Shown here one piece after another: positions 1-64,000 of a stretch of DNA of 64,000 nucleotides. The stretch lies in assembly GCA_902540655.1 (NCBI GenBank), contig CACBNQ010000001.1:1-64000 (forward strand). Reading direction: 5' to 3'. The translations under genes and the position numbers were made by a program. The stretch is from an uncultured Alphaproteobacteria bacterium. GTDB taxonomy: Bacteria; Pseudomonadota; Alphaproteobacteria; Rhodobacterales; Rhodobacteraceae. Below the pieces are notes generated by a model that was not told the origin of the DNA, did no database searches, and worked only from the letters and a program-made list of their open reading frames with translations. Within the stretch, counting starts at the first letter, position 1; every line of letters starts with the position of its first letter.

Positions 1-188
1 GTTTAAATTTTTTTAAGAGGTCAACCCTAAAATAACGCTGGAGTATAACACAGCGTCAATTAATCATATAACGTAACGTCAACTACATACCACGCATAAA
101 AAAACCCCCATTCTGGCCAAAAAAAAAAAGAGTAAATCGTGATAAATCTCATTAAGATAGAGCCAATTCGATTCGGGGAGATTAAAAG

Positions 189-680
189 ATGACCAAGGTA
201 AACAATGATGGAGCACTTACAAAGCTAAGCTTTGAAGAGGTATCTGACAAAATAGGGCAAGTAGTAGGAAAATCAGAGTGGTATTCTATCGACCAAGACA
301 TGATTAACAGCTTTGCTGACCTAACTAAAGATCATTTCTTTATTCACGTCGATCCTGAAAGAGTAAAGAGAGAAACACCTTTAAATTCGACAATAGCGCA
401 TGGGTTTTTGTCCGTGTCGCTACTTTCAGCAATGTCCTATGATTGTGTCCCGGGGATAGAAGGAGCACACTTTGGTCTCAACTATGGATTTAATAAGCTA
501 CGATTTGTGTCGCCTGTACCAGTAAACTCAAGAGTAAGGGGGCATTTTACGTTAAAGGATATAGAGAAGAAAGATACCGGGGAAATAACAATGATTTACG
601 ATGTTATTGTAGAACTTGAAGATCAAGAAAAACCTGCTCTGGCTGCAGAGTGGGTCACAAAAGCCTTTGTTAAGCCATAA
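189..680 (+). CDS. MaoC-like (R)-specific enoyl-CoA hydratase
   Basis: A single hot-dog domain of 163 residues, the usual length for stand-alone MaoC hydratases, which add water to trans-2-enoyl-CoA. The hydratase signature is clear: an Asp in DLTKDHFFIHVDP (about residues 44-56) and its His form the catalytic pair, followed by the TIAHGFLS motif. The ATG is preceded by GGGGAGATT at good spacing. It is the first of a rightward group of acyl-CoA genes, 94 bases before the thiolase, so it may have its own promoter. Family assignment is firm; the chain length or branching of the substrate cannot be read from the sequence. Confidence 0.92.
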   Translation: MTKVNNDGALTKLSFEEVSDKIGQVVGKSEWYSIDQDMINSFADLTKDHFFIHVDPERVKRETPLNSTIAHGFLSVSLLSAMSYDCVPGIEGAHFGLNYGFNKLRFVSPVPVNSRVRGHFTLKDIEKKDTGEITMIYDVIVELEDQEKPALAAEWVTKAFVKP

Positions 681-774
681 AAGTCTTAAGTTTAAAGATT
701 GTACGAAAAAATTTGTGTGATAAGATTAAACACATATAACACAAGAGATTTCATTTAATTATCGGAGAAAAGAA

Positions 775-1977
775 ATGCGAGAAGCCGTAATAGTATCAAC
801 TGCGAGAACACCTATAGGAAAAGCTTACCGGGGAGCTTTTAACGACACATCCGCCCAAGAGTTGGCCGGACATGCAATTGAAAAAGCAGTTGAAAGGGCT
901 GGAATAGAGACTGGTGAGGTAGGTGATGTCATTATGGGAGCTGCCTTACAGCAAGGATCAAGTGGGGGTAATATTGCACGACAAGCGGCCATACGAGCTG
1001 GGTTGCCCGTTACAGTTCCCGGAATGTCTATAGATCGTCAATGTGCAAGCGGAATGATGGCAATTGCGACAGCAGCGAAACAAATTATTAACGACGGCAT
1101 GGATATCACGGTGGGTGGAGGAGTAGAATCCATAAGCCTTGTTCAAAACGATAAAATGAATGGATACAGAGCATATGATCCATGGTTTAAAGATCACCAA
1201 CCAGATATGTATATGACTATGATCGAAACTGCAGAGACTGTTGCCTCTAGATATAATGTTAGTCGAGAGTATCAGGATGAATATTCTCTTCAATCTCAAC
1301 AGAGAACCGCATCTGGGCAACAAAGAGGAGCATTCGATGATGAAATTGTGCCCCTCAAAACGATCATGAAAGTTCAAGATAAAGAAACAGGTGAAATAAG
1401 TGATAAAGAAGTAACCCTCGAGAAAGATGAAGGAAATAGACCAAGCACAAACATCGAAGGGCTGTCTTCGTTGTCACCAGTCTTTAAAAATGGACTGAAT
1501 ATCTCTGAAGGTGGGTACATAACTGCAGGCAATGCAAGTCAGCTGTCGGATGGCGCATCTGCATCTGTACTAATGGAAGCCAAAATTGCAGAAAAGAAAG
1601 GGTTAGAGCCCTTAGGGCGATATGTAGGGATGATGGCAGCTGGTTGCGCTCCTGATGAAATGGGTATTGGGCCTGTTTTTGCTGTTCCAAAACTACTTGA
1701 AAAACATAATTTAAAAATGGATGATATTGATCTTTGGGAGTTGAATGAAGCCTTCGCTGTACAAGTTCTGTATTGTAAAGACAAGCTAGGTATTCCAGAT
1801 GAAAATCTAAACGTAAATGGAGGGGCAATCTCTATCGGCCATCCTTATGGAATGTCTGGAGCTCGTATGGTTGGTCATGCGCTAATTGAAGGAAAGCGAA
1901 GAGGTGCGAAATATGTCGTATGCACCATGTGCATTGGAGGAGGAATGGGAGGCGCGGGCCTTTTTGAGGTTCTATGA
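775..1977 (+). CDS. Acetyl-CoA acyltransferase (thiolase)
   Basis: Full-length 400-residue thiolase that cleaves 3-ketoacyl-CoA or condenses two acyl-CoAs. The nucleophile Cys90 lies in DRQCASG, the second-half catalytic His356 in [12 protein letters not shown], and the acid/base Cys386 in [10 protein letters not shown], so all catalytic residues are present. A CGGAGAAAAGAA ribosome site precedes the ATG. Its stop codon overlaps the start of the next gene (ATGATGA), indicating translational coupling. In this setting it most likely performs the final thiolytic step of a beta-oxidation-like route; a biosynthetic role is possible but less likely next to thioesterase and dehydrogenase genes. Confidence 0.95.
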
Positions 1978-2972
1978 TGAATTTACATAGTATCACAAAT
2001 ATTCCGGCAGTATTGAGCGCGGGAAAGCTTCCAGTGGTAGCAGCCCCACTATTTATTATATCAGTACCGGATTTGGTAATTGCACAGTGTAAAGCTGGAG
2101 TTATTGGTAGCTTCCCAGCCTTAAATGCCCGCGAAAAAGAGGGTGAACCCATCGAGCTAGAGAGATGGCTCAAACGTATAACAGAGGAACTTGATCGACA
2201 TAACCAAGGAAATCCAGATAATCCTGCGGCCCCTTTTGCCGTAAATCAAATAGTGCATAGATCAAATCCACGATTGATGCGAGATATTGAGATTTGTGTG
2301 AAATGGAATGTACCTGTTTGGATTACTTCACTTGGAGCTCGACCAGAAGTTAATGAAGCGGCTCATTCATGCGGTGGCATTGTTTTACATGATATTATCA
2401 ATAATACTTTCGCTAGAAAAGCTATCGAAAAGGGAGCCGATGGGCTTATAGCAGTAGCAGCCGGTGCCGGCGGACATGCTGGACCTCAATCACCCTTTGC
2501 TCTTATTCAAGAAATCAGAGAATGGTTCAAAGGGCCATTATTGCTTTCAGGCTCCATTGCAACAGGACGAGCTTTGCTTGCTTCACTAATGATGGGAGCA
2601 GACATGGGATACATCGGTTCACCATTCATTGCAACAAAAGAGGCAAATGCCACTGATGCATATAAAAATATGATTGTCGATTCCTCTGCCGAAGATATAC
2701 TTCTTTCATCACTATTTACTGGAGTTTCTGGAAATTACTTAAAACCATCCGTTATCAATGCTGGCATGGACCCAGACAACCTTCAGGAGGGATCGGTCAA
2801 AGATATGAACTTTGACCCTTCATCTGAAAAGCCAAAGGCGTGGTCACAAATTTTTGGATGTGGGCAAGGCATTGCGTCAATTAAAGCAATTGAAACTGTT
2901 TCGGAGTTTGTTCATAATTTAGATTCGGAATTCAAGGCAGCTGTTTCAGAGTTTAAATTAAAATTTAGTTAG
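1974..2972 (+). CDS. Nitronate monooxygenase / 2-nitropropane dioxygenase family flavoprotein
   Basis: FMN-binding TIM-barrel protein of 332 residues. The family motifs are present: [16 protein letters not shown] around residue 160, and [18 protein letters not shown] followed by [10 protein letters not shown] in the second half. The start overlaps the thiolase stop; two in-frame ATGs (1974 and 1977) are possible. Members oxidise nitronates, but many sit in acyl-CoA catabolic operons where their substrate is unknown, as here between thiolase and acyl-CoA dehydrogenase. The family is certain, the nitronate substrate is not; it may be an FMN-dependent enoyl reductase-like enzyme. Confidence 0.9.
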
Positions 2973-2985
2973 TTAGGAGAAAGAC

Positions 2986-4212
2986 ATGGATTTAGGCGTT
3001 ACCGACAAAGTAAAACCGTTAATTGATAAAGTAAGGCAGATGGTTTCAGATGACATAGAGCCACTCGACCAAGAGTTTCACGAAGAAGTTGGGAAGCATC
3101 CGTCCGGGAGCAGATGGCAGTTTACCGAACGCCAAATGGAAATATTAACCCATCTGAAGTCTCTTGCTAAAGAAAGAGGCCTCTGGAACTTCTGGCTTAC
3201 AGATTCAGAGAAAGGCTACGGTTTATCAACCGTTGAGTATGCTTATCTCGCGGAAGAGATGGGAAAAGTTGGCATCGCAGCTGAAGTATTTAACTGCAGC
3301 GCACCAGACACAGGAAATATGGAAGTAATTGAGCGCTATGGCAATGAAAACCACAAAAAGAAATGGTTAGCAAAGTTACTAGAAGGAGAGATCCGGTCTG
3401 CTTATTTAATGACGGAGCCTGACGTTGCTTCTTCAGACGCTACAAATATATCGCTTGAAGCAAAAAAAGACGGAGATTATTGGGTATTGAATGGTCAAAA
3501 ATGGTGGTCTTCTGGTGTCGGTGATCCTAGGTGCAAAGTTTTTATTGTTATGGCGCTAACGGACCCAGATGCTGCAAAGCATTCGAGGCATTCAATGTTT
3601 TTTGTAGACGCCGACTCTGAAGGATTCGAAGTTCTCAGATATATGAATGTCTTCGGTGCAGACGACGCTCCACATGGGCACGGCCACTGTAAATTCACAA
3701 ATGTGAAAGTTCCCGCTGAAAATCTTATTCTTGGAGAGGGTCGTGGTTTCGAGGTGTCACAAGGAAGGTTAGGACCTGGAAGAATTCATCACTGTATGAG
3801 AGCTATTGGGCAAGCAGAGAAAGCGCTTGAGTTGATGATAAGGCGCTCTAAAACACGAACAGCCTTCGGAAAGGAATTAACAGAACTCGGAGCAAACTAC
3901 GATATTATTGCTAACTGTCGTATGGAAATAGAGCAGAGCCGGTTACTTTGCTTGAAAGCCGCTTGGATGATGGATACTGCAGGTGTGAAAGCAGCACAAC
4001 CATGGATTAGTCAGATAAAAGTTGTAGCACCTCTTATGGCATTAAAGGTTATCGATGAGGCAATACAAATGCACGGTGGAATGGGGATCAGTCAAGACAC
4101 GCCTCTTGCTCATATGTGGACACACGTGAGGACATTACGACTTGCTGATGGCCCAGATGCCGTTCACAGAAGACAGGTCGCTAGAGCTGAACTAAGACGA
4201 TACTCAAACTAA
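2986..4212 (+). CDS. Acyl-CoA dehydrogenase, ACAD10/ACAD11-like
   Basis: FAD-dependent acyl-CoA dehydrogenase of 408 residues with all three domains. Visible motifs are AYLMTEPDVASSDATN in the middle domain, RTAFGKELTELG at the flavin-contact segment, and QMHGGMGISQDTPLAHMW near the C-terminus. The segment LRLADGPDAVHRRQ replaces the usual YEGT catalytic-Glu region, a pattern I associate with the ACAD10/11 subfamily. TTAGGAGAAAGAC precedes the ATG. The histidine phosphatase and APH-like kinase genes follow directly; in animals the kinase domain is fused to this type of dehydrogenase. It may therefore act on a phosphorylated hydroxyacyl-CoA rather than a simple acyl-CoA; that is inference from neighbours. 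Confidence 0.93.
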   Translation: MDLGVTDKVKPLIDKVRQMVSDDIEPLDQEFHEEVGKHPSGSRWQFTERQMEILTHLKSLAKERGLWNFWLTDSEKGYGLSTVEYAYLAEEMGKVGIAAEVFNCSAPDTGNMEVIERYGNENHKKKWLAKLLEGEIRSAYLMTEPDVASSDATNISLEAKKDGDYWVLNGQKWWSSGVGDPRCKVFIVMALTDPDAAKHSRHSMFFVDADSEGFEVLRYMNVFGADDAPHGHGHCKFTNVKVPAENLILGEGRGFEVSQGRLGPGRIHHCMRAIGQAEKALELMIRRSKTRTAFGKELTELGANYDIIANCRMEIEQSRLLCLKAAWMMDTAGVKAAQPWISQIKVVAPLMALKVIDEAIQMHGGMGISQDTPLAHMWTHVRTLRLADGPDAVHRRQVARAELRRYSN

Positions 4213-4226
4213 AAGTTTAAATCTTT

Positions 4227-4874
4227 ATGAGTGAGCTAATTCTAATTAGACATGCTCAGGCATCTTTTGGTCATGAAAATTACGATAACTTATCCGATTT
4301 AGGTCATGACCAAGCAGCTCTTTTAGGTTCCTTGTTCGACAAACTAAATATAGCGCCTGACAGAGTTGTTATAGGGACCCAAAAGAGGCATCAGCAAACA
4401 CTGGAAAACTTTAATTTGCAATGCCAAGTTGATAAGCACCCTGGCTGGAACGAATATGACTTTAGAGACTTATTATTAGCAGAGTTTGGCCCTAATATCC
4501 CGGAAGAGATTTTTACTGACAGAAAGACCCACTTTAAAACTCTTCGATCAACTGTAACCAACTGGATGAATGCAAAACTACCAAATGCGACTGAAAGCTG
4601 GGAAGACTTTGTTTCGAGAATTAGTAGTGCGCTCGAGTTTAGTTGTGATCTTGACTGTAAACAAGTTGTTGTTGTCACATCAGGAGGACCAATAAGTAGA
4701 GTGGTAGCAACAACCCTCAATGCTCCTAAAGAAGAAATGATGACATTAAACTTACAAATAAAAAATACATCAATTTCAAAATTCATTTACACTCCCAAAG
4801 CCTTTTACCTACACAGCTTTAACTACGCACCGCAATTCGATGGAGACAACGCTCATTTGCTGACCTATAGTTAG
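4227..4874 (+). CDS. Histidine phosphatase superfamily protein
   Basis: 215-residue phosphoglycerate-mutase-fold protein. The N-terminal RHA motif (LILIRHAQASFGH) carries the His that would be phosphorylated during catalysis. The position of the second conserved His near the C-terminal third reads VVVVTSGGPISRV, with Ser-Gly where most relatives have His-Gly, so the active site is non-standard. It starts 14 bases after the dehydrogenase and ends 4 bases before the kinase gene. Its placement between an ACAD10/11-like dehydrogenase and an APH-like kinase suggests it removes or edits the phosphate on an acyl-CoA intermediate. This role is inferred. Confidence 0.85.
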   Translation: MSELILIRHAQASFGHENYDNLSDLGHDQAALLGSLFDKLNIAPDRVVIGTQKRHQQTLENFNLQCQVDKHPGWNEYDFRDLLLAEFGPNIPEEIFTDRKTHFKTLRSTVTNWMNAKLPNATESWEDFVSRISSALEFSCDLDCKQVVVVTSGGPISRVVATTLNAPKEEMMTLNLQIKNTSISKFIYTPKAFYLHSFNYAPQFDGDNAHLLTYS

Positions 4875-4878
4875 GAAG

Positions 4879-5904
4879 ATGTCTAAAGATCCATTAAACA
4901 AAGAAGAACTTCTCCCCTATTTAGCAAACAACATTGACGGGTTTTCACATTTAAAGAATGTTAAAAAATTCTCTATTGGCCAATCGAACCCAACCTTTTT
5001 ACTGGAGACAGATAAGGCTAGCTATGTTATTAGGCGAAAACCAGATGGGCCCTTATTAAAATCAGCACACGCCATAGACCGAGAATATAGAGTGCAAAAG
5101 GCTTTATATGATACACCCGTACCCGTAGCGAAAATGCTTCATTATTGTGATGATCAATCCATTCTAGGAGTTGATTTTTATATAATGGAATTCGTTGATG
5201 GAGTAGTTTATGAAGACCCTGCTTTACCAAGTCTAGCTAATGACGATAGAGCAAAGGTTTTTAGCGAAATAAATAGAGGATTGTCTTCGTTACACGAAGT
5301 AAATATCGATGCGTTGGGTTTAACAGATTTTGGTGCGGACGGAAACTACTATGAAAGGCAGATAAGCAGGTGGGCAAAACAATATTTGTCATCGGAAACA
5401 GAGAAAATTAGTGAAATGAACGAAATGATGGAAGAGCTTCCAAAAAGGATACCTATGGATAACTCGCCTCGTTCACTAGTTCATGGTGATTTTCGACTTG
5501 ATAATATGATATTTGATAAAAATGAGGCAAAACTACTGGCAATCATAGACTGGGAGATTTGTACAACTGGACATCCCATTGCTGACCTCGCATCTTTAAT
5601 CATGCAGTGGGAACAAACTGCTGGAAAAATTAGTAGGGGACTAAGAGGTGTTGAAAGAGAACCTCTCGGAATACCAAGCGACGAAGATTTTATTAAAGAA
5701 TATTGCGAGTTAAGAAACATCGAATACATAAAAGATTTTAATTTTTATCTCGCGTTCTGTTTTTTTCGAATGGCATGTGTTATACAGGGTGTAAAAAAGA
5801 GGGCTTTGTCTGGAATTGCCGCTAACCCTGAGCGCTCAAATCGTGAAACATTATCTGTTCCAAAGCTAGCTAAGCGTGCGTATGAACTAATGAAGGCACT
5901 ATGA
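4879..5904 (+). CDS. APH-like phosphotransferase (acyl-CoA-associated kinase)
   Basis: 341-residue kinase-fold protein of the aminoglycoside-phosphotransferase (APH/CHK-like) family. The catalytic loop LVHGDFRLDNMIFD gives the HGDxxxxN signature, followed by the metal-binding IIDWEICTTGHPIADLA. An N-terminal ATP lobe starts with FSIGQSNPTFLLET and YVIRRKP. Such proteins are named for antibiotic kinases, but this clade travels with acyl-CoA dehydrogenases, as in human ACAD10/11 and LvaA of the Pseudomonas levulinate pathway, where the kinase phosphorylates a 4-hydroxyacyl-CoA. Here it follows the phosphatase by 4 bases and overlaps the thioesterase start (ATGA). Antibiotic resistance is unlikely. 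Confidence 0.9.
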   Translation: MSKDPLNKEELLPYLANNIDGFSHLKNVKKFSIGQSNPTFLLETDKASYVIRRKPDGPLLKSAHAIDREYRVQKALYDTPVPVAKMLHYCDDQSILGVDFYIMEFVDGVVYEDPALPSLANDDRAKVFSEINRGLSSLHEVNIDALGLTDFGADGNYYERQISRWAKQYLSSETEKISEMNEMMEELPKRIPMDNSPRSLVHGDFRLDNMIFDKNEAKLLAIIDWEICTTGHPIADLASLIMQWEQTAGKISRGLRGVEREPLGIPSDEDFIKEYCELRNIEYIKDFNFYLAFCFFRMACVIQGVKKRALSGIAANPERSNRETLSVPKLAKRAYELMKAL

Positions 5905-6770
5905 AGGAAAAAATAGAAAAGCTTCTTGATATTGAGACTTTGGACCGCAATCTTTTTCGAGGAAAAGGTGAAGGTGGCGAGGTCGCATCAAGAGTATTTG
6001 GCGGGCATGTTATTGCACAGGCACTAGCGGCGGCCTACAAAACCCTTGAGGAAAGGCTTTGCCATTCTCTTCATGCTTACTTTATAAGACCTGGAGACCC
6101 ATCAACACCCATTATTTACGAGGTTGACAGAGCACGAGATGGTGGAAGCTTCACAACGAGGAGAGTGGTTGCTATTCAAAATGGCAAACAAATATTCAAT
6201 ATGGCTGCGTCATTTCATATTGAAGAAGAGGGTTGGTCTCATCAACATAAAATGAAAGAAGTAAAAGGGCCTTCGGGAGTTCTTAATAGAAATGAACAGA
6301 GAAAACTAATTGCGGATAAAGTTCCTGAGAAAAGGCGTGCAAATTTTTTAAACCCCAAACCGATTGAAATAAGAGATGTTGATCCACCCGATTTATTTAA
6401 CCCTGAACCAGCTTCAGACAAAAACTTTTTGTGGTTTAAAGTGGATGGGACCCTAGATACAAAAGACCAGTGGGTACATCATTGCTTTCTTGCATACGCC
6501 TCTGACGTATCACTGTTGGGCTCCGGTAATCGTCCTCACGGTGTTTCAGCTTATTCGGGAGACGTTATGCTAGCGAGTTTGGATCATGCAATGTGGTTTC
6601 ATGAAAAAATAGATTTTAATAATTGGTACTTATATGAAATGGATAGTCCATTCTCTGGAGCTGCAAGAAGCCTAAATAGAGGAAAAGTTTTTTCACAGGA
6701 TGGAACTCTCGTTGCCAGTGTAGCTCAAGAAGGACTTATGCGACCTTTAAAACGAAAGCCTAATACCTAA
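5901..6770 (+). CDS. tesB: Acyl-CoA thioesterase II (TesB family)
   Basis: Double hot-dog thioesterase of 289 residues, the usual TesB length, which hydrolyses acyl-CoA to free acid and CoA. The first half has VFGGHVIAQALAAA and LHAYFIRPGDPSTPIIYEVD; the second ends with FSQDGTLVASVAQEGLMR, the conserved Gln/Glu region of the active site. The start overlaps the kinase stop, so it is the last gene of the rightward set. Its 3' end overlaps the last gene of the opposing leftward operon by 11 bases, so the two transcription units collide. It probably relieves CoA trapping during catabolism. Confidence 0.93.
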   Translation: MKEKIEKLLDIETLDRNLFRGKGEGGEVASRVFGGHVIAQALAAAYKTLEERLCHSLHAYFIRPGDPSTPIIYEVDRARDGGSFTTRRVVAIQNGKQIFNMAASFHIEEEGWSHQHKMKEVKGPSGVLNRNEQRKLIADKVPEKRRANFLNPKPIEIRDVDPPDLFNPEPASDKNFLWFKVDGTLDTKDQWVHHCFLAYASDVSLLGSGNRPHGVSAYSGDVMLASLDHAMWFHEKIDFNNWYLYEMDSPFSGAARSLNRGKVFSQDGTLVASVAQEGLMRPLKRKPNT

Positions 6771-7530
6771 ATCTATCATTTAATTTCGCCATGCCAGCAA
6801 GCCATCCGTCATAATCGGACGTCTTATATTGAATATATTTTTCAACTACAGGGTGTGGCAGTACTAAGAAACGCTCTTCATTAATAGTTTTAACACACTC
6901 CTCGGCGACATCATCGGGTTCAAGCATTCCATCTTTCATAGCGACAGCAAGCTCTGGATCTAATCCATCAGTCATTGCAGTTCGTACCCCCTGGGGACAC
7001 AACATAGAAATCTTTATCCCCTTTTTCGCGTATGAAAAAGCAAGCCACTCTCCTAAACCAATTGCAGCATGTTTGGTAGTTGAATAGGAGGCATCACCAA
7101 CTTGTGACAAAAGACCAGCAGCGGATGCCGTATTTAGCAAGTATCCCTCTCCTCGTTTCTCCATTAAAGGGACCAAGTGCCTGGCTGCCCATACATGTGA
7201 CATTAGATTAATTTCCCAAATTTTTTGCCAATCATCATTCGGAACCTCGATCCCGCCTAGATGACCAATGCCTGCATTTGAACAAAAAATTGATATTGGA
7301 CCAATTTCTCTTTCTGTTGTTCTTATAACTTTTGCAATATCCCCTTCTCGACTAACATCACATTTCATCGCAGTGCCACCATATTCCTTTGCTACCTTGC
7401 TTATTCCGTCCATATTTACATCTGCACTCACAACATGCTTTGCGCCATGTTTATAAAAGATTTTGACAAGAGATCTACCTATTCCACTGGCTGCTCCAGT
7501 TACCACGATTACTCTATCTTTAATATCCAT
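6760..7530 (-). CDS. Short-chain dehydrogenase/reductase
   Basis: Classical SDR of 256 residues: cofactor motif TGAASGIG near the N-terminus, NAG motif (CSNAGIGH), Ser in NTASAAG and the YSTTKHA catalytic Tyr/Lys. I place the start at the ATG at 7530 (MDIKDRVIVVTG) because AAAGGGAGAAAGAT lies just upstream; the in-frame start at 7572 would add a non-SDR tail overlapping the preceding gene. It is the last gene of the nine-gene leftward operon. SDRs here would oxidise a hydroxyl or reduce a keto group on the acyl chain or ring. Substrate unknown. Confidence 0.9.
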   Translation of the reverse strand: MDIKDRVIVVTGAASGIGRSLVKIFYKHGAKHVVSADVNMDGISKVAKEYGGTAMKCDVSREGDIAKVIRTTEREIGPISIFCSNAGIGHLGGIEVPNDDWQKIWEINLMSHVWAARHLVPLMEKRGEGYLLNTASAAGLLSQVGDASYSTTKHAAIGLGEWLAFSYAKKGIKISMLCPQGVRTAMTDGLDPELAVAMKDGMLEPDDVAEECVKTINEERFLVLPHPVVEKYIQYKTSDYDGWLAGMAKLNDRFRY

Positions 7531-7546
7531 ATCTTTCTCCCTTTTA

Positions 7547-8320
7547 TTAACGCCACATATAGCCACCGCCACATACAGTCATCGCCTGACCTGTGATATA
7601 ACTACTCGCATTAGATGCCAGAAATACCGCAAGCCCTTGTAGATCCTCCGGTTCTCCTAAACGACCGAGCGGTATTTTAGAAATGGCTTCCTTAGCCTTA
7701 GTATCATCGTCCCATAATGCCTTGGCAAAATCCGTTTTAATTATTGCAGGACATATTGCATTGACTCTAATATTATTAGGCCCATATTCTGCAGCTAAAT
7801 TTCTAACTAGCCCTATAACAGCTAACTTTGAAATTGCATAGGTGCCAAGATGTAAAGAAGGCTCAAACGCCCCAACGCTTGAGGTAATCATAATTGAACC
7901 CCCTCCCCTTGAAATCATATCTGTTGCAACCATTTGGCACAGCCAATGATTTGATTTTACGTTCGTTGCCATTGTTTTGTCATATGCTTCATCGGATATA
8001 TCTGACATAGGTCCGTAGTGTGGATTAACTCCAGCGTTTCCTATTAAGACATCTATCTTACCAATGACCTTATTGGTCTCTTGAACGAGCTGGTTCAGAT
8101 CTTCTTTACGCCCAGCATTAGCAGCTATAGGCACAATATTTTGACCTCCAACTTTCTTATTTATTTCATTAGCTGTTTCCTCCAACTGATCTTGCTTCCG
8201 GCTTGATATCACAACATTTGCTCCATGTTCAGCTAAGGCTAAGGCCATAGCTTTACCCATACCCTTTGAAGCTCCTGTAACTAAGCAGTTTTTTCCTTCA
8301 AGACTAAACAGTGTAGACAT
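7547..8320 (-). CDS. Short-chain dehydrogenase/reductase (DHRS4-like)
   Basis: 257-residue classical SDR: TGASKGMG cofactor loop, GNAGVNP, MITSSVGAF with the catalytic Ser, YAISKLA with Tyr and Lys, and a C-terminal SYITGQAMTVCGGG typical of the family. The ribosome site AAGGAATTTTT precedes the ATG. It lies 24 bases after the enoyl-CoA hydratase and 16 before the next SDR, within the leftward operon. Probably NADP-linked from the Ser-Arg-Lys after the second beta strand (VVISSRKQ). Substrate cannot be told; two consecutive SDRs of different subgroups suggest two separate redox steps. Confidence 0.9.
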   Translation of the reverse strand: MSTLFSLEGKNCLVTGASKGMGKAMALALAEHGANVVISSRKQDQLEETANEINKKVGGQNIVPIAANAGRKEDLNQLVQETNKVIGKIDVLIGNAGVNPHYGPMSDISDEAYDKTMATNVKSNHWLCQMVATDMISRGGGSIMITSSVGAFEPSLHLGTYAISKLAVIGLVRNLAAEYGPNNIRVNAICPAIIKTDFAKALWDDDTKAKEAISKIPLGRLGEPEDLQGLAVFLASNASSYITGQAMTVCGGGYMWR

Positions 8321-8344
8321 AAAAATTCCTTTCTTTAAACACGA

Positions 8345-9127
8345 TTACTTATTCTTCCATTGGGGAGCGCGCTTTTCAACAAATGCAGACACTCCCTCTT
8401 TGTGATCCTCTGTTTGCCTCAATAAGTCTATTAGCTCATAACTTTTTTCAAGCGCAGATGACATTTCTTCTAACTGATCCATGTGGTTTAAAGCTTCCAG
8501 AGAATACTTTATAGACGATGGACAATTGCCAGCTATTACATTAGCCTTTTCAATTGCTTTATCTAATAATTCTGACTGAGAAAAAACCTCGTTTACGATA
8601 CCGAGCTTCAGTGCTTCTTTAGCATCCACACTGCGCCCTGTTAGTATCATTTCGAGTGCCGCCTTTTTGCCTATTTGTCTACTAAGTCGTTGAACCCCAC
8701 CAGCCGCTGCGAAAAAACCTACTTTTACTTCAGGAAGGGCAAATTTAGCGTTCTCTGACGCCAATATAATATCACACGAGAGAGCTGTTTCCATTCCACC
8801 ACCCATAGCAAACCCATTTACAGCTGCAATGATAGGTTTGGTACGATCAAATCTATTTGTCAGCCCCGCAAACCCACTTTTCGGTTGCTGAACTTTATAT
8901 TTTCCTGGTTGCGCTGAGTATTTCAGATCATTTCCAGCAGAAAAAGCTTTGTCCCCAGCTCCAGTCAAAACAGCAACCCATTGCTCACTGTCTTCAAGAA
9001 ACTCATTCCAGACTTGATTCAGTTCTAAGCTTAGTGGAGGATGGACGGCATTATACACCTCTGGTCTATTTATTGTTACTATTGAGATGTGGTCTTTTTT
9101 CTCAACTTTTACAAATTCATACTCCAT
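8345..9127 (-). CDS. Enoyl-CoA hydratase/isomerase (crotonase) family
   Basis: 260-residue crotonase. The CoA-binding oxyanion-hole segments are present: FSAGNDLKYSA about residues 62-72 and NGFAMGGGMETALSCD about 104-119. A GGAGGTG ribosome site lies before the ATG. It follows the 3-hydroxyacyl-CoA dehydrogenase by 11 bases, so hydration and dehydrogenation enzymes are separate polypeptides here rather than fused as in FadB. One of three crotonases in the first 20 kb; the copies differ in active-site loops, so they likely act on different intermediates. Confidence 0.92.
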   Translation of the reverse strand: MEYEFVKVEKKDHISIVTINRPEVYNAVHPPLSLELNQVWNEFLEDSEQWVAVLTGAGDKAFSAGNDLKYSAQPGKYKVQQPKSGFAGLTNRFDRTKPIIAAVNGFAMGGGMETALSCDIILASENAKFALPEVKVGFFAAAGGVQRLSRQIGKKAALEMILTGRSVDAKEALKLGIVNEVFSQSELLDKAIEKANVIAGNCPSSIKYSLEALNHMDQLEEMSSALEKSYELIDLLRQTEDHKEGVSAFVEKRAPQWKNK

Positions 9128-9138
9128 TTAAGCACCTC

Positions 9139-10416
9139 CTATACTCTGATTTTTTGATCTTGTTTATCAAAAATGTTTTCATTCTTTTTGACCATGCCTT
9201 TTAGCATTTCAGATATGTTAATCTCCAAGCCACTATCTTCCATTTTCTTAAGGCCTTCCAAAATTTGAGCACTACCAATTTTGTTTGCCCAAAACAATAG
9301 ACCTCCTTTATCTCTTGGAAATCCATAGCCATTCAGCCATACCACATCAACATCAGAGGGTCTTTGTGCCATTCCTTCTTCTAAAATTAATAGTGCTTCA
9401 TTTACCATTGGGAAAATACACAGCTCAATTATCTCAGCACTTTCCATATTTTGTGCTCTTTCTTTTCCGGTAATATCTTTTATCAACTCTTCGGTAATTT
9501 TGGATATTCTGGGAACTCTGTTCTCATCATAATCATAATACCCAGCACTGGTTTTCTGACCTCTTCTGTCCAATTCACATAGCGCATCTCTGATAGGATT
9601 TGTTGTCTTTTCTCCTTTTTTCCAACCTATGTCTAACCCTGCCAAGTCAGACATTTGGAAAGGTCCCATTTTAAAACCAAATTCGTTTAACGCCTTATCA
9701 ATATCCCAGGGCATTAAGCCATTATAAACCATATTTAAAGCTTGTTTTTGACGAGCAAATAAAATTCTATTACCAACAAATCCGGGGCAAACGCCTACAA
9801 TTGTTGGTATTTTATTAATTTTCTTTACCAATGATAGACAAGTTGCTACAACGACATCACTGGTAAACTTAGCGCGTACAATTTCCACAAGTTTCATTAC
9901 ATTTGCTGGTGAAAAAAAATGAAGTCCAATTACGTCATCCGGTCTAAGTGTAGCCAAAGCAATTTTATTTATATCTAACGCTGATGTGTTTGTTGCCAAG
10001 ATTGAGAAGGGCTTGCCAATTTTATCCAGCTCTTTAAATATGTTTTTTTTTAAATCTAAATCCTCATAAACAGCCTCAATAATCAAATCACAGTGCCCTA
10101 AATCAGTTAATTGTGTTGATGAGGAAATCAGTTTTAAGCGATCAGTTACCTGTTCGTTTGAAATTTTACCTCTGTTAACTGATCTTTCATAATTATTGCT
10201 TATGTTACGTATCCCGTTGTCAAGTTTATCTTGGCTTGTTTCAACAATATGAGCTGGAATTCCCACATTTGCGAAATTCATGGCTATACCACCACCCATC
10301 GTACCAGCTCCTATTATTCCGACACTATTAATTTCCCTTTTAGGCAAACTTTCCGGCAACCCTTTAATATCCAGAACTTTTTTCTCTGCTTCCAAAATAT
10401 AGTTCTGTTCATCCAT
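9139..10416 (-). CDS. 3-hydroxyacyl-CoA dehydrogenase (FadB/FadJ dehydrogenase part only)
   Basis: NAD-dependent dehydrogenase that oxidises 3-hydroxyacyl-CoA. The Rossmann motif GIIGAGTMGGGIA is followed by two C-terminal helical domains ending in GYGFPRDKGGLLFWA, the pattern of the FadB/FadJ dehydrogenase half. The enoyl-CoA hydratase half is absent and supplied by the next gene. I choose the ATG at 10416 (MDEQNYILE) because GGAG sits 8 bases upstream; ATG 10422 and GTG 10425 are also in frame but too close to it. The start overlaps the end of the synthetase gene by 8 bases, indicating coupled translation. Confidence 0.93.
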   Translation of the reverse strand: MDEQNYILEAEKKVLDIKGLPESLPKREINSVGIIGAGTMGGGIAMNFANVGIPAHIVETSQDKLDNGIRNISNNYERSVNRGKISNEQVTDRLKLISSSTQLTDLGHCDLIIEAVYEDLDLKKNIFKELDKIGKPFSILATNTSALDINKIALATLRPDDVIGLHFFSPANVMKLVEIVRAKFTSDVVVATCLSLVKKINKIPTIVGVCPGFVGNRILFARQKQALNMVYNGLMPWDIDKALNEFGFKMGPFQMSDLAGLDIGWKKGEKTTNPIRDALCELDRRGQKTSAGYYDYDENRVPRISKITEELIKDITGKERAQNMESAEIIELCIFPMVNEALLILEEGMAQRPSDVDVVWLNGYGFPRDKGGLLFWANKIGSAQILEGLKKMEDSGLEINISEMLKGMVKKNENIFDKQDQKIRV

Positions 10417-12103
10417 CTTCATCACTCCAACTATTATTCAGACACATTTCTTTGATCTTTATCCTATCAAACTTATCGGTTGCACCCCTTGGTAGAGATC
10501 GATTTACCCACCAATAATGAACAGGTATCTTGAAATGTGCTAATTTATCTTTCAGAAAAGAAGATATTTCCTCATTTTTATCTTTCGTATCTCCAGACAT
10601 ATTTATACAAGCTCCTACTTCTTCCCCAAATCTTTTTTCAGGAACAGAAAAAACAACAGACTCAATAACACCAGGGAACTTCTGGAGAGCTCCCTCTACT
10701 TCTAAACATGAGATGTTTTCTCCACCTCTAATTATTATATTCTTCTTTCGATCAAGTATTGTTACAAGTCCTTCATTATCTAAAATTCCTAAGTCCCCAG
10801 TATGCATCCACCCATCCTTTAAGACAGCATCTGTTTCCTTTTCCTTATTAAAATAGCACCTCATATTTGCTGGGCTTTTTAGACAGATCTCACCTAGTTG
10901 TCCATTTGGCAATTGAACATCATTATCATCTACTATTTTAATTTCTTGCAGTGGAGGGTACAGTCTTCCGGCTAACTCTGGCTTTTCAACATACTCATCA
11001 CCAGATATACCTAACCCTAAAGCATTTGTTTCAGTCATTCCATATCCAGAGGCAATATCTGCAAGTGGCAGAGTCTGTTTTTCAACACCAACCTGGGCAG
11101 CTGGTCTTTTAGCTCCACCTGCACCTAGAAATTCAATCGTATCCAAAGACGCATTTTGGTCTCTTGACAGTTGGACAAGGTCTGCTACTACAGTCGGTAC
11201 AGCGGTTATTCTAGTAATTACCTCGTCACGAATGATATCGATAGCTTTCGCGGGATCCCATTTATACATCAAAACAATCTTGGATCCTCTTGCTATAGAA
11301 TAGAAAAAATTTGGGTGAGATCCATTAACATGAAACATTGGTGATAAAAGTAGAACACTCGAAGCTCTTCTTCTCGCAAGCTTTTCAGGATCAGCCAAAA
11401 GACCTCCAACTCTTTCAGCCATTAGCCATGAAAAAGTTGCTGTAATGGCACCTCTGTGGGTTAAAACAACCCCTTTTGGATGTCCTGTAGAACCTGATGT
11501 GTACATAATAGCAAAATCGTCATCTGGCATTAAGTCCACATCAACTAGGTCAACTCGTTCAAAATTATTAAGAATGTCGTCATACTTTTCAATCTCAGGA
11601 TCATCTAGACATCTGACGGAATATAATTTGATACTTTTCTTTTTCGCAAAGGGTTTTATTGTTGCTAAACGCTCTTTATCAGCAAAACAAACCTTTGCTG
11701 TGCTATCATCAAACCCATATTCCATTTCGTCTGTTGTCCACCAGGCGTTTACAAAGACAACGATACCCCCAATAGAGGCCACTGCCATTAATATGGTTAA
11801 ATACTCGGGGTAATTGCGCATCGCAATTGCCACTTTGTCACCTTTTTTGATGCCTACCTCTTTTTGCAGGAAGGAACTAAGCTTACTAACATGATTACAA
11901 AAATCCAAATACGATATTTTTTCTTTTTCATAGACGATAAACTCTTCCCACTCTCTTACTTTCTTTCCATACTCAAGTAATTCTTTTAAGTCTGGCGGCA
12001 CCCTATTAAATGCTTTGTAAGTCGTTCCCCTTATCTCAACATTTTCAGTTTGAAACAATTCATCAGTATTCAGAATTTGTTGTACAGCTTGATTAAAGTC
12101 CAT
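10409..12103 (-). CDS. AMP-dependent acyl-CoA synthetase / acid-CoA ligase
   Basis: 564-residue adenylate-forming enzyme that activates a carboxylic acid to its CoA thioester using ATP. Core motifs are in order: YTSGSTGHPKGVVLTHRG (P-loop), GYGMTETNALG, HTGDLGILDNEG and DRKKNIIIRGGENIS. The C-terminal catalytic Lys region reads LPRGATDKFDRIKI, where most relatives have a Gly before the Lys. A GGGAGAGG ribosome site precedes the ATG. It is the entry enzyme of the leftward operon, so it likely defines the growth substrate, a fatty or cyclic acid. The acid itself cannot be read from sequence. Confidence 0.93.
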   Translation of the reverse strand: MDFNQAVQQILNTDELFQTENVEIRGTTYKAFNRVPPDLKELLEYGKKVREWEEFIVYEKEKISYLDFCNHVSKLSSFLQKEVGIKKGDKVAIAMRNYPEYLTILMAVASIGGIVVFVNAWWTTDEMEYGFDDSTAKVCFADKERLATIKPFAKKKSIKLYSVRCLDDPEIEKYDDILNNFERVDLVDVDLMPDDDFAIMYTSGSTGHPKGVVLTHRGAITATFSWLMAERVGGLLADPEKLARRRASSVLLLSPMFHVNGSHPNFFYSIARGSKIVLMYKWDPAKAIDIIRDEVITRITAVPTVVADLVQLSRDQNASLDTIEFLGAGGAKRPAAQVGVEKQTLPLADIASGYGMTETNALGLGISGDEYVEKPELAGRLYPPLQEIKIVDDNDVQLPNGQLGEICLKSPANMRCYFNKEKETDAVLKDGWMHTGDLGILDNEGLVTILDRKKNIIIRGGENISCLEVEGALQKFPGVIESVVFSVPEKRFGEEVGACINMSGDTKDKNEEISSFLKDKLAHFKIPVHYWWVNRSLPRGATDKFDRIKIKEMCLNNSWSDEDG

Positions 12104-12117
12104 CCCTCTCCCTTTAC

Positions 12118-13113
12118 TTATGGATCAGGAAAAACTCTGACCATGCTTTTACCAAAGTTTTTACCGTTTAAAAGGTTAACCAAAGCTTCAGGTGCTCTTT
12201 CCAATCCTTCGGCGATATCTTCAACAACTTTAATTTTCCCATTGTCTAATAAAGTTTTCATATGATTAATAGCCTCTAAGTGCTTTTTCTGGAAATCCAT
12301 TACAATAAAGCCTTCCATCTTTAGTCGCTTTGTAATGATAAAACCGGGAACATTTCTTGGTCCTACAGGAGAAGAGCTTTCATACTGACTTATAGCCCCA
12401 CAGCAAACAATCCGTCCCCTATTTTGCATTCTTACTAGAACAGCTTCTAAGATATGTCCTCCTACATTGTCAAAATACAAACTTATTCCCTCCGGGCAGT
12501 GTTTTTTAAGGTCTTTTAGTAAGTTACCAGTTTTATAATTTATGCACCCATCAAAGCCCAAACTATCGACAACCTCTTTACATTTGTTGTCATTTCCGGC
12601 GATACCTATAACTTTACATCCCATTGCCTTAGCTAATTGTCCTGCGTATATACCAACCGATCCAGCAGCAGCCGAGATTACAACAGTATCACTAGCTTCC
12701 AATCTCCCCACATCAAATAAGCCATGATATGCGGTAAGACCCGCTATACCGAAAATAGATAGTAAATATGAAAGCGGGACGTTTTGAATACACTTATTAA
12801 CATCCTTTGCTTTAACTAAGCTAAACTCTTCCCAGTAGCTCTCGGAAGTAACAATTTGCCCAATTTTAAAATCTGAGTGATTACTTTCAACAACCTCAGC
12901 GATGGAATAGCTTGGCATCACATCGCCAGCAAAAACTTGGTCTCTGTATGTTCTTCCCTGCATCCAAGTTCTATTTGCTGCATCTATGGAGAGTAAAATA
13001 TTTTTGACTAAAATTTCATCTAAAGAAGGCTTTGGTATATCGACTTCTTGCATCTCAAAATTTGAAATTTCTAAATTGGTTTTTGGAATTTCCTTAACGA
13101 TAAATTGCTTCAT
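12118..13113 (-). CDS. MDR-family NADP-dependent oxidoreductase (PTGR / curcumin-reductase-like)
   Basis: 331-residue zinc-independent medium-chain reductase. The nucleotide-binding motif AAAGSVGIYAGQLAKAMG and the N-terminal segment AANRTWMQGRTYRDQV are typical of prostaglandin/leukotriene or curcumin reductases, which reduce alpha,beta double bonds with NADPH. The zinc-binding cysteines of alcohol dehydrogenases are absent. It lies 2 bases from the upstream HCCA-isomerase-like gene and 14 from the downstream synthetase. A likely job is saturation of a conjugated double bond in the substrate or its CoA ester. Confidence 0.88.
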   Translation of the reverse strand: MKQFIVKEIPKTNLEISNFEMQEVDIPKPSLDEILVKNILLSIDAANRTWMQGRTYRDQVFAGDVMPSYSIAEVVESNHSDFKIGQIVTSESYWEEFSLVKAKDVNKCIQNVPLSYLLSIFGIAGLTAYHGLFDVGRLEASDTVVISAAAGSVGIYAGQLAKAMGCKVIGIAGNDNKCKEVVDSLGFDGCINYKTGNLLKDLKKHCPEGISLYFDNVGGHILEAVLVRMQNRGRIVCCGAISQYESSSPVGPRNVPGFIITKRLKMEGFIVMDFQKKHLEAINHMKTLLDNGKIKVVEDIAEGLERAPEALVNLLNGKNFGKSMVRVFPDP

Positions 13114-13115
13114 AT

Positions 13116-13721
13116 TTATTCCGATTTACTCAATATAAGTTCTTCAACGTCTTGCAAGCTTTCCTTTCCAAAAAACAACTCATCCTCTACAAGCATACTT
13201 GGAGCTCCAAATATTCCTCTTTCAACAGCTTCGTTAGTATTTTGGATAAGCTTATCTTTTATTTTTTGATCTTGGGTTCCCTCTAATATTTCTTTGACGG
13301 GCAGTCCATTCTCTAAAAGAACAGTTTGAATAACTCCCAAATCATCCATTTTTTTATTGTCAACCCACATGCTTTTAAAAATGACCTCTACATACTTATC
13401 AAAAATGCCATTTTCCTGAGCAAATATGGCACCCCTCATTAAGTTTAACGTATTAATAGGAAAATTTGAATTAAAGTTAAAATTAATATCATGCTTTTTA
13501 ACAAATCTTGCCGTATCTAAATCATCATATTTTCCCTTTGCTGGCACCGTCTTGAATGACTCAATCGGCGACACATTGTTGGTTGACTTAAATATACCTC
13601 CTAACAGAACTGGGACATACTTCGCTTTCGTTTTGGTTCTCTTTTCTATCCCAGGTAAAAGTTTGTAGACCAGGTAGGTTTTTGGACTCCCAAAATCAAA
13701 TATAAACTTAAAATCAACCAT
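13116..13721 (-). CDS. 2-hydroxychromene-2-carboxylate isomerase-like (DsbA/GST-kappa fold)
   Basis: 201-residue thioredoxin-like protein of the HCCA isomerase / GST kappa family. Signatures are FIFDFGSPKTYLVYK at the N-terminus, VPVLLGGIFKSTNN, and the C-terminal GIFGAPSMLVEDELFFGKE containing the cis-Pro strand. The characterised member isomerises a naphthalene-pathway intermediate with glutathione; distant members have unknown substrates. A GST gene in the same operon makes glutathione chemistry plausible. It does not by itself show naphthalene degradation, because no ring dioxygenase is present. AAGGAGAAAC precedes the ATG. Confidence 0.88.
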   Translation of the reverse strand: MVDFKFIFDFGSPKTYLVYKLLPGIEKRTKTKAKYVPVLLGGIFKSTNNVSPIESFKTVPAKGKYDDLDTARFVKKHDINFNFNSNFPINTLNLMRGAIFAQENGIFDKYVEVIFKSMWVDNKKMDDLGVIQTVLLENGLPVKEILEGTQDQKIKDKLIQNTNEAVERGIFGAPSMLVEDELFFGKESLQDVEELILSKSE

Positions 13722-13739
13722 AAAGTTTCTCCTTAATTG

Positions 13740-14570
13740 TTACTTCCCAACAAAGTTTGGTTTCTTTTTTTCAACAAATGCTTTTGCTGCATTTTTGTGA
13801 TCTTCTGTTTGAAAGCATCTTATCATTCTGTCCGCTTCCATTGCCAAGCTTTCCTTAAAGTTTGCAGACGTAGCTCGATTGTGATTTTCTTTCATATACT
13901 GGAGAGCAGTAGGCGAAAAATAGGCGATCTCAGATGCCTTTTGTAGAGCAAAAGACTCTAGATCTGACTCACTAACTACATAATTTACAATTCCCTCATC
14001 AAGAGCGTCCTGAGCTTGAATGCGCCTATTTGAAAAATAAATATCCTTGGCCTTTGACGGGCCAACAAGTTGGCTCAATGACCAACTGCCTCCATAATCA
14101 CCAGAAAGGCCAATGCCACCAAAGGCTGGCACAAGAAAGGCTTTCTCAGATGCAATTCTGATGTCACAGGCTAACGCAATGGACATTCCTGCGCCTGCAG
14201 CCGCACCGGGCAACACAGCAATGGTTGGTTTTGGCATCTCATGAATTTTTAAGGATACGCCTTCCTGTCCAATTTGCAATTTTCTAATTTGTTGTTCTAA
14301 GCTGAGATCTCTTGAAAGGCCTGGGTCACTATCACTCGCAAAGCTCTTGACGTCTCCACCTGAACAAAACGATCCTCCATTACCGGTGATGATTATAACT
14401 CTTACATCTCGATCACTTTCAAATTCAATTAACATTCTTCTCAACTCTGGTGTTAATTCATCTGATAATGCATTTTTTGCCTCTGGACGATTAAATGCAA
14501 TAATACCCACTCCATCTCTCACCTCAGCCTGAAGATGATCTGTATTTTTTATAATATTATTTTTTATCAT
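13740..14570 (-). CDS. Enoyl-CoA hydratase/isomerase (crotonase) family
   Basis: 276-residue crotonase: first oxyanion segment FCSGGDVKSFA about residues 67-77 and second segment LPGAAAGAGMSIALACD about 120-136. The start overlaps the GST stop by 4 bases (ATGA). Its C-terminal AFVEKKKPNFVGK matches the usual end of short hydratases. It differs from the crotonase at 8345-9127 in length and loop residues, so it is not a recent duplicate. Probable role is hydration or double-bond isomerisation of a CoA ester in the leftward operon. Confidence 0.92.
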   Translation of the reverse strand: MIKNNIIKNTDHLQAEVRDGVGIIAFNRPEAKNALSDELTPELRRMLIEFESDRDVRVIIITGNGGSFCSGGDVKSFASDSDPGLSRDLSLEQQIRKLQIGQEGVSLKIHEMPKPTIAVLPGAAAGAGMSIALACDIRIASEKAFLVPAFGGIGLSGDYGGSWSLSQLVGPSKAKDIYFSNRRIQAQDALDEGIVNYVVSESDLESFALQKASEIAYFSPTALQYMKENHNRATSANFKESLAMEADRMIRCFQTEDHKNAAKAFVEKKKPNFVGK

Positions 14571-15172
14571 AGTGAACGCGCTTTCTCTAATGCTGGCCTT
14601 TTTAAAAGTCTATTTATATATGCATTTAAATGTTCATAATCGTCAATTTCTGCTCCTGCATTCATAGCACCGAAGCAGGCATGACCGGTCATTATATCAG
14701 CCCCTGTAAAGGACCCCGTTAAGTATTCTCTGTCTTGCAATCTATTATCTACATTTCCGAGTGCTACCCGTAATAATTTTAATGCTCTATTTACGTTTAC
14801 ATCATTTCTTTTTTCAGGCGGCAGAAGTATCGTCTCAACAACTAAAATATTAACCTGTCCCATAATTGAACCCTCGGCGTAGTGCAGCCATTGTAAGTAT
14901 TCAGGAAACGACGGATCTTCGACAGCCGGTACAAATTTTCCATTGCCATGTCTAGCTAAAAGATATTGAACTATTGCACCTGATTCATAGATTCTGGTTT
15001 CTCCATCTTCTAAAACAGGAATCCTCCCCATCGGATGAATTTTATAATACTCTGGGGTTCGCAGTGCTCTATCCCCAACTTTATATTTTTCGACGTCATA
15101 CTCTAAGCCCAACTCTTCAAGAAGCCACGCAATTCTTACGGCTCTAGAATTAGGTGCAAAATATAATTTCAT
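14567..15172 (-). CDS. Glutathione S-transferase family protein
   Basis: Cytosolic-type GST of about 201 residues: thioredoxin-fold half with SRAVRIAWLLEELGLEYD and the GRIPVLEDGETRIYESGAI glutathione-binding segment, then an all-helical C-terminal half. I choose the ATG at 15172 (MKLYFAPN) because GGAG lies just upstream; the ATG at 15184 would place four extra residues before the first strand. It is the first gene of the leftward operon, 138 bases from the divergently transcribed SDR gene, so both promoters should lie in that gap. It may supply glutathione for the HCCA-isomerase-like reaction. Confidence 0.9.
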   Translation of the reverse strand: MKLYFAPNSRAVRIAWLLEELGLEYDVEKYKVGDRALRTPEYYKIHPMGRIPVLEDGETRIYESGAIVQYLLARHGNGKFVPAVEDPSFPEYLQWLHYAEGSIMGQVNILVVETILLPPEKRNDVNVNRALKLLRVALGNVDNRLQDREYLTGSFTGADIMTGHACFGAMNAGAEIDDYEHLNAYINRLLKRPALEKARSL

Positions 15173-15310
15173 TCTAATCTCCATAAAAGCATAAGTTTAT
15201 ATTATGAACCGACTTTAAAGAAATTGAAAATATTTATTTTAAACAGGCATATTAAGATACGCCAAAAATTGAAATTTTGCTAAGCTATTAAAAAACTCGG
15301 GAGACTAAAA

Positions 15311-16099
15311 ATGAAATTTGAAGGTAAAGTGGCTGTGATAACGGGTTCTTCGGCCGGAATAGGCGCCGAGGCCGCAAAAAAAATAAGTGCTCTAGGTGGT
15401 AGAGTCACAATTAATTATTCTAAGAGCAAAGAGGCCGCAGAAGAAGTAGCACATGAATGCTCACACCTCGGAGAGTCTCCACTCATAATAAAATCTGATA
15501 TTGCAACTGATGAAGGTTGCAAACATTTAATTGATAGAGCGTTTAGCGAATTTGGAGCAATTAATATTTTAATCAATAACGCAGGTAGAACAAAATTTGC
15601 CGATCATTCTAACTTGGATGCATTGCAAAGAGATGATTTTGAAAATATTTTGGCTTTAAATCTAAATAGCAATTATGAGCTAATAAAACACGCACGCCCA
15701 CATCTTGCCAAGAATAAAAAAAGTAGTATCGTAAATATTTCATCTGTTGCAGGGTTGCGTGGGTTAGGGTCATCAGTTGCTTATGCCGCGTCTAAAGGTG
15801 CTCTTAACTCAATGACTTTAGCACTCTCGCGCTCCCTTGGACCGGATGGAATAAGAGTGAATGCGGTATGCCCTGGCTTCGTTGCTACTGACTGGTGGAG
15901 AAACAGTCTTGGAGATGATAAGTTCAAGAAGGCCATAATAGCTTATGAAAAAAAAAATCCGCTCCGAGAATGTCCAACAGCTGAGGATATACTTGGATCT
16001 ATACTTTTTTTTGCAAGTGATCTCAGTAATCACGTTACAGGTCAACTATTAGCAGTTGATGGTGGTCTTTTGATTGGCATGCCATTAAAATTAGACTAA
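15311..16099 (+). CDS. Short-chain dehydrogenase/reductase (FabG-like)
   Basis: 262-residue classical SDR with TGSSAGIG, NNAGRTKF, IVNISSVAGL and YAASKGALN catalytic motifs, and HVTGQLLAVDGG at the C-terminus. CGGGAGACT precedes the ATG. Transcribed rightwards, divergent from the GST-led operon, with the FAD oxidoreductase 41 bases downstream. The NADP preference suggested by NYSKSKE after strand two and the general shape are FabG-like. Substrate unknown. Confidence 0.9.
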   Translation: MKFEGKVAVITGSSAGIGAEAAKKISALGGRVTINYSKSKEAAEEVAHECSHLGESPLIIKSDIATDEGCKHLIDRAFSEFGAINILINNAGRTKFADHSNLDALQRDDFENILALNLNSNYELIKHARPHLAKNKKSSIVNISSVAGLRGLGSSVAYAASKGALNSMTLALSRSLGPDGIRVNAVCPGFVATDWWRNSLGDDKFKKAIIAYEKKNPLRECPTAEDILGSILFFASDLSNHVTGQLLAVDGGLLIGMPLKLD

Positions 16100-16140
16100 T
16101 TAGCTATCCATGAGTTATAAATAAATATCGATTGTCGCTT

Positions 16141-17406
16141 ATGAGAAATTTGTGGGAGAATACGTCTAGAGAAAGAGAAAATTTTTCTGAACCCCTGAAA
16201 AGCCAAACTACCGACTTATTAATCGTTGGAGGAGGCTTTACAGGTTGCTCTGCTGCTCTAGAAGCAGCAAGGCAAGGCGCTAAAGTCACATTACTTGAAT
16301 GTGAAAACATCGGGTTTGGTGGTTCCGGTAGGAACGTTGGCTTAGTAAATGCAGGGTTGTGGTTACCCCCTAAAAAAATCATTTCAATTTTAGGAAAAAA
16401 ACATGGAGAAAAGCTTATATCCGCCCTTGGATCAGCTCCCGACTTGGTCTTCTCAATTATTGAAGAAAACAAAATTAAATGCGATCCCAAACGAAATGGA
16501 ACTTTGCATTGCGCTCACTCAGAAAAAGGAATGGAATATCTAATTGAAAGATTGAGGCAAGGAAAATTGTTTGAAGAGCCATTAACACTGTTCGATAAAA
16601 CTGAGACTGAGAATAAAGTAGGAAGCTCAAAATTTATTGGATCACTTCATGACTCTAGAGCAGGAACAATACAACCACTAGCGTATTGTAGAGGCCTCGC
16701 ACGAAAAGCAAAAGAATTAGGCGCAAATATATATGAAAAATCAAGGGTATCTCAGGTTAAAAAACAAAATGGTATGTGGCAAGTCAATGTCCAAGACATT
16801 GTAATAAATAGCAAATATTTATTCCTGGCTATGAATGCCTATGAAGATTTAAATAAGGCAAACAATAAGGGCAAATTTTCTACCGTTTATTACTCACAAT
16901 TTGCGACGAGACCACTAAACTCTAATGAAATGAGTACGATCTTGCCTGGCAAAGAGGGTTGTTGGGATACAGCTAAAATTATGTCTTCCTTCCGAGTGGA
17001 TGACGCTGGACGTCTCATTCTAGGAACAATGGGCAACTCTGAAGGCTTTGGAAAATATGTTCACACGAATTGGGCAAACAAAAAGCTTAAGGACCTATTT
17101 CCTTTTTTACCCGAAATAGAGTTTAATTTTCGTTGGTCGGGTAAAATTGCAATGACTAAAGATCACATACCAAAAATTGTGAACTTTGAAGAGAATGCTC
17201 TTTCATGTTTTGGTTATTCGGGGAGAGGTATTGCCCCCGGAACTCTTTTTGGGAAAAGGTGTGCAGCGGCCTTATTATCGGAAAACTTATCTATGCTACC
17301 TGTTTCCGCAGTACGACATTATAAAGAGGCTTTCACAAGAGAGAAGAGCACTTTCTTTGAAATGGCAGCAGTGGCAAATAATTCTCTGATGTCTTTCAAA
17401 ATGTAG
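16141..17406 (+). CDS. FAD-dependent oxidoreductase (DAO / glycine oxidase family)
   Basis: About 421 residues with an N-terminal FAD-binding motif LLIVGGGFTGCSAALEAA and the C-terminal FAD contact CFGYSGRGIAPGTLFGKR typical of D-amino-acid-oxidase-like enzymes such as gamma-glutamylputrescine oxidase. I take the ATG at 16141 as start; a TTG at 16132 is in frame but offers no advantage. It follows the SDR on the same strand and is convergent with the next crotonase gene, only 8 bases apart. These enzymes oxidise C-N bonds of amines or amino acids, so its link to the acyl-CoA genes is unclear. Confidence 0.87.
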   Translation: MRNLWENTSRERENFSEPLKSQTTDLLIVGGGFTGCSAALEAARQGAKVTLLECENIGFGGSGRNVGLVNAGLWLPPKKIISILGKKHGEKLISALGSAPDLVFSIIEENKIKCDPKRNGTLHCAHSEKGMEYLIERLRQGKLFEEPLTLFDKTETENKVGSSKFIGSLHDSRAGTIQPLAYCRGLARKAKELGANIYEKSRVSQVKKQNGMWQVNVQDIVINSKYLFLAMNAYEDLNKANNKGKFSTVYYSQFATRPLNSNEMSTILPGKEGCWDTAKIMSSFRVDDAGRLILGTMGNSEGFGKYVHTNWANKKLKDLFPFLPEIEFNFRWSGKIAMTKDHIPKIVNFEENALSCFGYSGRGIAPGTLFGKRCAAALLSENLSMLPVSAVRHYKEAFTREKSTFFEMAAVANNSLMSFKM

Positions 17407-17414
17407 CTTTTTTA

Positions 17415-18263
17415 TTACTTGGATTTTACAGCAGCCGATAGGTCAGGTAAATCTTTGCTGACTTTCATCGAAAAATTAGGAGCTCTCTTTTCTAAAAACG
17501 AAGCTATTCCTTCTTTAATATCTGGGGACTTCCCCATTCTCTCCATAGCGATAGAATCTAAAATATGTGCTTCCTCTGGGTGGGTTGCGGCAAGCATATT
17601 CCACATCATTTGTCTGGCAAGAGAAACAGATATTGCAGAGGTCTTACTACTATAGCTAAATCCAATCTCAAGTGCTCTTTCTATCAATTTATCATCGGAT
17701 ATTACTTCGGAGACTAGGCCATGTTGCAAGGCCTCTTGAGAGTTAAATACTTTGCCTGTATAGCACCAATCCAGAGCTTTTGAGATACCTACTATTCTAG
17801 GAAGAAACCAGCTAGAACACGCTTCGGGTACTGCACCTCTCCTTGAAAACACAAATCCAAACCGAGCCGATTCCGAAGCAACTCTTATATCCATTGGTAA
17901 AGTCATTGTTGCCCCTACACCAACAGCGTCTCCATTAATTGCACCTATTACTGGCTTTTTAGATTTAAAAATTCTTAGCGCTACTAATCCACCTCCATCT
18001 CGATGGTTATCGTTAGAGAGCCTGTTTCCTTCTTCTGCATAATTAAACGTGTTTGGCCCATCAACCAAATCAGCTCCTGCACAGTAGGCACGCCCTTCTC
18101 CAGTAATCACGACCGACTTAATTTCATCATTCTGATCAGTGTAATCAAAAACTTTAATAAGTTCGTCTTGCATGGTTTTAGTAAATGCGTTTAACTTTTC
18201 TGGTCTGTTAAGAGAAATCATGAAGGTATCGCCATGCTGCGAAGTTAACAATTCTTTATACAT
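17415..18263 (-). CDS. Enoyl-CoA hydratase/isomerase (crotonase) family
   Basis: 282-residue crotonase, slightly long. The first oxyanion segment is YCAGADLVDG and the second INGDAVGVGATMTLPMD, followed by FSRRGAVPEACSSWFLPR with an acidic residue where hydratases carry a catalytic Glu. The third crotonase in the first 20 kb, transcribed alone. The gap to the next gene (18264-18395) holds no other gene and may contain both divergent promoters. Hydratase versus isomerase activity cannot be decided. Confidence 0.91.
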   Translation of the reverse strand: MYKELLTSQHGDTFMISLNRPEKLNAFTKTMQDELIKVFDYTDQNDEIKSVVITGEGRAYCAGADLVDGPNTFNYAEEGNRLSNDNHRDGGGLVALRIFKSKKPVIGAINGDAVGVGATMTLPMDIRVASESARFGFVFSRRGAVPEACSSWFLPRIVGISKALDWCYTGKVFNSQEALQHGLVSEVISDDKLIERALEIGFSYSSKTSAISVSLARQMMWNMLAATHPEEAHILDSIAMERMGKSPDIKEGIASFLEKRAPNFSMKVSKDLPDLSAAVKSK

Positions 18264-18395
18264 TTTTATCTAATCCTAAACTGGTTCACCGAAATTTAAT
18301 ATTTTTTTGAATTTTATACACTTATTACGTTATAGTAGTTTAATGTCCAAGGTAGTAAAGTTTTATCAACTAAAACATTTAGAAAGAGGTAACGC

Positions 18396-19130
18396 ATGAA
18401 TCCCGAAAATAAGGCCCAAATACAATCTAATCGCCGAAAAATATTCGAGCTTGAGATACTTATAAATTCAAATAAAACAAAAGTGGAAGTATGCAGGGCC
18501 TCTATAGAACAAAATTATGCCTCTATTATGAGAAATTATAATGCAGCTTACATGGGGAACCATCACTTGGCTAATCAAGAAACAGATGAAATTCTAAGAA
18601 ACAGACTAGCTATAATGAGCAATATGATTGCCGAGAAAGATGTGGAAATAAACTTCAGAGAATCAATGAATAACAAAGCCCAATTAGATTTTTTAGAACA
18701 CAAATCTTCAGTTAATAAAACAATCCTTGAAGTAAACAAACAACTCACAGAGATAAATAAAAAGCTTATCGAGTTAAACAGAATGATTATGAAAAAAAAT
18801 GAGGACACCCTCCAATTTAATACAGAAAATTTAACGACTAATGAAAAATTTCTAAAAGGTGAGTTTCATCCATCAAAGGCCACTGAAAAAGACAATAAAA
18901 AGCGTATAGACCAAAACACAAAAAGGTGCACAAAAATAGAGGAGATGGCTTCTGAAAATCAAAAGCGCATTATTGAGATACAATCAAAAACACAGACTAA
19001 CGCTATTGATATTATGAAAAACTCAGTTCAGATTTCTGAGAGGCGTGAACGAATAAACGACTTACAAGAAAAGGTCAATGAAAATCAGAACTCCGTTGCC
19101 GAAATGATATCAATCAAAATCAAAAACTGA
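18396..19130 (+). CDS. Asn-rich coiled-coil hypothetical protein
   Basis: 244 residues predicted to be almost wholly alpha-helical: long runs of charged and Asn/Gln residues with hydrophobics in regular spacing, and no Pro except the second residues and one at about 165. Several short units repeat loosely with Asn and Ile/Leu in similar register (for example LEVNKQLTEINKKLIELNRM). There is no signal peptide, no transmembrane segment and no enzyme motif. An AAGAGGTAACGC ribosome site precedes the ATG. It ends 6 bases from the convergent alcohol dehydrogenase. Likely a cytoplasmic structural or DNA/surface-associated filament-like protein; function unknown. Confidence 0.75.
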   Translation: MNPENKAQIQSNRRKIFELEILINSNKTKVEVCRASIEQNYASIMRNYNAAYMGNHHLANQETDEILRNRLAIMSNMIAEKDVEINFRESMNNKAQLDFLEHKSSVNKTILEVNKQLTEINKKLIELNRMIMKKNEDTLQFNTENLTTNEKFLKGEFHPSKATEKDNKKRIDQNTKRCTKIEEMASENQKRIIEIQSKTQTNAIDIMKNSVQISERRERINDLQEKVNENQNSVAEMISIKIKN

Positions 19131-19136
19131 TATCGA

Positions 19137-20144
19137 TTAGTTTTCTAAGACTATTCTATATCTCGCCTTGCCACTTTTAAGGTGAGCTATAGCTTCATTA
19201 ATTTCTGACATTTTGAAAAACTCAACCTCTGGAATAATTTTATGTCTAGCACAAAACTCTACCATCTTCTTCATTGCTTCTGGCCCTCCGACAGGACTTG
19301 CAGACACAGAATTTTGTCCTCTTAACATGTGAAACATAGTTATGTTTAAAGGTTCGGGTAATAATCCAAGAAAATGGAGCCTACCTTTTGGCTTAAGGGT
19401 ATTCATAAAAAGGCCCCATTTACCCGCAAATGCATGACCGGTGAAAAATAAATAATCAAAAGATTTTTTCAGCTTTTTGATAGCATCAATGTCACTAGCG
19501 ATAACTACTTTGTGTGCACCATAGCTTTTTGCCTCCTCTATTTTGCTTTCAGAACCGGTTATAGCTGTTACTTCGCAACCCCAGGCATTAGCAAATTTAA
19601 TTGCCATGTGACCAAGCCCACCTATCCCAAAAATACAAACACTGTCTGTAGGTTTAACGGCGTATTGGACAAAAGGATTGAAAACAGTGATACCACCACA
19701 CATCAGAGGACCAGCTGTCCTAGGATCAAGGGCATCAGGAATTGGGATGGCACTTAAATCTTGAACTCTAATTTTATCTGCAAAACCTCCATTTCGCCCC
19801 ACGAAAACACCAACTCTATCTTCACAAAGATTATGATCCCCATTATAGCAACATTCACACGTTTTGCAGTAACCAGCCTGAAAGCCAACTCCTACCCTTT
19901 GCCCTACATACCTGTCTTTTACCTGACTACCAATTGCTGTGATTTTGCCGATCACCTCATGGCCGGGAACAAAAGGATATTCGTTATTTGAAAAATCATT
20001 GTCTATGTAATGAACATCGCTGTAGCAAAGTCCGCAGTTTTCTATTTCTATGTCTACATCATCTGGCCCTATTTCTCCTAATTCATATTCAAAAGGTTCC
20101 AAAAGGCCTTTTTGATTTTTTGCGGCATATGCTTTGACTATCAT
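19137..20144 (-). CDS. Zinc-dependent alcohol dehydrogenase (CAD/YahK-like MDR)
   Basis: 335-residue MDR enzyme with both zinc sites. The catalytic zinc is bound at CGLCYSDVHYID and GHEVIGKITAIG; the structural zinc at CKTCECCYNGDHNLC. The nucleotide motif FGIGGLGHMAIKFA follows. This group reduces aldehydes or oxidises alcohols, often NADPH-linked. An AAAAGGGAGTGTATA ribosome site precedes the ATG. It is the last ordinary metabolic gene before the tRNA and island. Family certain, substrate unknown. Confidence 0.92.
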   Translation of the reverse strand: MIVKAYAAKNQKGLLEPFEYELGEIGPDDVDIEIENCGLCYSDVHYIDNDFSNNEYPFVPGHEVIGKITAIGSQVKDRYVGQRVGVGFQAGYCKTCECCYNGDHNLCEDRVGVFVGRNGGFADKIRVQDLSAIPIPDALDPRTAGPLMCGGITVFNPFVQYAVKPTDSVCIFGIGGLGHMAIKFANAWGCEVTAITGSESKIEEAKSYGAHKVVIASDIDAIKKLKKSFDYLFFTGHAFAGKWGLFMNTLKPKGRLHFLGLLPEPLNITMFHMLRGQNSVSASPVGGPEAMKKMVEFCARHKIIPEVEFFKMSEINEAIAHLKSGKARYRIVLEN

Positions 20145-20228
20145 TATACACTCCCTTTTGCACGATAAAACGAGCCATACTCAATATAAGTATAGTCATC
20201 TAGGGTATATTAATAAAGTTATTTTCGA

Positions 20229-20256
20229 TTGAAAAAAAAAAATTTCTTTATATTAT
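20229..20256 (+). promoter_or_regulatory. Putative sigma-70 promoter of tRNA-Ser
   Basis: TTGAAA at 20229-20234 and TATTAT at 20251-20256 with a 16-base A/T spacer, placing a start point just upstream of the tRNA at 20267. Pattern match only. Confidence 0.45.
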
Positions 20257-20266
20257 TCACTTCATC

Positions 20267-20356
20267 GGAGGAGTGGCAGAGTGGTTGAATGCACCGGTCT
20301 TGAAAACCGACGTAGGTGAAAGTCTACCGTGGGTTCGAATCCCACCTCCTCCGCCA
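20267..20356 (+). tRNA. tRNA-Ser(TGA)
   Basis: A 90-base class II tRNA. The acceptor stem pairs GGAGGAG with CTCCTCC, then a G discriminator and an encoded CCA. The anticodon stem CCGGT/ACCGA flanks the loop CTTGAAA, giving anticodon TGA (Ser). The long variable arm is as expected for serine. GGTTCGAATCCC forms the T arm. Its 3' end is the presumed attachment site for the adjacent island, whose integrase begins 183 bases downstream in the same direction. Confidence 0.96.
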
Positions 20357-20373
20357 CTAGCCTAATCTTTCTC

Positions 20374-20461
20374 ATGTCATTAGATGTCCTCCGATTTCAC
20401 AACTCCCTGTTTTTATTGACGTTTTAACACTATGCGTGTTCATCCTATGTCATGGGATGTC
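20374..20461. repeat. Direct repeat pair beside the presumed attachment site
   Basis: ATGTCATTAGATGTC at 20374-20388 and ATGTCATGGGATGTC at 20447-20461 match at 13 of 15 positions. Each is itself a double ATGTC. They lie between the tRNA end and the integrase, where integrase arm-binding sites are expected. Confidence 0.5.
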
Positions 20462-20480
20462 ACGTACGTTTGGGGCCATT

Positions 20481-20514
20481 TTGTGGACCAGTTGTGGGCT
20501 GGTTTGTGGGCTGG
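20481..20514 (+). repeat. Three tandem 11-base units upstream of integrase
   Basis: TTGTGGACCAG (20481-20491), TTGTGGGCTGG (20492-20502) and TTGTGGGCTGG (20504-20514) follow each other with 0-1 base between them, ending 25 bases before the chosen integrase start. The spacing of about one helical turn suggests a protein-binding array, for integrase arms or an autoregulator. Confidence 0.5.
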
Positions 20515-20539
20515 AACCAACAGAAAGGGAAAGAAAGAT

Positions 20540-21721
20540 ATGACAAAACTCACGGTTAGAGAGATCAAAGCCGCCTCTAAGGGCGCGCGTCTTCATGACG
20601 GTCACGGATTGTACTTAACACTAACATCTGCTGATCGCGGTAAGTGGTCCTACCGCTACCGGATTAATGGCTTGAGCCGGGAAATGGGATTAGGCCCCTA
20701 CCCTAAGGTTTCCATCAGCGACGCACGATCGCGTCACGCAACGTATCAGTCGCACAAATTGCATGGGCGTGATCCGTGCGCCTATCGCTTGGAGAAGGAA
20801 AAAATTGCCCTCCAAAGAGCCAAATTAAAATTCTCCCCAATTGCGGAAAAACTGATTGAAAGTAAAAAAGCCGGATGGAGAAACAGCAAACATATCAACC
20901 AATGGTCGCAATCATTGAAAAGCTACGCCGCACCTTTACTCGATAGCAAACCGCTTAACACTATAACAACACGCGATATCCTCTCCATACTGCAACCTAT
21001 ATGGGCCACTAAACATGAAACCGCGCGAAGGGTGCAGCAGCGTCTCAAAAAGGTATTTGGTTATGCCAAAACAATGGGCTGGTATGATCACCCTAACCCT
21101 GCGGTATGGGAAGATAATTTAGAACATCTTCTGGCACCAACACGTCAGGTCAAACGCGTGTTTCACCATCCCTCCTTACAATGGATAGAACTCCCCTATT
21201 TTTATAAAAAACTTATGGCCATCGATACAACCGCGTCAAAAGCCTTACAGCTTTTAATTCTAACCGCATGCCGCACGCATGAAATTCGGCATTGTGAGCG
21301 CGATCATATTAACTGGCAGGATAAGCTCTGGGTAATCCCCTCTGACCTAATGAAGGCTAATCGTACCCATCGTGTGCCGTTATCGGACCCTGCCTATGAC
21401 CTTCTTAAAGGCGTGCTTATGGGACATAATAGTGACTATGCCTTTAACCCACCGGGGGGGTCCCACCCTTTGAGTGATATGGCTATGTTGAAATTGATTA
21501 AGACGGAATTCCCTCGAAAGAAGATCACCGTTCATGGTTTTCGTTCAACGTTCAGAGAATGGGCCGCGCACCAGGGATGCTATGATCATGACGCAATTGA
21601 GTTTTCGCTTGCCCATAAATTGCCTGATCCTACAAAGGCTGCATATCTTCGGTCTGATCTTTTGGATAAGCGCCGTTCCCTTATGAATGACTGGGGCGGT
21701 TATGTGCAAAGCTCAATATAA
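20540..21721 (+). CDS. Tyrosine-type site-specific integrase (P4-like)
   Basis: About 393 residues. The N-terminal arm-binding DUF4102-like domain shows the pattern of P4 integrases (LHDGHGLYLTLT, MGLGPYPKVSISDAR). Catalytic residues are all present: Arg245 in LTACRTHEIR, His332 and Arg335 in HGFRSTFREWA, His359 in FSLAHK and the nucleophile Tyr369. I start at ATG 20540 because AAAGGGAAAGAAAG lies before it and homologous proteins begin with this MTKLTVREI-type segment; the in-frame ATG at 20432 would translate the tandem repeats. Codon use looks richer in G+C than its neighbours, consistent with separate origin. It presumably inserts the island at the tRNA-Ser 3' end. Confidence 0.93.
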   Translation: MTKLTVREIKAASKGARLHDGHGLYLTLTSADRGKWSYRYRINGLSREMGLGPYPKVSISDARSRHATYQSHKLHGRDPCAYRLEKEKIALQRAKLKFSPIAEKLIESKKAGWRNSKHINQWSQSLKSYAAPLLDSKPLNTITTRDILSILQPIWATKHETARRVQQRLKKVFGYAKTMGWYDHPNPAVWEDNLEHLLAPTRQVKRVFHHPSLQWIELPYFYKKLMAIDTTASKALQLLILTACRTHEIRHCERDHINWQDKLWVIPSDLMKANRTHRVPLSDPAYDLLKGVLMGHNSDYAFNPPGGSHPLSDMAMLKLIKTEFPRKKITVHGFRSTFREWAAHQGCYDHDAIEFSLAHKLPDPTKAAYLRSDLLDKRRSLMNDWGGYVQSSI

Positions 21722-21850
21722 AAATTTACAAAAACACCTGTTTTATGGGGATTCGGGCTTGACAACCAAAAATAGATCGCGCACTTATAAGCGGTAAGCC
21801 GACATGTCTCACGTCGATATAGATTAAATTTTTGCTAAGAAATCTATGTC

Positions 21851-22048
21851 ATGAATGAGATTATAACCCGAAAAGAAGTAGCGCGAATTCTCAACGTAAG
21901 TGAGTATACTGTTTACCGTTGGGTTTGCTCAGGCCACCTCACACCACCTTTTGAATTGGGACCCAATCGTATTGTTTGGACGCGTAGTGAAATTCTGAAG
22001 TGGGTTGAAAAACAAAAAAATAATCGCATCTGGCCAAATAAGAGGTAG
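21851..22048 (+). CDS. AlpA/excisionase-like helix-turn-helix protein
   Basis: 65 residues containing one winged-helix HTH of the MerR/AlpA type: TRKEVARILNVSEYTVYRWV followed by GPNRIVWTRSEILKWVEKQ. Such small proteins act as excisionase or as activator of the integrase in P4-like islands. It lies 129 bases after the integrase on the same strand. No other recombination directionality factor is visible, so this is the best candidate. Family match is strong; the exact role is inferred. Confidence 0.85.
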   Translation: MNEIITRKEVARILNVSEYTVYRWVCSGHLTPPFELGPNRIVWTRSEILKWVEKQKNNRIWPNKR

Positions 22049-22126
22049 CAGGAATATGAGCCATTAAAAAAAAATATGTGACTGAAGACATTGAGTTTCA
22101 ATTGATAAATAATTAAAGTTAAGGCA

Positions 22127-22822
22127 ATGCAGAAATTTTTTTATAGATGTTTTCTCCTATTAGCATTCTTAATTTACCATCATAGTTACGTCATTGCTTG
22201 CAGCATGGTGATAGAAGACTTTTCTCTAAAGCCAAATTTTTCCGTTAATGATGAACTAGGCAAATCCGTTAGCAATGCTGCAAACCTAGAGGAATTAATG
22301 CCCCTTGAAATTGAGACACTAGAACTTTTTGATGAGGACAGGATAATTTTAAATGGTTACATTTTTTACCTAAACAGAATGGCTCCAGGGGGCAGAGGCG
22401 TGGACTGCCGTTATAGATTCTACAGAGAGCCTATATTTTTTACTGATAATTTTAATTACATTCATCTTGGTAACATTGAGGGTTATTCAAGGGACTTAAA
22501 AAATTGCTCTGGGTCAGAATTGGAGTTTGGTCTGAACGTAGAGGATTATTCTAAAGATTATATTGTTCCGATTCCTTCAGCTGCGAAAAAATGTGTAATT
22601 ACCCTAGAAGGAACTCTAAAGGAAAGAATTGATCCACTTGCAATCGAGTATCCTTGTGCTTTCGAGTTTGAAATGAACAGCAAAGGTGATGAATGCGCTA
22701 ACTTCCCATTTTTATCGATAAAGCCAGAATTAATTAAAATGAAAAGGTATCGAATGGTGCTGGATATTCATTTTATCTATTCACTTCAAAAGAATACAAA
22801 AGGAAAAAAAGAGATATATTGA
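22127..22822 (+). CDS. Secreted or lipid-anchored hypothetical protein
   Basis: 231 residues starting with a Sec-type signal (positive MQKFFYR, then about 15 hydrophobic residues) ending at VIACSMV, which fits a lipobox with Cys at about residue 25. The mature part has several cysteines (CSM, CRY, NCSG, KKCV, PCAF, ECAN) that could form disulfides, in keeping with an extracytoplasmic place. No family recognised. It is the first cargo gene after the AlpA-like regulator and converges with the MORN-repeat gene 38 bases away. Confidence 0.65.
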   Translation: MQKFFYRCFLLLAFLIYHHSYVIACSMVIEDFSLKPNFSVNDELGKSVSNAANLEELMPLEIETLELFDEDRIILNGYIFYLNRMAPGGRGVDCRYRFYREPIFFTDNFNYIHLGNIEGYSRDLKNCSGSELEFGLNVEDYSKDYIVPIPSAAKKCVITLEGTLKERIDPLAIEYPCAFEFEMNSKGDECANFPFLSIKPELIKMKRYRMVLDIHFIYSLQKNTKGKKEIY

Positions 22823-22860
22823 TTTGAACGCCTCTAATCCGCCTCAGTATCTCAGGGGGT

Positions 22861-23229
22861 CTAATTGACTATTTCGCCGTCAATATAGTGCTCTTCTCTC
22901 TCAAGGGTTCCGTCAACTTTGTAAGTAGTCCATATCCCATCGCGCACACCATTTTTTGAATGCCCTTTTAATTGAGGAGTTCCATCCTCATAAAAAGTTT
23001 CAGTTAACCCGTTGGTCAGCCCTAATAAGAATGGTATTTTTGCATACACTTTTCCGTTTTCATAATAATAGACCCATAACCCCTCCATCAAACCATCTTC
23101 ATATTGCCCGACATGCTGTGGGTTTCCATTTTCATAATATGTTTGTGATGACCCTGTATAAAGCTGGTCAGAGCCCTCTACATATTCGAGCTGACCGTCT
23201 GTATTTATTTTAATGTCATTATGAACCAT
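22861..23229 (-). CDS. MORN-repeat / YwqK-like protein
   Basis: 122 residues built from about four MORN-type units: YYENGNPQHVGQYEDG, YYENGKVYAKIPF, FYEDGTPQLKGHSKNG and YKVDGTLEREEHYIDG, each of the form Y-x-x-x-G. The YwqK branch of this fold is annotated as antitoxin in Bacillus, but most members are simply uncharacterised repeat proteins. No toxin partner gene is adjacent. A GAGGATGAAAA ribosome site precedes the ATG. No signal peptide. Confidence 0.8.
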   Translation of the reverse strand: MVHNDIKINTDGQLEYVEGSDQLYTGSSQTYYENGNPQHVGQYEDGLMEGLWVYYYENGKVYAKIPFLLGLTNGLTETFYEDGTPQLKGHSKNGVRDGIWTTYKVDGTLEREEHYIDGEIVN

Positions 23230-23286
23230 TTTTCATCCTCTATTTAAAGCTACACAATATATCGGCACCCTATCACACTTGTCATT

Positions 23287-23691
23287 CTAAATATCAATTT
23301 GCTTCTGGGTAGATTCTAAATTGAAGTCACTAATCAAGCGACACTTTATAGAGTCGATAAAATATCCCATCGGCATCTCTAATACTTTGGACCTCAAAGT
23401 GTTTGAAACTTCAGCAAAATTTTTATTTATCCAGAGCTCACAGTTTTTGTTCCCAATAAATCGTTTTTCTTTAAACTCTAAAAGCTTTGTTGGCTTATCG
23501 CTTACAGACTTTAATTCTGCGACGATAAAAAACTTCTGCACTGGTGTGGCTTCTTCTTCAGATTCACTGATGTTTTTTTCTTCCAAGTTACTATAGCTTC
23601 TAAAGACAAGGTCTTTATCATTCGTCATACAGCCACTAAATGATAAAAAAGCCATTGACGTAATAATGTACGTCACCATTTTCAATCGCAT
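23287..23691 (-). CDS. Putative lipoprotein
   Basis: 134 residues; the N-terminus has a hydrophobic stretch ending in the lipobox FSGCMTN, so the mature protein would be lipid-anchored at about Cys21. The rest is polar, with two further Cys (KNCELW, IKCRL). No family recognised. It lies downstream of the OmpA-like membrane operon on the same strand (111 bases after it) and could be transcribed with it. Confidence 0.65.
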   Translation of the reverse strand: MRLKMVTYIITSMAFLSFSGCMTNDKDLVFRSYSNLEEKNISESEEEATPVQKFFIVAELKSVSDKPTKLLEFKEKRFIGNKNCELWINKNFAEVSNTLRSKVLEMPMGYFIDSIKCRLISDFNLESTQKQIDI

Positions 23692-23802
23692 CCGTTAACC
23701 TCATGATTAATCTCTTATGACTAAACGAATGACGAATTAAAAATATTTTCATATTCTCGGCGTTCAAGAATTTATTAAGCCAAATAAATAAGAAGAAACT
23801 CT

Positions 23803-24972
23803 CTAATTCTTCCGTCGTCTTACTCTTATTTCAATCCTTCTTCTCTCAGCATCATCCTTAATACCTAAGCCAGAAGTAAGTGTTTCATTTGGCAGAATAA
23901 GCTGACCCGCTGAATAAGGTAAAATCTCATATTCTTTGAGCTCTGGGATAGTTCTTAATACTCGTAGCACTGCGACTGCTCTTGCAAAACCTAGTCCCGC
24001 ATTATCCATCGCAACAGGGGTTTTGTTATCTTGCCCAAGAATAAATGCGATCGTGTTGGCATCTAGTGTGCTTCTTTCCTTTTTTCCTACTGCAACTTCG
24101 TCGGTATGCCCAATTACCTCAATAATATTTCCTTCATACTCTTTTAAATTTTTCAAGATTTTATCTTTAATATCAGTTGTCAATCTTTTGGAGAAAGCAG
24201 TGCTTAGAACTGCTTGGCCACTCATAAACGAAAATTCTTCTGCTTCTGGCAAATTTATTATTGGAGGACCTTTGCTATCTTTTTCTTTTGTTTTGAGTTC
24301 ATTAATAGTTTTATTTGCCTTTTCTAGCTCTTTCTCAGTTTGTTTTACCCGCTGACTTGCGTCCAATACATCTTTAATATTTTCTTTAGTGGCAAATATC
24401 TCGGGATTATCTCTTTCAAGTTCAGTCAGAACCTTCAGCCTCTCTTCTAACAAATTTAATTCCTCAAGAGGCTTATCGGCAAGCTTTGGATATAGGTCAC
24501 TGGTCATTAGTTTATTTACGAATTGCTCAGCAGTTGTAAGCTCGGCATATCTATCAAAATCAATTATTGTTGACGTGAATAAGGTTTCAGGATTTTTCTT
24601 AAATTTTTCCGCAAGTTCCTTAGCTCTTTGAGGGTCCTTGAGTTTAAGAAACTCAATATTAGAAAAAATAGCTACGGCAAGCTCTTGGTCGGTTTCATCA
24701 AATTTTGTATCTTTTTCAACCTTTAACTCCTTAAGCTGCTTTTGAATGGTTTCCCAGTCCTTCATCATAATCTCATTTTTTTGAGAGAGTTCCTTATTTT
24801 TCTTGTCTACTTTCTGCTTCTCGTCATAAATCCACTTGAACGCGATGAGCAAACAAAAGAGTAATAAAAGAAGTACCTCAGCCATCGTAAGACCAAAAAC
24901 AACTCCCCTCTGATAGCTTTTGTTCTCTTCAGATAATGTAACTTTTGTACTGTTTTCTAATTGGTCACTCAT
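23803..24972 (-). CDS. OmpA/MotB-like membrane protein with long coiled coil
   Basis: 389 residues: a short cytoplasmic N-terminus, one transmembrane segment at about 24-46, a long charged coiled coil (about 50-240), and a C-terminal OmpA-like peptidoglycan-binding domain with EVIGHTDEVAVG, GFARAVAVLRVL and the closing DDAERRRIEIRVRR. This is the layout of MotB, ZorB and related stator partners. The start overlaps the stop of the upstream MotA/TolQ-like gene by one base (TAATG). With that gene it probably forms an ion-driven or force-transmitting inner-membrane complex reaching the cell wall. No Asp typical of the MotB plug is obvious in the membrane segment (it reads LLLLLFCLLIAF), so proton conduction is uncertain. 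Confidence 0.85.
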   Translation of the reverse strand: MSDQLENSTKVTLSEENKSYQRGVVFGLTMAEVLLLLLFCLLIAFKWIYDEKQKVDKKNKELSQKNEIMMKDWETIQKQLKELKVEKDTKFDETDQELAVAIFSNIEFLKLKDPQRAKELAEKFKKNPETLFTSTIIDFDRYAELTTAEQFVNKLMTSDLYPKLADKPLEELNLLEERLKVLTELERDNPEIFATKENIKDVLDASQRVKQTEKELEKANKTINELKTKEKDSKGPPIINLPEAEEFSFMSGQAVLSTAFSKRLTTDIKDKILKNLKEYEGNIIEVIGHTDEVAVGKKERSTLDANTIAFILGQDNKTPVAMDNAGLGFARAVAVLRVLRTIPELKEYEILPYSAGQLILPNETLTSGLGIKDDAERRRIEIRVRRRKN

Positions 24973-26105
24973 TAAGTTTTTCCAAAAAGAAATTCAAATA
25001 TCCAATTTCTCTTTCTTTTATTTGGTCTTGGCGTTTCAACCAAGTCATCAGGGTCAGCTTTAGTTTGCTTTTGAGCCTTAAGTCTCTGTTTCGCAATTCT
25101 TTCCATCATTAATCTATTCGCCACACTTTGCTCTTCTGTGGTTTTGGCAATAGTCTGTCTTATGGACGCACCTATTGTATCTTTAGTACGATATTCTTCA
25201 GAAAACTTTTCCATTGCCTCTGCAATTTTTAACGTTGCTTGCAGTAACTTTTCTTGTCTTTCACTAAATTTCTCAGTATTAGATGCAAATTTTTCGATTT
25301 GATTAGACATTGCCTCTATTGCTTTGGATGATACGTTAATCATTTTGTTAATCGGCTCAGCTGACTTTTCTGAAGTGCTTCTAAGCGACTCCATTATAGT
25401 AGATGATATATCTTCAATATTTTTTTGAGTGTCTTTGAAGCCTTCTCCCACGAGCTGTTGAGAGACTTTTCGGAAAGTATCAAACTCCTCAACTGATTGG
25501 TTCAATTCTTTTGCTACACGTCGACTAGCTTCTGAAAGCTCCTGTCTAGATGCTTCTTCAACCTCATTTGGGTCGAACCTAAGCTGATTTACTGCAGTAC
25601 GCAAGACTATACCCCAGAGCGTGGACCAAACAGCATTTCCAAAATTCACTAGGATATTTTCCAAGGCATTTAAATCTAAAAGAGAATACGCTAGGGACCC
25701 TAGGGTAAATATAAAACCTAAGTAATAAAGATTGTCTCCCGTCTGGTCTTTTCTAGTATTTAAAGCATCAAAGTTCCAACAACATAATAAATAAGCAGAT
25801 AATATTAACAACGGTGTTATCAAAGACACCCAAAAGATATTTCCCAAAGCTTGTGCATCATTTTGTTCAGTTGGAACCACACCTTTTACTAGTATCAAGA
25901 GTATCATTCCCCCCACTGCAAATAACAGAAAAACTACAGCATTTAGTGTAGATGCACTTATCTTAGCAGTTGACTTTTTCAAGCTGCTTGCGGGTCTAGG
26001 AGATGCGCTCGGTGAAACTACAGGTTTTACCAGCGTACTCTTATCTTTAGAAGAACCTGTCTTGGGAATTTCAGTGGTGCTTTTCTTAACTGGTCTCTTT
26101 GCCAT
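24972..26105 (-). CDS. MotA/TolQ-like multi-pass membrane protein with coiled-coil tail
   Basis: 377 residues: a Lys/Ser/Pro-rich cytoplasmic N-terminus, four predicted membrane segments (about 54-74, 90-110, 126-145, 150-170), then a long helical tail (about 180-320) and a basic C-terminus. The last membrane pair, with FGNAVWSTLWGIVLRTA, resembles the proton-channel helices of MotA/TolQ/ExbB, though I cannot confirm this without a profile search. The long cytoplasmic coiled coil is reminiscent of ZorA. It lies 2 bases after the vWA-like gene and is translationally coupled to the OmpA-like gene. Confidence 0.7.
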   Translation of the reverse strand: MAKRPVKKSTTEIPKTGSSKDKSTLVKPVVSPSASPRPASSLKKSTAKISASTLNAVVFLLFAVGGMILLILVKGVVPTEQNDAQALGNIFWVSLITPLLILSAYLLCCWNFDALNTRKDQTGDNLYYLGFIFTLGSLAYSLLDLNALENILVNFGNAVWSTLWGIVLRTAVNQLRFDPNEVEEASRQELSEASRRVAKELNQSVEEFDTFRKVSQQLVGEGFKDTQKNIEDISSTIMESLRSTSEKSAEPINKMINVSSKAIEAMSNQIEKFASNTEKFSERQEKLLQATLKIAEAMEKFSEEYRTKDTIGASIRQTIAKTTEEQSVANRLMMERIAKQRLKAQKQTKADPDDLVETPRPNKRKRNWIFEFLFGKT

Positions 26106-26107
26106 CT

Positions 26108-26968
26108 TTATAATTCTCCTGGAAGTGGTATGATTTGAAAAGTTCCCGGGTCAGTTTTATCAAAATACTGTTTGAAAACACTGAGCCAAAATTTTTTAAC
26201 CTCTGTAGTGCTTGGAGCGTTAGGATGATTTCTCTGGACTAACCATATTTCAATATCAATTTCACTAAAATTTGCACCATACTTCTCAAAAGCCCTGCTA
26301 CTCTCAAAATTTTCTAAAAGAGAATTTTTAAGGCCATACATCGAAAATACATCTGTGTTCTCTAGAAAGTCAGTAATGAATATAACCTTATTTCTAGTAG
26401 CACTAGCTCCATGAGATGCTGAATAATCTGTTGGCTTTTTTAAAAGCAAACTTACTTTTTGTATTGATTTAAGTAGCGGTGACTCATTTGCTTCAAAGCT
26501 CCTATTTAAAATTTTATCCACAGCGGTAAGAGAACTTGAAACAAATTGATTGTATTTTTTTTGTATTAAAATAGGGTTCGCAACTATTCCCTTTTGACCA
26601 AGGTTACTTAAGTCGCTCTTATTACCTGGATTGCATATTTCATCTAATGGTAGAGATAATCCTTCTCCACTGACAACATACAATTCCATTTTTCCATACC
26701 TCTGCAAATTTTTAATTTCATTCTCAATTTTGTTTTTTATACTTAGCTTTGTTATCTCCGTCACCCCATCGGTAGCGTCTAATAAAATTGCTAGAGTGTA
26801 AATTGGTCCCTCAACAGGGCAAAAGTTTTCAGTAAGTTCAAGCGACTTTTCTTGATTTCTGTACAAAAAGGAAACTACCACAACTACTCCACCAAGAAAA
26901 ACCAACAGAAAAAAAATTATCATTAGGCTTCCTAAAGATGTCGACCTGCGTCTACGGCGACGAACCAT
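26108..26968 (-). CDS. Membrane-anchored vWA-like protein
   Basis: 286 residues: six Arg in the first eight, one transmembrane segment at about 14-36, then a soluble domain with a vWA-like topology. AILLDATDGVTEIT stands where vWA domains have DxSxS, and KVIFITDFLENTD matches the later strand with its Asp. A CNPG motif lies between them. The metal site is degenerate. Its start overlaps the end of the preceding gene by 17 bases. As the third gene of the five-gene operon it may be the periplasmic sensor or scaffold of the complex. The vWA call is by eye and should be checked by structure prediction. Confidence 0.6.
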   Translation of the reverse strand: MVRRRRRRSTSLGSLMIIFFLLVFLGGVVVVVSFLYRNQEKSLELTENFCPVEGPIYTLAILLDATDGVTEITKLSIKNKIENEIKNLQRYGKMELYVVSGEGLSLPLDEICNPGNKSDLSNLGQKGIVANPILIQKKYNQFVSSSLTAVDKILNRSFEANESPLLKSIQKVSLLLKKPTDYSASHGASATRNKVIFITDFLENTDVFSMYGLKNSLLENFESSRAFEKYGANFSEIDIEIWLVQRNHPNAPSTTEVKKFWLSVFKQYFDKTDPGTFQIIPLPGEL

Positions 26969-28403
26969 TATTCATCTCCGTTTCCATACCAAGCTCATCC
27001 AAGACTTTAAATTGGCTTAAGCCTGACTCAAACTCTTCCTGTATCTGTTGTATAAGTTCTTTCAGCTCCTTCCGGATGTTGCTAATTTTTTTATCTAGAC
27101 TATTTCGGTTGACTTGATTGAGTTTAGAAAGTGATACTTTGTTTAAACGTTCATTTCTGTTCCAGCGTGCAGGAAATTTTCTACCCTTCCTTGCTTCAAT
27201 ATTTGCATCCCTATAAATTGCATGCAGACTATCGGAAGCTACTTGGAGATTTGTCTGAAAATTATCATATAAATTAGATAATTTTCCATATTGCGCGATC
27301 ACGTTCTCAAGTCCAGAAAGTCTGTTTGTCAAATCACCTCCTATGGTCTGAAATGTTGCTAAAATTCTCTTTTTCACATCATTTAAGCTTTGCAAGCAAT
27401 CTTCATATGTATCTCGATAAAATTCACTCTGTTCATTAAGACGTGATTGAAGAAAGGTATAACGTGGGTAAGGGTCATTCCAATAAATACCCTCCAATCC
27501 TGCTACAAAGGCAAAGAGCAACCCTATACCAACTAGAACCCAAGTTTCAGCATCGTTAAAAGCAAATGGAGCAAGTAAAAGTTTGTCCATGACAAATAGT
27601 CCCATTTCTGTTGACAGTATAGCCCCTGCCTCTCGCATGTGGCCAACTCCGATATTCAAACAGAAGGCAAAAGCTAAAAATATTAAAAGGAAAATAATGC
27701 CTACAAACTTCCTAATAATGCTAACATGGAAGAGCTGTCTGACAAAAATTAGATTTACCAAAAATGCAAACCCAATATTAACCAAAGTTATTGTAAACGC
27801 GACAATCGTCCCTCCAAAAAGGCCAGCTTCATTCCCTTTTGCGAAGAATGAACCATTCATCACCGTCTCAAACACAAAAATGAGTAAGATAAGAAGCACT
27901 TTTATGGTCTGGTGAAGCACAGTGGGAATATATGCAACCTTATTTTCCAACCGATTTTCTTTTCTGAATACATTGACTTCATTTTTTAAGTCTTTGAGGT
28001 AATTTCTTTCTATGTGTAAGGCATTTAATTGATCTTTAACTTCTGACCTGAATTCCATTACTGCCTCAGGTCCTAATTGGGTAATCCGTCCAAATTGCCC
28101 CTCAAAATCAAGGGAAGCTATTCTTCTATTATATGCTAGAGCCTGGTTCTCAGCTTGCTCTGAAGCGGTAACTTTTAGTGCTTCTAATCTTTCACTGATC
28201 TGAGTTTCAATTTCATCCAAAGCCTTTGAGGAAACCGGAGGTAAATCTGATGAACCTCTTTCTTCGCCTAACTTTTCTAGGTTTAATTCTCTGGCGATCA
28301 AGCCTACATTCACTTGCCCAAAATAATCGGCTGTAACTTTAAAATCATGTCCTGGCGAATACAGTGACTTTTTGATTCTTTCTAATGCAGTTCCCTCAGC
28401 CAT
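26952..28403 (-). CDS. Four-helix membrane protein flanked by coiled coils
   Basis: 483 residues with about 160 soluble helical residues, four membrane segments (about 165-183, 196-220, 234-254, 287-305), and a second long helical region to the C-terminus. No enzyme motif. Charged residues within the membrane part are few. Spaced 20 bases from the upstream gene and overlapping the downstream gene, so it is firmly part of the operon. Likely a structural membrane subunit whose coiled coils contact the MotA/TolQ-like and OmpA-like subunits. Family unknown to me. Confidence 0.7.
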   Translation of the reverse strand: MAEGTALERIKKSLYSPGHDFKVTADYFGQVNVGLIARELNLEKLGEERGSSDLPPVSSKALDEIETQISERLEALKVTASEQAENQALAYNRRIASLDFEGQFGRITQLGPEAVMEFRSEVKDQLNALHIERNYLKDLKNEVNVFRKENRLENKVAYIPTVLHQTIKVLLILLIFVFETVMNGSFFAKGNEAGLFGGTIVAFTITLVNIGFAFLVNLIFVRQLFHVSIIRKFVGIIFLLIFLAFAFCLNIGVGHMREAGAILSTEMGLFVMDKLLLAPFAFNDAETWVLVGIGLLFAFVAGLEGIYWNDPYPRYTFLQSRLNEQSEFYRDTYEDCLQSLNDVKKRILATFQTIGGDLTNRLSGLENVIAQYGKLSNLYDNFQTNLQVASDSLHAIYRDANIEARKGRKFPARWNRNERLNKVSLSKLNQVNRNSLDKKISNIRKELKELIQQIQEEFESGLSQFKVLDELGMETEMNNGSSP

Positions 28404-28423
28404 AGTTTCCTTAGATTAGAATT

Positions 28424-29173
28424 TTAAAAATTAATATAACCAATTAAAAGCAATACAGGAAATAAATATCTTACAAGTCTTAATTTCGGTAATACTAAAA
28501 TCAGGAGGATTCCACTTATGGGATAAATGAGCGAAAAAGCCAAATTTGTTATTGCATACAGTAAAATAGTTATCAGGCCAAGTATGGTAATTGGTCTTAA
28601 AACAAATCGCCAAATAGTGTAAAAGCTTCCTACATTTCCTCCATAGCTAATTTTATCATTACCGTAAAAATCCTCTGCATAGGGGAGTCCCTCTTCTTCT
28701 AATAACTTAATTGCATTATTCGCTCTTGAGCGTTCAATATTCCAAAGAAGATATAAAAAAGCAAAGATGAAAAAGTGTAAGCACCAATACAAAATTTCTA
28801 TTGTCTGGTTACTTGAGGACATTGCGTTTTGCTCCTCATCAGTAAGTGCTTGTTGACTATCATTAGTTTCCTCATTTTTCTCACTGAGTACAGAATCAAC
28901 AGCTTCAGCGATTTTTTTTGCCTCACTAAGCTCTTTAAAATTGGATTTTATGCCACATGATAGCTCTCTATTTTCCGCCTCGGACACGTGCCTTGAAAAA
29001 TTAGCTTTGCTCCATTTACGCTCATCTTTAATTACTTCTGTTGCCCAAAAACATAATTTTTTATCATCGCACGCCTCAGGATTTAGAACGCACCTTGAAT
29101 CCGCAAATACGAGAGTATTGGCTAGTAGTAAAAAAGAAATTAAAACAAGTTTAAGCAAAAATATCCAGACCAA
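28424..29173 (-). CDS. Signal-peptide membrane protein with Cys motif
   Basis: 249 residues; starts with TTG, as no ATG lies upstream. A signal peptide ends near FADSRC. A periplasmic Cys-rich segment follows (CVLNPEAC, KLCFWATEV, AENRELSCGI), then a helical stretch and three or four membrane segments (about 127-145 and 185-245). The LCxxAT ... EAxxRxLxCG pattern resembles a short motif I recall repeating in envelope proteins of marine Alphaproteobacteria. It is the first gene of the five-gene membrane operon. Function unknown. Confidence 0.65.
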   Translation of the reverse strand: MVWIFLLKLVLISFLLLANTLVFADSRCVLNPEACDDKKLCFWATEVIKDERKWSKANFSRHVSEAENRELSCGIKSNFKELSEAKKIAEAVDSVLSEKNEETNDSQQALTDEEQNAMSSSNQTIEILYWCLHFFIFAFLYLLWNIERSRANNAIKLLEEEGLPYAEDFYGNDKISYGGNVGSFYTIWRFVLRPITILGLITILLYAITNLAFSLIYPISGILLILVLPKLRLVRYLFPVLLLIGYINF

Positions 29174-29224
29174 AGGTTATGAATTTTGTTTAGCACAAAT
29201 TATAGTATTCTTCAAAAAGTCTAA

Positions 29225-29482
29225 TCAAATTACTTCATTTTCTTTGAGAAACTTTCTTAGGTCTTGTTGGGCTACGCATAATAATTGCCGTATTGGCCTC
29301 TTACCATAATGTTCTTTAAGCTTTACAAGAATAAAAGATGCGCTATCACTCACAAAAAACTCACATAACTCTTTCGACTCAAAACCTGGTTTTTTTTGCG
29401 GCTCTCTGAATATATAAGCGTCAAGCTTTCCATCTGACTGAATGCCAAACATGATAGCAACCAAATACCATAAGTCTGACAT
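29225..29482 (-). CDS. Small two-cysteine protein, island paralogue family
   Basis: 85 residues. The start YLVAIMFGIQSDGKLDAYIF is beta-rich, followed by the conserved SKELCEFF and QLLCVAQQDLRK segments. The same plan (hydrophobic strand, C-E/Y-aromatic, then small-C-x-A/G-R near the end) occurs in three further genes at 29907-30185, 30887-31132 and 31139-31381. The two Cys may form a disulfide. No known family. The promoter of the membrane operon may lie between this gene and 29173. Confidence 0.6.
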   Translation of the reverse strand: MSDLWYLVAIMFGIQSDGKLDAYIFREPQKKPGFESKELCEFFVSDSASFILVKLKEHYGKRPIRQLLCVAQQDLRKFLKENEVI

Positions 29483-29485
29483 TCT

Positions 29486-29671
29486 CTACCTACCTGAAGA
29501 ATTTAATGCACCAGAAAAACAAGAGAGAAAGGGCTTAGGCATTACTGAGGAATTGTAACTTTTTTCAATTTTATAGCAATAGTCTGCATATGCCCCATAA
29601 TACACAACCCACTCATCTATTCTCAATATGTATATTAGCAATGTAGCTGATAATAAAAGTTTCCAATTCAT
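29486..29671 (-). CDS. Small membrane protein with DEWVVYY motif
   Basis: 61 residues starting with MNWKLL at 29671. One hydrophobic segment leads into ILRIDEWVVYYGAYADYCYK. The start ATG shares its A with the preceding stop (TAATG), so it is coupled to that gene. A related protein at 61755-61955 has VLGVDEWIEYYIELGIYHYK. A longer reading from 29746 would overlap the preceding gene fully and is unlikely. Function unknown. Confidence 0.55.
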   Translation of the reverse strand: MNWKLLLSATLLIYILRIDEWVVYYGAYADYCYKIEKSYNSSVMPKPFLSCFSGALNSSGR

Positions 29672-29880
29672 TAATGTATAGTCATCGGTGTGATAACTCC
29701 TATTTGTAACAGGAGAAAGAAAAGCGTGGAAACAATCAAAAAACAACTAATCCACTTTTGAAATTTTATATTTTTATCCCTTTTCCGAATGATTTTGTAT
29801 CTACTATCTGCAAAAAGTTCTCTTCTCTGAGAAAGGCTATTTTTTTCTGCGTACTCAAAGTGGTTTTCATCAAATGGCAT
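29671..29880 (-). CDS. Small membrane-anchored hypothetical protein
   Basis: 69 residues: polar N-terminus (MPFDENHFEYAEKN), then a basic stretch and one C-terminal membrane segment (SCFLIVSTLFFLLLQIGVI). AAGGAGAACATA precedes the ATG. It is coupled to the DEWVVYY protein that follows. No family recognised. Confidence 0.55.
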   Translation of the reverse strand: MPFDENHFEYAEKNSLSQRRELFADSRYKIIRKRDKNIKFQKWISCFLIVSTLFFLLLQIGVITPMTIH

Positions 29881-29906
29881 TATGTTCTCCTTTTTTTATG
29901 ATTTTA

Positions 29907-30185
29907 TTAGCCTCGTTTGTAATACTGGTCGTAACCTAATGATATTTTGCTAAGCTGTATCCTGTCTCCGCAGCCTAAAATTATAACTCGTCCATTCCTT
30001 CTATCTGCATGTCGTTTAAGCGCTGTGTCTAAAAGTACGTAGTTATCATGAAGGAATTGATAGCACTGACTTTGTGTAGAGAACTCTTTTTGGCTGAACT
30101 CAGTCAGTTCATTTTCATCACCATTACCCTGGGGATTGAAGATAAGGAGTTGTGCGAAAACGATCCATGTTGTGCTGTTAACCAT
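29907..30185 (-). CDS. Small two-cysteine protein, island paralogue family
   Basis: 92 residues from ATG 30185, preceded by GAGG at good spacing; a GTG at 30212 is in frame but lies inside the upstream gene. It has the family features: hydrophobic start WIVFAQLLIF, STQSQCYQFL, and RVIILGCGDRIQ near the end. The start overlaps the stop of the TGLGYN membrane-protein gene by 8 bases, so the two are co-translated. Confidence 0.6.
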   Translation of the reverse strand: MVNSTTWIVFAQLLIFNPQGNGDENELTEFSQKEFSTQSQCYQFLHDNYVLLDTALKRHADRRNGRVIILGCGDRIQLSKISLGYDQYYKRG

Positions 30186-30477
30186 GATGCCTACCTCTTC
30201 GAGTTCGCTCACAGAACCATAATATAAAGAAGAGCAGTATTAGAAATGGTTGCAGCAGGACAAAAATTAAGATGTTTATTAGGTTATACCCAAGACCTGT
30301 AAGTTCGCCCCAAACTTGTAAAACATCGACACACCACCAAAAAAGCATATCAATAAGACTCATAAAACCAAAAAATGTAGCCTCTAAAAGCATATTAAGC
30401 TCCTCCTCGGCTGCGCTAAGACTATTGGGCAAAGTATCGATTACCGAAGGCTTTCTTGTCGGGATTTTAACTTCCAT
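30178..30477 (-). CDS. Small membrane protein, TGLGYN family (intact copy)
   Basis: 99 residues: polar N-terminus, a first hydrophobic stretch (FFGFMSLIDMLFWWCV), then GELTGLGYN and a strong membrane segment (about residues 65-87) and basic end ERTRRGRHHG. The sequence TGLGYNLxNIxIFxxLQP recurs in the gene at 36002-36288, which is frameshifted. GAAGGAAAA precedes the ATG. No outside family recognised. Confidence 0.65.
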   Translation of the reverse strand: MEVKIPTRKPSVIDTLPNSLSAAEEELNMLLEATFFGFMSLIDMLFWWCVDVLQVWGELTGLGYNLINILIFVLLQPFLILLFFILWFCERTRRGRHHG

Positions 30478-30498
30478 TATTTTTTTCCTTCAATTTAA

Positions 30499-30786
30499 TT
30501 ATTTGCAAAAGCGCATTTTCTTATGAAAGACGGTCACTATTACTTCATCTTTAGCAACAACCACTACCCCGTCTACTAACGCCGCCTTTGCAGGAGGCAA
30601 AACATTTTCTTGAATGAGTTTTTTAACCTTACGTTTAGAAATAAATTGTGAGATACAACTCGCATTTGCATACTTATATTTATCGGCATATTCCAAAATA
30701 AAATTCACAACCCAAGGCCTTATTCCTCTTTGCTGTGATCGCTTGATAGCATGATTTGAAAAAGTACTTTCAAGTATAACGCTCAT
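30499..30786 (-). CDS. DUF4258-like hypothetical protein
   Basis: 95 residues. The start SNHAIKRSQQRGIRPWVV matches the H-x-x-x-R-x-x-Q-R-G-I pattern of DUF4258-type proteins, and the end DEVIVTVFHKKMRF matches their last strand. Some relatives are RelE-like toxins; others lack known activity. No antitoxin gene is visible next to it, so a toxin call is not justified. CGGAGAAAATT precedes the ATG. Confidence 0.6.
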   Translation of the reverse strand: MSVILESTFSNHAIKRSQQRGIRPWVVNFILEYADKYKYANASCISQFISKRKVKKLIQENVLPPAKAALVDGVVVVAKDEVIVTVFHKKMRFCK

Positions 30787-30886
30787 AATTTTCTCCGAAT
30801 TTTTCGTTAACTAATCCACTAAACGAATGGGACAGAAAAAATATTGTGGTTAAATACACTTTTGACAAAATTACCGTCTTCTGTTT

Positions 30887-31132
30887 TCACGTAGTTCTGT
30901 CTAAACCATTATATTTTTTAAAATTAGACCTTGCACCACATGCCAACATTAGTAATTTTCCGCCGGGATATTTTTTATTAATGTGTTCGTTGAGAGTTTC
31001 GAGAACGTAACCTTCTTTTATTGTTAAATACTCAATACACCTTTCCTCAGTTTTAAATATCCCACCCTTATACTCTAAGTTAGTGGCCTCTCCATTAAAC
31101 GCCACGGTTGCCCAGATAATAAAAAGACTCAT
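30887..31132 (-). CDS. Small two-cysteine protein, island paralogue family
   Basis: 81 residues: MSLFIIWATVAFNG, a GIFKTEERCIEYLT segment and KLLMLACGARSNFKK. It is closest to the neighbour at 31139-31381 (shared FATVAF/FATIFF strand, LEYK, xxEECxEY and CxAR). Six bases separate it from that gene, so the pair is a tandem duplication transcribed together. The N-terminus may be a weak signal sequence. Confidence 0.6.
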   Translation of the reverse strand: MSLFIIWATVAFNGEATNLEYKGGIFKTEERCIEYLTIKEGYVLETLNEHINKKYPGGKLLMLACGARSNFKKYNGLDRTT

Positions 31133-31138
31133 TGCAAG

Positions 31139-31381
31139 TCAGTTCCATGCGCCGAAGTCATTTCGCATAATATTTTTCCGTGCGGAGCACCCTATGACAA
31201 GAAGCCTACCCGTAGGTTGGATGCTTTGCCGTATGTCATCTACAACCTCACCAAAGTGCTTGTCGTGTTTAGCCATATATTCATAACACTCTTCTTTTGT
31301 TGAGAAATCGATTGCCTTATATTCCAATTGTTTTACTTCACCCTGAAAAAAGATTGTCGCAAAGACTATAAATTTATCCAT
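31139..31381 (-). CDS. Small two-cysteine protein, island paralogue family
   Basis: 80 residues from ATG 31381 (MDKFIVFATIFFQG), with AGGTGAAAGAA upstream; an in-frame GTG at 31390 would sit on that ribosome site. It contains STKEECYEYMAKH and RLLVIGCSARKN. First gene of the leftward small-gene cluster, divergent from the ECF sigma gene, with both promoters likely in 31382-31512. Confidence 0.6.
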   Translation of the reverse strand: MDKFIVFATIFFQGEVKQLEYKAIDFSTKEECYEYMAKHDKHFGEVVDDIRQSIQPTGRLLVIGCSARKNIMRNDFGAWN

Positions 31382-31512
31382 TTCTTTCACCTATTTTTGT
31401 GCGCTCAAAAGTACTTAACGAGTGGAAGATGGATTTTATTGCAGTTGTTAAAAAAAAAAGTTTGTCCTATTTTTTCTAAGCAATTTAGAAGAAATGATTC
31501 GAGGTTTTAACA

Positions 31513-32073
31513 TTGGACCGCAAAACAAACTGGCAAGTTTTGATTGAAGATCAGCTTAAAGACTCATACCAAAAGCTGTTTGATAGGATGTTTTATCTAC
31601 AGAGTAAAAATGGTTATAGGAATGAAAGTGAAGCGGAAGAAATAGTTCACGACACGTGTGTACGATGCATAGAAAAAATGGACCAATTTGATGGGAAACA
31701 TTTTCTTGCCTGGGCACGTACGATCCTCGAAAGAATATACATAGATAAAGGACGGCGTAAAAAAAATTATGACGTTATCCTTACAGATATCAGAAACATG
31801 TCAGAGGCATATCTCAATGTTGACGTTTCAGAAGAAGTATATACCAACATAGCGTACGAAACTTGTCTTAAAAAACTTAGTGAAAAACAATATCAAGTTT
31901 TCTATTTGCAAATTAATGGACGCGATGATCGATCAGGGAAGCCAATGACGACTGAAAGAATGAGTAAGCTTCTAGGCATGCCACTTGGAACCCTCTTACC
32001 TCTCCTTGCCAGGGCAAAGAAATCATTTTCGAACTGTCTTTATAAACAATTACAGAGCACTAATGAGGAATGA
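31513..32073 (+). CDS. ECF-type RNA polymerase sigma factor
   Basis: 186 residues; TTG start with GAGG 8 bases upstream and no better ATG. Region 2 is seen as SEAEEIVHDTCVRCIEKMDQ and FLAWARTILERIYIDKGRR; region 4 as LKKLSEKQYQVFYLQING with the HTH MTTERMSKLLGMPLGTLLPL. The insert DDRSGKP before the HTH is unusual. The downstream anti-sigma gene overlaps its stop (ATGA). It probably directs transcription of island genes when the anti-sigma factor releases it; the caspase-like gene facing it is a candidate target. Confidence 0.88.
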   Translation: MDRKTNWQVLIEDQLKDSYQKLFDRMFYLQSKNGYRNESEAEEIVHDTCVRCIEKMDQFDGKHFLAWARTILERIYIDKGRRKKNYDVILTDIRNMSEAYLNVDVSEEVYTNIAYETCLKKLSEKQYQVFYLQINGRDDRSGKPMTTERMSKLLGMPLGTLLPLLARAKKSFSNCLYKQLQSTNEE

Positions 32074-33404
32074 GTAGAATGAACTTTACAGATGAACAAA
32101 TAATGCAATATGTGGATGGCGATGCCAGTCCCGAACTTGTAAGAAATATAGGTGATGCTCGCGTGAAAGATAAAGATTTGGAAGCACGAATTTATAAGTT
32201 TCAATTAGCAAATACAATGATGCTAAAGCACACTAAAGAAAAGAAGGAAATGCCCGAACTTCTTTATGCAAGACTTCGAAAGAAAAGAATTGAAAAGGAA
32301 GAAAGTTTAGAAAAAAAGAAGAGTGCTGGCTTCAGCTTTGGCAACTTTGGTCGTGGAGCAATAGCCGCCTCAATAGCCGCTTTTGGTATTTTCATTGGGA
32401 CAGGCGCTTATCAACTGCAGACAACAAGAAATGAAAACTTGGCAAGGGAATTTTATTCTTCCTTCCAAGCAAGTGAGCGCTCTGATCAATTGGTAAACGA
32501 AATTAAACTTGCTAATGTGGGTGCTTTTTTAGAAAAAGAAAAATCTCTGAAAAAGAAGGGTCTTGAGCTGAAGTTTGATAAGCAACGGACATTATCCACA
32601 AATATGAAAGGCACAATTGATATTACTGTTAATCTTAAAAAAGATTTTTCATATAGATTAGAGAGTGGAGATTTTGTTGTGACTGGGGCTGAGCTTGGAA
32701 TAGATTTAAAGGGATTAAGCTCTGGCCTCATAACTTTAATTTATCAGGACTCAAAAGGAGAAAAACAGGTCCTCCTCGATAGAAAGCCCATAAAGAAAGG
32801 TGAAACTAAGTCGCTTGGCCCATATGAAGTTATTGGCCCCGTTGGTCTAGACTACATTCAGTATATTCATACACCTGAGAATAATGAGGAGAAAATTGAA
32901 TCTCAGATAATTGGATTCACAATTCTAAAAAATGGAGACAATCTTTTAAAAACGGCATCAAGTAATTTTATGGCGGTACCAAGCTCCCTATTTTCCAGAA
33001 CGGTGAAAATAGAGTTGGGTAATAAAATCATTGATAAGTCGATATTATCAATAGCCAATAATGCATCAGAGACTGGTAATGAGATTAGCGATCCTAATAC
33101 TGCTATTTGGCAGAGAGACGGAAGTTTTTATATAGATGTAAATGATAGTGGGTATGCAAATATAATATCCCATCGAAATAAAGAAAATACAGGATGGCAG
33201 ATATCTATAGACCGGGACGACAACAGAGTTATAGATGGTCTTGGGTTGGTATCAATTGATAATGAGGGAAAGTATTCATTCCGATGGCTGTTGGATGAAA
33301 ACGAAGATGGTGTTGTTGATAGAGTTGCTATCGATAAGGATGGTGATTGGAAAACTGAGAAAGTCTACCCGCTTTATCCTAAAGGATCCTCATTCAGTTT
33401 TTAG
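32070..33404 (+). CDS. Membrane anti-sigma factor with extracytoplasmic domain
   Basis: 444 residues. The first 60 look like an anti-sigma domain (FTDEQIMQYVDGDASPEL), then a basic coil, one membrane segment at about 94-113, and a 330-residue outer part. That part has a beta-rich region and, near the end, Ca-binding-like loops (DRDDNRVIDG, and DENEDGVVD at about 409-417). The start overlaps the sigma gene by 4 bases. The stop overlaps the convergent caspase gene by 11 bases. The outer domain probably senses an envelope signal, possibly calcium-dependent. No known sensor family recognised. Confidence 0.8.
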   Translation: MSRMNFTDEQIMQYVDGDASPELVRNIGDARVKDKDLEARIYKFQLANTMMLKHTKEKKEMPELLYARLRKKRIEKEESLEKKKSAGFSFGNFGRGAIAASIAAFGIFIGTGAYQLQTTRNENLAREFYSSFQASERSDQLVNEIKLANVGAFLEKEKSLKKKGLELKFDKQRTLSTNMKGTIDITVNLKKDFSYRLESGDFVVTGAELGIDLKGLSSGLITLIYQDSKGEKQVLLDRKPIKKGETKSLGPYEVIGPVGLDYIQYIHTPENNEEKIESQIIGFTILKNGDNLLKTASSNFMAVPSSLFSRTVKIELGNKIIDKSILSIANNASETGNEISDPNTAIWQRDGSFYIDVNDSGYANIISHRNKENTGWQISIDRDDNRVIDGLGLVSIDNEGKYSFRWLLDENEDGVVDRVAIDKDGDWKTEKVYPLYPKGSSFSF

Positions 33405-36012
33405 TGCGCACAAAGATAAATTCGCCACCTCGACTATCTACATTCTTAATTTGGGTATATGTAGGCACTTGATTACTATTTAGCTCAACGCTGTTTTTTA
33501 TGCTTTGATCAAAAAGTTGCATTGCAGTAATAGGTTGTGAAACTTTAGTAAGTGCTAACAAAAAATACTTAACAAAAATCGAATTTTCTCCTTGAGCAGC
33601 ATCAAAGATAGGTTCATCACCACCAGCAGTCATTACCCATCGTGACTTCAATTGACTTTTCTGTTCGAGGAGCTCTCTTTGAATTGATTTTACAGCGTTT
33701 TTCTCCTTCAGTCGTTTCTCTGCAAATATTCCTGAGAAACATGAGTCAATAACGAGTAAAATATGTTTGGCATCTGAGGCTTCTATTTCGTCTAAGATAG
33801 CACTATTGGAAATCCATGTGTACTTCTTCTCAGGGTCCGCATCAACTGGAAGCCAGTGACCTCTATCAGTCTTTTTATCTTTTTCACCGTGGCCAGAATA
33901 AAAAATTAATAAGTTATCACTTTCAGTAAGTTTGGTTCTGTAACTATATAATGTATCCAAAATCTGTGTTCGAGATTGGTTTATCAGCAATTCGGTTTTA
34001 AAATTGAATTTTGTTTTAAGTATCTCATTTACAGCCTTCGCATCAACAGCTCCTGTGTTTAATTTATCGACGTTTTGATAATTATCATTTCCAATTATAA
34101 GAGCATAATAATTACCAAACTCTATCTCTTTACCCTCATCAAAGACAGGATCACTTTTTATATCCGTCGAAGATGACAAAACCTCCACTAAAAAAGATGC
34201 TTCTGAAATTCCGAGGGATAAAGCTTTTTGAGCTTTAAGGAGGGCCATATTACTATCTTTCTGCGTTCCATCTCCCCTGAAATATGCCTGAGCAAGTAAA
34301 TAATGGGCACGACCATCATCGTTCTCGGAGGCCTTATTAAGCCACTCGAATGCCATGAATGGATTTTTTGTTGTACCCACGCCTTTGCTGTAAAACTCGG
34401 CTAACTCCCTTTGAGCCACAACGAGCCCATTTAATGCAGCACTCTGCATCAATTTGAATGCTTCTGTCGGGTTAGGAGAAATATGTACTCCTGAAGAATA
34501 CATTTTTGCCAGATGGTATTTAGCGTTAGCATCATCCTGATCAGCGCTTTTTCGGAACCATTCTATTGCGTCTTGGATGTTTTTGATAACTCCTTGGCCA
34601 TCAAGATAGGCTAACGCCACATTTGTCATCGCCTCTCTATAGCCAAGATTAGCGGATTTAACAAACCAACCAAAAGCCTGTTGCATATCTTTAGGGGCTC
34701 CTAAACCATCTCTTAAAGCTCTGCCAACTTCATTTTTCGCAATCTTATTTCCTCCCTCTGCAGATAGAAGAAACCATTTGTATGCCTCTGAAAGGTTTTT
34801 CTCAACGCCACTCCCAGTGCTGAAAGCCAATCCTAATTCCAGTTGCGCGTCAGGATTATTTTTATCAGATGCAAGCATAAACCATTTGAAAGCGTCTTTT
34901 AAATTCTGTTGAACACCCATACCTGTTTTAAAAAGAAGCCCAACATCATATTGGCTATTTGCATCTCCTTGATTTGCCGCCTTTTCAAACAAGGTGAAGG
35001 CTTTATTTATATCTCTCTCAACAAAATCACCTTGTAGATACAGCTGACCAAGAGCAAACAAACTGTCAACATGTCCTTCATCTGCTGCTTCTTCAAGCAT
35101 TTCTAATGCCTTTAATCTATCCTGTCTAATCCCATCACCATTAAAATATGCCTGTGCTAGGGCATGTTTTGCTAAGATGTTGCCTTTATCAGCGGCTTTA
35201 CTGTACCACTGTATTCCATCTCTTTTATTTTTTGGGACTCCGAGACCTTTGTAGAGCGCATCCCCAACTCTAAACTGACCTTCAGCGTTTCCCTCTTTAG
35301 CTGTCTCAGCAAAATTTCTAAAAGACGTTACAAGATTTCTTTCAATACCTTCCCCAAATAGATAGTTATTTCCAAGTCTTATGAGACGCTGGTGCTCTAA
35401 GTTCGTCATCGCTCTTTCATACCATTTTTCAGCCTCTGCTTTACTGCGTTCAACACCTTGACCCGCTAAATATCTATCCCCCAATCGCATTTGCGAATAG
35501 GGGTTATCTGCTTCCGCACCACGTTTAAGCCATTCAAGCGCCTCTGTAATATCTTTTACTACTCCCTCACCCTCTAAATAAATTTGGCCAAGGCTTGCAA
35601 AGGCCATTGGGTTTCCATTCTCTGCCGCCATTTTGTACCAAATAATAGCTTCGTTTATATCTTTTTGTGTTCCTAGACCTCTTCGTATTGCATCAGCAAG
35701 GAGTACCTGTGCATCGGAATTTCCAGCAGAAGCAGCCAGACGAAACCACTTAATAGCCGCTTCAGTATTTTTCCTGATACCGTTTTTTCCCTCGGAATAT
35801 ATTAGTGCCAACTCCAACTGACTTTTTGGAATTCCAGCCTCTGCTGACCTTTTAAGTTTTACTAAATCCAGTTTTTCGGCAGCATATAAAGCAAAGCCAA
35901 AGCACAATATACTTAAAGTCATCATAAGAACGGTTAATACTTGACTGGACTTTACCCAAGCTAAAAATTGTGCTGAATTGAGAGGCCTTAAGTTTAAAAA
36001 ATTAGAAACCAT
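33394..36012 (-). CDS. Sel1-repeat protein with C-terminal caspase-like protease
   Basis: About 872 residues from ATG 36012; a TTG at 36039 is in frame but has poor spacing. A membrane segment at about 25-45 is followed by some fifteen Sel1/TPR-like repeats (units such as AxxWFxxAAxxGNxxAQ), then a caspase-fold C14 domain from about 625. The catalytic dyad is complete: His708 in YSGHGEKD and Cys758 in DSCFSG. GNYYALIIGNDNY begins the protease domain. The repeats likely bind partner proteins. Its orientation tail-to-tail with the sigma/anti-sigma pair and its protease activity suggest an inducible envelope-linked response or cell-death effector; that is inferred. Confidence 0.9.
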   Translation of the reverse strand: MVSNFLNLRPLNSAQFLAWVKSSQVLTVLMMTLSILCFGFALYAAEKLDLVKLKRSAEAGIPKSQLELALIYSEGKNGIRKNTEAAIKWFRLAASAGNSDAQVLLADAIRRGLGTQKDINEAIIWYKMAAENGNPMAFASLGQIYLEGEGVVKDITEALEWLKRGAEADNPYSQMRLGDRYLAGQGVERSKAEAEKWYERAMTNLEHQRLIRLGNNYLFGEGIERNLVTSFRNFAETAKEGNAEGQFRVGDALYKGLGVPKNKRDGIQWYSKAADKGNILAKHALAQAYFNGDGIRQDRLKALEMLEEAADEGHVDSLFALGQLYLQGDFVERDINKAFTLFEKAANQGDANSQYDVGLLFKTGMGVQQNLKDAFKWFMLASDKNNPDAQLELGLAFSTGSGVEKNLSEAYKWFLLSAEGGNKIAKNEVGRALRDGLGAPKDMQQAFGWFVKSANLGYREAMTNVALAYLDGQGVIKNIQDAIEWFRKSADQDDANAKYHLAKMYSSGVHISPNPTEAFKLMQSAALNGLVVAQRELAEFYSKGVGTTKNPFMAFEWLNKASENDDGRAHYLLAQAYFRGDGTQKDSNMALLKAQKALSLGISEASFLVEVLSSSTDIKSDPVFDEGKEIEFGNYYALIIGNDNYQNVDKLNTGAVDAKAVNEILKTKFNFKTELLINQSRTQILDTLYSYRTKLTESDNLLIFYSGHGEKDKKTDRGHWLPVDADPEKKYTWISNSAILDEIEASDAKHILLVIDSCFSGIFAEKRLKEKNAVKSIQRELLEQKSQLKSRWVMTAGGDEPIFDAAQGENSIFVKYFLLALTKVSQPITAMQLFDQSIKNSVELNSNQVPTYTQIKNVDSRGGEFIFVRTKN

Positions 36013-36288
36013 TTCGTTTTTTTCTCTTTGACACTTCAATCCTCCAAAGAACGAAGAAAAGTAAGATAAGTAGCGGCTGAAGAATTATAAATATAATTAT
36101 ATTTAAAAGATTATAACCTAGACCCGTCCACCTTCCCCAATCTTGAAGTATTTGACGCAAGCCCAAAAAAGCCAATCCACATCCTTTTGAAATTCTTTTG
36201 CTGACCACCAGTCAAAATATGTAAAAAAAACATACCCCGTACCTATAGTCAAAATTAAGATTATTATTGTAAATCGAATAACTTTCAT
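36002..36288 (-). pseudogene. Small membrane protein, TGLGYN family, frameshifted
   Basis: Reading from ATG 36288 gives MKVIRFTIIILILTIG (membrane segment) and then VDWLFWACV, matching DMLFWWCV of the intact paralogue at 30178-30477. The match then continues in the other frame as RQILQDWGRWTGLGYNLLN and a second membrane segment ending at 36002. A one-base shift is therefore needed near 36150-36170, next to a run of six T on the coding strand. The 3' frame is otherwise open only from an internal ATG at 36208. It is a disrupted gene, a sequencing error, or a -1 frameshifting gene. Confidence 0.6.
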
Positions 36289-36306
36289 CTTGAATTCTGC
36301 AAAAAT

Positions 36307-36492
36307 TTATTTTTCAAGCAACCATCCCCTTGTTGCAGGGTCATTAATTGCCCTACATTCATCGTAAAACATCCTGCTATTGCTATGTTCATCTCTCATA
36401 GCAGAATTACATAGCATTTCTTGCCACCAACAACCTGGTAAAAAAATAAATAACACTATTGGAACTAGCTTGATTGATCTAGAGTTGGTCAT
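36307..36492 (-). CDS. Small putative lipoprotein
   Basis: 61 residues: positive start, hydrophobic VPIVLFIFLPGC with a lipobox, and a Cys-containing mature part (EMLCNSAMRDE, YDECRAINDP). No family recognised. It lies just upstream of the frameshifted membrane gene on the same strand. Confidence 0.5.
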   Translation of the reverse strand: MTNSRSIKLVPIVLFIFLPGCWWQEMLCNSAMRDEHSNSRMFYDECRAINDPATRGWLLEK

Positions 36493-36821
36493 TGTACTAT
36501 TTTATTAGCTCATGCAGATATTTCAATTATGCTAATGCAAATCAAATAAACATAAGGTTGTTGTTCAAATAATAAGGTAACTTTACTTTCAAATATAGCG
36601 TATCGTATTATTAATCAGTATTAAATAGCATTTAAGTTTAGATGAACATATTATGCTGACCCATCTTAATCGACCGATGAATAACACAGGCAATTACTTC
36701 TTAAAGTTAATTTATTTCCCAGATTGGATAACACTTTGTCTTTTTAAAATATGTTAATAAAATATTTTCAGAGCTTCAGTCTTGATATAAAATTAAACCA
36801 ATATATAGAATGGAGAGGAAA
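36493..36821. other. Intergenic region between divergent units
   Basis: 329 bases with no open frame I would call a gene. Very A/T-rich. It must carry the promoter of the rightward ParB-led operon; TTGATA at 36782 and TATAGA at 36804 (16 bases apart) are the only pair I see, but they would give a very short leader. No clear operator or hairpin. Confidence 0.5.
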
Positions 36822-37895
36822 ATGATTAGTAGAGATGATGTAGACATTGATAAAATCATGTTGAATCCTGATAATCCAAGACTTGCTGAAGCAAAACACA
36901 ATAACCAATCCAAATTAGACCAGGCAGAGGTTGATTATTATTTGAAAGCGTCTGCAGATGACCACCAAAAAGCTTTGAGAGCATCTATAATAACAGTTGG
37001 AAGGATTACAGAGCCTATCCATATTCAGAAATTGAAAAAGTCTGAGGATGGATTTGAGTATGTTGTCTTGGAAGGGAACAATCGCCTTAAGGTATATAAA
37101 GACCTACATAAGGATTTTGCAGATAAAAGTGATTATAAAGGTCAATGGAAGAAAATCCCGTGTGAAGTATATGAGAACTATGACAGGGATATTTATGACC
37201 AAATACAATTAACTTCCCATGTTATAACAAAAAAACCATGGGAACCCTATGCTCGAGGGGAATATTTATACAAGTTACAGAAATCTGGTAAGACACTTGG
37301 CGAACTGGCCGCGATGTGTGGTGGCGATGTTAGAAAGAAAAATTTGCAGCAAGAAATAGATGCTTATAAGCATATGCAGAAATGGAGAGACCCAGAGAGA
37401 GATAGTAAACAGAATGAACTTGATTATAACCCTGGCGAATACCAAAAATTTTATCAATATCAGTTAAAAAAATCGAGTTTTAATGATATGGGCTTATCGG
37501 AAGACATTTTCTTGGACATGATAGCCCAAGACAAAATTTCCTATGCTAGAGATGTTAGAAAGCTGGATACAGTTTGGTTAAATCGAAATTTTACGCCTGA
37601 AGAAAATGAGCAGGTAAAAAACGAATTAATGAAAGATGGCGGTGACACAATACAAGCATTTGCAGAACGTGACCGATTATTGGCTGCGGGTAAAACGGAC
37701 GCTCTTAAGGTAGACGAAATCATCAAACAGGCAAAAAGCCTCACGAGTGGTATAAGAAGCTTTACCCAGCTAAGCGAAAGAGAAAAATTAGCAAAAGACG
37801 AAAACAGCGTTCAAGTTTTTGACCTTTTGGCTGAAGAAGTGAATGATTTTATTGAAGAACTAAGAGACATACAAAAATACATAGTAAACAACTAA
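36822..37895 (+). CDS. ParB-like nuclease-domain protein (first copy)
   Basis: 357 residues from ATG 36822, chosen because GGAGAGG lies upstream (the ATG at 36810 contains this site). An N-terminal ParB/sulfiredoxin-like fold shows LNPDNPRL (about 14-21) and VLEGNNRLKVYK (about 82-93), the place of the ParB CTPase/nuclease box. A middle helical region with KPWEPYARGEYLYKL and an HTH-like stretch follows, then a helical C-terminus. It is related in layout to the second ParB-like gene at 39803. First gene of the ParB-nuclease-helicase operon; no ParA partner exists, so plasmid partition is unlikely. It may bind DNA or nucleotides as the recognition part. Confidence 0.82.
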   Translation: MISRDDVDIDKIMLNPDNPRLAEAKHNNQSKLDQAEVDYYLKASADDHQKALRASIITVGRITEPIHIQKLKKSEDGFEYVVLEGNNRLKVYKDLHKDFADKSDYKGQWKKIPCEVYENYDRDIYDQIQLTSHVITKKPWEPYARGEYLYKLQKSGKTLGELAAMCGGDVRKKNLQQEIDAYKHMQKWRDPERDSKQNELDYNPGEYQKFYQYQLKKSSFNDMGLSEDIFLDMIAQDKISYARDVRKLDTVWLNRNFTPEENEQVKNELMKDGGDTIQAFAERDRLLAAGKTDALKVDEIIKQAKSLTSGIRSFTQLSEREKLAKDENSVQVFDLLAEEVNDFIEELRDIQKYIVNN

Positions 37896-37900
37896 ACTTC

Positions 37901-38359
37901 ATGCCCGACGCTGCACATGATATGTTTGAAACGTACCTACGGAAGTTTTTAAAAGACCGCTTCCCAGATTACTATAACTCTGAAAAATATGAAATTTATG
38001 GCAAATGGGACCCGAGCTTAACCTCAAATAAAAAGGAACGAAGATTTCGCGGTGCTATTCCAGATTTAGCCATTTTATCGAAAGAATCTTATGAGGTCGT
38101 TTGTATCGGTGAGGCAAAAAGGCTAGAAGATTTTAGTACAAAAGGATTGGACCTGTCCTACCGTAGTAAGATCCAGTCAATGGAGTATGTGGATTGGCTT
38201 TTAGCGCATAAAGATCAATATAAGAGGCTCGAGTTGGTTTACTCTGTACCAAGAACATTTCATGCGACTACAAACAACATCTTAAAGAGAATGCTATCAA
38301 AAAAAAGTATTCAAATTGACACATTTGTTATAAGTAAATGGCCATTGGAAAATGCATAA
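37901..38359 (+). CDS. PD-(D/E)XK-like nuclease
   Basis: 152 residues. The core shows IPDLAIL with Pro54-Asp55, a strand YEVVCIG, then Glu71-Ala-Lys73 in GEAKRLEDF, the PD-(D/E)XK catalytic layout. No other domain. Five bases after the ParB-like gene, and overlapping the helicase start by 8 bases, so the three are co-translated. Probably the DNA-cleaving subunit of the system. VRR-NUC or Holliday-junction-resolvase-like relatives are alternatives within the same fold. Confidence 0.75.
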   Translation: MPDAAHDMFETYLRKFLKDRFPDYYNSEKYEIYGKWDPSLTSNKKERRFRGAIPDLAILSKESYEVVCIGEAKRLEDFSTKGLDLSYRSKIQSMEYVDWLLAHKDQYKRLELVYSVPRTFHATTNNILKRMLSKKSIQIDTFVISKWPLENA

Positions 38360-39803
38360 TAAATACCAACATAGGCTGGAGCCACTTGACTTTCAGGAAA
38401 AAGCTTTCAATAAATTCAAATCCTCTGATATCGCAGCAATTTTTTTTGAGCAGGGTTTAGGAAAGACTAAAATTGCAATTGACTTAATGCTCCATTGGTT
38501 GCAAAACGGTGACCTTGACAAAATGTTTATCGTTGTCAAAAAAGGTCTCGTAAATAACTGGTATAGTGAAATTAAAAAACATACTTTCATGATCCCAGCA
38601 ATACTTTCCAATACGAAATCGAAAAATACTAGTGTTTTTATGTCTCGTGTAAATGTTTTGGTTTTGAACTATGAAATAATACTGAACGAATTTGAGAGAA
38701 TTTATGATCTTGGAAAGATTAGAAATCTTGGCATAATTTTAGATGAATCGGCAAAAATAAAAAACCCTGAAGCAAATATTTCAAAGAAGCTTCACCAAAT
38801 TTCAGACAGGTTCAAAAAAAAAGTAATCATGACAGGAACTCCTTCAGCAAATAGGCCCGAGGACTATTGGTCCCAAATATTTTTTTTAGATAGAGGCAAA
38901 TCTCTGGGCGAAAAACACAAGGTATTTTTTGAAAAAGTAAAAATTTCTAATGATCTTGTAGATGACCCTCAGTATCAAAATAAATTAATTAAAAACATAG
39001 AAGATATCAAAGAAAAGATTGCAGGTTTCACATTAAGAGAAACTAAAGATAGCTCGAGTATAGAACTCCCTGAAAAAATATTTGAAAATATCTTTATAGA
39101 ATTTTCTTCTGAACAAGGAAAAATTTATACGAAAGCGCTCACGGAATTGAGAACAAAAATAGAGAAGGAAAACATCTCATTTGAAGATAACGTAGAGGCA
39201 TTTTTAAAAAGAATAATTAGAATAAGACAAATTTGTTCGAACCCCAAAATGCTTGACTTAAGTTTTAACGAAAAGACTAACAGGTTACAAAAAACTCTGG
39301 AGCTAGTTCGATCGATAGCTGAGAAAAATGAAAAATGTATTATATGGACCTCCTTTAAATATAATATCAATTATTTGAAAGTATTCTTAGAGAAATTTAA
39401 TCCCGTTGCTTTAGACGGATCAATGCAGAATGATGAAAGAAAATTGAGTGTAACAAGGTTTCTTGAGCAAGAAGATACCAAGGTTTTGATAGCAACTCCT
39501 CAGTCCTCTAAAGAAGGACTTACTTTAACAGTTGCAAATCACTGTATATATTTTGACAGAACACTCAGCTTAGATGATTATCTTCAGTCACAAGACCGAA
39601 TACACAGAATAGGTCAGACTAAAAATTGCTTTTATTATAATCTTATAATAAAAAACTCGGTTGACGAGTGGGTTGAAAGTCTTATTGACGCAAAATCTTT
39701 ATTCGCAAAGCTTTCTATTGGAGACATATCTAATGTTGAGTTTTCAGAAAAAATAAAGTTTAATTTTGGAGAATTAATAAAAAAGGTACTCGAGGTAAGT
39801 TAG
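38352..39803 (+). CDS. SNF2-type SF2 helicase/translocase
   Basis: 483 residues with both RecA domains and little else. Motif I is QGLGKTK (about 34-40), motif II LDESAKIKNP (Asp131-Glu-Ser-Ala in place of DEAH), motif III MTGTPSANRPEDYW, motif V TPQSSKEGLTL and motif VI QDRIHRIGQTKNCFYY, which is characteristic of SNF2 enzymes. Such proteins track along duplex DNA and remodel bound proteins. Similar short forms occur in phages and defence operons. It starts inside the nuclease gene and ends in TAGTG shared with the next gene's GTG start, so a complex is likely. Confidence 0.9.
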   Translation: MHNKYQHRLEPLDFQEKAFNKFKSSDIAAIFFEQGLGKTKIAIDLMLHWLQNGDLDKMFIVVKKGLVNNWYSEIKKHTFMIPAILSNTKSKNTSVFMSRVNVLVLNYEIILNEFERIYDLGKIRNLGIILDESAKIKNPEANISKKLHQISDRFKKKVIMTGTPSANRPEDYWSQIFFLDRGKSLGEKHKVFFEKVKISNDLVDDPQYQNKLIKNIEDIKEKIAGFTLRETKDSSSIELPEKIFENIFIEFSSEQGKIYTKALTELRTKIEKENISFEDNVEAFLKRIIRIRQICSNPKMLDLSFNEKTNRLQKTLELVRSIAEKNEKCIIWTSFKYNINYLKVFLEKFNPVALDGSMQNDERKLSVTRFLEQEDTKVLIATPQSSKEGLTLTVANHCIYFDRTLSLDDYLQSQDRIHRIGQTKNCFYYNLIIKNSVDEWVESLIDAKSLFAKLSIGDISNVEFSEKIKFNFGELIKKVLEVS

Positions 39804-40903
39804 TGGCCGAAGAAGTTATTAATTATCAGAATTTCGAATTTGAAAAGGTTCCTTTTGAGAACCTTAAGTTTTGGCTTGATAATCCGAGAGTCTCCGATTG
39901 GTTTAAAGAAATGCAAGAAAGGCCCGGTGAGATTACAGATACTGATGCTAAACAGTATTTGGTTCACGGTGAAGGTAAAGAAGAATACAAAATTCAGAAA
40001 TTAGCTGATGATATTTGGAAAAATAATCTAGCTGATGAACTACTTGTTAATAAGATAAACCCATCGGGAGAATATATAGTTTTTGAAGGAAATCGGCGTC
40101 TCGGCGCACTTCATTATATATGGGAGACGTGGGGCGACCTCGCTAGCACCAAAGAAAAATTCACAGATATAAGTTGCAAAGTATATAATAACCTTGATGA
40201 AGACAGTATGCATCAGCTTGTCAAGATGTACCATGGGGAAGGCAAAAAACTTAGTTGGACACCTTATGCAACGGCTTTAAATAATTATTTAAGACATATG
40301 AACGGTACCCCGATAGAAAAGTTGGGCTATCAAGGTAAAAAAAATTCGATTCAAAAGGCGCGTACCGAAATCGAAGCAATTAGGTTAATGAATAGAAATG
40401 GAGTAACACAAAAAGACCGCTTTTCATACTTTTTGGTTTATCAAAAGTTTCTTGAACAAAAGGCGAGGAAAGATAGCAATCAACTTTTATTAGATAAGAT
40501 TTTTCCCGATGATAAGGAAGTAAATCTCAAAAAACTGGAGTACAATTTAGTCCAAGTATTTTTGTCAGATAGAAAGAACCACGGCGCAATAAATGTAAGA
40601 AATACATTGAAAGAAGTGTCTAAGAGTAAACTTGGTCAGCAAAAACTTAGAGCTTTCGTTCAATCAGGGGATTTCGATACTCTTCAACGTTGGGCTGAAG
40701 GAGCTGCTCCCTCTGGTAACGCTGAAAAGGTAGTATCTGGAATTGCTGATGATTTATGGAATCACCGAGACATAATTGAAAAAGCTATGGAAAAAAGTGG
40801 AGCAAATCTTGGGAAAAGAAACAAGATGAGACAATTACTCAGAAAAATTTATGCCTCTCTTTCAAAATATGACCCAGAACTATTTCCAGAAAAAGAAGAC
40901 TGA
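39803..40903 (+). CDS. ParB-like nuclease-domain protein (second copy)
   Basis: 366 residues, GTG start overlapping the helicase stop. The ParB-like core shows FWLDNPRV (about 23-30) and YIVFEGNRRLGAL (about 91-103). The middle has KLSWTPYATALNNYL, matching KPWEPYARGEYLYKL of the first copy. The two are therefore diverged paralogues. The C-terminus is helical (SGNAEKVVSGIADDLW). Two different ParB-like subunits around a nuclease and helicase suggest a heteromeric recognition complex. No ParA. Confidence 0.82.
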   Translation: MAEEVINYQNFEFEKVPFENLKFWLDNPRVSDWFKEMQERPGEITDTDAKQYLVHGEGKEEYKIQKLADDIWKNNLADELLVNKINPSGEYIVFEGNRRLGALHYIWETWGDLASTKEKFTDISCKVYNNLDEDSMHQLVKMYHGEGKKLSWTPYATALNNYLRHMNGTPIEKLGYQGKKNSIQKARTEIEAIRLMNRNGVTQKDRFSYFLVYQKFLEQKARKDSNQLLLDKIFPDDKEVNLKKLEYNLVQVFLSDRKNHGAINVRNTLKEVSKSKLGQQKLRAFVQSGDFDTLQRWAEGAAPSGNAEKVVSGIADDLWNHRDIIEKAMEKSGANLGKRNKMRQLLRKIYASLSKYDPELFPEKED

Positions 40904-40998
40904 TTAAGGTTTCGGCCTAATTTTTAGGACTCATAATTTTTAAAAAATAAAGATATGGAAACCACGACTTAACGCTTTAACTTTGTGTTGCTCGCTTG

Positions 40999-41004
40999 TA
41001 TAAT
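40999..41004 (+). promoter_or_regulatory. Perfect -10 element (TATAAT) directly before the radical SAM gene
   Basis: TATAAT at 40999-41004 ends five bases before the ATG at 41010, with a weak -35 (TTTAAC) 17 bases upstream. There is no ribosome site. If used, the transcript would begin at or near the start codon and be leaderless. Confidence 0.4.
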
Positions 41005-41009
41005 ACGCC

Positions 41010-42626
41010 ATGGCAAATAAAAATATTTTACTTATCGAGCCCGACTACAAAAATAAATACCCTCCTCTAGGTCTTATGAAAATAGCACAGTATCATGGAC
41101 CTAATGGGAAGAGGGATAACGTCAAGTTTATTAAAGGAAAAGATAAAGAAGTCGAGAAACAAGTTTGGGATAGAATATACATCACTACCCTTTTCTCTTT
41201 TGAATGGAATAAAATATCCGAAACGATTGATTATGCTTCTAAAATAACAAACCAACAACATAATAAAATTTTTGTGGGTGGTATTGCGGCATCACTTATG
41301 AAGGGTAAGTTTTTAGAACAGGATAAATGGCGCGGCGTTCGAGTTATAGGAGGTTTGCTTGATAAATCGCCATCTGAGTCTTTAGAGCTTGATGAATTTG
41401 AAGAAGAATTATATTCAGATGACCTCTCGAGCACACCGATAGAAGACCTGATTCCAGATTACAGTATTTTGGACCAAGTAGATTACAAGTATCCAGTCTA
41501 TGATGCTTATTTTGCCTACGCTACACGAGGATGTGTTAGAAAGTGTTCTTTCTGCGGCGTACCAAAATTGGAAGGAGGAATGAGAGAGATGCCTCCATTG
41601 TCAAAGATTGTAAATGGGATAACCAATTTATATGGGGAAAAGAAAGACCTGATCTTGATGGACAATAACGTAGTAGCCTCTCCGCGTCTATCTGAAATAA
41701 TTGATGAGGTTGTGGACCTTGGGTTTGGTCCAGGCGCAACCATAATAAATTCGATAACAAAAAAACCAAATGTTAGAAGAGTAGATTTTAATCAAGGTGT
41801 TGATGCGCGAATCCTGGCTAAGTCTGAACATTTTATGAAACAATTAAGTAGGATTTGCCTATCGCCCCTTAGGATTGCATTTGACCATGTCGGTTTAATG
41901 AAACCTTATGAGCAAGCAGTTCGATATGCAAGTGCCTCTGGATTAAATTTTCTTTCAAACTATATGCTTTACAATTTCCACGATAGCCCTACTGACCTTT
42001 TTCAAAGAATGCGGATTAACGTGAGTTTAAATGAGGAACTAGGAACTCAGATATATTCATTTCCAATGCGCTATCAACCAACAGACAGGCCTGATAGAGG
42101 GCACATTGGTAAACATTGGAATAAATATTATTTGAGATCGATTCAGCTTATACTTCAGGCAACTCATGGGGTTGTTAGTGGATCGCCCGATTTTTTCAAA
42201 AAAGCCTTCGGTGATACTGAAGAAGATTTTCATAATATTTTGAAACTTCCTCACAAGTTTATTTTTCATCGTGACTGGTATCAAAAATATGAGGGGCGTG
42301 CTGAGTTCGATGAGTACAGGTCACAATATAACAGTCTATCAGAATCTGAGAAAGAAGAGGTCTTAGAGTTATTATGTGAAAACACACAATCTCGTTATAA
42401 AGAAGCCTCTATGATGCTCAAGAATACGAAAGTACAGAATGTAGTTAAATTTTTTGAACCGCTTACAGCTGAGGAAACAATTAACATTTCACAAAAACAA
42501 AAGAAGCTTAAAAGTGAAAGTTTTGAAATTAAGATGATGGACGATGAAATAGTAGAGGACGCTGGTTTAGATCATGACCCAGAAAAAGAAACCGTAGAAC
42601 AATTTAAATCAGTTATAAACAGATAA
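41010..42626 (+). CDS. Radical SAM enzyme with B12-binding-like N-terminus
   Basis: 538 residues. The N-terminal about 140 residues look like the Rossmann domain of B12-dependent radical SAM enzymes (NILLIEPDYKNKYPPLGLM). The 4Fe-4S motif CVRKCSFC places Cys175, Cys179 and Cys182. DLILMDNNVVASP and FNQGVDARIL follow in the barrel, and a helical C-terminus of about 150 residues is extra. The enzyme would cut SAM to a radical and modify an unknown substrate, such as a base, tRNA, nucleotide or protein. It lies 106 bases after the second ParB-like gene and 2 bases before the GHKL gene. The start is fixed by the conserved N-terminal strand. Confidence 0.85.
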   Translation: MANKNILLIEPDYKNKYPPLGLMKIAQYHGPNGKRDNVKFIKGKDKEVEKQVWDRIYITTLFSFEWNKISETIDYASKITNQQHNKIFVGGIAASLMKGKFLEQDKWRGVRVIGGLLDKSPSESLELDEFEEELYSDDLSSTPIEDLIPDYSILDQVDYKYPVYDAYFAYATRGCVRKCSFCGVPKLEGGMREMPPLSKIVNGITNLYGEKKDLILMDNNVVASPRLSEIIDEVVDLGFGPGATIINSITKKPNVRRVDFNQGVDARILAKSEHFMKQLSRICLSPLRIAFDHVGLMKPYEQAVRYASASGLNFLSNYMLYNFHDSPTDLFQRMRINVSLNEELGTQIYSFPMRYQPTDRPDRGHIGKHWNKYYLRSIQLILQATHGVVSGSPDFFKKAFGDTEEDFHNILKLPHKFIFHRDWYQKYEGRAEFDEYRSQYNSLSESEKEEVLELLCENTQSRYKEASMMLKNTKVQNVVKFFEPLTAEETINISQKQKKLKSESFEIKMMDDEIVEDAGLDHDPEKETVEQFKSVINR

Positions 42627-42628
42627 AG

Positions 42629-43936
42629 ATGGAAGAAAAAAGTAGTAGTGCGGTATCGGTAGATCAAATTACAGTAGGAAAAGACTTACTTGAGCTTTTG
42701 TCATCAGGTATGTACCTAGACCCTCTGACGATCTTTAGAGAGTATGTTCAAAATTCATGTGACTCAATTGAAGAAGCTGTCAAAAAAGGGGCGCTAAACT
42801 CTAATGACGAAGGACGAGTGTCAATAAGTATCAACCCTATAGACCGAACAGTGACCATTAAAGATAATGGAATTGGTATAGGATCAATATCTTTTCTTAA
42901 AACATTATTATCATTCGGTAATAGTGGAAAAAAAGAAACAGATGCCAGAGGGTTTCGTGGAATAGGGCGTCTTGCGGGTTTAGCTTATTGCCAAGAACTT
43001 GTTTTTCATAGCAAAACAAAAGAAGAAGATACGGTAAACGTTTTAACATGGGACTGCCGAAAACTTAAAAGTTTACTAGTCGATCCAAAGATAAAGTCTG
43101 GGCTGGCAGACATTGTGTCTCAGGCAACTAAATCAGAAAAGTTTAAGGCAACTAGTGAAACAGATAAGCACTTTTTTAAAGTAGAAATGAAGAAAATACT
43201 CAGAATAAAAAACGATGTCCTTCTAAACGCAAGCTTAATCGAGCAATATTTATCCCAAGTCGCTCCAGTTCATTTCTCAGATGATTTTAAATTTAAGGAG
43301 CAAATAAGGTCTCATTTAAATAAATACTGTAATCTACAAGAACATAATATCTTTATTGGGGAAAATAAGGTCTTAAGACGTTTTAGAAACCATTTTGAAT
43401 TCTCTACTAAGGTTACCGATTACTTTACAGAATTTGAGGAAATAAAAGTTGTAGATAATGATGAAAATTTGCTAGCCGTCGGATTTTTACTTCATCATTC
43501 TTACTATGGAGCGATAAATAGGACTGCCGATATCGCAGGATTAAGAGCAAGGTCTGGAAACATTCAAATTGGCACTAATGTATTGTTTCTCGATCTTTAC
43601 CCCGAGCAAAGATTTAATGCATGGACCATAGGTGAGATACATGTATTGAGCGATAAACTTGTTCCGAATGGGCGAAGAGACGACTTTGAAAAAAGTAACC
43701 AATATTACAATTTTTTAAATTATGTTAGCTTAATTACAAAAAGGGTTTCTGACATATGCCGTCAGAAATCTCTCCAGAGAAATCAAGAAAAGGTGTTCGA
43801 CTTTTCTAAAATTAAGTCTCAAAGGAAAGATGAAAGTGCAAAGAACATAATCAAAGAGGTTAAAAAAAGCATAAAAGACGAAAAAAAACTTACATTGATC
43901 AAAACAGTAATATATGACGAGCTTTCTAAGTACTAA
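42629..43936 (+). CDS. GHKL/HSP90-like ATPase
   Basis: 435 residues. The N-terminal GHKL ATP-binding domain is well preserved: FREYVQNSCDSIEEA (Glu38, Asn42, Asp45), IKDNGIGI (about 77-84) and GFRGIGRLAGLAY (108-120) forming the lid. The C-terminal half has an HSP90-like middle domain and a basic helical end, without a histidine-kinase phosphoacceptor domain. MORC- or HSP90-like enzymes use ATP-driven dimer clamping on DNA or protein. Directly after the radical SAM gene, it ends the rightward operon. It converges with the 842-residue gene. Confidence 0.88.
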   Translation: MEEKSSSAVSVDQITVGKDLLELLSSGMYLDPLTIFREYVQNSCDSIEEAVKKGALNSNDEGRVSISINPIDRTVTIKDNGIGIGSISFLKTLLSFGNSGKKETDARGFRGIGRLAGLAYCQELVFHSKTKEEDTVNVLTWDCRKLKSLLVDPKIKSGLADIVSQATKSEKFKATSETDKHFFKVEMKKILRIKNDVLLNASLIEQYLSQVAPVHFSDDFKFKEQIRSHLNKYCNLQEHNIFIGENKVLRRFRNHFEFSTKVTDYFTEFEEIKVVDNDENLLAVGFLLHHSYYGAINRTADIAGLRARSGNIQIGTNVLFLDLYPEQRFNAWTIGEIHVLSDKLVPNGRRDDFEKSNQYYNFLNYVSLITKRVSDICRQKSLQRNQEKVFDFSKIKSQRKDESAKNIIKEVKKSIKDEKKLTLIKTVIYDELSKY

Positions 43937-43999
43937 AACCTAGAATAGAAATCTTTCTGCTGAATAAAAATTCAATAGACAAAACTGATAACAAAAAAA

Positions 44000-46528
44000 T
44001 TAAATACCTAGAATTTTTTGCCAAAAGCCTTTCTTTTGCCAATAAAATCCTTTACTTCTCTGATATTTTAAACCTTTACTCTTTGCCTGCTCAATTATCT
44101 CTAATAAAACGCTTGCCTGAGAAAAACTTAAAGACTTATTTTTTTCAACTTTAATTATACACATGTCAAGAAAATCGATATGTTCCTGCAAAAAATCACC
44201 CCTTGATTTTAACCATTGCCTGAGGGTTTTCAACTCACTTGGCGAATATGAATCTGCTTCACTGATAACCTCATCTTTATTAATTGATACTTCAAATTTT
44301 ATCTTTTCTTTCTCATCTTTTTTACTTTTAACTTCCTCCTTTTTTGAGGTAGCCTCAGAGGATAATTCTTTTTTGAGGTTTGCAGGCTTCCATTTATAGA
44401 GCTCCTGCAAGCTCACATTGGTCTCGGCAGTATTATAGGAGATACACTTAAAGACGATATGCACGGGTTTGTTTTGCTGAGGTACATGCCATTCATACTC
44501 TAACGTTCCACAGTAGATAAAAGGCAGTGAAGTTCCTTTATGCTTTTCAATCATTCGACAAAATAAGAGTACTGTTAACTCTTTATTTATTATTTTTTTA
44601 ATCATAGGTGTTTCAAGATGTTGATTATTTTGACTGTCCCAATGAAAACTATGTTCGTTAAAATAATCGTTGTATTTAAACTCGACCTCTTTATTTCTCT
44701 TATCTAAAGTGCAAAAGAGAAAAATATATTTCTTCTTGAATGATACAATTCCTTCTCGAGAGATCGAAAACCTATCAGTTTTTAGAACTTCATCTAAATC
44801 TCTCCTCTTATATTTTTTTCCACGCTCAAGACGATGGTGTATCTCAATAGTATTTTGTTCAGAGGAATTGGAGGGTTCTTTTGGAATACTTTTACCGCGT
44901 GGTTCAGACATTGCTGCACAGTACTGACAGCGGTTTGTTCCGGGCGCAACTTCCAGTCTAATTTTTTCTAGGGGCTCACCGCACCGCTCACAAAATTCAT
45001 TGGAATAAAGAGAGATTCCCTTTTTATCAAGCATATATATGAGAGATTTTCTACTCCTTTGGAAATATTTTTCTAATTCTTCAAAGTTTGTTTCTGACTG
45101 ATATTTATCGAGTAGTATGTTTTTCTCTAATTCCGTTATTTTGAAGCCATGATTCAATAAAAAACCTTTCTTCAAATTTTCCACCCTTTTTTCTTCTAAC
45201 TCTGTTTTTAATAAACCCGTTTCTTCAAAACCTTCTTGTTCCTCAATTTTAAAAAAATCTTTGAACTGATCTTGGTACTCTGGTGGTAAAGTGTCTCTAT
45301 TTTCCCCAAATTCACTTGCTTGATAGCCCATTCGTTCTGCTATTTGGAATAATTTTTCAACTCTATCTATTATCTCCTCACTCATTTTTAGATTGTCTGA
45401 TGGTAATTCACCATATTTACTATACTCCTCTAAAATCGGTAACGCTGACTGAAGGATTTCTCGGTCTTCAATCTCAATTTTTTTAGTCCTTTTTGACCAT
45501 TGAATTAATTGCTGTATTTCAGCGGATCCTTTTTCTTTAAGCACATGAAAAGTTTTAGAAACTTTGTCATTATGGCGCTTCTTAGGTATCTCCTGTGTAG
45601 TTGCCTTTGGTATTTTATTTTTTCCTAAAGGCTTATACGACTGCAACTCAGAAATTACTTTCTTGAAAGGATATTGATCAATTTTAGAATTTATATTGTC
45701 AGTTTTAATACCAAGAGAATCTGGTAGGTCATAATCAACAGAGCCCCTTAAAGCATAATCAGCAAACTCTTCATCTTCGTGTTCTTCATAAGTATCTGTT
45801 TGTTCATCTAAATCAAAAGCGTCCCCGGTCGTGCTATTAATCAAAATTTTGTCATCATATCGTTCTTTATGTCGAATTCTTTCCGGTTTATTTTCTTTCT
45901 GAATTTTCTCTTCCTCGTTTATTTTTTCAATAGTATTTTTTCTTATTCTTTTCTTTTCATCAAAGCTGGGGTCCTTGGCTTTAATTAGTGTCACTAAATC
46001 ACAAATATTAAACTCAATATTCAAATCGATTAAAGTTTTTGTCTTAATGGAATATCTTTTCATCATTATTCCATCAGAAAATAGTGATATACGCAGTCTC
46101 TTTACTGGATACTCGAGAATGATATCAGCTAGGTCGCTGGCATTCTCTGTTGCCCGGAAGTCATTTTTATTTGCTTTTTTCAGGCCAACAAAAAAATTGT
46201 AAACATTTAAAATTTTATCATAAAGCGAATCTTTATTGAGAAGATACTTTGACTTAGCACCCTCGAAACAGGTTGTATAGAGATCAAGTATTTCATCCTC
46301 GAAATAATATGCATAGCCTTCGACCATTTTTGCTTTCCCTTCAAAAGGTCCTGTAATCAATTCTCCTTTGAATTGAGAAAACTTATCAGTACAATGAATT
46401 AGAAAGTCATCAGATGATATTTCTTCCTGACCATTGCCGCCGCCCTTAATAAGAAATCTTAAATCGTTTAACTCTTTCGATATACGATCATTTATATCTC
46501 TTGTCTCGTTTAACTCATTATTTGGCAT
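44000..46528 (-). CDS. Large hypothetical protein with DksA/TraR-like zinc finger
   Basis: 842 residues, mostly charged and helical. At about 510-537 a four-Cys finger CERCGEPLEKIRL...CQYC matches the DksA/TraR C4 zinc-finger pattern, although the protein lacks the rest of DksA. A Glu/Asp-rich stretch lies around 230-260 (YEEHEDEEFADY). No helicase or nuclease motif is obvious. It lies 27 bases after the SF1 helicase on the same strand and may be its partner. DksA-like fingers can contact RNA polymerase or DNA, so a regulatory or polymerase-directed role is possible. Not recognised beyond the finger. Confidence 0.65.
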   Translation of the reverse strand: MPNNELNETRDINDRISKELNDLRFLIKGGGNGQEEISSDDFLIHCTDKFSQFKGELITGPFEGKAKMVEGYAYYFEDEILDLYTTCFEGAKSKYLLNKDSLYDKILNVYNFFVGLKKANKNDFRATENASDLADIILEYPVKRLRISLFSDGIMMKRYSIKTKTLIDLNIEFNICDLVTLIKAKDPSFDEKKRIRKNTIEKINEEEKIQKENKPERIRHKERYDDKILINSTTGDAFDLDEQTDTYEEHEDEEFADYALRGSVDYDLPDSLGIKTDNINSKIDQYPFKKVISELQSYKPLGKNKIPKATTQEIPKKRHNDKVSKTFHVLKEKGSAEIQQLIQWSKRTKKIEIEDREILQSALPILEEYSKYGELPSDNLKMSEEIIDRVEKLFQIAERMGYQASEFGENRDTLPPEYQDQFKDFFKIEEQEGFEETGLLKTELEEKRVENLKKGFLLNHGFKITELEKNILLDKYQSETNFEELEKYFQRSRKSLIYMLDKKGISLYSNEFCERCGEPLEKIRLEVAPGTNRCQYCAAMSEPRGKSIPKEPSNSSEQNTIEIHHRLERGKKYKRRDLDEVLKTDRFSISREGIVSFKKKYIFLFCTLDKRNKEVEFKYNDYFNEHSFHWDSQNNQHLETPMIKKIINKELTVLLFCRMIEKHKGTSLPFIYCGTLEYEWHVPQQNKPVHIVFKCISYNTAETNVSLQELYKWKPANLKKELSSEATSKKEEVKSKKDEKEKIKFEVSINKDEVISEADSYSPSELKTLRQWLKSRGDFLQEHIDFLDMCIIKVEKNKSLSFSQASVLLEIIEQAKSKGLKYQRSKGFYWQKKGFWQKILGI

Positions 46529-46555
46529 AGACGCTTCATTACACTATTTAGCTTT

Positions 46556-49156
46556 TCAATCATCAAAAGTTAATGTCCTATTATTTCTTATTTCTCCCAC
46601 AACACTTCTTGAAAATAAGCCTCGGACCCTGGGTGATTTTTCAATATCTCTTAACGCGTCATTGATAGATTTCCATTTTACTCGTTCTCCATCCCGAACA
46701 GCACCTCTACCATCAACCAGTTCAATAAATTTAGCTTGAGCTTCTCTCGACAAACCAATTGCACTTTTTGTGAACATAAAATCTTTTCCAGAATATTCTT
46801 TAGGGTCATCTGCAATGAACTCTGCATCGTCAGCACTAAATTCCGGTATTTTTTCAGGCTTTACAAAATTATCGTAGTTATACCCATCTGGAAACCAATC
46901 CTTCCACTGAGCATTTTGGATTAATCTTTCTTCAACATTTAACCAATCACTTTTTTCGCCATTAAAAGATAATATCAATTCGTCCTTTGCTCTTGTCATT
47001 GCCACATAAAGCTGACACCCATATCGATATCTTTCATCTTGGTCTACATCTGCCGGAGGAAGAATATCTTTACTACAATTCAAAATAACCATTAGATCAA
47101 ATTCGTAACCTTTGGTCTGCTCCAAATCCGATAATACTAACCTGTCATTAATAGGTGTATCATGACCTTCCAAAAGTCGTAAGCCTACCTCAGTGGCAAA
47201 CCGCCTCATTTCAAAATGAGTGTAGCCAGCAATTGCTATGCAGCACCTCGAATTATTATCTTTGGTATATTCATTTATATATTGTCTGGCATAAGCAAAT
47301 TCCTCTTCAAGCGAATTTGCACTGTATATCCAGGGAGCACTTGAGTGACGATTTGCAAATTTTGGGTCAAGCAACTCTAGGTCATCATCTTGAACAAAGT
47401 CATCAACCAGATTTTCAAGCAAAACATGATAAGCGACCTCTAAGATTTGTTTCGTATTCCGGTAGTTTTTTAGAACCTTTCGTTTATTTGCATTATCTAT
47501 TTGAATACCCGCTTCCTTGAAATTTCTTTGCTTTGGAAGGACAGTTTGTGAAATATCTCCACAAAGAAACAAATTTTGGTTCGTATCTGCTGATCTAGCC
47601 AAAATTGCTAATTCTGTGGTTCCAAAGTCTTGCGCTTCATCAACAATTATATGTGTATACTTTGGCTCAAGTTGCTCTAAATATTTCGATAGTGCCGTAG
47701 TAAGCCCCAAATAGTCAATAATACCTACCGACTCCATTTTTTCTTCCCAAAGCTCTAGACCGGTTAGGATCTCTTGTTTGCTTTGTTCATCAAGACTTGT
47801 TCTTCTACCCTTCCTGCTAGCGTGTAAATAGTCACTCCTTTTATCCTTAAACCAACCACTGCGTATCCAATCGAACTCCTCTCTAATGTAATGTTCTGCA
47901 TTTACACCTCTTGCAAGTAAATTGCGGTGTACCCTCTCTAGCACTTTTGCATCATCATTATTATTTTTTTGCCGGTAATATTCACGAAAAACCTGGTCTA
48001 TGTGCTCGTCTAAATCATTTTTTTCTGAATAGTAGTTTTTTCTCTTTGGCTCAAACTCTCCAAGATACTTTTGAAATAAAGAGAATAGTGAATGTACCTC
48101 AATTACCTCAGAGCATTCCTTTTCTGGGTCCATATGCTCTAATAATTTTTTTATTAAGCCAGCAAGGCAGGGGTTTAAAGTAACCACCAGAATTTTTCTA
48201 TTTTTATCCTCTTGAGCTAGTCTAAAAGCACGTTTAATCGCTATGCAAGTCTTTCCGGACCCAGAAATGCCAGAAAGCTGTGAGGGGCCCTGAAAGTCTT
48301 CTCTCATTATTTTATCTTGGTCTGGATGCATAAATAGAAACCAGTCTTCCAGCGAACCATACTTTGAGAAATTATTGATATAGTCATTGTACTCTTCGGA
48401 GCCAATTCTAAGAACTTTAAAACTATCCCCGCTAACAACTTCTATCAAGTCTTCAGGGTCGACATCAGAAATCTCTTTTGCTTCGCCTACATGAAGCTCA
48501 ATTAAATCTTGTGCTGTCTCAACATCTTTTTGCAAAAGAGCATCAAATACGTCTTTAAGTAATAAGCCAAGCTCTTTCTTTTCGATACTTTTGCTTACCT
48601 CTATAAGTTCTTCGGGGGAACAGTTTGTTGTCACTCTGCTAATTTCCAAAACTGCAGAGCTTGGAAATAATTCTACAAATTTTTTAGCTTCATTTTTGGG
48701 AAGCCGGTCAAGTAAAGGTACCGATGCTTGTTGGTGGTCAGAAAGCCAGTCTGTGCCAGTCACGACGTCCTCCACAACATCGATACTTGGTTTTAGCGCC
48801 TTTATTTCGCCGTTTTTGTCCACAATTGGTGTGAAGTTCTTATTTTTATTGATCCATTTGTCTACACTGTCATGGTCACCAGCAAAGCATAAAATTATCA
48901 TTTTATCTTTTTGAACAGTTACTAACCTAGGAGCTTGTGGCCCCCCAAGTTCATACTTTATACAACTTTTAATTCTATTTTCACCGTGGTCCGTAACTTT
49001 TAAATTTCTAAACACATCTCTAGGATTTGTTTTATGTTCTTGCAAAGCGACTAGAACACCAGCAACTTTTTCATATGGTTTTTTAAACAAACTACCCTTA
49101 TTTCTAAAATCTCGTAATGACGAATGGAAATCTTTATATACAAGTGCTGCTTCCAT
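46556..49156 (-). CDS. UvrD/Rep-like SF1 helicase
   Basis: About 866 residues from ATG 49156 (GAAGAAAATT upstream); a TTG at 49189 is also in frame. The N-terminal about 290 residues form an unassigned domain. Helicase motifs follow: GISGSGKTCIA (Walker A at about 297-304), IIVDEAQDFG (Asp506-Glu-Ala-Gln), NYRNTKQILE, and LYVAMTRAKDEL near the C-terminus. UvrD/PcrA-like enzymes unwind DNA 3' to 5'. The long N-terminal extension without AddB-like or nuclease signature suggests a defence-type helicase. It begins a two-gene operon with the zinc-finger protein. Confidence 0.9.
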   Translation of the reverse strand: MEAALVYKDFHSSLRDFRNKGSLFKKPYEKVAGVLVALQEHKTNPRDVFRNLKVTDHGENRIKSCIKYELGGPQAPRLVTVQKDKMIILCFAGDHDSVDKWINKNKNFTPIVDKNGEIKALKPSIDVVEDVVTGTDWLSDHQQASVPLLDRLPKNEAKKFVELFPSSAVLEISRVTTNCSPEELIEVSKSIEKKELGLLLKDVFDALLQKDVETAQDLIELHVGEAKEISDVDPEDLIEVVSGDSFKVLRIGSEEYNDYINNFSKYGSLEDWFLFMHPDQDKIMREDFQGPSQLSGISGSGKTCIAIKRAFRLAQEDKNRKILVVTLNPCLAGLIKKLLEHMDPEKECSEVIEVHSLFSLFQKYLGEFEPKRKNYYSEKNDLDEHIDQVFREYYRQKNNNDDAKVLERVHRNLLARGVNAEHYIREEFDWIRSGWFKDKRSDYLHASRKGRRTSLDEQSKQEILTGLELWEEKMESVGIIDYLGLTTALSKYLEQLEPKYTHIIVDEAQDFGTTELAILARSADTNQNLFLCGDISQTVLPKQRNFKEAGIQIDNANKRKVLKNYRNTKQILEVAYHVLLENLVDDFVQDDDLELLDPKFANRHSSAPWIYSANSLEEEFAYARQYINEYTKDNNSRCCIAIAGYTHFEMRRFATEVGLRLLEGHDTPINDRLVLSDLEQTKGYEFDLMVILNCSKDILPPADVDQDERYRYGCQLYVAMTRAKDELILSFNGEKSDWLNVEERLIQNAQWKDWFPDGYNYDNFVKPEKIPEFSADDAEFIADDPKEYSGKDFMFTKSAIGLSREAQAKFIELVDGRGAVRDGERVKWKSINDALRDIEKSPRVRGLFSRSVVGEIRNNRTLTFDD

Positions 49157-49385
49157 AATTTTCTTCAACAATAGGTTATATTCAGTCAAATATCGGGAGT
49201 ATAAGAATCTCCAAAAGATAGATATTTTAGTACAGCTTATAAACCTTTCTCAAGAAATTAATTATTATTAGCAATTTGGTGTTGATAAAATTTTATAGAT
49301 AGTGTATCTGGATAGGATCTTTCAATTAGCTAAAAAAAATGTGGCAAACCTCTTTGCTCATTGTTGCTATTGGAAGGATTAAATC

Positions 49386-49733
49386 ATGACAAACTATTCT
49401 ATTATTTCATATGCAGTGGCTGATTACTGCTTAGACGATATTAATGTAAACATTTATTTTGCGCCTGAAGTCTTAACCTGTTTTTTTAATGCAACCGAGC
49501 TCGCTTCGGAAGTGGCAAAAACCGGTGGAAAGTCAAAAATTTTCGGTGGTATATTCTCAATAATTAAAAGTCAAATTTCTCAATATCAAACTTTTGAAAT
49601 ATGGTATGACCTGATCGAATATAAGGGAGTACAATTAGTGTGGAAATCAAAGTTTATCAAAAATACAAAGACTATGCTTGTTGATGTCTTGCATTTTGAA
49701 AACAAGAAAGAAGAAAATGAGGTTTTTCATTAG
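49386..49733 (+). CDS. Hypothetical protein
   Basis: 115 residues with mixed alpha/beta character and no known motif; starts after GGAAGGATTAAATC, a good ribosome site. Composition and the following intrinsic terminator support a real, singly transcribed gene. It is divergent from the SF1 helicase operon (gap 49157-49385). Function unknown. Confidence 0.6.
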   Translation: MTNYSIISYAVADYCLDDINVNIYFAPEVLTCFFNATELASEVAKTGGKSKIFGGIFSIIKSQISQYQTFEIWYDLIEYKGVQLVWKSKFIKNTKTMLVDVLHFENKKEENEVFH

Positions 49734-49756
49734 CGAGGGTGTATTCCCTCGTTTTT
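49734..49756 (+). terminator. Rho-independent terminator
   Basis: CGAGGG (49734-49739), six-base loop, CCCTCG (49746-49751), then five T. It directly follows the stop of the 49386-49733 gene and lies just past the end of the opposing GIY-YIG-like gene. Confidence 0.8.
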
Positions 49757-49763
49757 CTTTGTG

Positions 49764-50456
49764 CTACTCCGTCGTATTTCCTTTTACTATTGGAACTACC
49801 TCTTTTAATGCTTTATTAAATCCTGTTTCGTGTTTCAATAAGGTTGAACGATCCCATTTTAAATCATCGGAAAAACAATTTAATGACCAAAGAGGTTCAA
49901 TGCCCTTTGGGTTCACGTATCTGCTTGTATTAATATTTTGAAAATGCTGAGCAATTCTTGCCTCTTGTCTATGCTCAAATCCCAACATTTGTGTTGTTTT
50001 ACTTTCCCCTACATAACAACGATAGTTTCCTTGCTTCGGGTTAGGGCTTTCTATCAAGACAAAGTATACAACACCAGCACCGATAGGTTCTTTTACCTCG
50101 CTTTTCTTATATAGGCGGACTGCACTCCTTGCTTTTTCTAACCATGGAATAGGCCATAGTTTCTTCTCTTTAAACAGGTTTTGAAACACTTTAAACTTTT
50201 TATACTTTTTTCTTTTAAATCTGATCTTCGCTTCATCTAAAGCTAGTGTTGCCATCTCCAGTGCGGGGTGAGGCCGATCTAGTGAGAGAGAAATAAATCG
50301 TTCAAGATCAGGCCAACAAAAAGTTATAAATGGTCTGTCTAGTGTTAAATCTAAATCATCTTTCATCGGTTTTTTTCTGAAAACTCTCGTTTCATTTTCA
50401 TCATCAGGTAATTTCTGTTCATGACTTAAAAACCAGTTTTCATCGAATTGTGTCAT
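49764..50456 (-). CDS. GIY-YIG nuclease-like protein
   Basis: 230 residues. The C-terminal half carries a GIY-YIG-like core: GVVYFVLIE (about 129-137), then YRCYVGES as the second strand, Arg in FEHRQEARIAQHF, and a later KHETGFNKAL with the metal-binding Glu. The spacing of motif two and three is larger than usual. The first half (about 125 residues) is an unassigned helical domain. It could cut DNA or nick at sites found by the N-terminal domain. Family call is by motif only. Confidence 0.65.
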   Translation of the reverse strand: MTQFDENWFLSHEQKLPDDENETRVFRKKPMKDDLDLTLDRPFITFCWPDLERFISLSLDRPHPALEMATLALDEAKIRFKRKKYKKFKVFQNLFKEKKLWPIPWLEKARSAVRLYKKSEVKEPIGAGVVYFVLIESPNPKQGNYRCYVGESKTTQMLGFEHRQEARIAQHFQNINTSRYVNPKGIEPLWSLNCFSDDLKWDRSTLLKHETGFNKALKEVVPIVKGNTTE

Positions 50457-50553
50457 TTGAAAGCTTCCCCATTAAACATGGTAAGTTTACACAGAAAAAC
50501 TGTAAAAAGTTAAGACCTTTAAAAAAAGTTCACGTGCACTTTTTTTAGTGGAA

Positions 50554-50583
50554 AAAGCGCACCAAATAGTATTGGTGCGCTTT
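50554..50583 (-). terminator. Rho-independent terminator
   Basis: A 12-bp stem (AAAGCGCACCAA / TTGGTGCGCTTT) with loop ATAGTA. On the minus strand the stem is followed by TTTTT, so it terminates the leftward unit ending at 50600. Confidence 0.8.
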
Positions 50584-50599
50584 CTGTTTTCATTCGTTC

Positions 50600-50797
50600 T
50601 TACCATTTTATCAATCTGATAAGATTATTTTTAATTTTCTGATTTTTCTTTTCGGTCTCTATCTGATCTATAATTGTGAGAGCCTCAATAATAAAGGGTC
50701 TAAGATTATCCACACTGTAAAGTAGTTTTAAACTTTCCCTAAGCTGATCTTTGTTTTTAAAAATATTTGTTTTAAATTTCTGATAGTGTTTTTGCAT
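50600..50797 (-). CDS. Small basic hypothetical protein
   Basis: 65 residues, basic and helical (KNKDQLRESLKLLY, DNLRPFIIEALTIIDQIE). AAGGAA precedes the ATG. It lies 16 bases after the 87-residue gene on the same strand and is followed by a strong terminator, so it ends a leftward operon. Function unknown. Confidence 0.55.
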   Translation of the reverse strand: MQKHYQKFKTNIFKNKDQLRESLKLLYSVDNLRPFIIEALTIIDQIETEKKNQKIKNNLIRLIKW

Positions 50798-50813
50798 TTA
50801 TATATTCCTTAAG

Positions 50814-51077
50814 CTAGTGCTGGAGTTCTTTTCGGTCTTCTGCATACATCATCAAGTATGCCAGCTCGTCTAAGCTTCGACCTCTGTTGTAAAAGAAGCG
50901 ATAAATCTGAGAATGCTCTTTTTTGGTATCTGATAAATCCTCCAAATGAGCCTCAAAAATTCGCTGAGCTTCTTCGCGAGGTGTTTCGAGTAAATACTTT
51001 ACATGAAGCATTGTTTCTTCATACATATCTTCCCAATAATCGGAAGCTGTGTATGTATCTTCATACTCATCACTCAT
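50814..51077 (-). CDS. Small acidic hypothetical protein
   Basis: 87 residues, strongly acidic (MSDEYEDTYTASDYWEDMYE at the start) and helical. Four bases after the DUF5710 gene. Acidic small proteins can mimic DNA and inhibit DNA enzymes, but there is no direct support for that here. No family recognised. Confidence 0.55.
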   Translation of the reverse strand: MSDEYEDTYTASDYWEDMYEETMLHVKYLLETPREEAQRIFEAHLEDLSDTKKEHSQIYRFFYNRGRSLDELAYLMMYAEDRKELQH

Positions 51078-51081
51078 CTAT

Positions 51082-51273
51082 CTACTCAACGATCTTCAGT
51101 AATGGCTGTTTCTTTTTATTTTCTTTTGGTAACCATCTTTTGAAACGATTTGGATTGTCACCTTCTGGTACATACCATCTCTTAGCTTCAGGGTCCCATC
51201 GACCACCAGCTCCTTTACAGATATCTTTTTCAGAATATGGACAATTTAAGTAAACTCGTTCTTTATTTGACAT
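51082..51273 (-). CDS. DUF5710 small protein
   Basis: About 63 residues from ATG 51273, preceded by AAAGGAGAAATC; the in-frame start at 51321 would place a long tail ahead of the domain. The domain VYLNCPYSEKDICKGAGGRW and DPEAKRWYVPEGDNP fits DUF5710, which is found alone or fused to primases, helicases or nucleases in mobile elements. It likely binds nucleic acid. The 50 bases upstream end in a very large inverted repeat. Confidence 0.8.
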   Translation of the reverse strand: MSNKERVYLNCPYSEKDICKGAGGRWDPEAKRWYVPEGDNPNRFKRWLPKENKKKQPLLKIVE

Positions 51274-51322
51274 TGATTTCTCCTTTTTTTGTTCAGCGAA
51301 AGGAGAAGAAAATAAGGACATT

Positions 51323-51389
51323 TTAGTCTTCTTATTTTTTTCTTTCCTTTCAAAGTATTCTCAAGGAAAGAAAAAAATAAGAAGACTAA
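51323..51389. repeat. 27-bp perfect inverted repeat with 13-base loop
   Basis: Arms 51323-51349 and 51363-51389 are exact reverse complements (27 of 27) around a 13-base loop. Each arm is a pure run of pyrimidines/purines with few exceptions (the left arm begins TTAGTCTTCTTATTT). It sits between the DUF5710 gene and the next gene on the minus strand. It could be a transcription terminator or processing site, a small-RNA or attenuator hairpin, or a recombination or miniature transposon remnant. Confidence 0.85.
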
Positions 51390-51492
51390 TAAAGATGATA
51401 GCAAAAAAAAGCTAACGCTCTAATACCACACAAAATTTAAATAAATTGGGAAGGCATAAAAGATAACTAAATAAACTTTAAAGTCAACTCTA

Positions 51493-51666
51493 TTATTTTT
51501 TCAGTCTTGCTAAACTTTGCTTAACTTTTTCCAGAAAAGTCTTTTTAGTCTTTTTTTTATCTGGTGCCCTGATATCTATTTTGGGATTAGAAATTATGAA
51601 ACCACCCTTAAAGATCGGGTCATCTTCTTTTAACTCAACCCACTTAATTTCCTCTTTTTTTCTCAT
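51493..51666 (-). CDS. Small Lys-rich hypothetical protein
   Basis: About 57 residues from ATG 51666 (MRKKEEIKWVELKED); a TTG at 51678 is also in frame. Very Lys-rich, with no motif. It overlaps the preceding 52-residue frame. Low confidence as a real gene. Confidence 0.35.
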   Translation of the reverse strand: MRKKEEIKWVELKEDDPIFKGGFIISNPKIDIRAPDKKKTKKTFLEKVKQSLARLKK

Positions 51667-51802
51667 CTTCTTTGCCAATAATGTTAAAACCTAATTGTTC
51701 TAATTTGGTTATTAATCTGTTTATTAACTTTTCTTCATCAGTATCTTTATTAATGCCTTCAAGAAACAAAAGTTGTTTTGAATTTTTTTTTCTATGTTCC
51801 AT
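51644..51802 (-). CDS. Small hypothetical protein
   Basis: 52 residues (MEHRKKNSKQLLFLEG...), beginning 7 bases after the stop of the 151-residue gene on the same strand, and overlapping the next frame. It looks like a coiled helical protein (KLINRLITKLEQLG). No known family. Its spacing suggests an operon, but length and weak ribosome site keep confidence low. Confidence 0.35.
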   Translation of the reverse strand: MEHRKKNSKQLLFLEGINKDTDEEKLINRLITKLEQLGFNIIGKEDEKKRGN

Positions 51803-51809
51803 GATTAAA

Positions 51810-52265
51810 TCAACCTATTGAGTTGAGTAATTTATTAAACCTTTGCCTTGAAAATAGACCAGCTTCTATAAAGTGTTTAGGCTGTTCAAAGGCCGTTTTT
51901 TCCTTAATAAATACAGAAAACATTTCCTCTAATGCTTCAACTCTACTCTTTCCATCTATATGTCTTTTGCAAACTCTACCGTAGGTCAGGTCCTGACTAT
52001 GCCATTTTAAATTCTTTAAGAGAGCAGCCCCATCTCTCAAATCATATCTTGGAAGACTAAAGGCAGTTATGGTCCAAAGACTGTCTATTGTTCCTCTTGT
52101 GCCAGCTGTTACCGAATATAAGGCTTCCTCTATAAGGTCCATGCCAACGCTAACAGTGTAACAACAAACAAATTTTGTATGTCTTGGCCATATTGCTGCT
52201 CCGCCCACTCCACTAAAACCATTAATAGGCCATGGAACAACTTCAAAAACTTTTTCTTTTAACAT
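51810..52265 (-). CDS. Hypothetical protein, divergent from merR-like gene
   Basis: 151 residues, mixed alpha/beta, with no clear motif (PINGFSGVGGAAIWPRH, GTIDSLWTITAFSLPRYDLR). The AGCGGAGAAACATC site precedes the ATG. It is transcribed divergently from the MerR-like regulator, so the palindromes at 52385-52441 may also regulate it. Not recognised. Confidence 0.6.
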   Translation of the reverse strand: MLKEKVFEVVPWPINGFSGVGGAAIWPRHTKFVCCYTVSVGMDLIEEALYSVTAGTRGTIDSLWTITAFSLPRYDLRDGAALLKNLKWHSQDLTYGRVCKRHIDGKSRVEALEEMFSVFIKEKTAFEQPKHFIEAGLFSRQRFNKLLNSIG

Positions 52266-52384
52266 GATGTTTCTCCGCTTTAGTACTTCTGACCCTATGC
52301 CAAGGCGTACAAGTTGGTATTTAAATGCCTAAAGTGGTTTTAACATATAAATGCCTTTTTTCAACAAAAATTTAAATACTTTAA

Positions 52385-52441
52385 AAAATGTCATTGACAT
52401 TTTAAAATGTTACTATTACATTAAAAACTGTAAATAACATT
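52385..52441. promoter_or_regulatory. Promoter with three palindromic operators upstream of merR-like gene
   Basis: Promoter: TTGACA (52394-52399), 17 bases, TACATT (52417-52422). Three similar palindromes overlap it: AATGTCATTGACATT (52387-52401, arms extend to 9 bp at 52385-52403), AATGTTACTATTACATT (52406-52422) and ACTGTAAATAACATT (52427-52441). All share A-x-TGT...ACATT. They cover -35, -10 and the leader, as expected for repression or autoregulation by the adjacent regulator. Confidence 0.65.
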
Positions 52442-52452
52442 AAGGAACCATT

Positions 52453-53217
52453 TTGGCATCAATACAGAGTGAACAAAGCTGGATAGGCACTACAGAGGAA
52501 TTCGCATCATTATGCGAGGTCTGGCTTAAAAATAAAAATATTGGGAAACCAAACACTCAGGTGAGCGTAAGGCTTGTTCGGGACTATGTAGCTAGAGGTA
52601 TTTTATCTCGTCCTTATCCCAAAGGTAAAGAGGTAGTTTTTGCCTATGAGCATCTAGTACAATTTTTAGCTTGTCGCTACTTGCTAGAAGAAGGATACGC
52701 TTTAAAAAGAATAGCGGATGATATTCAAACATCTGGACTGGATGTTGTCTTAAGCTGGATACCTGGAGAGGCTACTGATAGGGCGATGAGCCTAATTGAC
52801 GAGTTCAAAAAAGGTAACATAGAACCAGAAGTTCTTGAATCTAGGGCAGAACTTCCATTTGACGAAGACGCTTCATATGATGAGCCCTCTTTATCGGCTT
52901 CTGCCCCCTCAAAAGCGCCTTCAAATTATCACGAACGCACTCGTAAACGGGCAGCGTACAAGGTGGATAATAATCCTGAATACTTTGATCAGTATTTTGA
53001 TGCCGTTAGAGATTTTGATAAAGACTTCACAAAAGTTATAAAACAAGACCTGACAGCAATTCAACTAAAGTCATGGCTCATTTTATTTATTGATAGATTA
53101 AAACTCGGAAATCTTACGATTGAAGAGGCAGAAGAAATTGGAGAGGCCATTAAGGCCGCTTTAATTAACCAGGCGAAGCTACCTGACAGAGATACTTTTA
53201 TGAAAAAAGAAAAGTAA
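52453..53217 (+). CDS. MerR-like transcriptional regulator
   Basis: 254 residues; TTG start with AAGGAACC upstream. The N-terminal HTH reads VSVRLVRDYVARGILSRP, followed by the wing and EHLVQFLACRYLLEEGYALKRIADDI, a MerR DNA-binding domain. The remainder (about 90-254) is an acidic linker and a helical domain with no metal-binding cysteine cluster. It has three palindromes over its own promoter. The vWA gene follows 96 bases downstream on the same strand, so the regulator probably controls it. Confidence 0.82.
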   Translation: MASIQSEQSWIGTTEEFASLCEVWLKNKNIGKPNTQVSVRLVRDYVARGILSRPYPKGKEVVFAYEHLVQFLACRYLLEEGYALKRIADDIQTSGLDVVLSWIPGEATDRAMSLIDEFKKGNIEPEVLESRAELPFDEDASYDEPSLSASAPSKAPSNYHERTRKRAAYKVDNNPEYFDQYFDAVRDFDKDFTKVIKQDLTAIQLKSWLILFIDRLKLGNLTIEEAEEIGEAIKAALINQAKLPDRDTFMKKEK

Positions 53218-53313
53218 CGCCCGGAATAAAATTTAAAATTCTACCCTAACGCCAAAAAAAATCGAATTTTGGTGAACAGGAGAGGTTTGTTTAAAATTGA
53301 AAGGAGAAAGCAA

Positions 53314-54645
53314 ATGATAGATTTAAAAATAAAAGCGCAGAGACCCGCAATAATTAAGGGATATGAAAATGAGATTTATGCATTAGTTAAAGCGTCGGCA
53401 AGTGATAACGCAGAGCACTCGGAAAGTTTACCCCTCAATTTATCTATTGTTATAGATAGATCGGGTTCTATGGCAGGAGTCCCACTTGAAGAAGCAAAGA
53501 AAAGCGCCGCATATATAGTCAGTAAAATGCGGGATATAGATAGATTAGCTATTGTGACCTATGATCATAATGCACGAGTAATACTACCTTCCCAAAGAGT
53601 ACTTAACAAGGCTGCGATTAACGAGGTTATTTTTTCAATTACTGGCGGTGGAAGCACTGATCTTCATCAGGGATGGCTTGCTGGGGCAGAAGAGGTAGCA
53701 AGAAATAAGTCTGCAAACAGTTTAAACAGAGTACTTCTGCTTTCAGATGGAAATGCTAATTCGGGAGAGACCTCTACAGAAGTAATAAGCTCGCAGTGCG
53801 GGCAACTTGCTGACGAAGGTATCATTACATCAACTTATGGGCTTGGACATCATTTTAATGAACAGTTAATGATTTCGATGGCAAGAACGGGTCTTGGTCA
53901 GAGCTATTATGGAGAAACTGCTGATGATCTACTTGATCCCTTTCAAGAGGAGTTTGACCTTTTGATTAATACCTTTGCCTGGAATCTAAAACTTAAAACC
54001 GAAGCTCCCAACTTTGTAGATTTTGAATTGTTAAATAAATTCAAAGTAGCAGAGAATGACCATGCTTGCTGGCATCTTCCTGACCTCGCTGAAGGCGGGG
54101 AGGCCTGGGCCTTATTCAAACTCAAGGTAAATGATCTGAATGAAAATGCGAAAACTATAGAAGTTCTTCGATGTAATTTATCGTATGAAACGAAAGTCAA
54201 TGATGAAGTTAAAATTCATAATGAGGGACCGATAAAGCTTGTGTTGGATCGATTATCTCCTTCTGCTTTTAACGCCATTGCAGAAGATGAAGAGGTAAAA
54301 AGACGCCTTGATGAACTTACTATTGCAAATCTTCAAGAAAGAGCAAGAGAGGCATCTCTTAGGGGCGATTGGGTAAGAGTAGAGCAAATTATTGTAGAGG
54401 GACGTCGCGTTGCGGGTACTAATGAATGGCTCCAAAATAATCTTTCAGAATTAGCAGTTTTTGCAAAGAGACAACAAAGAGATCAATTTAGTAAAGAAGC
54501 GATTTATAGCGCTGATAAAATGAATAGGAGATTAAGCAGCTCAACCGAAATGCACTCAATGGACTACGATATGTCAGCTGAAATAGATAAGAAAGCCTAC
54601 CTTAGACGTAAAGTAAGTAGAGGAAAAAGAATGCCCCGCCTTTAA
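53314..54645 (+). CDS. vWA-domain protein
   Basis: About 443 residues from ATG 53314, preceded by GAAAGGAGAAAGCAA; a GTG-type start at 53269 would lack such a site. The vWA domain has an intact metal-ion site: Asp48-x-Ser50-x-Ser52 in IDRSGSMAG, Thr in GGGSTDLHQGW and Asp in LLSDGNANSG. A beta-rich domain and a helical C-terminus follow. No signal peptide or membrane segment, so it acts in the cytoplasm. Often such proteins pair with MoxR ATPases or phosphatases; here no MoxR is present. Function unknown. Confidence 0.85.
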   Translation: MIDLKIKAQRPAIIKGYENEIYALVKASASDNAEHSESLPLNLSIVIDRSGSMAGVPLEEAKKSAAYIVSKMRDIDRLAIVTYDHNARVILPSQRVLNKAAINEVIFSITGGGSTDLHQGWLAGAEEVARNKSANSLNRVLLLSDGNANSGETSTEVISSQCGQLADEGIITSTYGLGHHFNEQLMISMARTGLGQSYYGETADDLLDPFQEEFDLLINTFAWNLKLKTEAPNFVDFELLNKFKVAENDHACWHLPDLAEGGEAWALFKLKVNDLNENAKTIEVLRCNLSYETKVNDEVKIHNEGPIKLVLDRLSPSAFNAIAEDEEVKRRLDELTIANLQERAREASLRGDWVRVEQIIVEGRRVAGTNEWLQNNLSELAVFAKRQQRDQFSKEAIYSADKMNRRLSSSTEMHSMDYDMSAEIDKKAYLRRKVSRGKRMPRL

Positions 54646-54697
54646 GATTGGCAGAATAAATAAAGAGATAAAATAAAATTTCTCCTTATAATAAAAT

Positions 54698-55216
54698 ATG
54701 GTCAATAAAGAAATGATGCATCCCTCAATTCAGATATGTTCACTGGAGGCTGCACGTGAAGGCGATCTTTCCATATACAACGGTGTTATTACAATTGAGG
54801 ACACAACTATTGAAAACCCCTTTAGGATTTTGGATAAGGCGTGTCCTCAATTGGTCCTTCGATTTGATGATATAAGTACACCTGTAGACGATTGGATTGA
54901 ACCATCAGAAAAACATGTAATTTGAGCATTAAACTTTGCGGATACTTTAGGTCCATCAGCTTCTTTGCTAATACACTGTCATTGGGGAATAAGTCGTTCT
55001 TCGGGCATAGCTCTTGCTATCATTGCGAAAGGTTTAGGCAAAGGCAAAGAAACAAATTCTGTGAAACTGCTAGAGCAAATCAACCCCTATTGTCGACCAA
55101 ATGCGTTAGTTGTCTACCTTGCAGATGAAATATTGGAAAGAAATGGAGATTTATTTAAAGCGACAAGTAAACAGCTGAACCTTACTGGTTCCATTAAACC
55201 CACTTACAACTTTTGA
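54698..55216 (+). pseudogene. Tyrosine/dual-specificity phosphatase interrupted by one in-frame TGA
   Basis: One continuous frame from ATG 54698 to 55216 except for TGA at 54923-54925 (after EKHVI). The residues after it, ALNFADTLG then LLIHCHWGISRSSGIA, contain the complete HC-x5-R active site. Both halves are in the same frame, so a single base change (for example CGA to TGA) would explain it. Fragment two could start at an in-frame TTG (54965), but it would miss the first half of the fold. A broken gene, a sequencing error or readthrough are all possible. The stop is not at an active-site Cys, so selenocysteine is unlikely. Confidence 0.7.
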
Positions 55217-55374
55217 CCCCAACATTACCCCCATTCTCTTTCCATTATTCAAGAAGATACTTGATTTTTTCAGCGCCTCAAGACGGTCAAAAAATTACCG
55301 CCTCACCCGTCATAGGCTTTCCTATCTTTGCGAAAAACTATCGGACACTTACATACTTTTCATGCCATTTACTG

Positions 55375-56400
55375 TTAGCTATCACCTTGATTTTTAACTA
55401 ACTCTAATTTGTTCTTTATTGGTTCAGGACTGATATATGACCACAGTTCGTCCTCAGACATTTCCCCTTTATCAAGATATTTGAGTAGGTATTGCGCTGA
55501 ATGCTCGACTAGCAATCTTGTTTTATGCGATTGATCTAATATTTTCTGCGCGCTCTTTTTAATATTTTCTGCCTCGTTTTTAACTGTTTGATAATCATTT
55601 AGCACTTTAACGAGTTGCTGAAGCATAAGTTTTAAATGGTTGGTATTGATTTTTTTAAAATCAGATTTCGACAAAATTAATTCTCTACTTAAGACGTATG
55701 CTAAAGCTAGATTTTTGAAGTCATTTTTTTGCGTCGATACAATCACAATAAATCCTACATGTGGAATGTAAGTTATGCCCTCTTTCGCTTCTTTTTTGAT
55801 TGTATTATCAACCTTTTCCTCATCAAAAACGATAATATTTAGCTTAGATTTTCTATTAGCTGAGGTTTCTATAAGCTGTGCTAAAGCTGTATCCGATTTA
55901 GCAAGAGGATCACGTTTTAATAGCGAACCGAAATTAACACTTTTATCAAGTTTTACTTCCAACCCAATTTGCTGATTTTCATCACCATCAATCTGTATAA
56001 GGATATCGCCAGTCTTATTGCCTTTAATGTTTCCATCCATTTTGGATGTGTCATCTATCTTGTCTTGCTTAAAATTAAACTGATCTGCTAATTGCCGCAG
56101 AACTGTAATGACTTCTACTTCTGCATCAAACCCTTTAGATGCCGTCTCTTCAAATCGAATATTTTTAAGCTCTAGCACGGCTTTTAGCGTATTTAAGTGC
56201 TTACCTAGTTGCCCTTCTGTGCTGTGAAGAAAATGATGGAGGTCACCCTTAAGCGCCGCCATTATACCGATGCCTAATGCCTCCTCTATTGCCTTTTCAC
56301 GCTCTGCCTGTGGTAGCTTGTTCACATACTCAACGACTAGCTCATTATCAATTACTACCTTGTCTATATGTAACTTGTTGTCTCTAATCTGTATTGCCAT
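55375..56400 (-). CDS. Putative PD-(D/E)XK nuclease-like protein
   Basis: 341 residues. After a helical N-terminus, TGDILIQIDG (Asp132) and IGLEVKLDKS (Glu148-x-Lys150) give the D...(E)xK layout of the PD-(D/E)XK fold, with SKGFDAEVEVITVL supplying an upstream Glu. The C-terminal about 120 residues form a coiled coil. RmuC/DUF2130-like proteins share this architecture in general. It is a stand-alone leftward gene facing the phosphatase remnant. The nuclease call is by eye. Confidence 0.55.
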   Translation of the reverse strand: MAIQIRDNKLHIDKVVIDNELVVEYVNKLPQAEREKAIEEALGIGIMAALKGDLHHFLHSTEGQLGKHLNTLKAVLELKNIRFEETASKGFDAEVEVITVLRQLADQFNFKQDKIDDTSKMDGNIKGNKTGDILIQIDGDENQQIGLEVKLDKSVNFGSLLKRDPLAKSDTALAQLIETSANRKSKLNIIVFDEEKVDNTIKKEAKEGITYIPHVGFIVIVSTQKNDFKNLALAYVLSRELILSKSDFKKINTNHLKLMLQQLVKVLNDYQTVKNEAENIKKSAQKILDQSHKTRLLVEHSAQYLLKYLDKGEMSEDELWSYISPEPIKNKLELVKNQGDS

Positions 56401-56485
56401 AACTGTCTCACTTCAATTGGTTATTGGATTATATCATGTTTCATACACAATGCCTATAAACAGCGTTTGGACATCTCGCCGATAT

Positions 56486-56935
56486 TTACTGAGAAGCCTC
56501 TTCCCTGCCCTTGCCAACCAACTCATCCGCTTTTTCATTACCAAAGTCCCCTGCATGCCCTTTGGTCCACTTCCAGATAATATCAACCTTTTGAGCTCTC
56601 TCACGAAGTTCTTCCCAAAGCTCCTTATTTTTGACGGGCTCGCCACTAGCTAGTCTCCAGTTTCTAGCGATCCAACCGTCAAGCCTCTCATTAAAGTTTT
56701 TCATAACATATTCGCTATCGAGAACAATCTGCAGTTTATTCCCGCCTTTATCCTCAAGTATCCTGAGCGCCTGAATAACTGCTGTAAGTTCCATTTTGTT
56801 GTTTGTAGTATGTTGTTCTGATCCATAGAACTCTTCACCATTTTGAATATCATCACCTACAACCCAGTATACTCCCCACCCGCCTGCTCCGGGATTAGGA
56901 GAGCTTCCACCATCTGTATAAGCGGTATATGACAT
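56486..56935 (-). CDS. rnhA: Ribonuclease HI
   Basis: 149 residues, typical size. The catalytic residues are visible: Asp in YTDGGSSPNPGAGGWG, Glu in NKMELTAVI, Asp in VLDSEYV and Asp in KADELVGKG, with TKGHAGDFGNE preceding the last. It removes RNA from RNA-DNA hybrids in the cytoplasm. Stand-alone and divergent from recQ (gap 56936-57028). It may be a core gene rather than island cargo. Confidence 0.95.
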   Translation of the reverse strand: MSYTAYTDGGSSPNPGAGGWGVYWVVGDDIQNGEEFYGSEQHTTNNKMELTAVIQALRILEDKGGNKLQIVLDSEYVMKNFNERLDGWIARNWRLASGEPVKNKELWEELRERAQKVDIIWKWTKGHAGDFGNEKADELVGKGREEASQ

Positions 56936-57028
56936 TTGCGTGACCTATTTTTATTAATAACTTGAGCTTAACTTATCATTTTTATATCGTTAAACTCCAT
57001 AAGAAAAATTATTATATGAGCCTTTCGA

Positions 57029-58846
57029 TTGACTGAAGTTACAACAGATGCGTTGAAGAAAAGTTTAAAGAAAACGTATGGTTATGATTATTTTAGGCCA
57101 GGCCAAGAAGAGATAATTAGCAAAATCTTGAAAGGCCAAAATGTTCTAGCCGTTATGCCCACTGGGGCAGGAAAATCTCTATGTTACCAGTTACCGGCTA
57201 TTGTAAGTAAATTTTCAACAGTAGTTGTTTCTCCTTTGGTTTCCTTAATTGATGATCAAGCCGCAGGTCTTGAAGGAAATGGTGTTGAAGTAAGTGCAAT
57301 TCATTCAAATAAGGATCGAGAAGTAAATATAAACGAATGGAAGAAGTTTTCATCGGGTAAGGCTAAACTTCTCTATGTGAGCCCTGAAAGGCTATTGACC
57401 GAAAAAATGGTTAATGCATTACAAAAACTAAATGTTGGACTATTTGTGATCGATGAGGCCCATTGTATCTCTAAATGGGGCCAAGACTTTCGACCTCAGT
57501 ATCGCGAACTATCACGATTAAAAGATGATTTCCCAGAGGCAAATATAGCCGCGTTCACCGCTACTGCAGATCAGGCTACACGCGAAGATATCGCAAAACA
57601 GCTATCGAATAACAAGTTTTCTATAATCGTGAAAGGATTTGATAGACCTAATCTGTCTTTACGGGTTGAGTCAAAGCAAGATATTAAAAATGACATCATA
57701 GGTATTTTAGAGGAGAAAAAGGGACAAAGTGGAATAATTTACTGTCTTTCACGAAAAGAAACGGATGCCACTACTGAGTTTTTAAAGGAAAAGGGATTTA
57801 ATGCTATCGCTTATCACGCCGGAAAATCTGGTGATGAGCGTAAAAAAGCACAAGATAGGTTTATGACTGAGGCTTCAGTAATTATGGTAGCCACTATCGC
57901 CTTTGGAATGGGTGTTGATAAACCGGATGTACGTTTTGTTATTCACGCAAGCCTTCCAAGTAGCATTGAAGCCTTTTATCAGGAGATAGGGCGTGCGGGC
58001 AGAGACGGAAATAGTTCAGACACAATAATGTTTTATGGACTTCAAGACCTTGTAATGCGACAGAGAATGATCTTTGAAGGGGATAAAGATGAAGATTACA
58101 AATTTATGGAGTATAAGCGTTTAGAAACTCTTATGGGCTATTGTGAAACGGCGTCTTGTAGACGAAAAGCCCTATTATCACACTTCGATGAGCAGATAGA
58201 GGAGTGCGGAAACTGCGATAATTGTCTAGAAAAACCTCTGGTTGTTGATTACTCAAATGAGGCAAAGATGATATTGAACGCTATAAAAGACACCGGACAA
58301 TTTTTTGGTGCTGCTCATATCACCGATGTAGTGAGAGGAGCAGAGACAGCAAAAATCAAAGAACGAAAACATGATCAATTGAATTCATTTAATTCAATGT
58401 CTAGCTATCCGAAAACTTTTGTATCAAGTCTTATAAGGCTTTTGGTCGCTTTCGGTGCACTTCGAATAAATTTCGAACGCTATGGCGCAATCACACTAAC
58501 TGAAATCGCCAACGAAATTTTATCAGATATCAGACCTTTTGAAGCAAAAAAGATTGTGCAGGGTCAAAAAAGAACATCATCTCAAAGTTCAGTACAACGT
58601 GAAGAAGTGAAAATCGAAAACCAAGACCTTCTACAGATATTGAAAAATCTACGCATGGATTTGGCAAAAGAAAAAAATGTTCCAGCATTCGTTATTTTTC
58701 CAGATCGAACGTTGCACGAGATGGCTAATGCTAAGCCAACAAGTCGACAAGACTTTCTTGACATTAGTGGTGTTGGTGAAAAAAAATTGGACGAGTATTT
58801 TACTCCTTTTTCTGAAGCGATCCTCTCCTATTTAGCGCTCGAGTGA
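57029..58846 (+). CDS. recQ: ATP-dependent DNA helicase RecQ
   Basis: 605 residues, a full RecQ. TTG start (no ATG upstream in the conserved N-terminus). Motifs: FRPGQEEII (motif 0), MPTGAGKSLCYQLP (Walker A), VIDEAHCISKWGQDFRP, IAFGMGVDKPDVRFVIH and QEIGRAGRDG; then the zinc-binding cysteines (YCETASCRR, ECGNCDNC) and a C-terminal HRDC-like domain (about 525-600). It unwinds 3' to 5' during recombination repair. The metallophosphoesterase GTG overlaps its stop, so they are co-translated, an uncommon pairing. Confidence 0.95.
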   Translation: MTEVTTDALKKSLKKTYGYDYFRPGQEEIISKILKGQNVLAVMPTGAGKSLCYQLPAIVSKFSTVVVSPLVSLIDDQAAGLEGNGVEVSAIHSNKDREVNINEWKKFSSGKAKLLYVSPERLLTEKMVNALQKLNVGLFVIDEAHCISKWGQDFRPQYRELSRLKDDFPEANIAAFTATADQATREDIAKQLSNNKFSIIVKGFDRPNLSLRVESKQDIKNDIIGILEEKKGQSGIIYCLSRKETDATTEFLKEKGFNAIAYHAGKSGDERKKAQDRFMTEASVIMVATIAFGMGVDKPDVRFVIHASLPSSIEAFYQEIGRAGRDGNSSDTIMFYGLQDLVMRQRMIFEGDKDEDYKFMEYKRLETLMGYCETASCRRKALLSHFDEQIEECGNCDNCLEKPLVVDYSNEAKMILNAIKDTGQFFGAAHITDVVRGAETAKIKERKHDQLNSFNSMSSYPKTFVSSLIRLLVAFGALRINFERYGAITLTEIANEILSDIRPFEAKKIVQGQKRTSSQSSVQREEVKIENQDLLQILKNLRMDLAKEKNVPAFVIFPDRTLHEMANAKPTSRQDFLDISGVGEKKLDEYFTPFSEAILSYLALE

Positions 58847-59724
58847 ATCCATTAATTTATAAGAATGGCAAAGTGAAGAAAAAACGTATTTTCAAAAAAG
58901 TTCTCCCTATTGTCTTCTTACTGATAACTTTCTGCTGTTTTTTCTGGTTTTATCAAAATTTGCAAATTGGTAAAAATACGCAAGCTATTTTTATACAAGA
59001 CCCCTCTCTAGATAAGGAAATAACACTCAAGATCGCTTTAATTGGTGATATCCATATTTCTGATACTGAGAGAGAATATGAAAAAATTAAGCATGTCTTA
59101 GAAAAAATAGAGACGGAAAACCCTGATCTGATTTTGTTTGCTGGCGATTACACTAGCTTACCTTCATCCGTCTCTGATATGGAAAACCACCGCTTTAAGA
59201 TTGCTAAATTGCTAACCAATGAAAGTAATAAAAAGAAAGTTTTTGTTTTAGGCAACTATGAAAGCTGGTCGCGCCCTGAAGCTTGGGTTAATGCATTTAA
59301 AGGTGAAAATGCAATTGTTTTGGAAAATGAAATTAGGAAAGTTGAGATTGATGGTCAAACTATTTGTATTAGGGGATTGGGAGATTACTATACGAATAGA
59401 TTTGAATATATCGATTATCCAAAATATTGTGTAAAGTCGGGCAAAATCACAATTACACATGACCCAGCGGGTGCATTTCATAACAATATCGAAGGCTTTA
59501 TTCTCGCAGCACACACACACTGCGGACAAATAAGGCTACCTTTTATTGGTGCTTTATGGATACCGAGTGACGCCCCAGTCGACGCCACATGTGGATTGTA
59601 TCAAGACCATCAGAGAACTGTTTTCACAACAGCTGGTGCAGGTACTACTATTTTGCCCTTAAGAATAGGCACAAAGTCAACGTGGGACTTATTAAATGTG
59701 ACTTTTTTAGTTCCAGAAAATTAA
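58843..59724 (+). CDS. Membrane-anchored metallophosphoesterase
   Basis: 293 residues; GTG start overlapping recQ. A basic N-terminus and one membrane segment (about 21-41) anchor a periplasmic calcineurin-like domain. Metal motifs: GDIHISD, FAGDYTS, THDPAG and AHTHCGQIRLP. The GNH motif reads LGNYES, with Tyr for the conserved His, so the active site is altered but otherwise complete. YkuE/YaeI-like relatives act on lipid or nucleotide phosphates. Function here unknown. Confidence 0.88.
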   Translation: MNPLIYKNGKVKKKRIFKKVLPIVFLLITFCCFFWFYQNLQIGKNTQAIFIQDPSLDKEITLKIALIGDIHISDTEREYEKIKHVLEKIETENPDLILFAGDYTSLPSSVSDMENHRFKIAKLLTNESNKKKVFVLGNYESWSRPEAWVNAFKGENAIVLENEIRKVEIDGQTICIRGLGDYYTNRFEYIDYPKYCVKSGKITITHDPAGAFHNNIEGFILAAHTHCGQIRLPFIGALWIPSDAPVDATCGLYQDHQRTVFTTAGAGTTILPLRIGTKSTWDLLNVTFLVPEN

Positions 59725-59871
59725 AAAAACTAATTATATAATTTTAAAATAAAAAAAATTAGACTGTAGACTTTTCAAGAAATTTTTCAATTTTGTACCT
59801 TGCATATAAGATTGCGCGAACAATCAAAAGCTCTAAACTTAATTTAGATAAATGAAAATAGCGCAGCTTTA

Positions 59872-60378
59872 ATGGTCAATTTCAGTTTTGAAACTAATAA
59901 CTCGAAAGTATTGAGCATTGAACTATTGGACCACCTTTTAGAACAATTTCCATTGGGAAACTCTCTTATTCATGGTGAGGATCATTGGATGCGTGTTCTT
60001 TACAATGGGCGCCTGCTATCAAGAGAGACAAGAGCTAATCTCAATGTTGTAGAACTATTCTCTGTACTACACGACTGTAAAAGAGATAACGATGACTATG
60101 ATCTCAAGCATGGCAGAAGAGCGGCAGAATATATAAGAGAAATTCGCTCAAAATGGTTAAACATTAATGATGAAGAGTTAGAATTATTGGTCGAGGCTTG
60201 TGAATATCACTCCGATGGTTTTATCCAAGGAGATATTACCGTTCAAACGTGTTGGGATGCAGACAGGCTCGATTTGGGCAGAGTTGGCGTATATCCTTCC
60301 CCCAATAGATTATGTACTGATGCTGCAAGAAGAAGTGAGGTAATAGACGCTGCTTATAGGCGCTCAATAAGCGGATAA
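59872..60378 (+). CDS. HD-domain phosphohydrolase-like protein
   Basis: 168 residues with the HD metal pattern: His in IHGEDHWMRV, His-Asp in SVLHDCKRDND, a later His in CEYHSDG, and an Asp in CWDADRLDLGRVGV. The WDADRLDLGR segment is characteristic of a specific family of small HD proteins. It may hydrolyse nucleotides or their derivatives; substrate unknown. It is a stand-alone gene after the metallophosphoesterase. Confidence 0.82.
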   Translation: MVNFSFETNNSKVLSIELLDHLLEQFPLGNSLIHGEDHWMRVLYNGRLLSRETRANLNVVELFSVLHDCKRDNDDYDLKHGRRAAEYIREIRSKWLNINDEELELLVEACEYHSDGFIQGDITVQTCWDADRLDLGRVGVYPSPNRLCTDAARRSEVIDAAYRRSISG

Positions 60379-60484
60379 GCTATATCATATTGCAACAGAT
60401 TAACACCGGATGATATCGAGAAGCTTTTAATAGAATTTTCCCTAGAATTAGTTGCTAATATAAATTGAAACAAACAACTTCGTT

Positions 60485-61252
60485 TTAGTCTGAGTTCACT
60501 ACGAAGCAAGAAAATTTTCTCTTAAGTAGTAATGCGCAAGCTTCACTAGGCTCAGTTACAGAACCAGTTGTCTCGGCTATTACTCTAAAGCTCAATGTAT
60601 TATCTTTTTTTCTTTCAATTACTTTAATTTCATATTTATCGATGATATCTCTATTTCTTTCAAGGACAAACTCCCCCAACCTATTCGCTCTTTCACGATC
60701 ACTGAATGATCCTAAAAAAATACGTTTGTTTTTTGAAGCTAAAGGTTTTGTCTGAAAGAAGCGCGTGTACGTTGCTGGGCCTTCAGGCTGGGAAATCAAC
60801 ACGTCAATTCGTATAAAGCTCTGCTTATGAAGCATTATCCCCTTTCTGCGTTTGCGAGGAAAAACCACTTTTTTATCAGCATTTATTGCTTTCTTGGAAA
60901 ACATAAGCGGTCCCCTAGAGAGTTCCGTATGAATTTCACTTTGTGAAGAATTATAAAAGACCTCTAAGTCACCAGATACTGGTGGGTCAATTACAATGCG
61001 AAAAGGAGTATCAAGATTAATCACTGAATTATTTTTCATTAAAATTTCAGGTACGCCATACTTAAGTTTTATGACTTTCTTTGGGTCTTTAGCTATGTTC
61101 AGCTCTCTTATTTGTTCCTCAAAATCTTCAATGGTTAGAGTTTTTAAAACAATCTTACCGTCTAGTGAAACATCAGCAAGCGCACTGCTTACGTGCGCTA
61201 CATAAGAGAAAACTAGGATCAGAAAAATTAAGAAATATTTTATTAAAAACAT
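60485..61252 (-). CDS. Secreted protein with C-terminal SPOR-like domain
   Basis: 255 residues: a signal peptide (hydrophobic to about residue 25, ALA site), a beta-rich middle, and a C-terminal SPOR-like domain (IFLGSFSDRERANRLGEFV, then SFRVIAETTG and LKRKFSCFVV). SPOR domains bind denuded peptidoglycan at division sites, so the protein is probably periplasmic and wall-associated. The C-terminal call is by pattern. Next gene upstream starts at 61696. Confidence 0.7.
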   Translation of the reverse strand: MFLIKYFLIFLILVFSYVAHVSSALADVSLDGKIVLKTLTIEDFEEQIRELNIAKDPKKVIKLKYGVPEILMKNNSVINLDTPFRIVIDPPVSGDLEVFYNSSQSEIHTELSRGPLMFSKKAINADKKVVFPRKRRKGIMLHKQSFIRIDVLISQPEGPATYTRFFQTKPLASKNKRIFLGSFSDRERANRLGEFVLERNRDIIDKYEIKVIERKKDNTLSFRVIAETTGSVTEPSEACALLLKRKFSCFVVNSD

Positions 61253-61366
61253 GCGAACAGAATAATTGTTCAGGCATAAAAGTATATAAAAATTCTATAC
61301 AGTTTTTAACTTATAGTTACTAATCTCATACCAATTATTTAGGGCTATATATTTTAGGTAGACTGA

Positions 61367-61696
61367 TCAATCTTTTTTAAAATCCGAAAATTTTATCAAT
61401 TTAGCGGTTCTACCTTTATCTTCGACTGTTGAGACTTTCATATTGAAGGCATTAGACATATAAGGACCAAACTTATCCCTGATATATTCGTCTTCTTCTA
61501 AAAGTTCTGGAACCCGCATCATCATTTGGGCTAGATTTATCAATGCATTAAATTGACTTGACCCCAATGGACTATTTTCAAATGCATCGAGATTAATGTC
61601 TATATTCCCGTTCCATTTTCTGTCTCTCGTTAAGCCTGGTTTGATACGTATTATTACCTCCTCAGGCTCAAATTCTAAAACGTTACTATTATTCAT
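61367..61696 (-). CDS. Hypothetical protein
   Basis: About 109 residues from ATG 61696 with GAGG nine bases upstream; in-frame starts at 61711 and 61705 overlap that site. Soluble, mixed alpha/beta; notable segments are EVIIRIKPGLTRDRKW and AFENSPLGSSQFNALINLAQ. No family recognised. It lies between the SPOR-like gene and the small paralogue genes. Confidence 0.5.
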   Translation of the reverse strand: MNNSNVLEFEPEEVIIRIKPGLTRDRKWNGNIDINLDAFENSPLGSSQFNALINLAQMMMRVPELLEEDEYIRDKFGPYMSNAFNMKVSTVEDKGRTAKLIKFSDFKKD

Positions 61697-61754
61697 TCTG
61701 ACCATCCTCAATTTTTTTGTATCTAAAGACTACCCTCTTTTCACCTAGAATGTC

Positions 61755-61955
61755 TTAAAAATATAATTCTGGATAAAGACGCCAAACTTTATAATGGTAT
61801 ATACCGAGCTCGATGTAGTACTCAATCCACTCATCTACACCCAGAACCCATATTACTATTGTCTTTAGTACTAAGAACAAGACTTTTCTCAGTATCTTTA
61901 AATGCAACCTACTTTCTTTTGTGGCTAACTCAATTTCCTGATAATTATTAATCAT
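61755..61955 (-). CDS. Small membrane protein with DEWIEYY motif
   Basis: About 66 residues from ATG 61955 (a GTG at 61958 adjoins it). One membrane segment (LRKVLFLVLKTIVIWVLG) leads into VDEWIEYYIELGIYHYKV. The same motif occurs in the gene at 29486-29671 (DEWVVYY). Another small gene, with cysteines, lies just upstream. Function unknown. Confidence 0.5.
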   Translation of the reverse strand: MINNYQEIELATKESRLHLKILRKVLFLVLKTIVIWVLGVDEWIEYYIELGIYHYKVWRLYPELYF

Positions 61956-62005
61956 CACAAAGTAATTAATGGGATGGTTTTTACGTAGTCCGAATGCAAT
62001 TTTGC

Positions 62006-62239
62006 TTAGATATCTTTTGAAATGGCTATTTTACGGCTGTATTTTAATCCATGCTCTGGTCTGCATTGAAATTGCTCTAGACTATATTTTGGTAAGACCC
62101 TACTAGAGTCTCTGTAAATCTTTTTGTTACGGTCAAGGCATTGGTCAATACTATAGTATGGGCCGAGCTTGTCTGACAAAAATAAGCATTCTTGCCTCAC
62201 TGTCATAAAGTTACATATAGTAATCATCGCATAAATCAT
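62006..62239 (-). CDS. Small cysteine-containing protein
   Basis: 77 residues: hydrophobic start, then RQECLFLSDKLGPYYSIDQC and EQFQCRPEHG. The three Cys, the aromatic-Ser-x-x-x-C segment and the late CR element resemble loosely the two-cysteine family at 29-31 kb, but similarity is weak. A good ribosome site (GGAGGAAGGG) precedes the ATG, which supports expression. It probably works in the envelope. Confidence 0.5.
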   Translation of the reverse strand: MIYAMITICNFMTVRQECLFLSDKLGPYYSIDQCLDRNKKIYRDSSRVLPKYSLEQFQCRPEHGLKYSRKIAISKDI

Positions 62240-62464
62240 ACTGACCCTTCCTCCACTTTAAAAAATTCGATAAACAATAATTTGAATGTTCAAAGCCCCT
62301 TATTGTTCGCTGACTAGGTTGATATAAAAATTAAACGAATGAATTGTTTAAATTATTGCATCGAGCCATGGAAATATTTCCTTCAAGCCGATAAAAAGTA
62401 CAAAAAACAAACTAGTTAAAGATAACTAGAACTGTATAAAAATTGCAACCACACCAATCACTTG

Positions 62465-63313
62465 ATGATTGCACCAACTTTGATTTCAAATAGACTTATT
62501 TGTATTAGCAATGTGGATTGCAGCATGAAACCAAAATTATTAGATTTGTTTATTCGCGCAGTATCGACAGCCAAACTTTCAAGAAACGTTCTGGATACTC
62601 CAAAAGGGACTTATATTGGTAGTGAAAAAGGTTTAGCAGGAGCATCAGTAAATTGGGAAGATTTCGTAAATAGACGTGTAAAAGTAAGAATATTGGAAAA
62701 CAAAGACGTACAGTTTATTGAAACTTTAGAAGATACTAATAGACCATCCCAGAATAAGATTTTTACAAGGGAAGACTGGAACAAAAACCCATCAAAAACA
62801 CGCTTTTTGTTCAACTATACAAGCAAAGACAATTGGGAACGCGTATCTGATAACTTAGTCCAACAAAGTAGAGATTGCCTAATATTTAAAGATAAAATCG
62901 ATAGAAAATTCAATGAGACCATCATGAGAAAAGTAGACATAGAGATACAAAAAAACGTAACTCTTTGTTGCGTTCCTCCGAGCAAAACCGATAATGACCA
63001 ACACTGTATTTTACAATTGCTTCGATTTCTGTCAGACCGCGGTAGAACCAATGCTTCTAGCTGTTTAAAACGTATTAAAGATATAGTACCTCTTCACAGA
63101 GGAGGAAATCGTATGCCTCAGACACACTATGATTCAATTGCCACTTTCAATAAAGAGCTTATTAATAATAAGACAGTTTTGTTGTTAGATGATGTTACGA
63201 CAAGCGGAATGTCTTTGGAGGCATGTGAGAGAATATTAAAGAAAAAGTGTGGGGCTAAGGTAGTATTCAAATTCGCTATTTGGAGAACATTGGGAAACTG
63301 GGAATTGGGCTAG
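62465..63313 (+). CDS. ComF-like phosphoribosyltransferase
   Basis: About 282 residues; start uncertain (ATG 62465, or ATG at 62522). The type I PRTase PRPP-binding loop is clear: VLLLDDVTTSGMSLEACERIL near residue 238. The upstream PPSKTDNDQHCILQLLRFL and LCCVPPSK are where ComF proteins have their cysteines and conserved strand. The N-terminal 100 residues are not typical ComF. The DprA-like gene lies convergently 131 bases downstream, pairing two competence-type families in this island. Base or nucleotide substrate unknown. Confidence 0.75.
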   Translation: MIAPTLISNRLICISNVDCSMKPKLLDLFIRAVSTAKLSRNVLDTPKGTYIGSEKGLAGASVNWEDFVNRRVKVRILENKDVQFIETLEDTNRPSQNKIFTREDWNKNPSKTRFLFNYTSKDNWERVSDNLVQQSRDCLIFKDKIDRKFNETIMRKVDIEIQKNVTLCCVPPSKTDNDQHCILQLLRFLSDRGRTNASSCLKRIKDIVPLHRGGNRMPQTHYDSIATFNKELINNKTVLLLDDVTTSGMSLEACERILKKKCGAKVVFKFAIWRTLGNWELG

Positions 63314-63444
63314 GGTTTCTATTACAAAATACATTCTAGATAAAAATATCAAATAAACCAAAGACACGAATACTATACTTTATCCATATGCTAGTCTATT
63401 GACTACAGATTTACTTTTTTTTTATTTTTGAACGGCCAATTTTT

Positions 63445-64000
63445 TTAAAAATCAAAACTTTTCTGTTCAAGTTTTTTTTCGTAAGACTCAGCACTTTTGT
63501 CTTTTCCGTCATAAATTCTCTCTACAATTTTCGAAAAGTCTTCTTCTAGTGAATAGGGAATTGCCCTACCTTCTTTGATAAGCATTTTATTTCCGTTGGC
63601 AACGCCTTGAAGATAAGCATCTTCAGGAAAATCCAAGCAAATTAGGGGCCGCCTTTGGTCTTCAGCGAATTTAACTGTATGCATAGTTCCACTTTTTTCA
63701 CTCGTTTCTGCAACAAAAACAAAATCACTCAATCCACTCTGCATTCTATCTCTTTCCACGAACGTATATTTTGTAGGTGTTGTTCCAAGTGGATATTCTG
63801 TTAAAAGTAATCCACCATTATCGATTAATCTTTCTGCCAAACCTTTACTTGCAGACGGATAAATATTATCCAGTCCATGCGCTAACACTGCCAACCCAAC
63901 ACCATCTTTCTCTAGGCAGCCCTTATGTCCTGCAGTATCACACCCTATCGCTAAACCACTTACGACGACTATTACATTATCCACCATTTTTGCAGCAATT
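63445..64000 (-). CDS. DprA/Smf-like (SLOG fold) protein, partial
   Basis: The frame is open to the window edge, so the N-terminus is missing; about 185 residues are visible. It has the DprA core: SGLAIGCDTAGHKGCL, LLLTEYPLGTTP, FVERDRMQSGLSDFVFV and SGTMHTVKFAEDQRRP. Compared with classical DprA the FPxRNR box is altered to FVERDR. DprA loads RecA on incoming single-stranded DNA, while diverged SLOG proteins are found in nucleotide-signalling conflict systems. No winged-helix domain is visible at the C-terminal end, so a non-standard role is plausible. Confidence 0.82.
   Translation of the reverse strand, partial: IAAKMVDNVIVVVSGLAIGCDTAGHKGCLEKDGVGLAVLAHGLDNIYPSASKGLAERLIDNGGLLLTEYPLGTTPTKYTFVERDRMQSGLSDFVFVAETSEKSGTMHTVKFAEDQRRPLICLDFPEDAYLQGVANGNKMLIKEGRAIPYSLEEDFSKIVERIYDGKDKSAESYEKKLEQKSFDF

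Follow-up and report, generated by a model that had tools for sequence, protein, structure and literature searches.

A candidate mobile defence system assembled from a radical SAM–GHKL core and a ParB–nuclease–SNF2–ParB cassette

What is the function of an operon in which a nuclease and an SNF2 enzyme, flanked by two ParB-like proteins, are followed by a radical SAM enzyme (rSAM) and a GHKL ATPase? Such a set lies in the window, a stretch of 64,000 nucleotides from an uncultured alphaproteobacterium. The original prediction had read it as a single undescribed system of six genes running in one direction, and their order and junctions are as it described them (Table 1). All six ORFs are intact and are encoded on the plus strand. 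From ParB1 to GHKL, they are joined by a 5-base gap, an 8-base overlap, a 1-base overlap, a 106-base gap and a 2-base gap. The ParB1 gene is real, but its assigned start, 36822, falls on an ATG inside the ORF, four codons in. The upstream and spacer regions of the operon contain no Rfam families and no convincing repeats.

Table 1. Features of the six-gene operon in window coordinates
Feature	Position	Strand	Description
ParB1	36810..37895	+	361 aa; ParB/Srx fold, NPR and EGNNR motifs, HTH, helical C-terminal part
Nuc	37901..38359	+	152 aa; stand-alone PD-(D/E)XK nuclease (predicted)
SNF2-type dsDNA translocase/helicase	38352..39803	+	483 aa; PF00176, E=9e-31
ParB2	39803..40903	+	366 aa; second ParB-like protein, diverged
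Spacer, 106 bases	40904..41009	+	position of the DGQHR gene in many relatives
rSAM	41010..42626	+	538 aa; N-terminal Rossmann (B12-domain-like) region, helical C-terminal domain
GHKL ATPase, Hsp90-like	42629..43936	+	435 aa; HATPase_c_3 (PF13589), E=2.9e-10

The operon is located within an island that adjoins a tRNA-Ser gene and an integrase and carries other defence-like genes. A search downstream revealed no att repeat of the tRNA-Ser, which leaves the far end of the island unfixed. Two minus-strand genes, AIPR/DUF3427 and UvrD-like, lie downstream; in a comparison of eight plasmid loci they did not recur with the system, a single weak UvrD match aside.

The families named in the original prediction hold for all six proteins, and every motif it listed is present at its residue. 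Pfam recognizes SNF2 and GHKL. ParB1, ParB2 and the nuclease could not be identified with Pfam, NCBIfam, PHROGs and PADLOC alone and required profiles and structure models. The AlphaFold (AF2) model of ParB1 (pLDDT 89.9) resembles KorB (Foldseek 5.5e-7) and Spo0J (5.6e-4), and its profile matches Noc (4e-4); together the model and the profile settle its predicted ParB fold. A phmmer search of the PDB found nothing for ParB1, and there was no match to it in phage records. The assignment of ParB2 as ParB-like is settled at the profile level by a match to ParB (1.7e-3), and the protein carries EGNRRL and NPR motifs. Hits resembling ParB2 in five further alphaproteobacterial genomes (69–109 bits) were set aside as other families, since nothing else of the system matched in the approximately 3.5 kb around each. 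The nuclease has no match in any of the four libraries, and its profile gives only chance matches in the PDB. Its assignment to the PD-(D/E)XK fold is settled by residue conservation: H6, P54, D55, E71, K73 and Q92 are conserved across 33 homologues and include the predicted motif PD54-55...E71-A-K73. The SNF2 motifs, GLGKT and R416IHRIGQ, are invariant in a 28-member alignment.

The rSAM matches the Pfam Radical_SAM family with E=1e-3, short of Pfam's cut-off, and it is the AlphaFold (AF2) model (pLDDT 90.5) that settles its predicted radical SAM identity. Foldseek matches the model to MiaB, MtaB, RimO, TokK and CysS. The closest solved fold is that of MiaB (1.3e-10), several entries of which are RNA-bound, and the match spans only a part of the rSAM (TM 0.40–0.50). 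The match to the B12-binding domain reaches only E=0.25, alongside the Foldseek matches to TokK and CysS. MiaB/RimO methylthiotransferases hold an auxiliary cluster on three additional cysteines. These extra cysteines are absent from the rSAM in a 35-sequence alignment, in which C175, C179 and C182 are the only invariant cysteines and constitute a single predicted [4Fe-4S] site (C175-x3-C179-x2-C182). The GHKL protein contains an N-box (REYVQNSCD) as well as DNGIG and GFRGIGRL motifs, and its best solved relatives by profile are HtpG/Hsp90 (HtpG 2e-12). It is the short SAR116 form, which is missing about 90 C-terminal residues of most relatives.

The original prediction asked whether the gene order recurs in unrelated genomes, and it does. 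In a search of 85,000 species genomes, rSAM relatives were encoded in 324 stretches. The 105 rSAM loci that were examined belong to at least nine phyla and include plasmids and integrated elements. Many loci are on plasmids or adjoin integrases, and many copies are chromosomal. The rSAM is found in all 105 loci, GHKL in 99 and the SNF2 cassette in 50, and the pair of rSAM and Hsp90-like GHKL is nearly invariant. ParB flanks SNF2 on both sides in 44 of 51 cassettes, mostly with short overlaps or gaps. As the six-gene type of order is repeated in dozens of unrelated genomes, it is beyond chance. We also considered whether homologous neighbourhoods never keep these genes together and whether the rSAM and GHKL genes are a housekeeping pair; neither is the case.

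Two reverse searches, of viral contigs and of plasmids, were started from SNF2 and ignored the rSAM. They yielded 16 cassette members, and a radical SAM gene was nearby in all 16. Eight of the nine cassette SNF2s on viral contigs are accompanied by a window-type rSAM and GHKL. The ninth is next to a different, distantly related rSAM of phage type, which overlaps ParB1, and it has no GHKL. On plasmids, the rSAM is present in seven of seven cases. A search of the viral contigs with the single rSAM sequence found nothing, whereas an alignment-based search did find matches.

The evolutionary distances of rSAM and GHKL are correlated at 0.80, and those within the cassette at 0.83–0.91, whereas the correlation between the two groups is only 0.34–0.56. 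The one six-gene system that had been proposed is recurrent, and it consists of two co-evolving units: an rSAM–GHKL core and a ParB–nuclease–SNF2–ParB cassette that other nuclease partners can replace. The cassette changes its state 17 or more times on the rSAM tree (71 loci), and the association between core and cassette has therefore been rebuilt repeatedly. Sequence conservation is highest in the rSAM (median pairwise identity 0.62, compared with 0.29 for the nuclease), as expected for a single fixed chemistry combined with variable recognition and cutting.

At loci without the SNF2 cassette, its place is taken by PIN_8 with a second GHKL, by a DGQHR–HEPN fusion or by HerA–NurA. Two of these partner types, PIN_8 and HEPN, have RNase-type domains. 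Among 74 loci that have 5 kb of sequence to either side, SNF2 is found in 42, PIN in 29 and DGQHR–HEPN in 16; SNF2 and DGQHR–HEPN are almost mutually exclusive, with both in 2 of the 74 (p=9e-5, uncorrected for kinship). Many loci (e.g. relatives L003–L010) add a DndB/DpdB-type DGQHR gene that overlaps the rSAM start. This optional gene matches TIGR03187 at 2e-41 and is related to DpdB and DndB, which are proteins of DNA-modification systems (PMC12839542, PMC4507180). Neither the window nor its SAR116 relatives have it, and one query, run without a positive control there, did not find it in the window's genome. Hence, the six-gene set is real but represents a reduced form. Since the DGQHR gene is also absent from 19 of 42 cassette loci, it cannot be essential.

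The best explanation of these findings is that the window set is the SAR116 version of a mobile, nucleic-acid-targeting candidate defence system assembled from two units. It is very probable that the set is one functional, mobile and undescribed conflict system, and its anatomy, mobility and partners make defence its most likely role. As to how it might act, we give an even chance to a mechanism in which the first unit (rSAM–GHKL, in places with DGQHR) marks DNA and a ParB-guided complex of SNF2 and the PD-(D/E)XK nuclease destroys unmarked DNA. The rSAM would attach a small mark to host DNA by SAM radical chemistry, and the GHKL ATPase would load or assemble the rSAM on its substrate. The two ParB-like proteins, judging by their fold, would bind and clamp DNA at unmarked sites. 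The SNF2 motor would then travel along the clamped DNA and deliver the nuclease to cut it, as their families suggest. At other loci, PIN_8–GHKL, DGQHR–HEPN or HerA–NurA would replace or join the second unit as alternative or back-up effectors. We propose a little more tentatively that this is an undescribed restriction-modification class, in which the rSAM and the Hsp90-like ATPase write a new DNA mark and ParB clamps, SNF2 and the PD-(D/E)XK nuclease, or exchangeable nucleases, cut unmarked DNA.

DNA marking is favoured by the proximity of the rSAM fold to MiaB, with its RNA-bound entries. The same similarity could, however, be a pointer to RNA and was also counted against DNA marking, as was the lack of the extra methylthiotransferase cysteines. 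In 16 of 64 loci (an uncontrolled count), short phage relatives of the rSAM have DNA methyltransferases in their vicinity. This also speaks for DNA marking, but the evidence is weak because DNA methyltransferases are common in phages. The PIN_8 and HEPN partners count against it since restriction-modification needs no RNase, and so does the fact that the DGQHR gene is dispensable. Finally, DNA marking is favoured because the relatives of the DGQHR gene belong to DNA-modification systems and because SNF2, a nuclease and GHKL are the make-up of GHKL-type restriction-modification operons (PMC2292703).

In the main rival model, which is possible but less likely, DNA is left unmarked. The rSAM–GHKL core would instead detect infection, or would produce a small molecule by radical chemistry as viperin does, and would thereby switch on interchangeable effectors: the SNF2–nuclease cassette, PIN_8, DGQHR–HEPN or HerA–NurA. 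The constant core with its variable nuclease partners and the RNase-type domains in two of the effectors are consistent with this. However, cassettes found in rSAM-blind searches always adjoin an rSAM, including the distantly related one without GHKL, which suggests that the cassette itself needs the rSAM product. The affinity of DGQHR with DNA-modification systems also argues against a signalling role, as does the absence of any match between the rSAM and PADLOC families, viperin included, at E 0.01. We consider it improbable that host tRNA or rRNA is instead the target of the MiaB-like rSAM and is protected from the partner RNases by its modification. The Foldseek matches and the PIN_8 and HEPN partners would fit, but the fold match is partial, no RNase domain was found in the six genes of the window, and the partners encoded there (the dsDNA motor, the PD-(D/E)XK nuclease and the pair of ParB folds) are all of DNA type. 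Even less probable is a partition or incompatibility module that maintains the carrier element, as the ParB folds and the frequent location on plasmids or next to integrases might suggest. The deviant Walker motif of ParA was not found in the window, in line with the original prediction, and no ParA is among the gene families that recur in the 105 loci. To our knowledge, partition involves neither the nuclease nor SNF2. Many copies lie on chromosomes, and a partition role is unlikely. A chance gathering of unrelated defence genes, for which the island setting might speak, can be discounted almost entirely, being already contradicted by the repeated finding of the order across at least nine phyla, the reverse searches (16 of 16) and the co-evolution.

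We know of no radical SAM enzyme that is established as the writer in bacterial restriction-modification. If the DNA-marking model is true, both the DNA mark and the enzyme that writes it are new, and ParB-like clamps and Hsp90-like ATPases gain a role in self/non-self discrimination. The hub-and-module layout, with a single conserved core and four or more nuclease partners that can be exchanged, spread over at least nine phyla, is a natural experiment in effector recruitment by defence systems. The system is open to testing because relatives occur in culturable strains (Novosphingobium pNL1, Rhizobium and Mesorhizobium plasmids).

How does this set compare with known systems? As originally predicted, no named system has it: no description was found in PADLOC-DB (2023), NCBIfam or the open-licence literature. 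Prokaryotic viperins, radical SAM enzymes of the viperin family that make ddhNTP, share the enzyme superfamily and the putative antiviral context. The window rSAM differs by its N-terminal Rossmann and helical C-terminal domains and has no PADLOC match, and its type was not seen here as a stand-alone gene. Zorya type I, DISARM, BREX and DpdE-type enzymes are matched by the SNF2 domain alone (ZorD, 89 bits against a cut-off of 1500; DrmD, 21 bits against 610), and their signature partners are all absent, among them ZorA/B of Zorya and the methylase and DrmABC of DISARM. With PD-Lambda-5 and GmrSD-type ParB nucleases the set shares an N-terminal domain of ParB fold that bears an E/DGNxR or DGQxR motif. 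ParB2 matches PADLOC PD-Lambda-5_A at 2e-8 in this domain only; the match is limited to about 90 N-terminal residues (20–31 bits), and no nuclease is fused here.

Dpd is similar in its SNF2 helicase, its island mobility and the mark-and-restrict logic that we propose here. Many relatives also have, next to the modifying enzyme, a DGQHR/ParB-like protein of DpdB type (55 bits to DpdB, cut-off 300). DpdA, a TGT-like enzyme, inserts preQ0 into DNA. In contrast, neither DpdA nor DpdC is matched in the window operon (none of the eight genes scanned hits a TGT family), the operon has no DGQHR gene, its SNF2 scores 27 bits against the NCBIfam DpdE cut-off of 500, and its modifying candidate is a radical SAM enzyme. 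MORC/paraMORC restriction-modification operons, which like the present set are sporadic and laterally spread, combine a GHKL ATPase, an SNF2 helicase and a restriction-fold nuclease (PMC2292703), and the window has the same combination of a superfamily II helicase (SNF2), a PD-(D/E)XK nuclease and GHKL. Its GHKL, however, is Hsp90/HtpG-like by profile, and two ParB-like proteins, together with a radical SAM enzyme, stand in place of a DNA methylase. The operon has no such methylase, and none was noticed in the ten most frequent gene families across the 105 loci. From Dnd/Ssp the set differs in that the six genes match none of the DndA, C, D and E families (NCBIfam, Pfam, PADLOC) and that the window enzyme is, by its model, a true member of the radical SAM superfamily. 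It nevertheless resembles Dnd/Ssp phosphorothioation in the DGQHR (DndB) family protein of many relatives and in the decoupling of modification and nuclease units, which is documented for those systems (PMC10853773).

The original prediction of six co-directional genes, ParB1, Nuc, SNF2, ParB2, rSAM (a radical SAM enzyme) and GHKL (an Hsp90-like ATPase), was correct: an ORF and motif check of the window confirmed their coordinates, strand, gaps and motifs. The set also recurs elsewhere. By tblastn, the rSAM was found on 12 alphaproteobacterial plasmids with ~60% identity across 97% of its length, and annotation showed the order ParB-nuclease-SNF2-ParB followed by rSAM-GHKL on plasmids of Mesorhizobium, Rhizobium sophoriradicis and R. 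leguminosarum; a Roseomonas plasmid carries the ParB1-Nuc-SNF2-ParB2 cassette in the opposite orientation. A scan of 84,980 species, each represented by one genome, gave 324 stretches encoding rSAM relatives. Genes were called and clustered in 105 loci, of which all 105 contain rSAM, 99 GHKL, 50 the SNF2 cassette, 44 a small DGQHR protein, 30 a PIN_8 protein, 19 a DGQHR-HEPN fusion and 5-6 HerA with a NurA-like protein. The named phyla are Pseudomonadota, Acidobacteriota, Verrucomicrobiota, Chloroflexota, Gemmatimonadota, Nitrospirota, Actinomycetota, Binatota and Latescibacterota, and many copies adjoin integrases or serine recombinases.

No system model in PADLOC (2023), NCBIfam (June 2026) or Pfam covers the rSAM, and we found no description of the set in the open-licence literature; subscription journals, preprints or supplementary tables may hold one. 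Saro_3948 was previously listed singly as a HEPN-ParB fusion (PMC3710099), and, as tag prefix and architecture agree, we equate it with the DGQHR-HEPN protein encoded on Novosphingobium aromaticivorans plasmid pNL1. Tests on defining features placed the set in none of Dpd, Dnd, Zorya, DISARM, ParABS or the viperins. The set is apparently a widespread, mobile, modular and undescribed system, and the observation matters beyond its six genes, as these are one form of it.

Both ParB proteins are missed by Pfam but fall into the ParB/Srx superfamily by profile, ParB1 matching Noc (4e-4) and ParB2 matching ParB (1.7e-3); the predicted model of ParB1 matches KorB (5.5e-7) and Spo0J (5.6e-4). The 152-residue Nuc is a PD-(D/E)XK nuclease, as P54, D55, E71, K73 and the downstream Q92 are conserved in 90-100% of 33 diverged homologues. 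SNF2 is a compact motor of 483 residues. In the rSAM model (pLDDT 90.5) a radical SAM barrel lies between an N-terminal Rossmann domain and a helical C-terminal domain. Among solved structures it is most similar to MiaB (1.3e-10), MtaB, TokK, CysS and RimO. A MiaB-type methylthiotransferase requires three further cysteines. As only the three of CxxxCxxC are invariant here, that assignment was rejected. GHKL is nearest to Hsp90/HtpG (2e-12), with every nucleotide-binding box conserved.

Where present, the small DGQHR gene lies directly upstream of rSAM, with a typical overlap of 8 bases, and its product matches TIGR03187 (2e-41) and, more weakly, DpdB and DndB. In the window a 106-base spacer stands in its place, and a search of the genome returned no DGQHR gene. 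SAR116 relatives share both this absence and the short GHKL (430-436 residues vs ~525), which makes this a lineage trait and not recent damage. SNF2 and DGQHR-HEPN are nearly exclusive (both in 2 of 74 loci, p=9e-5, ignoring kinship), as expected if both did the same job. HerA and the NurA-like protein occupy that place in the more distant bacterial loci L011, L079, L092, L109 and L110. In L039, L065, L069, L085 and L087 the core adjoins a second GHKL paired with a protein of 280-340 residues, possibly of a Rossmann-like family; the pair is likely a further exchangeable partner. In or beside the cassettes of L056, L064, L073 and L078, the ParB-like genes number three, not two.

Two SNF2-based searches, of viral contigs (by SNF2 alignment) and of plasmids, ignored rSAM. 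The cassette SNF2 was found in nine viral contigs at 32-44% identity, the next matches being ordinary phage SNF2 (<=30%). ParB and nuclease genes flank it in all nine, and rSAM and GHKL of the same families lie near it in eight. In the ninth, L188, the cassette follows a distantly related, short phage-type radical SAM gene (CIRQCAFC) that overlaps ParB1, and GHKL is absent; here the cassette and a radical SAM enzyme have come together independently. The plasmid records had rSAM in 7/7, and a radical SAM gene accompanied every cassette in these nine contigs and seven plasmids, some of the former and all of the latter overlapping with earlier rSAM-search matches. In viral contigs L112-L176, short phage rSAM relatives (phrog_9298 type) have DNA methyltransferases within five genes in 16/64 loci and an adjoining PP-loop/PAPS-reductase-like gene in 7; they may be phage DNA-modification enzymes.

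Distance correlations between genes are 0.80 for rSAM-GHKL and 0.83-0.91 within the cassette, and 0.34-0.56 between these blocks (ignoring kinship). On a quick rSAM tree of 71 loci, again ignoring kinship, the cassette underwent at least 17 gains or losses, PIN 12 and DGQHR-HEPN 11. By the two distance blocks and the repeated tree changes, core and cassette travel independently and are rejoined time and again.

The six genes belong to a 1.66-Mb alphaproteobacterial draft genome, whose rSAM has its closest relatives (77-79% identity) in single-cell genomes of SAR116 and other Alphaproteobacteria. The system occurs rarely and sporadically, since none of 21 other same-genus genomes contains a full-length rSAM relative and just 1 of 377 good genomes of the class has a fragment. 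The helicase-containing pair downstream of the system is possibly another two-gene defence system.

Coordinates of the system, its surroundings and selected related loci
Sequence	Position	Strand	Feature
Window	20267-20356		tRNA-Ser; the island that holds the six genes starts beside it
Window	20432-21721		Tyrosine integrase, directly after tRNA-Ser
Window	23803-28403	-	Four-gene operon, Zorya-like yet unassigned: weakly ZorA-like protein (PADLOC 3.5e-6), OmpA-like protein; no ZorC or ZorD recognised
Window	31513-36039		Sigma-70-like gene and downstream partner; on the opposite strand, 881-aa Sel1-repeat protein with C-terminal caspase domain (PF00656 9.6e-21)
Window	36810-43936	+	Six-gene set
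Window	44000-49189	-	842-aa AIPR_N/TraR-zinc-finger/DUF3427 protein and 877-aa UvrD-like helicase
L004 (plasmid pMSNZP2077A)	25312-29207		CBASS-like set of patatin, CD-NTase and ThiF-family genes, separated from the upstream system by a few genes
L012 (Marinitoga camini virus 1)	7998-11824		HerA and NurA-like homologues beside rSAM of the same family
L188 (viral contig)	5188-10443		Cassette after short radical SAM gene

We infer that the set serves in defence against phages or plasmids, and it very probably works as a single functional system. A mark-and-restrict mechanism has about an even chance: the rSAM core would write a mark on DNA, and the cassette would cut DNA without it. The main rival, in which the core is a sensor or produces a signal and its effectors are interchangeable, requires no DNA mark. 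It accounts better for the RNase-type partners (PIN_8, HEPN), which are not decisive since in R-M-like systems such RNases are read as back-up suicide effectors (PMC10853773). We favour marking and restriction because conservation is highest in rSAM, the nuclease and ParB genes having diverged, and because every cassette observed had a radical SAM gene with it. The same reading is favoured by the company these proteins keep: DGQHR proteins are otherwise familiar from DNA modification with phosphorothioate or deazaguanine (PMC4507180, PMC12839542), ParB-type domains are found alongside hypermodification of phage DNA (PMC12783734), and GHKL-type R-M operons are composed of GHKL, SNF2 and a restriction-fold nuclease (PMC2292703).
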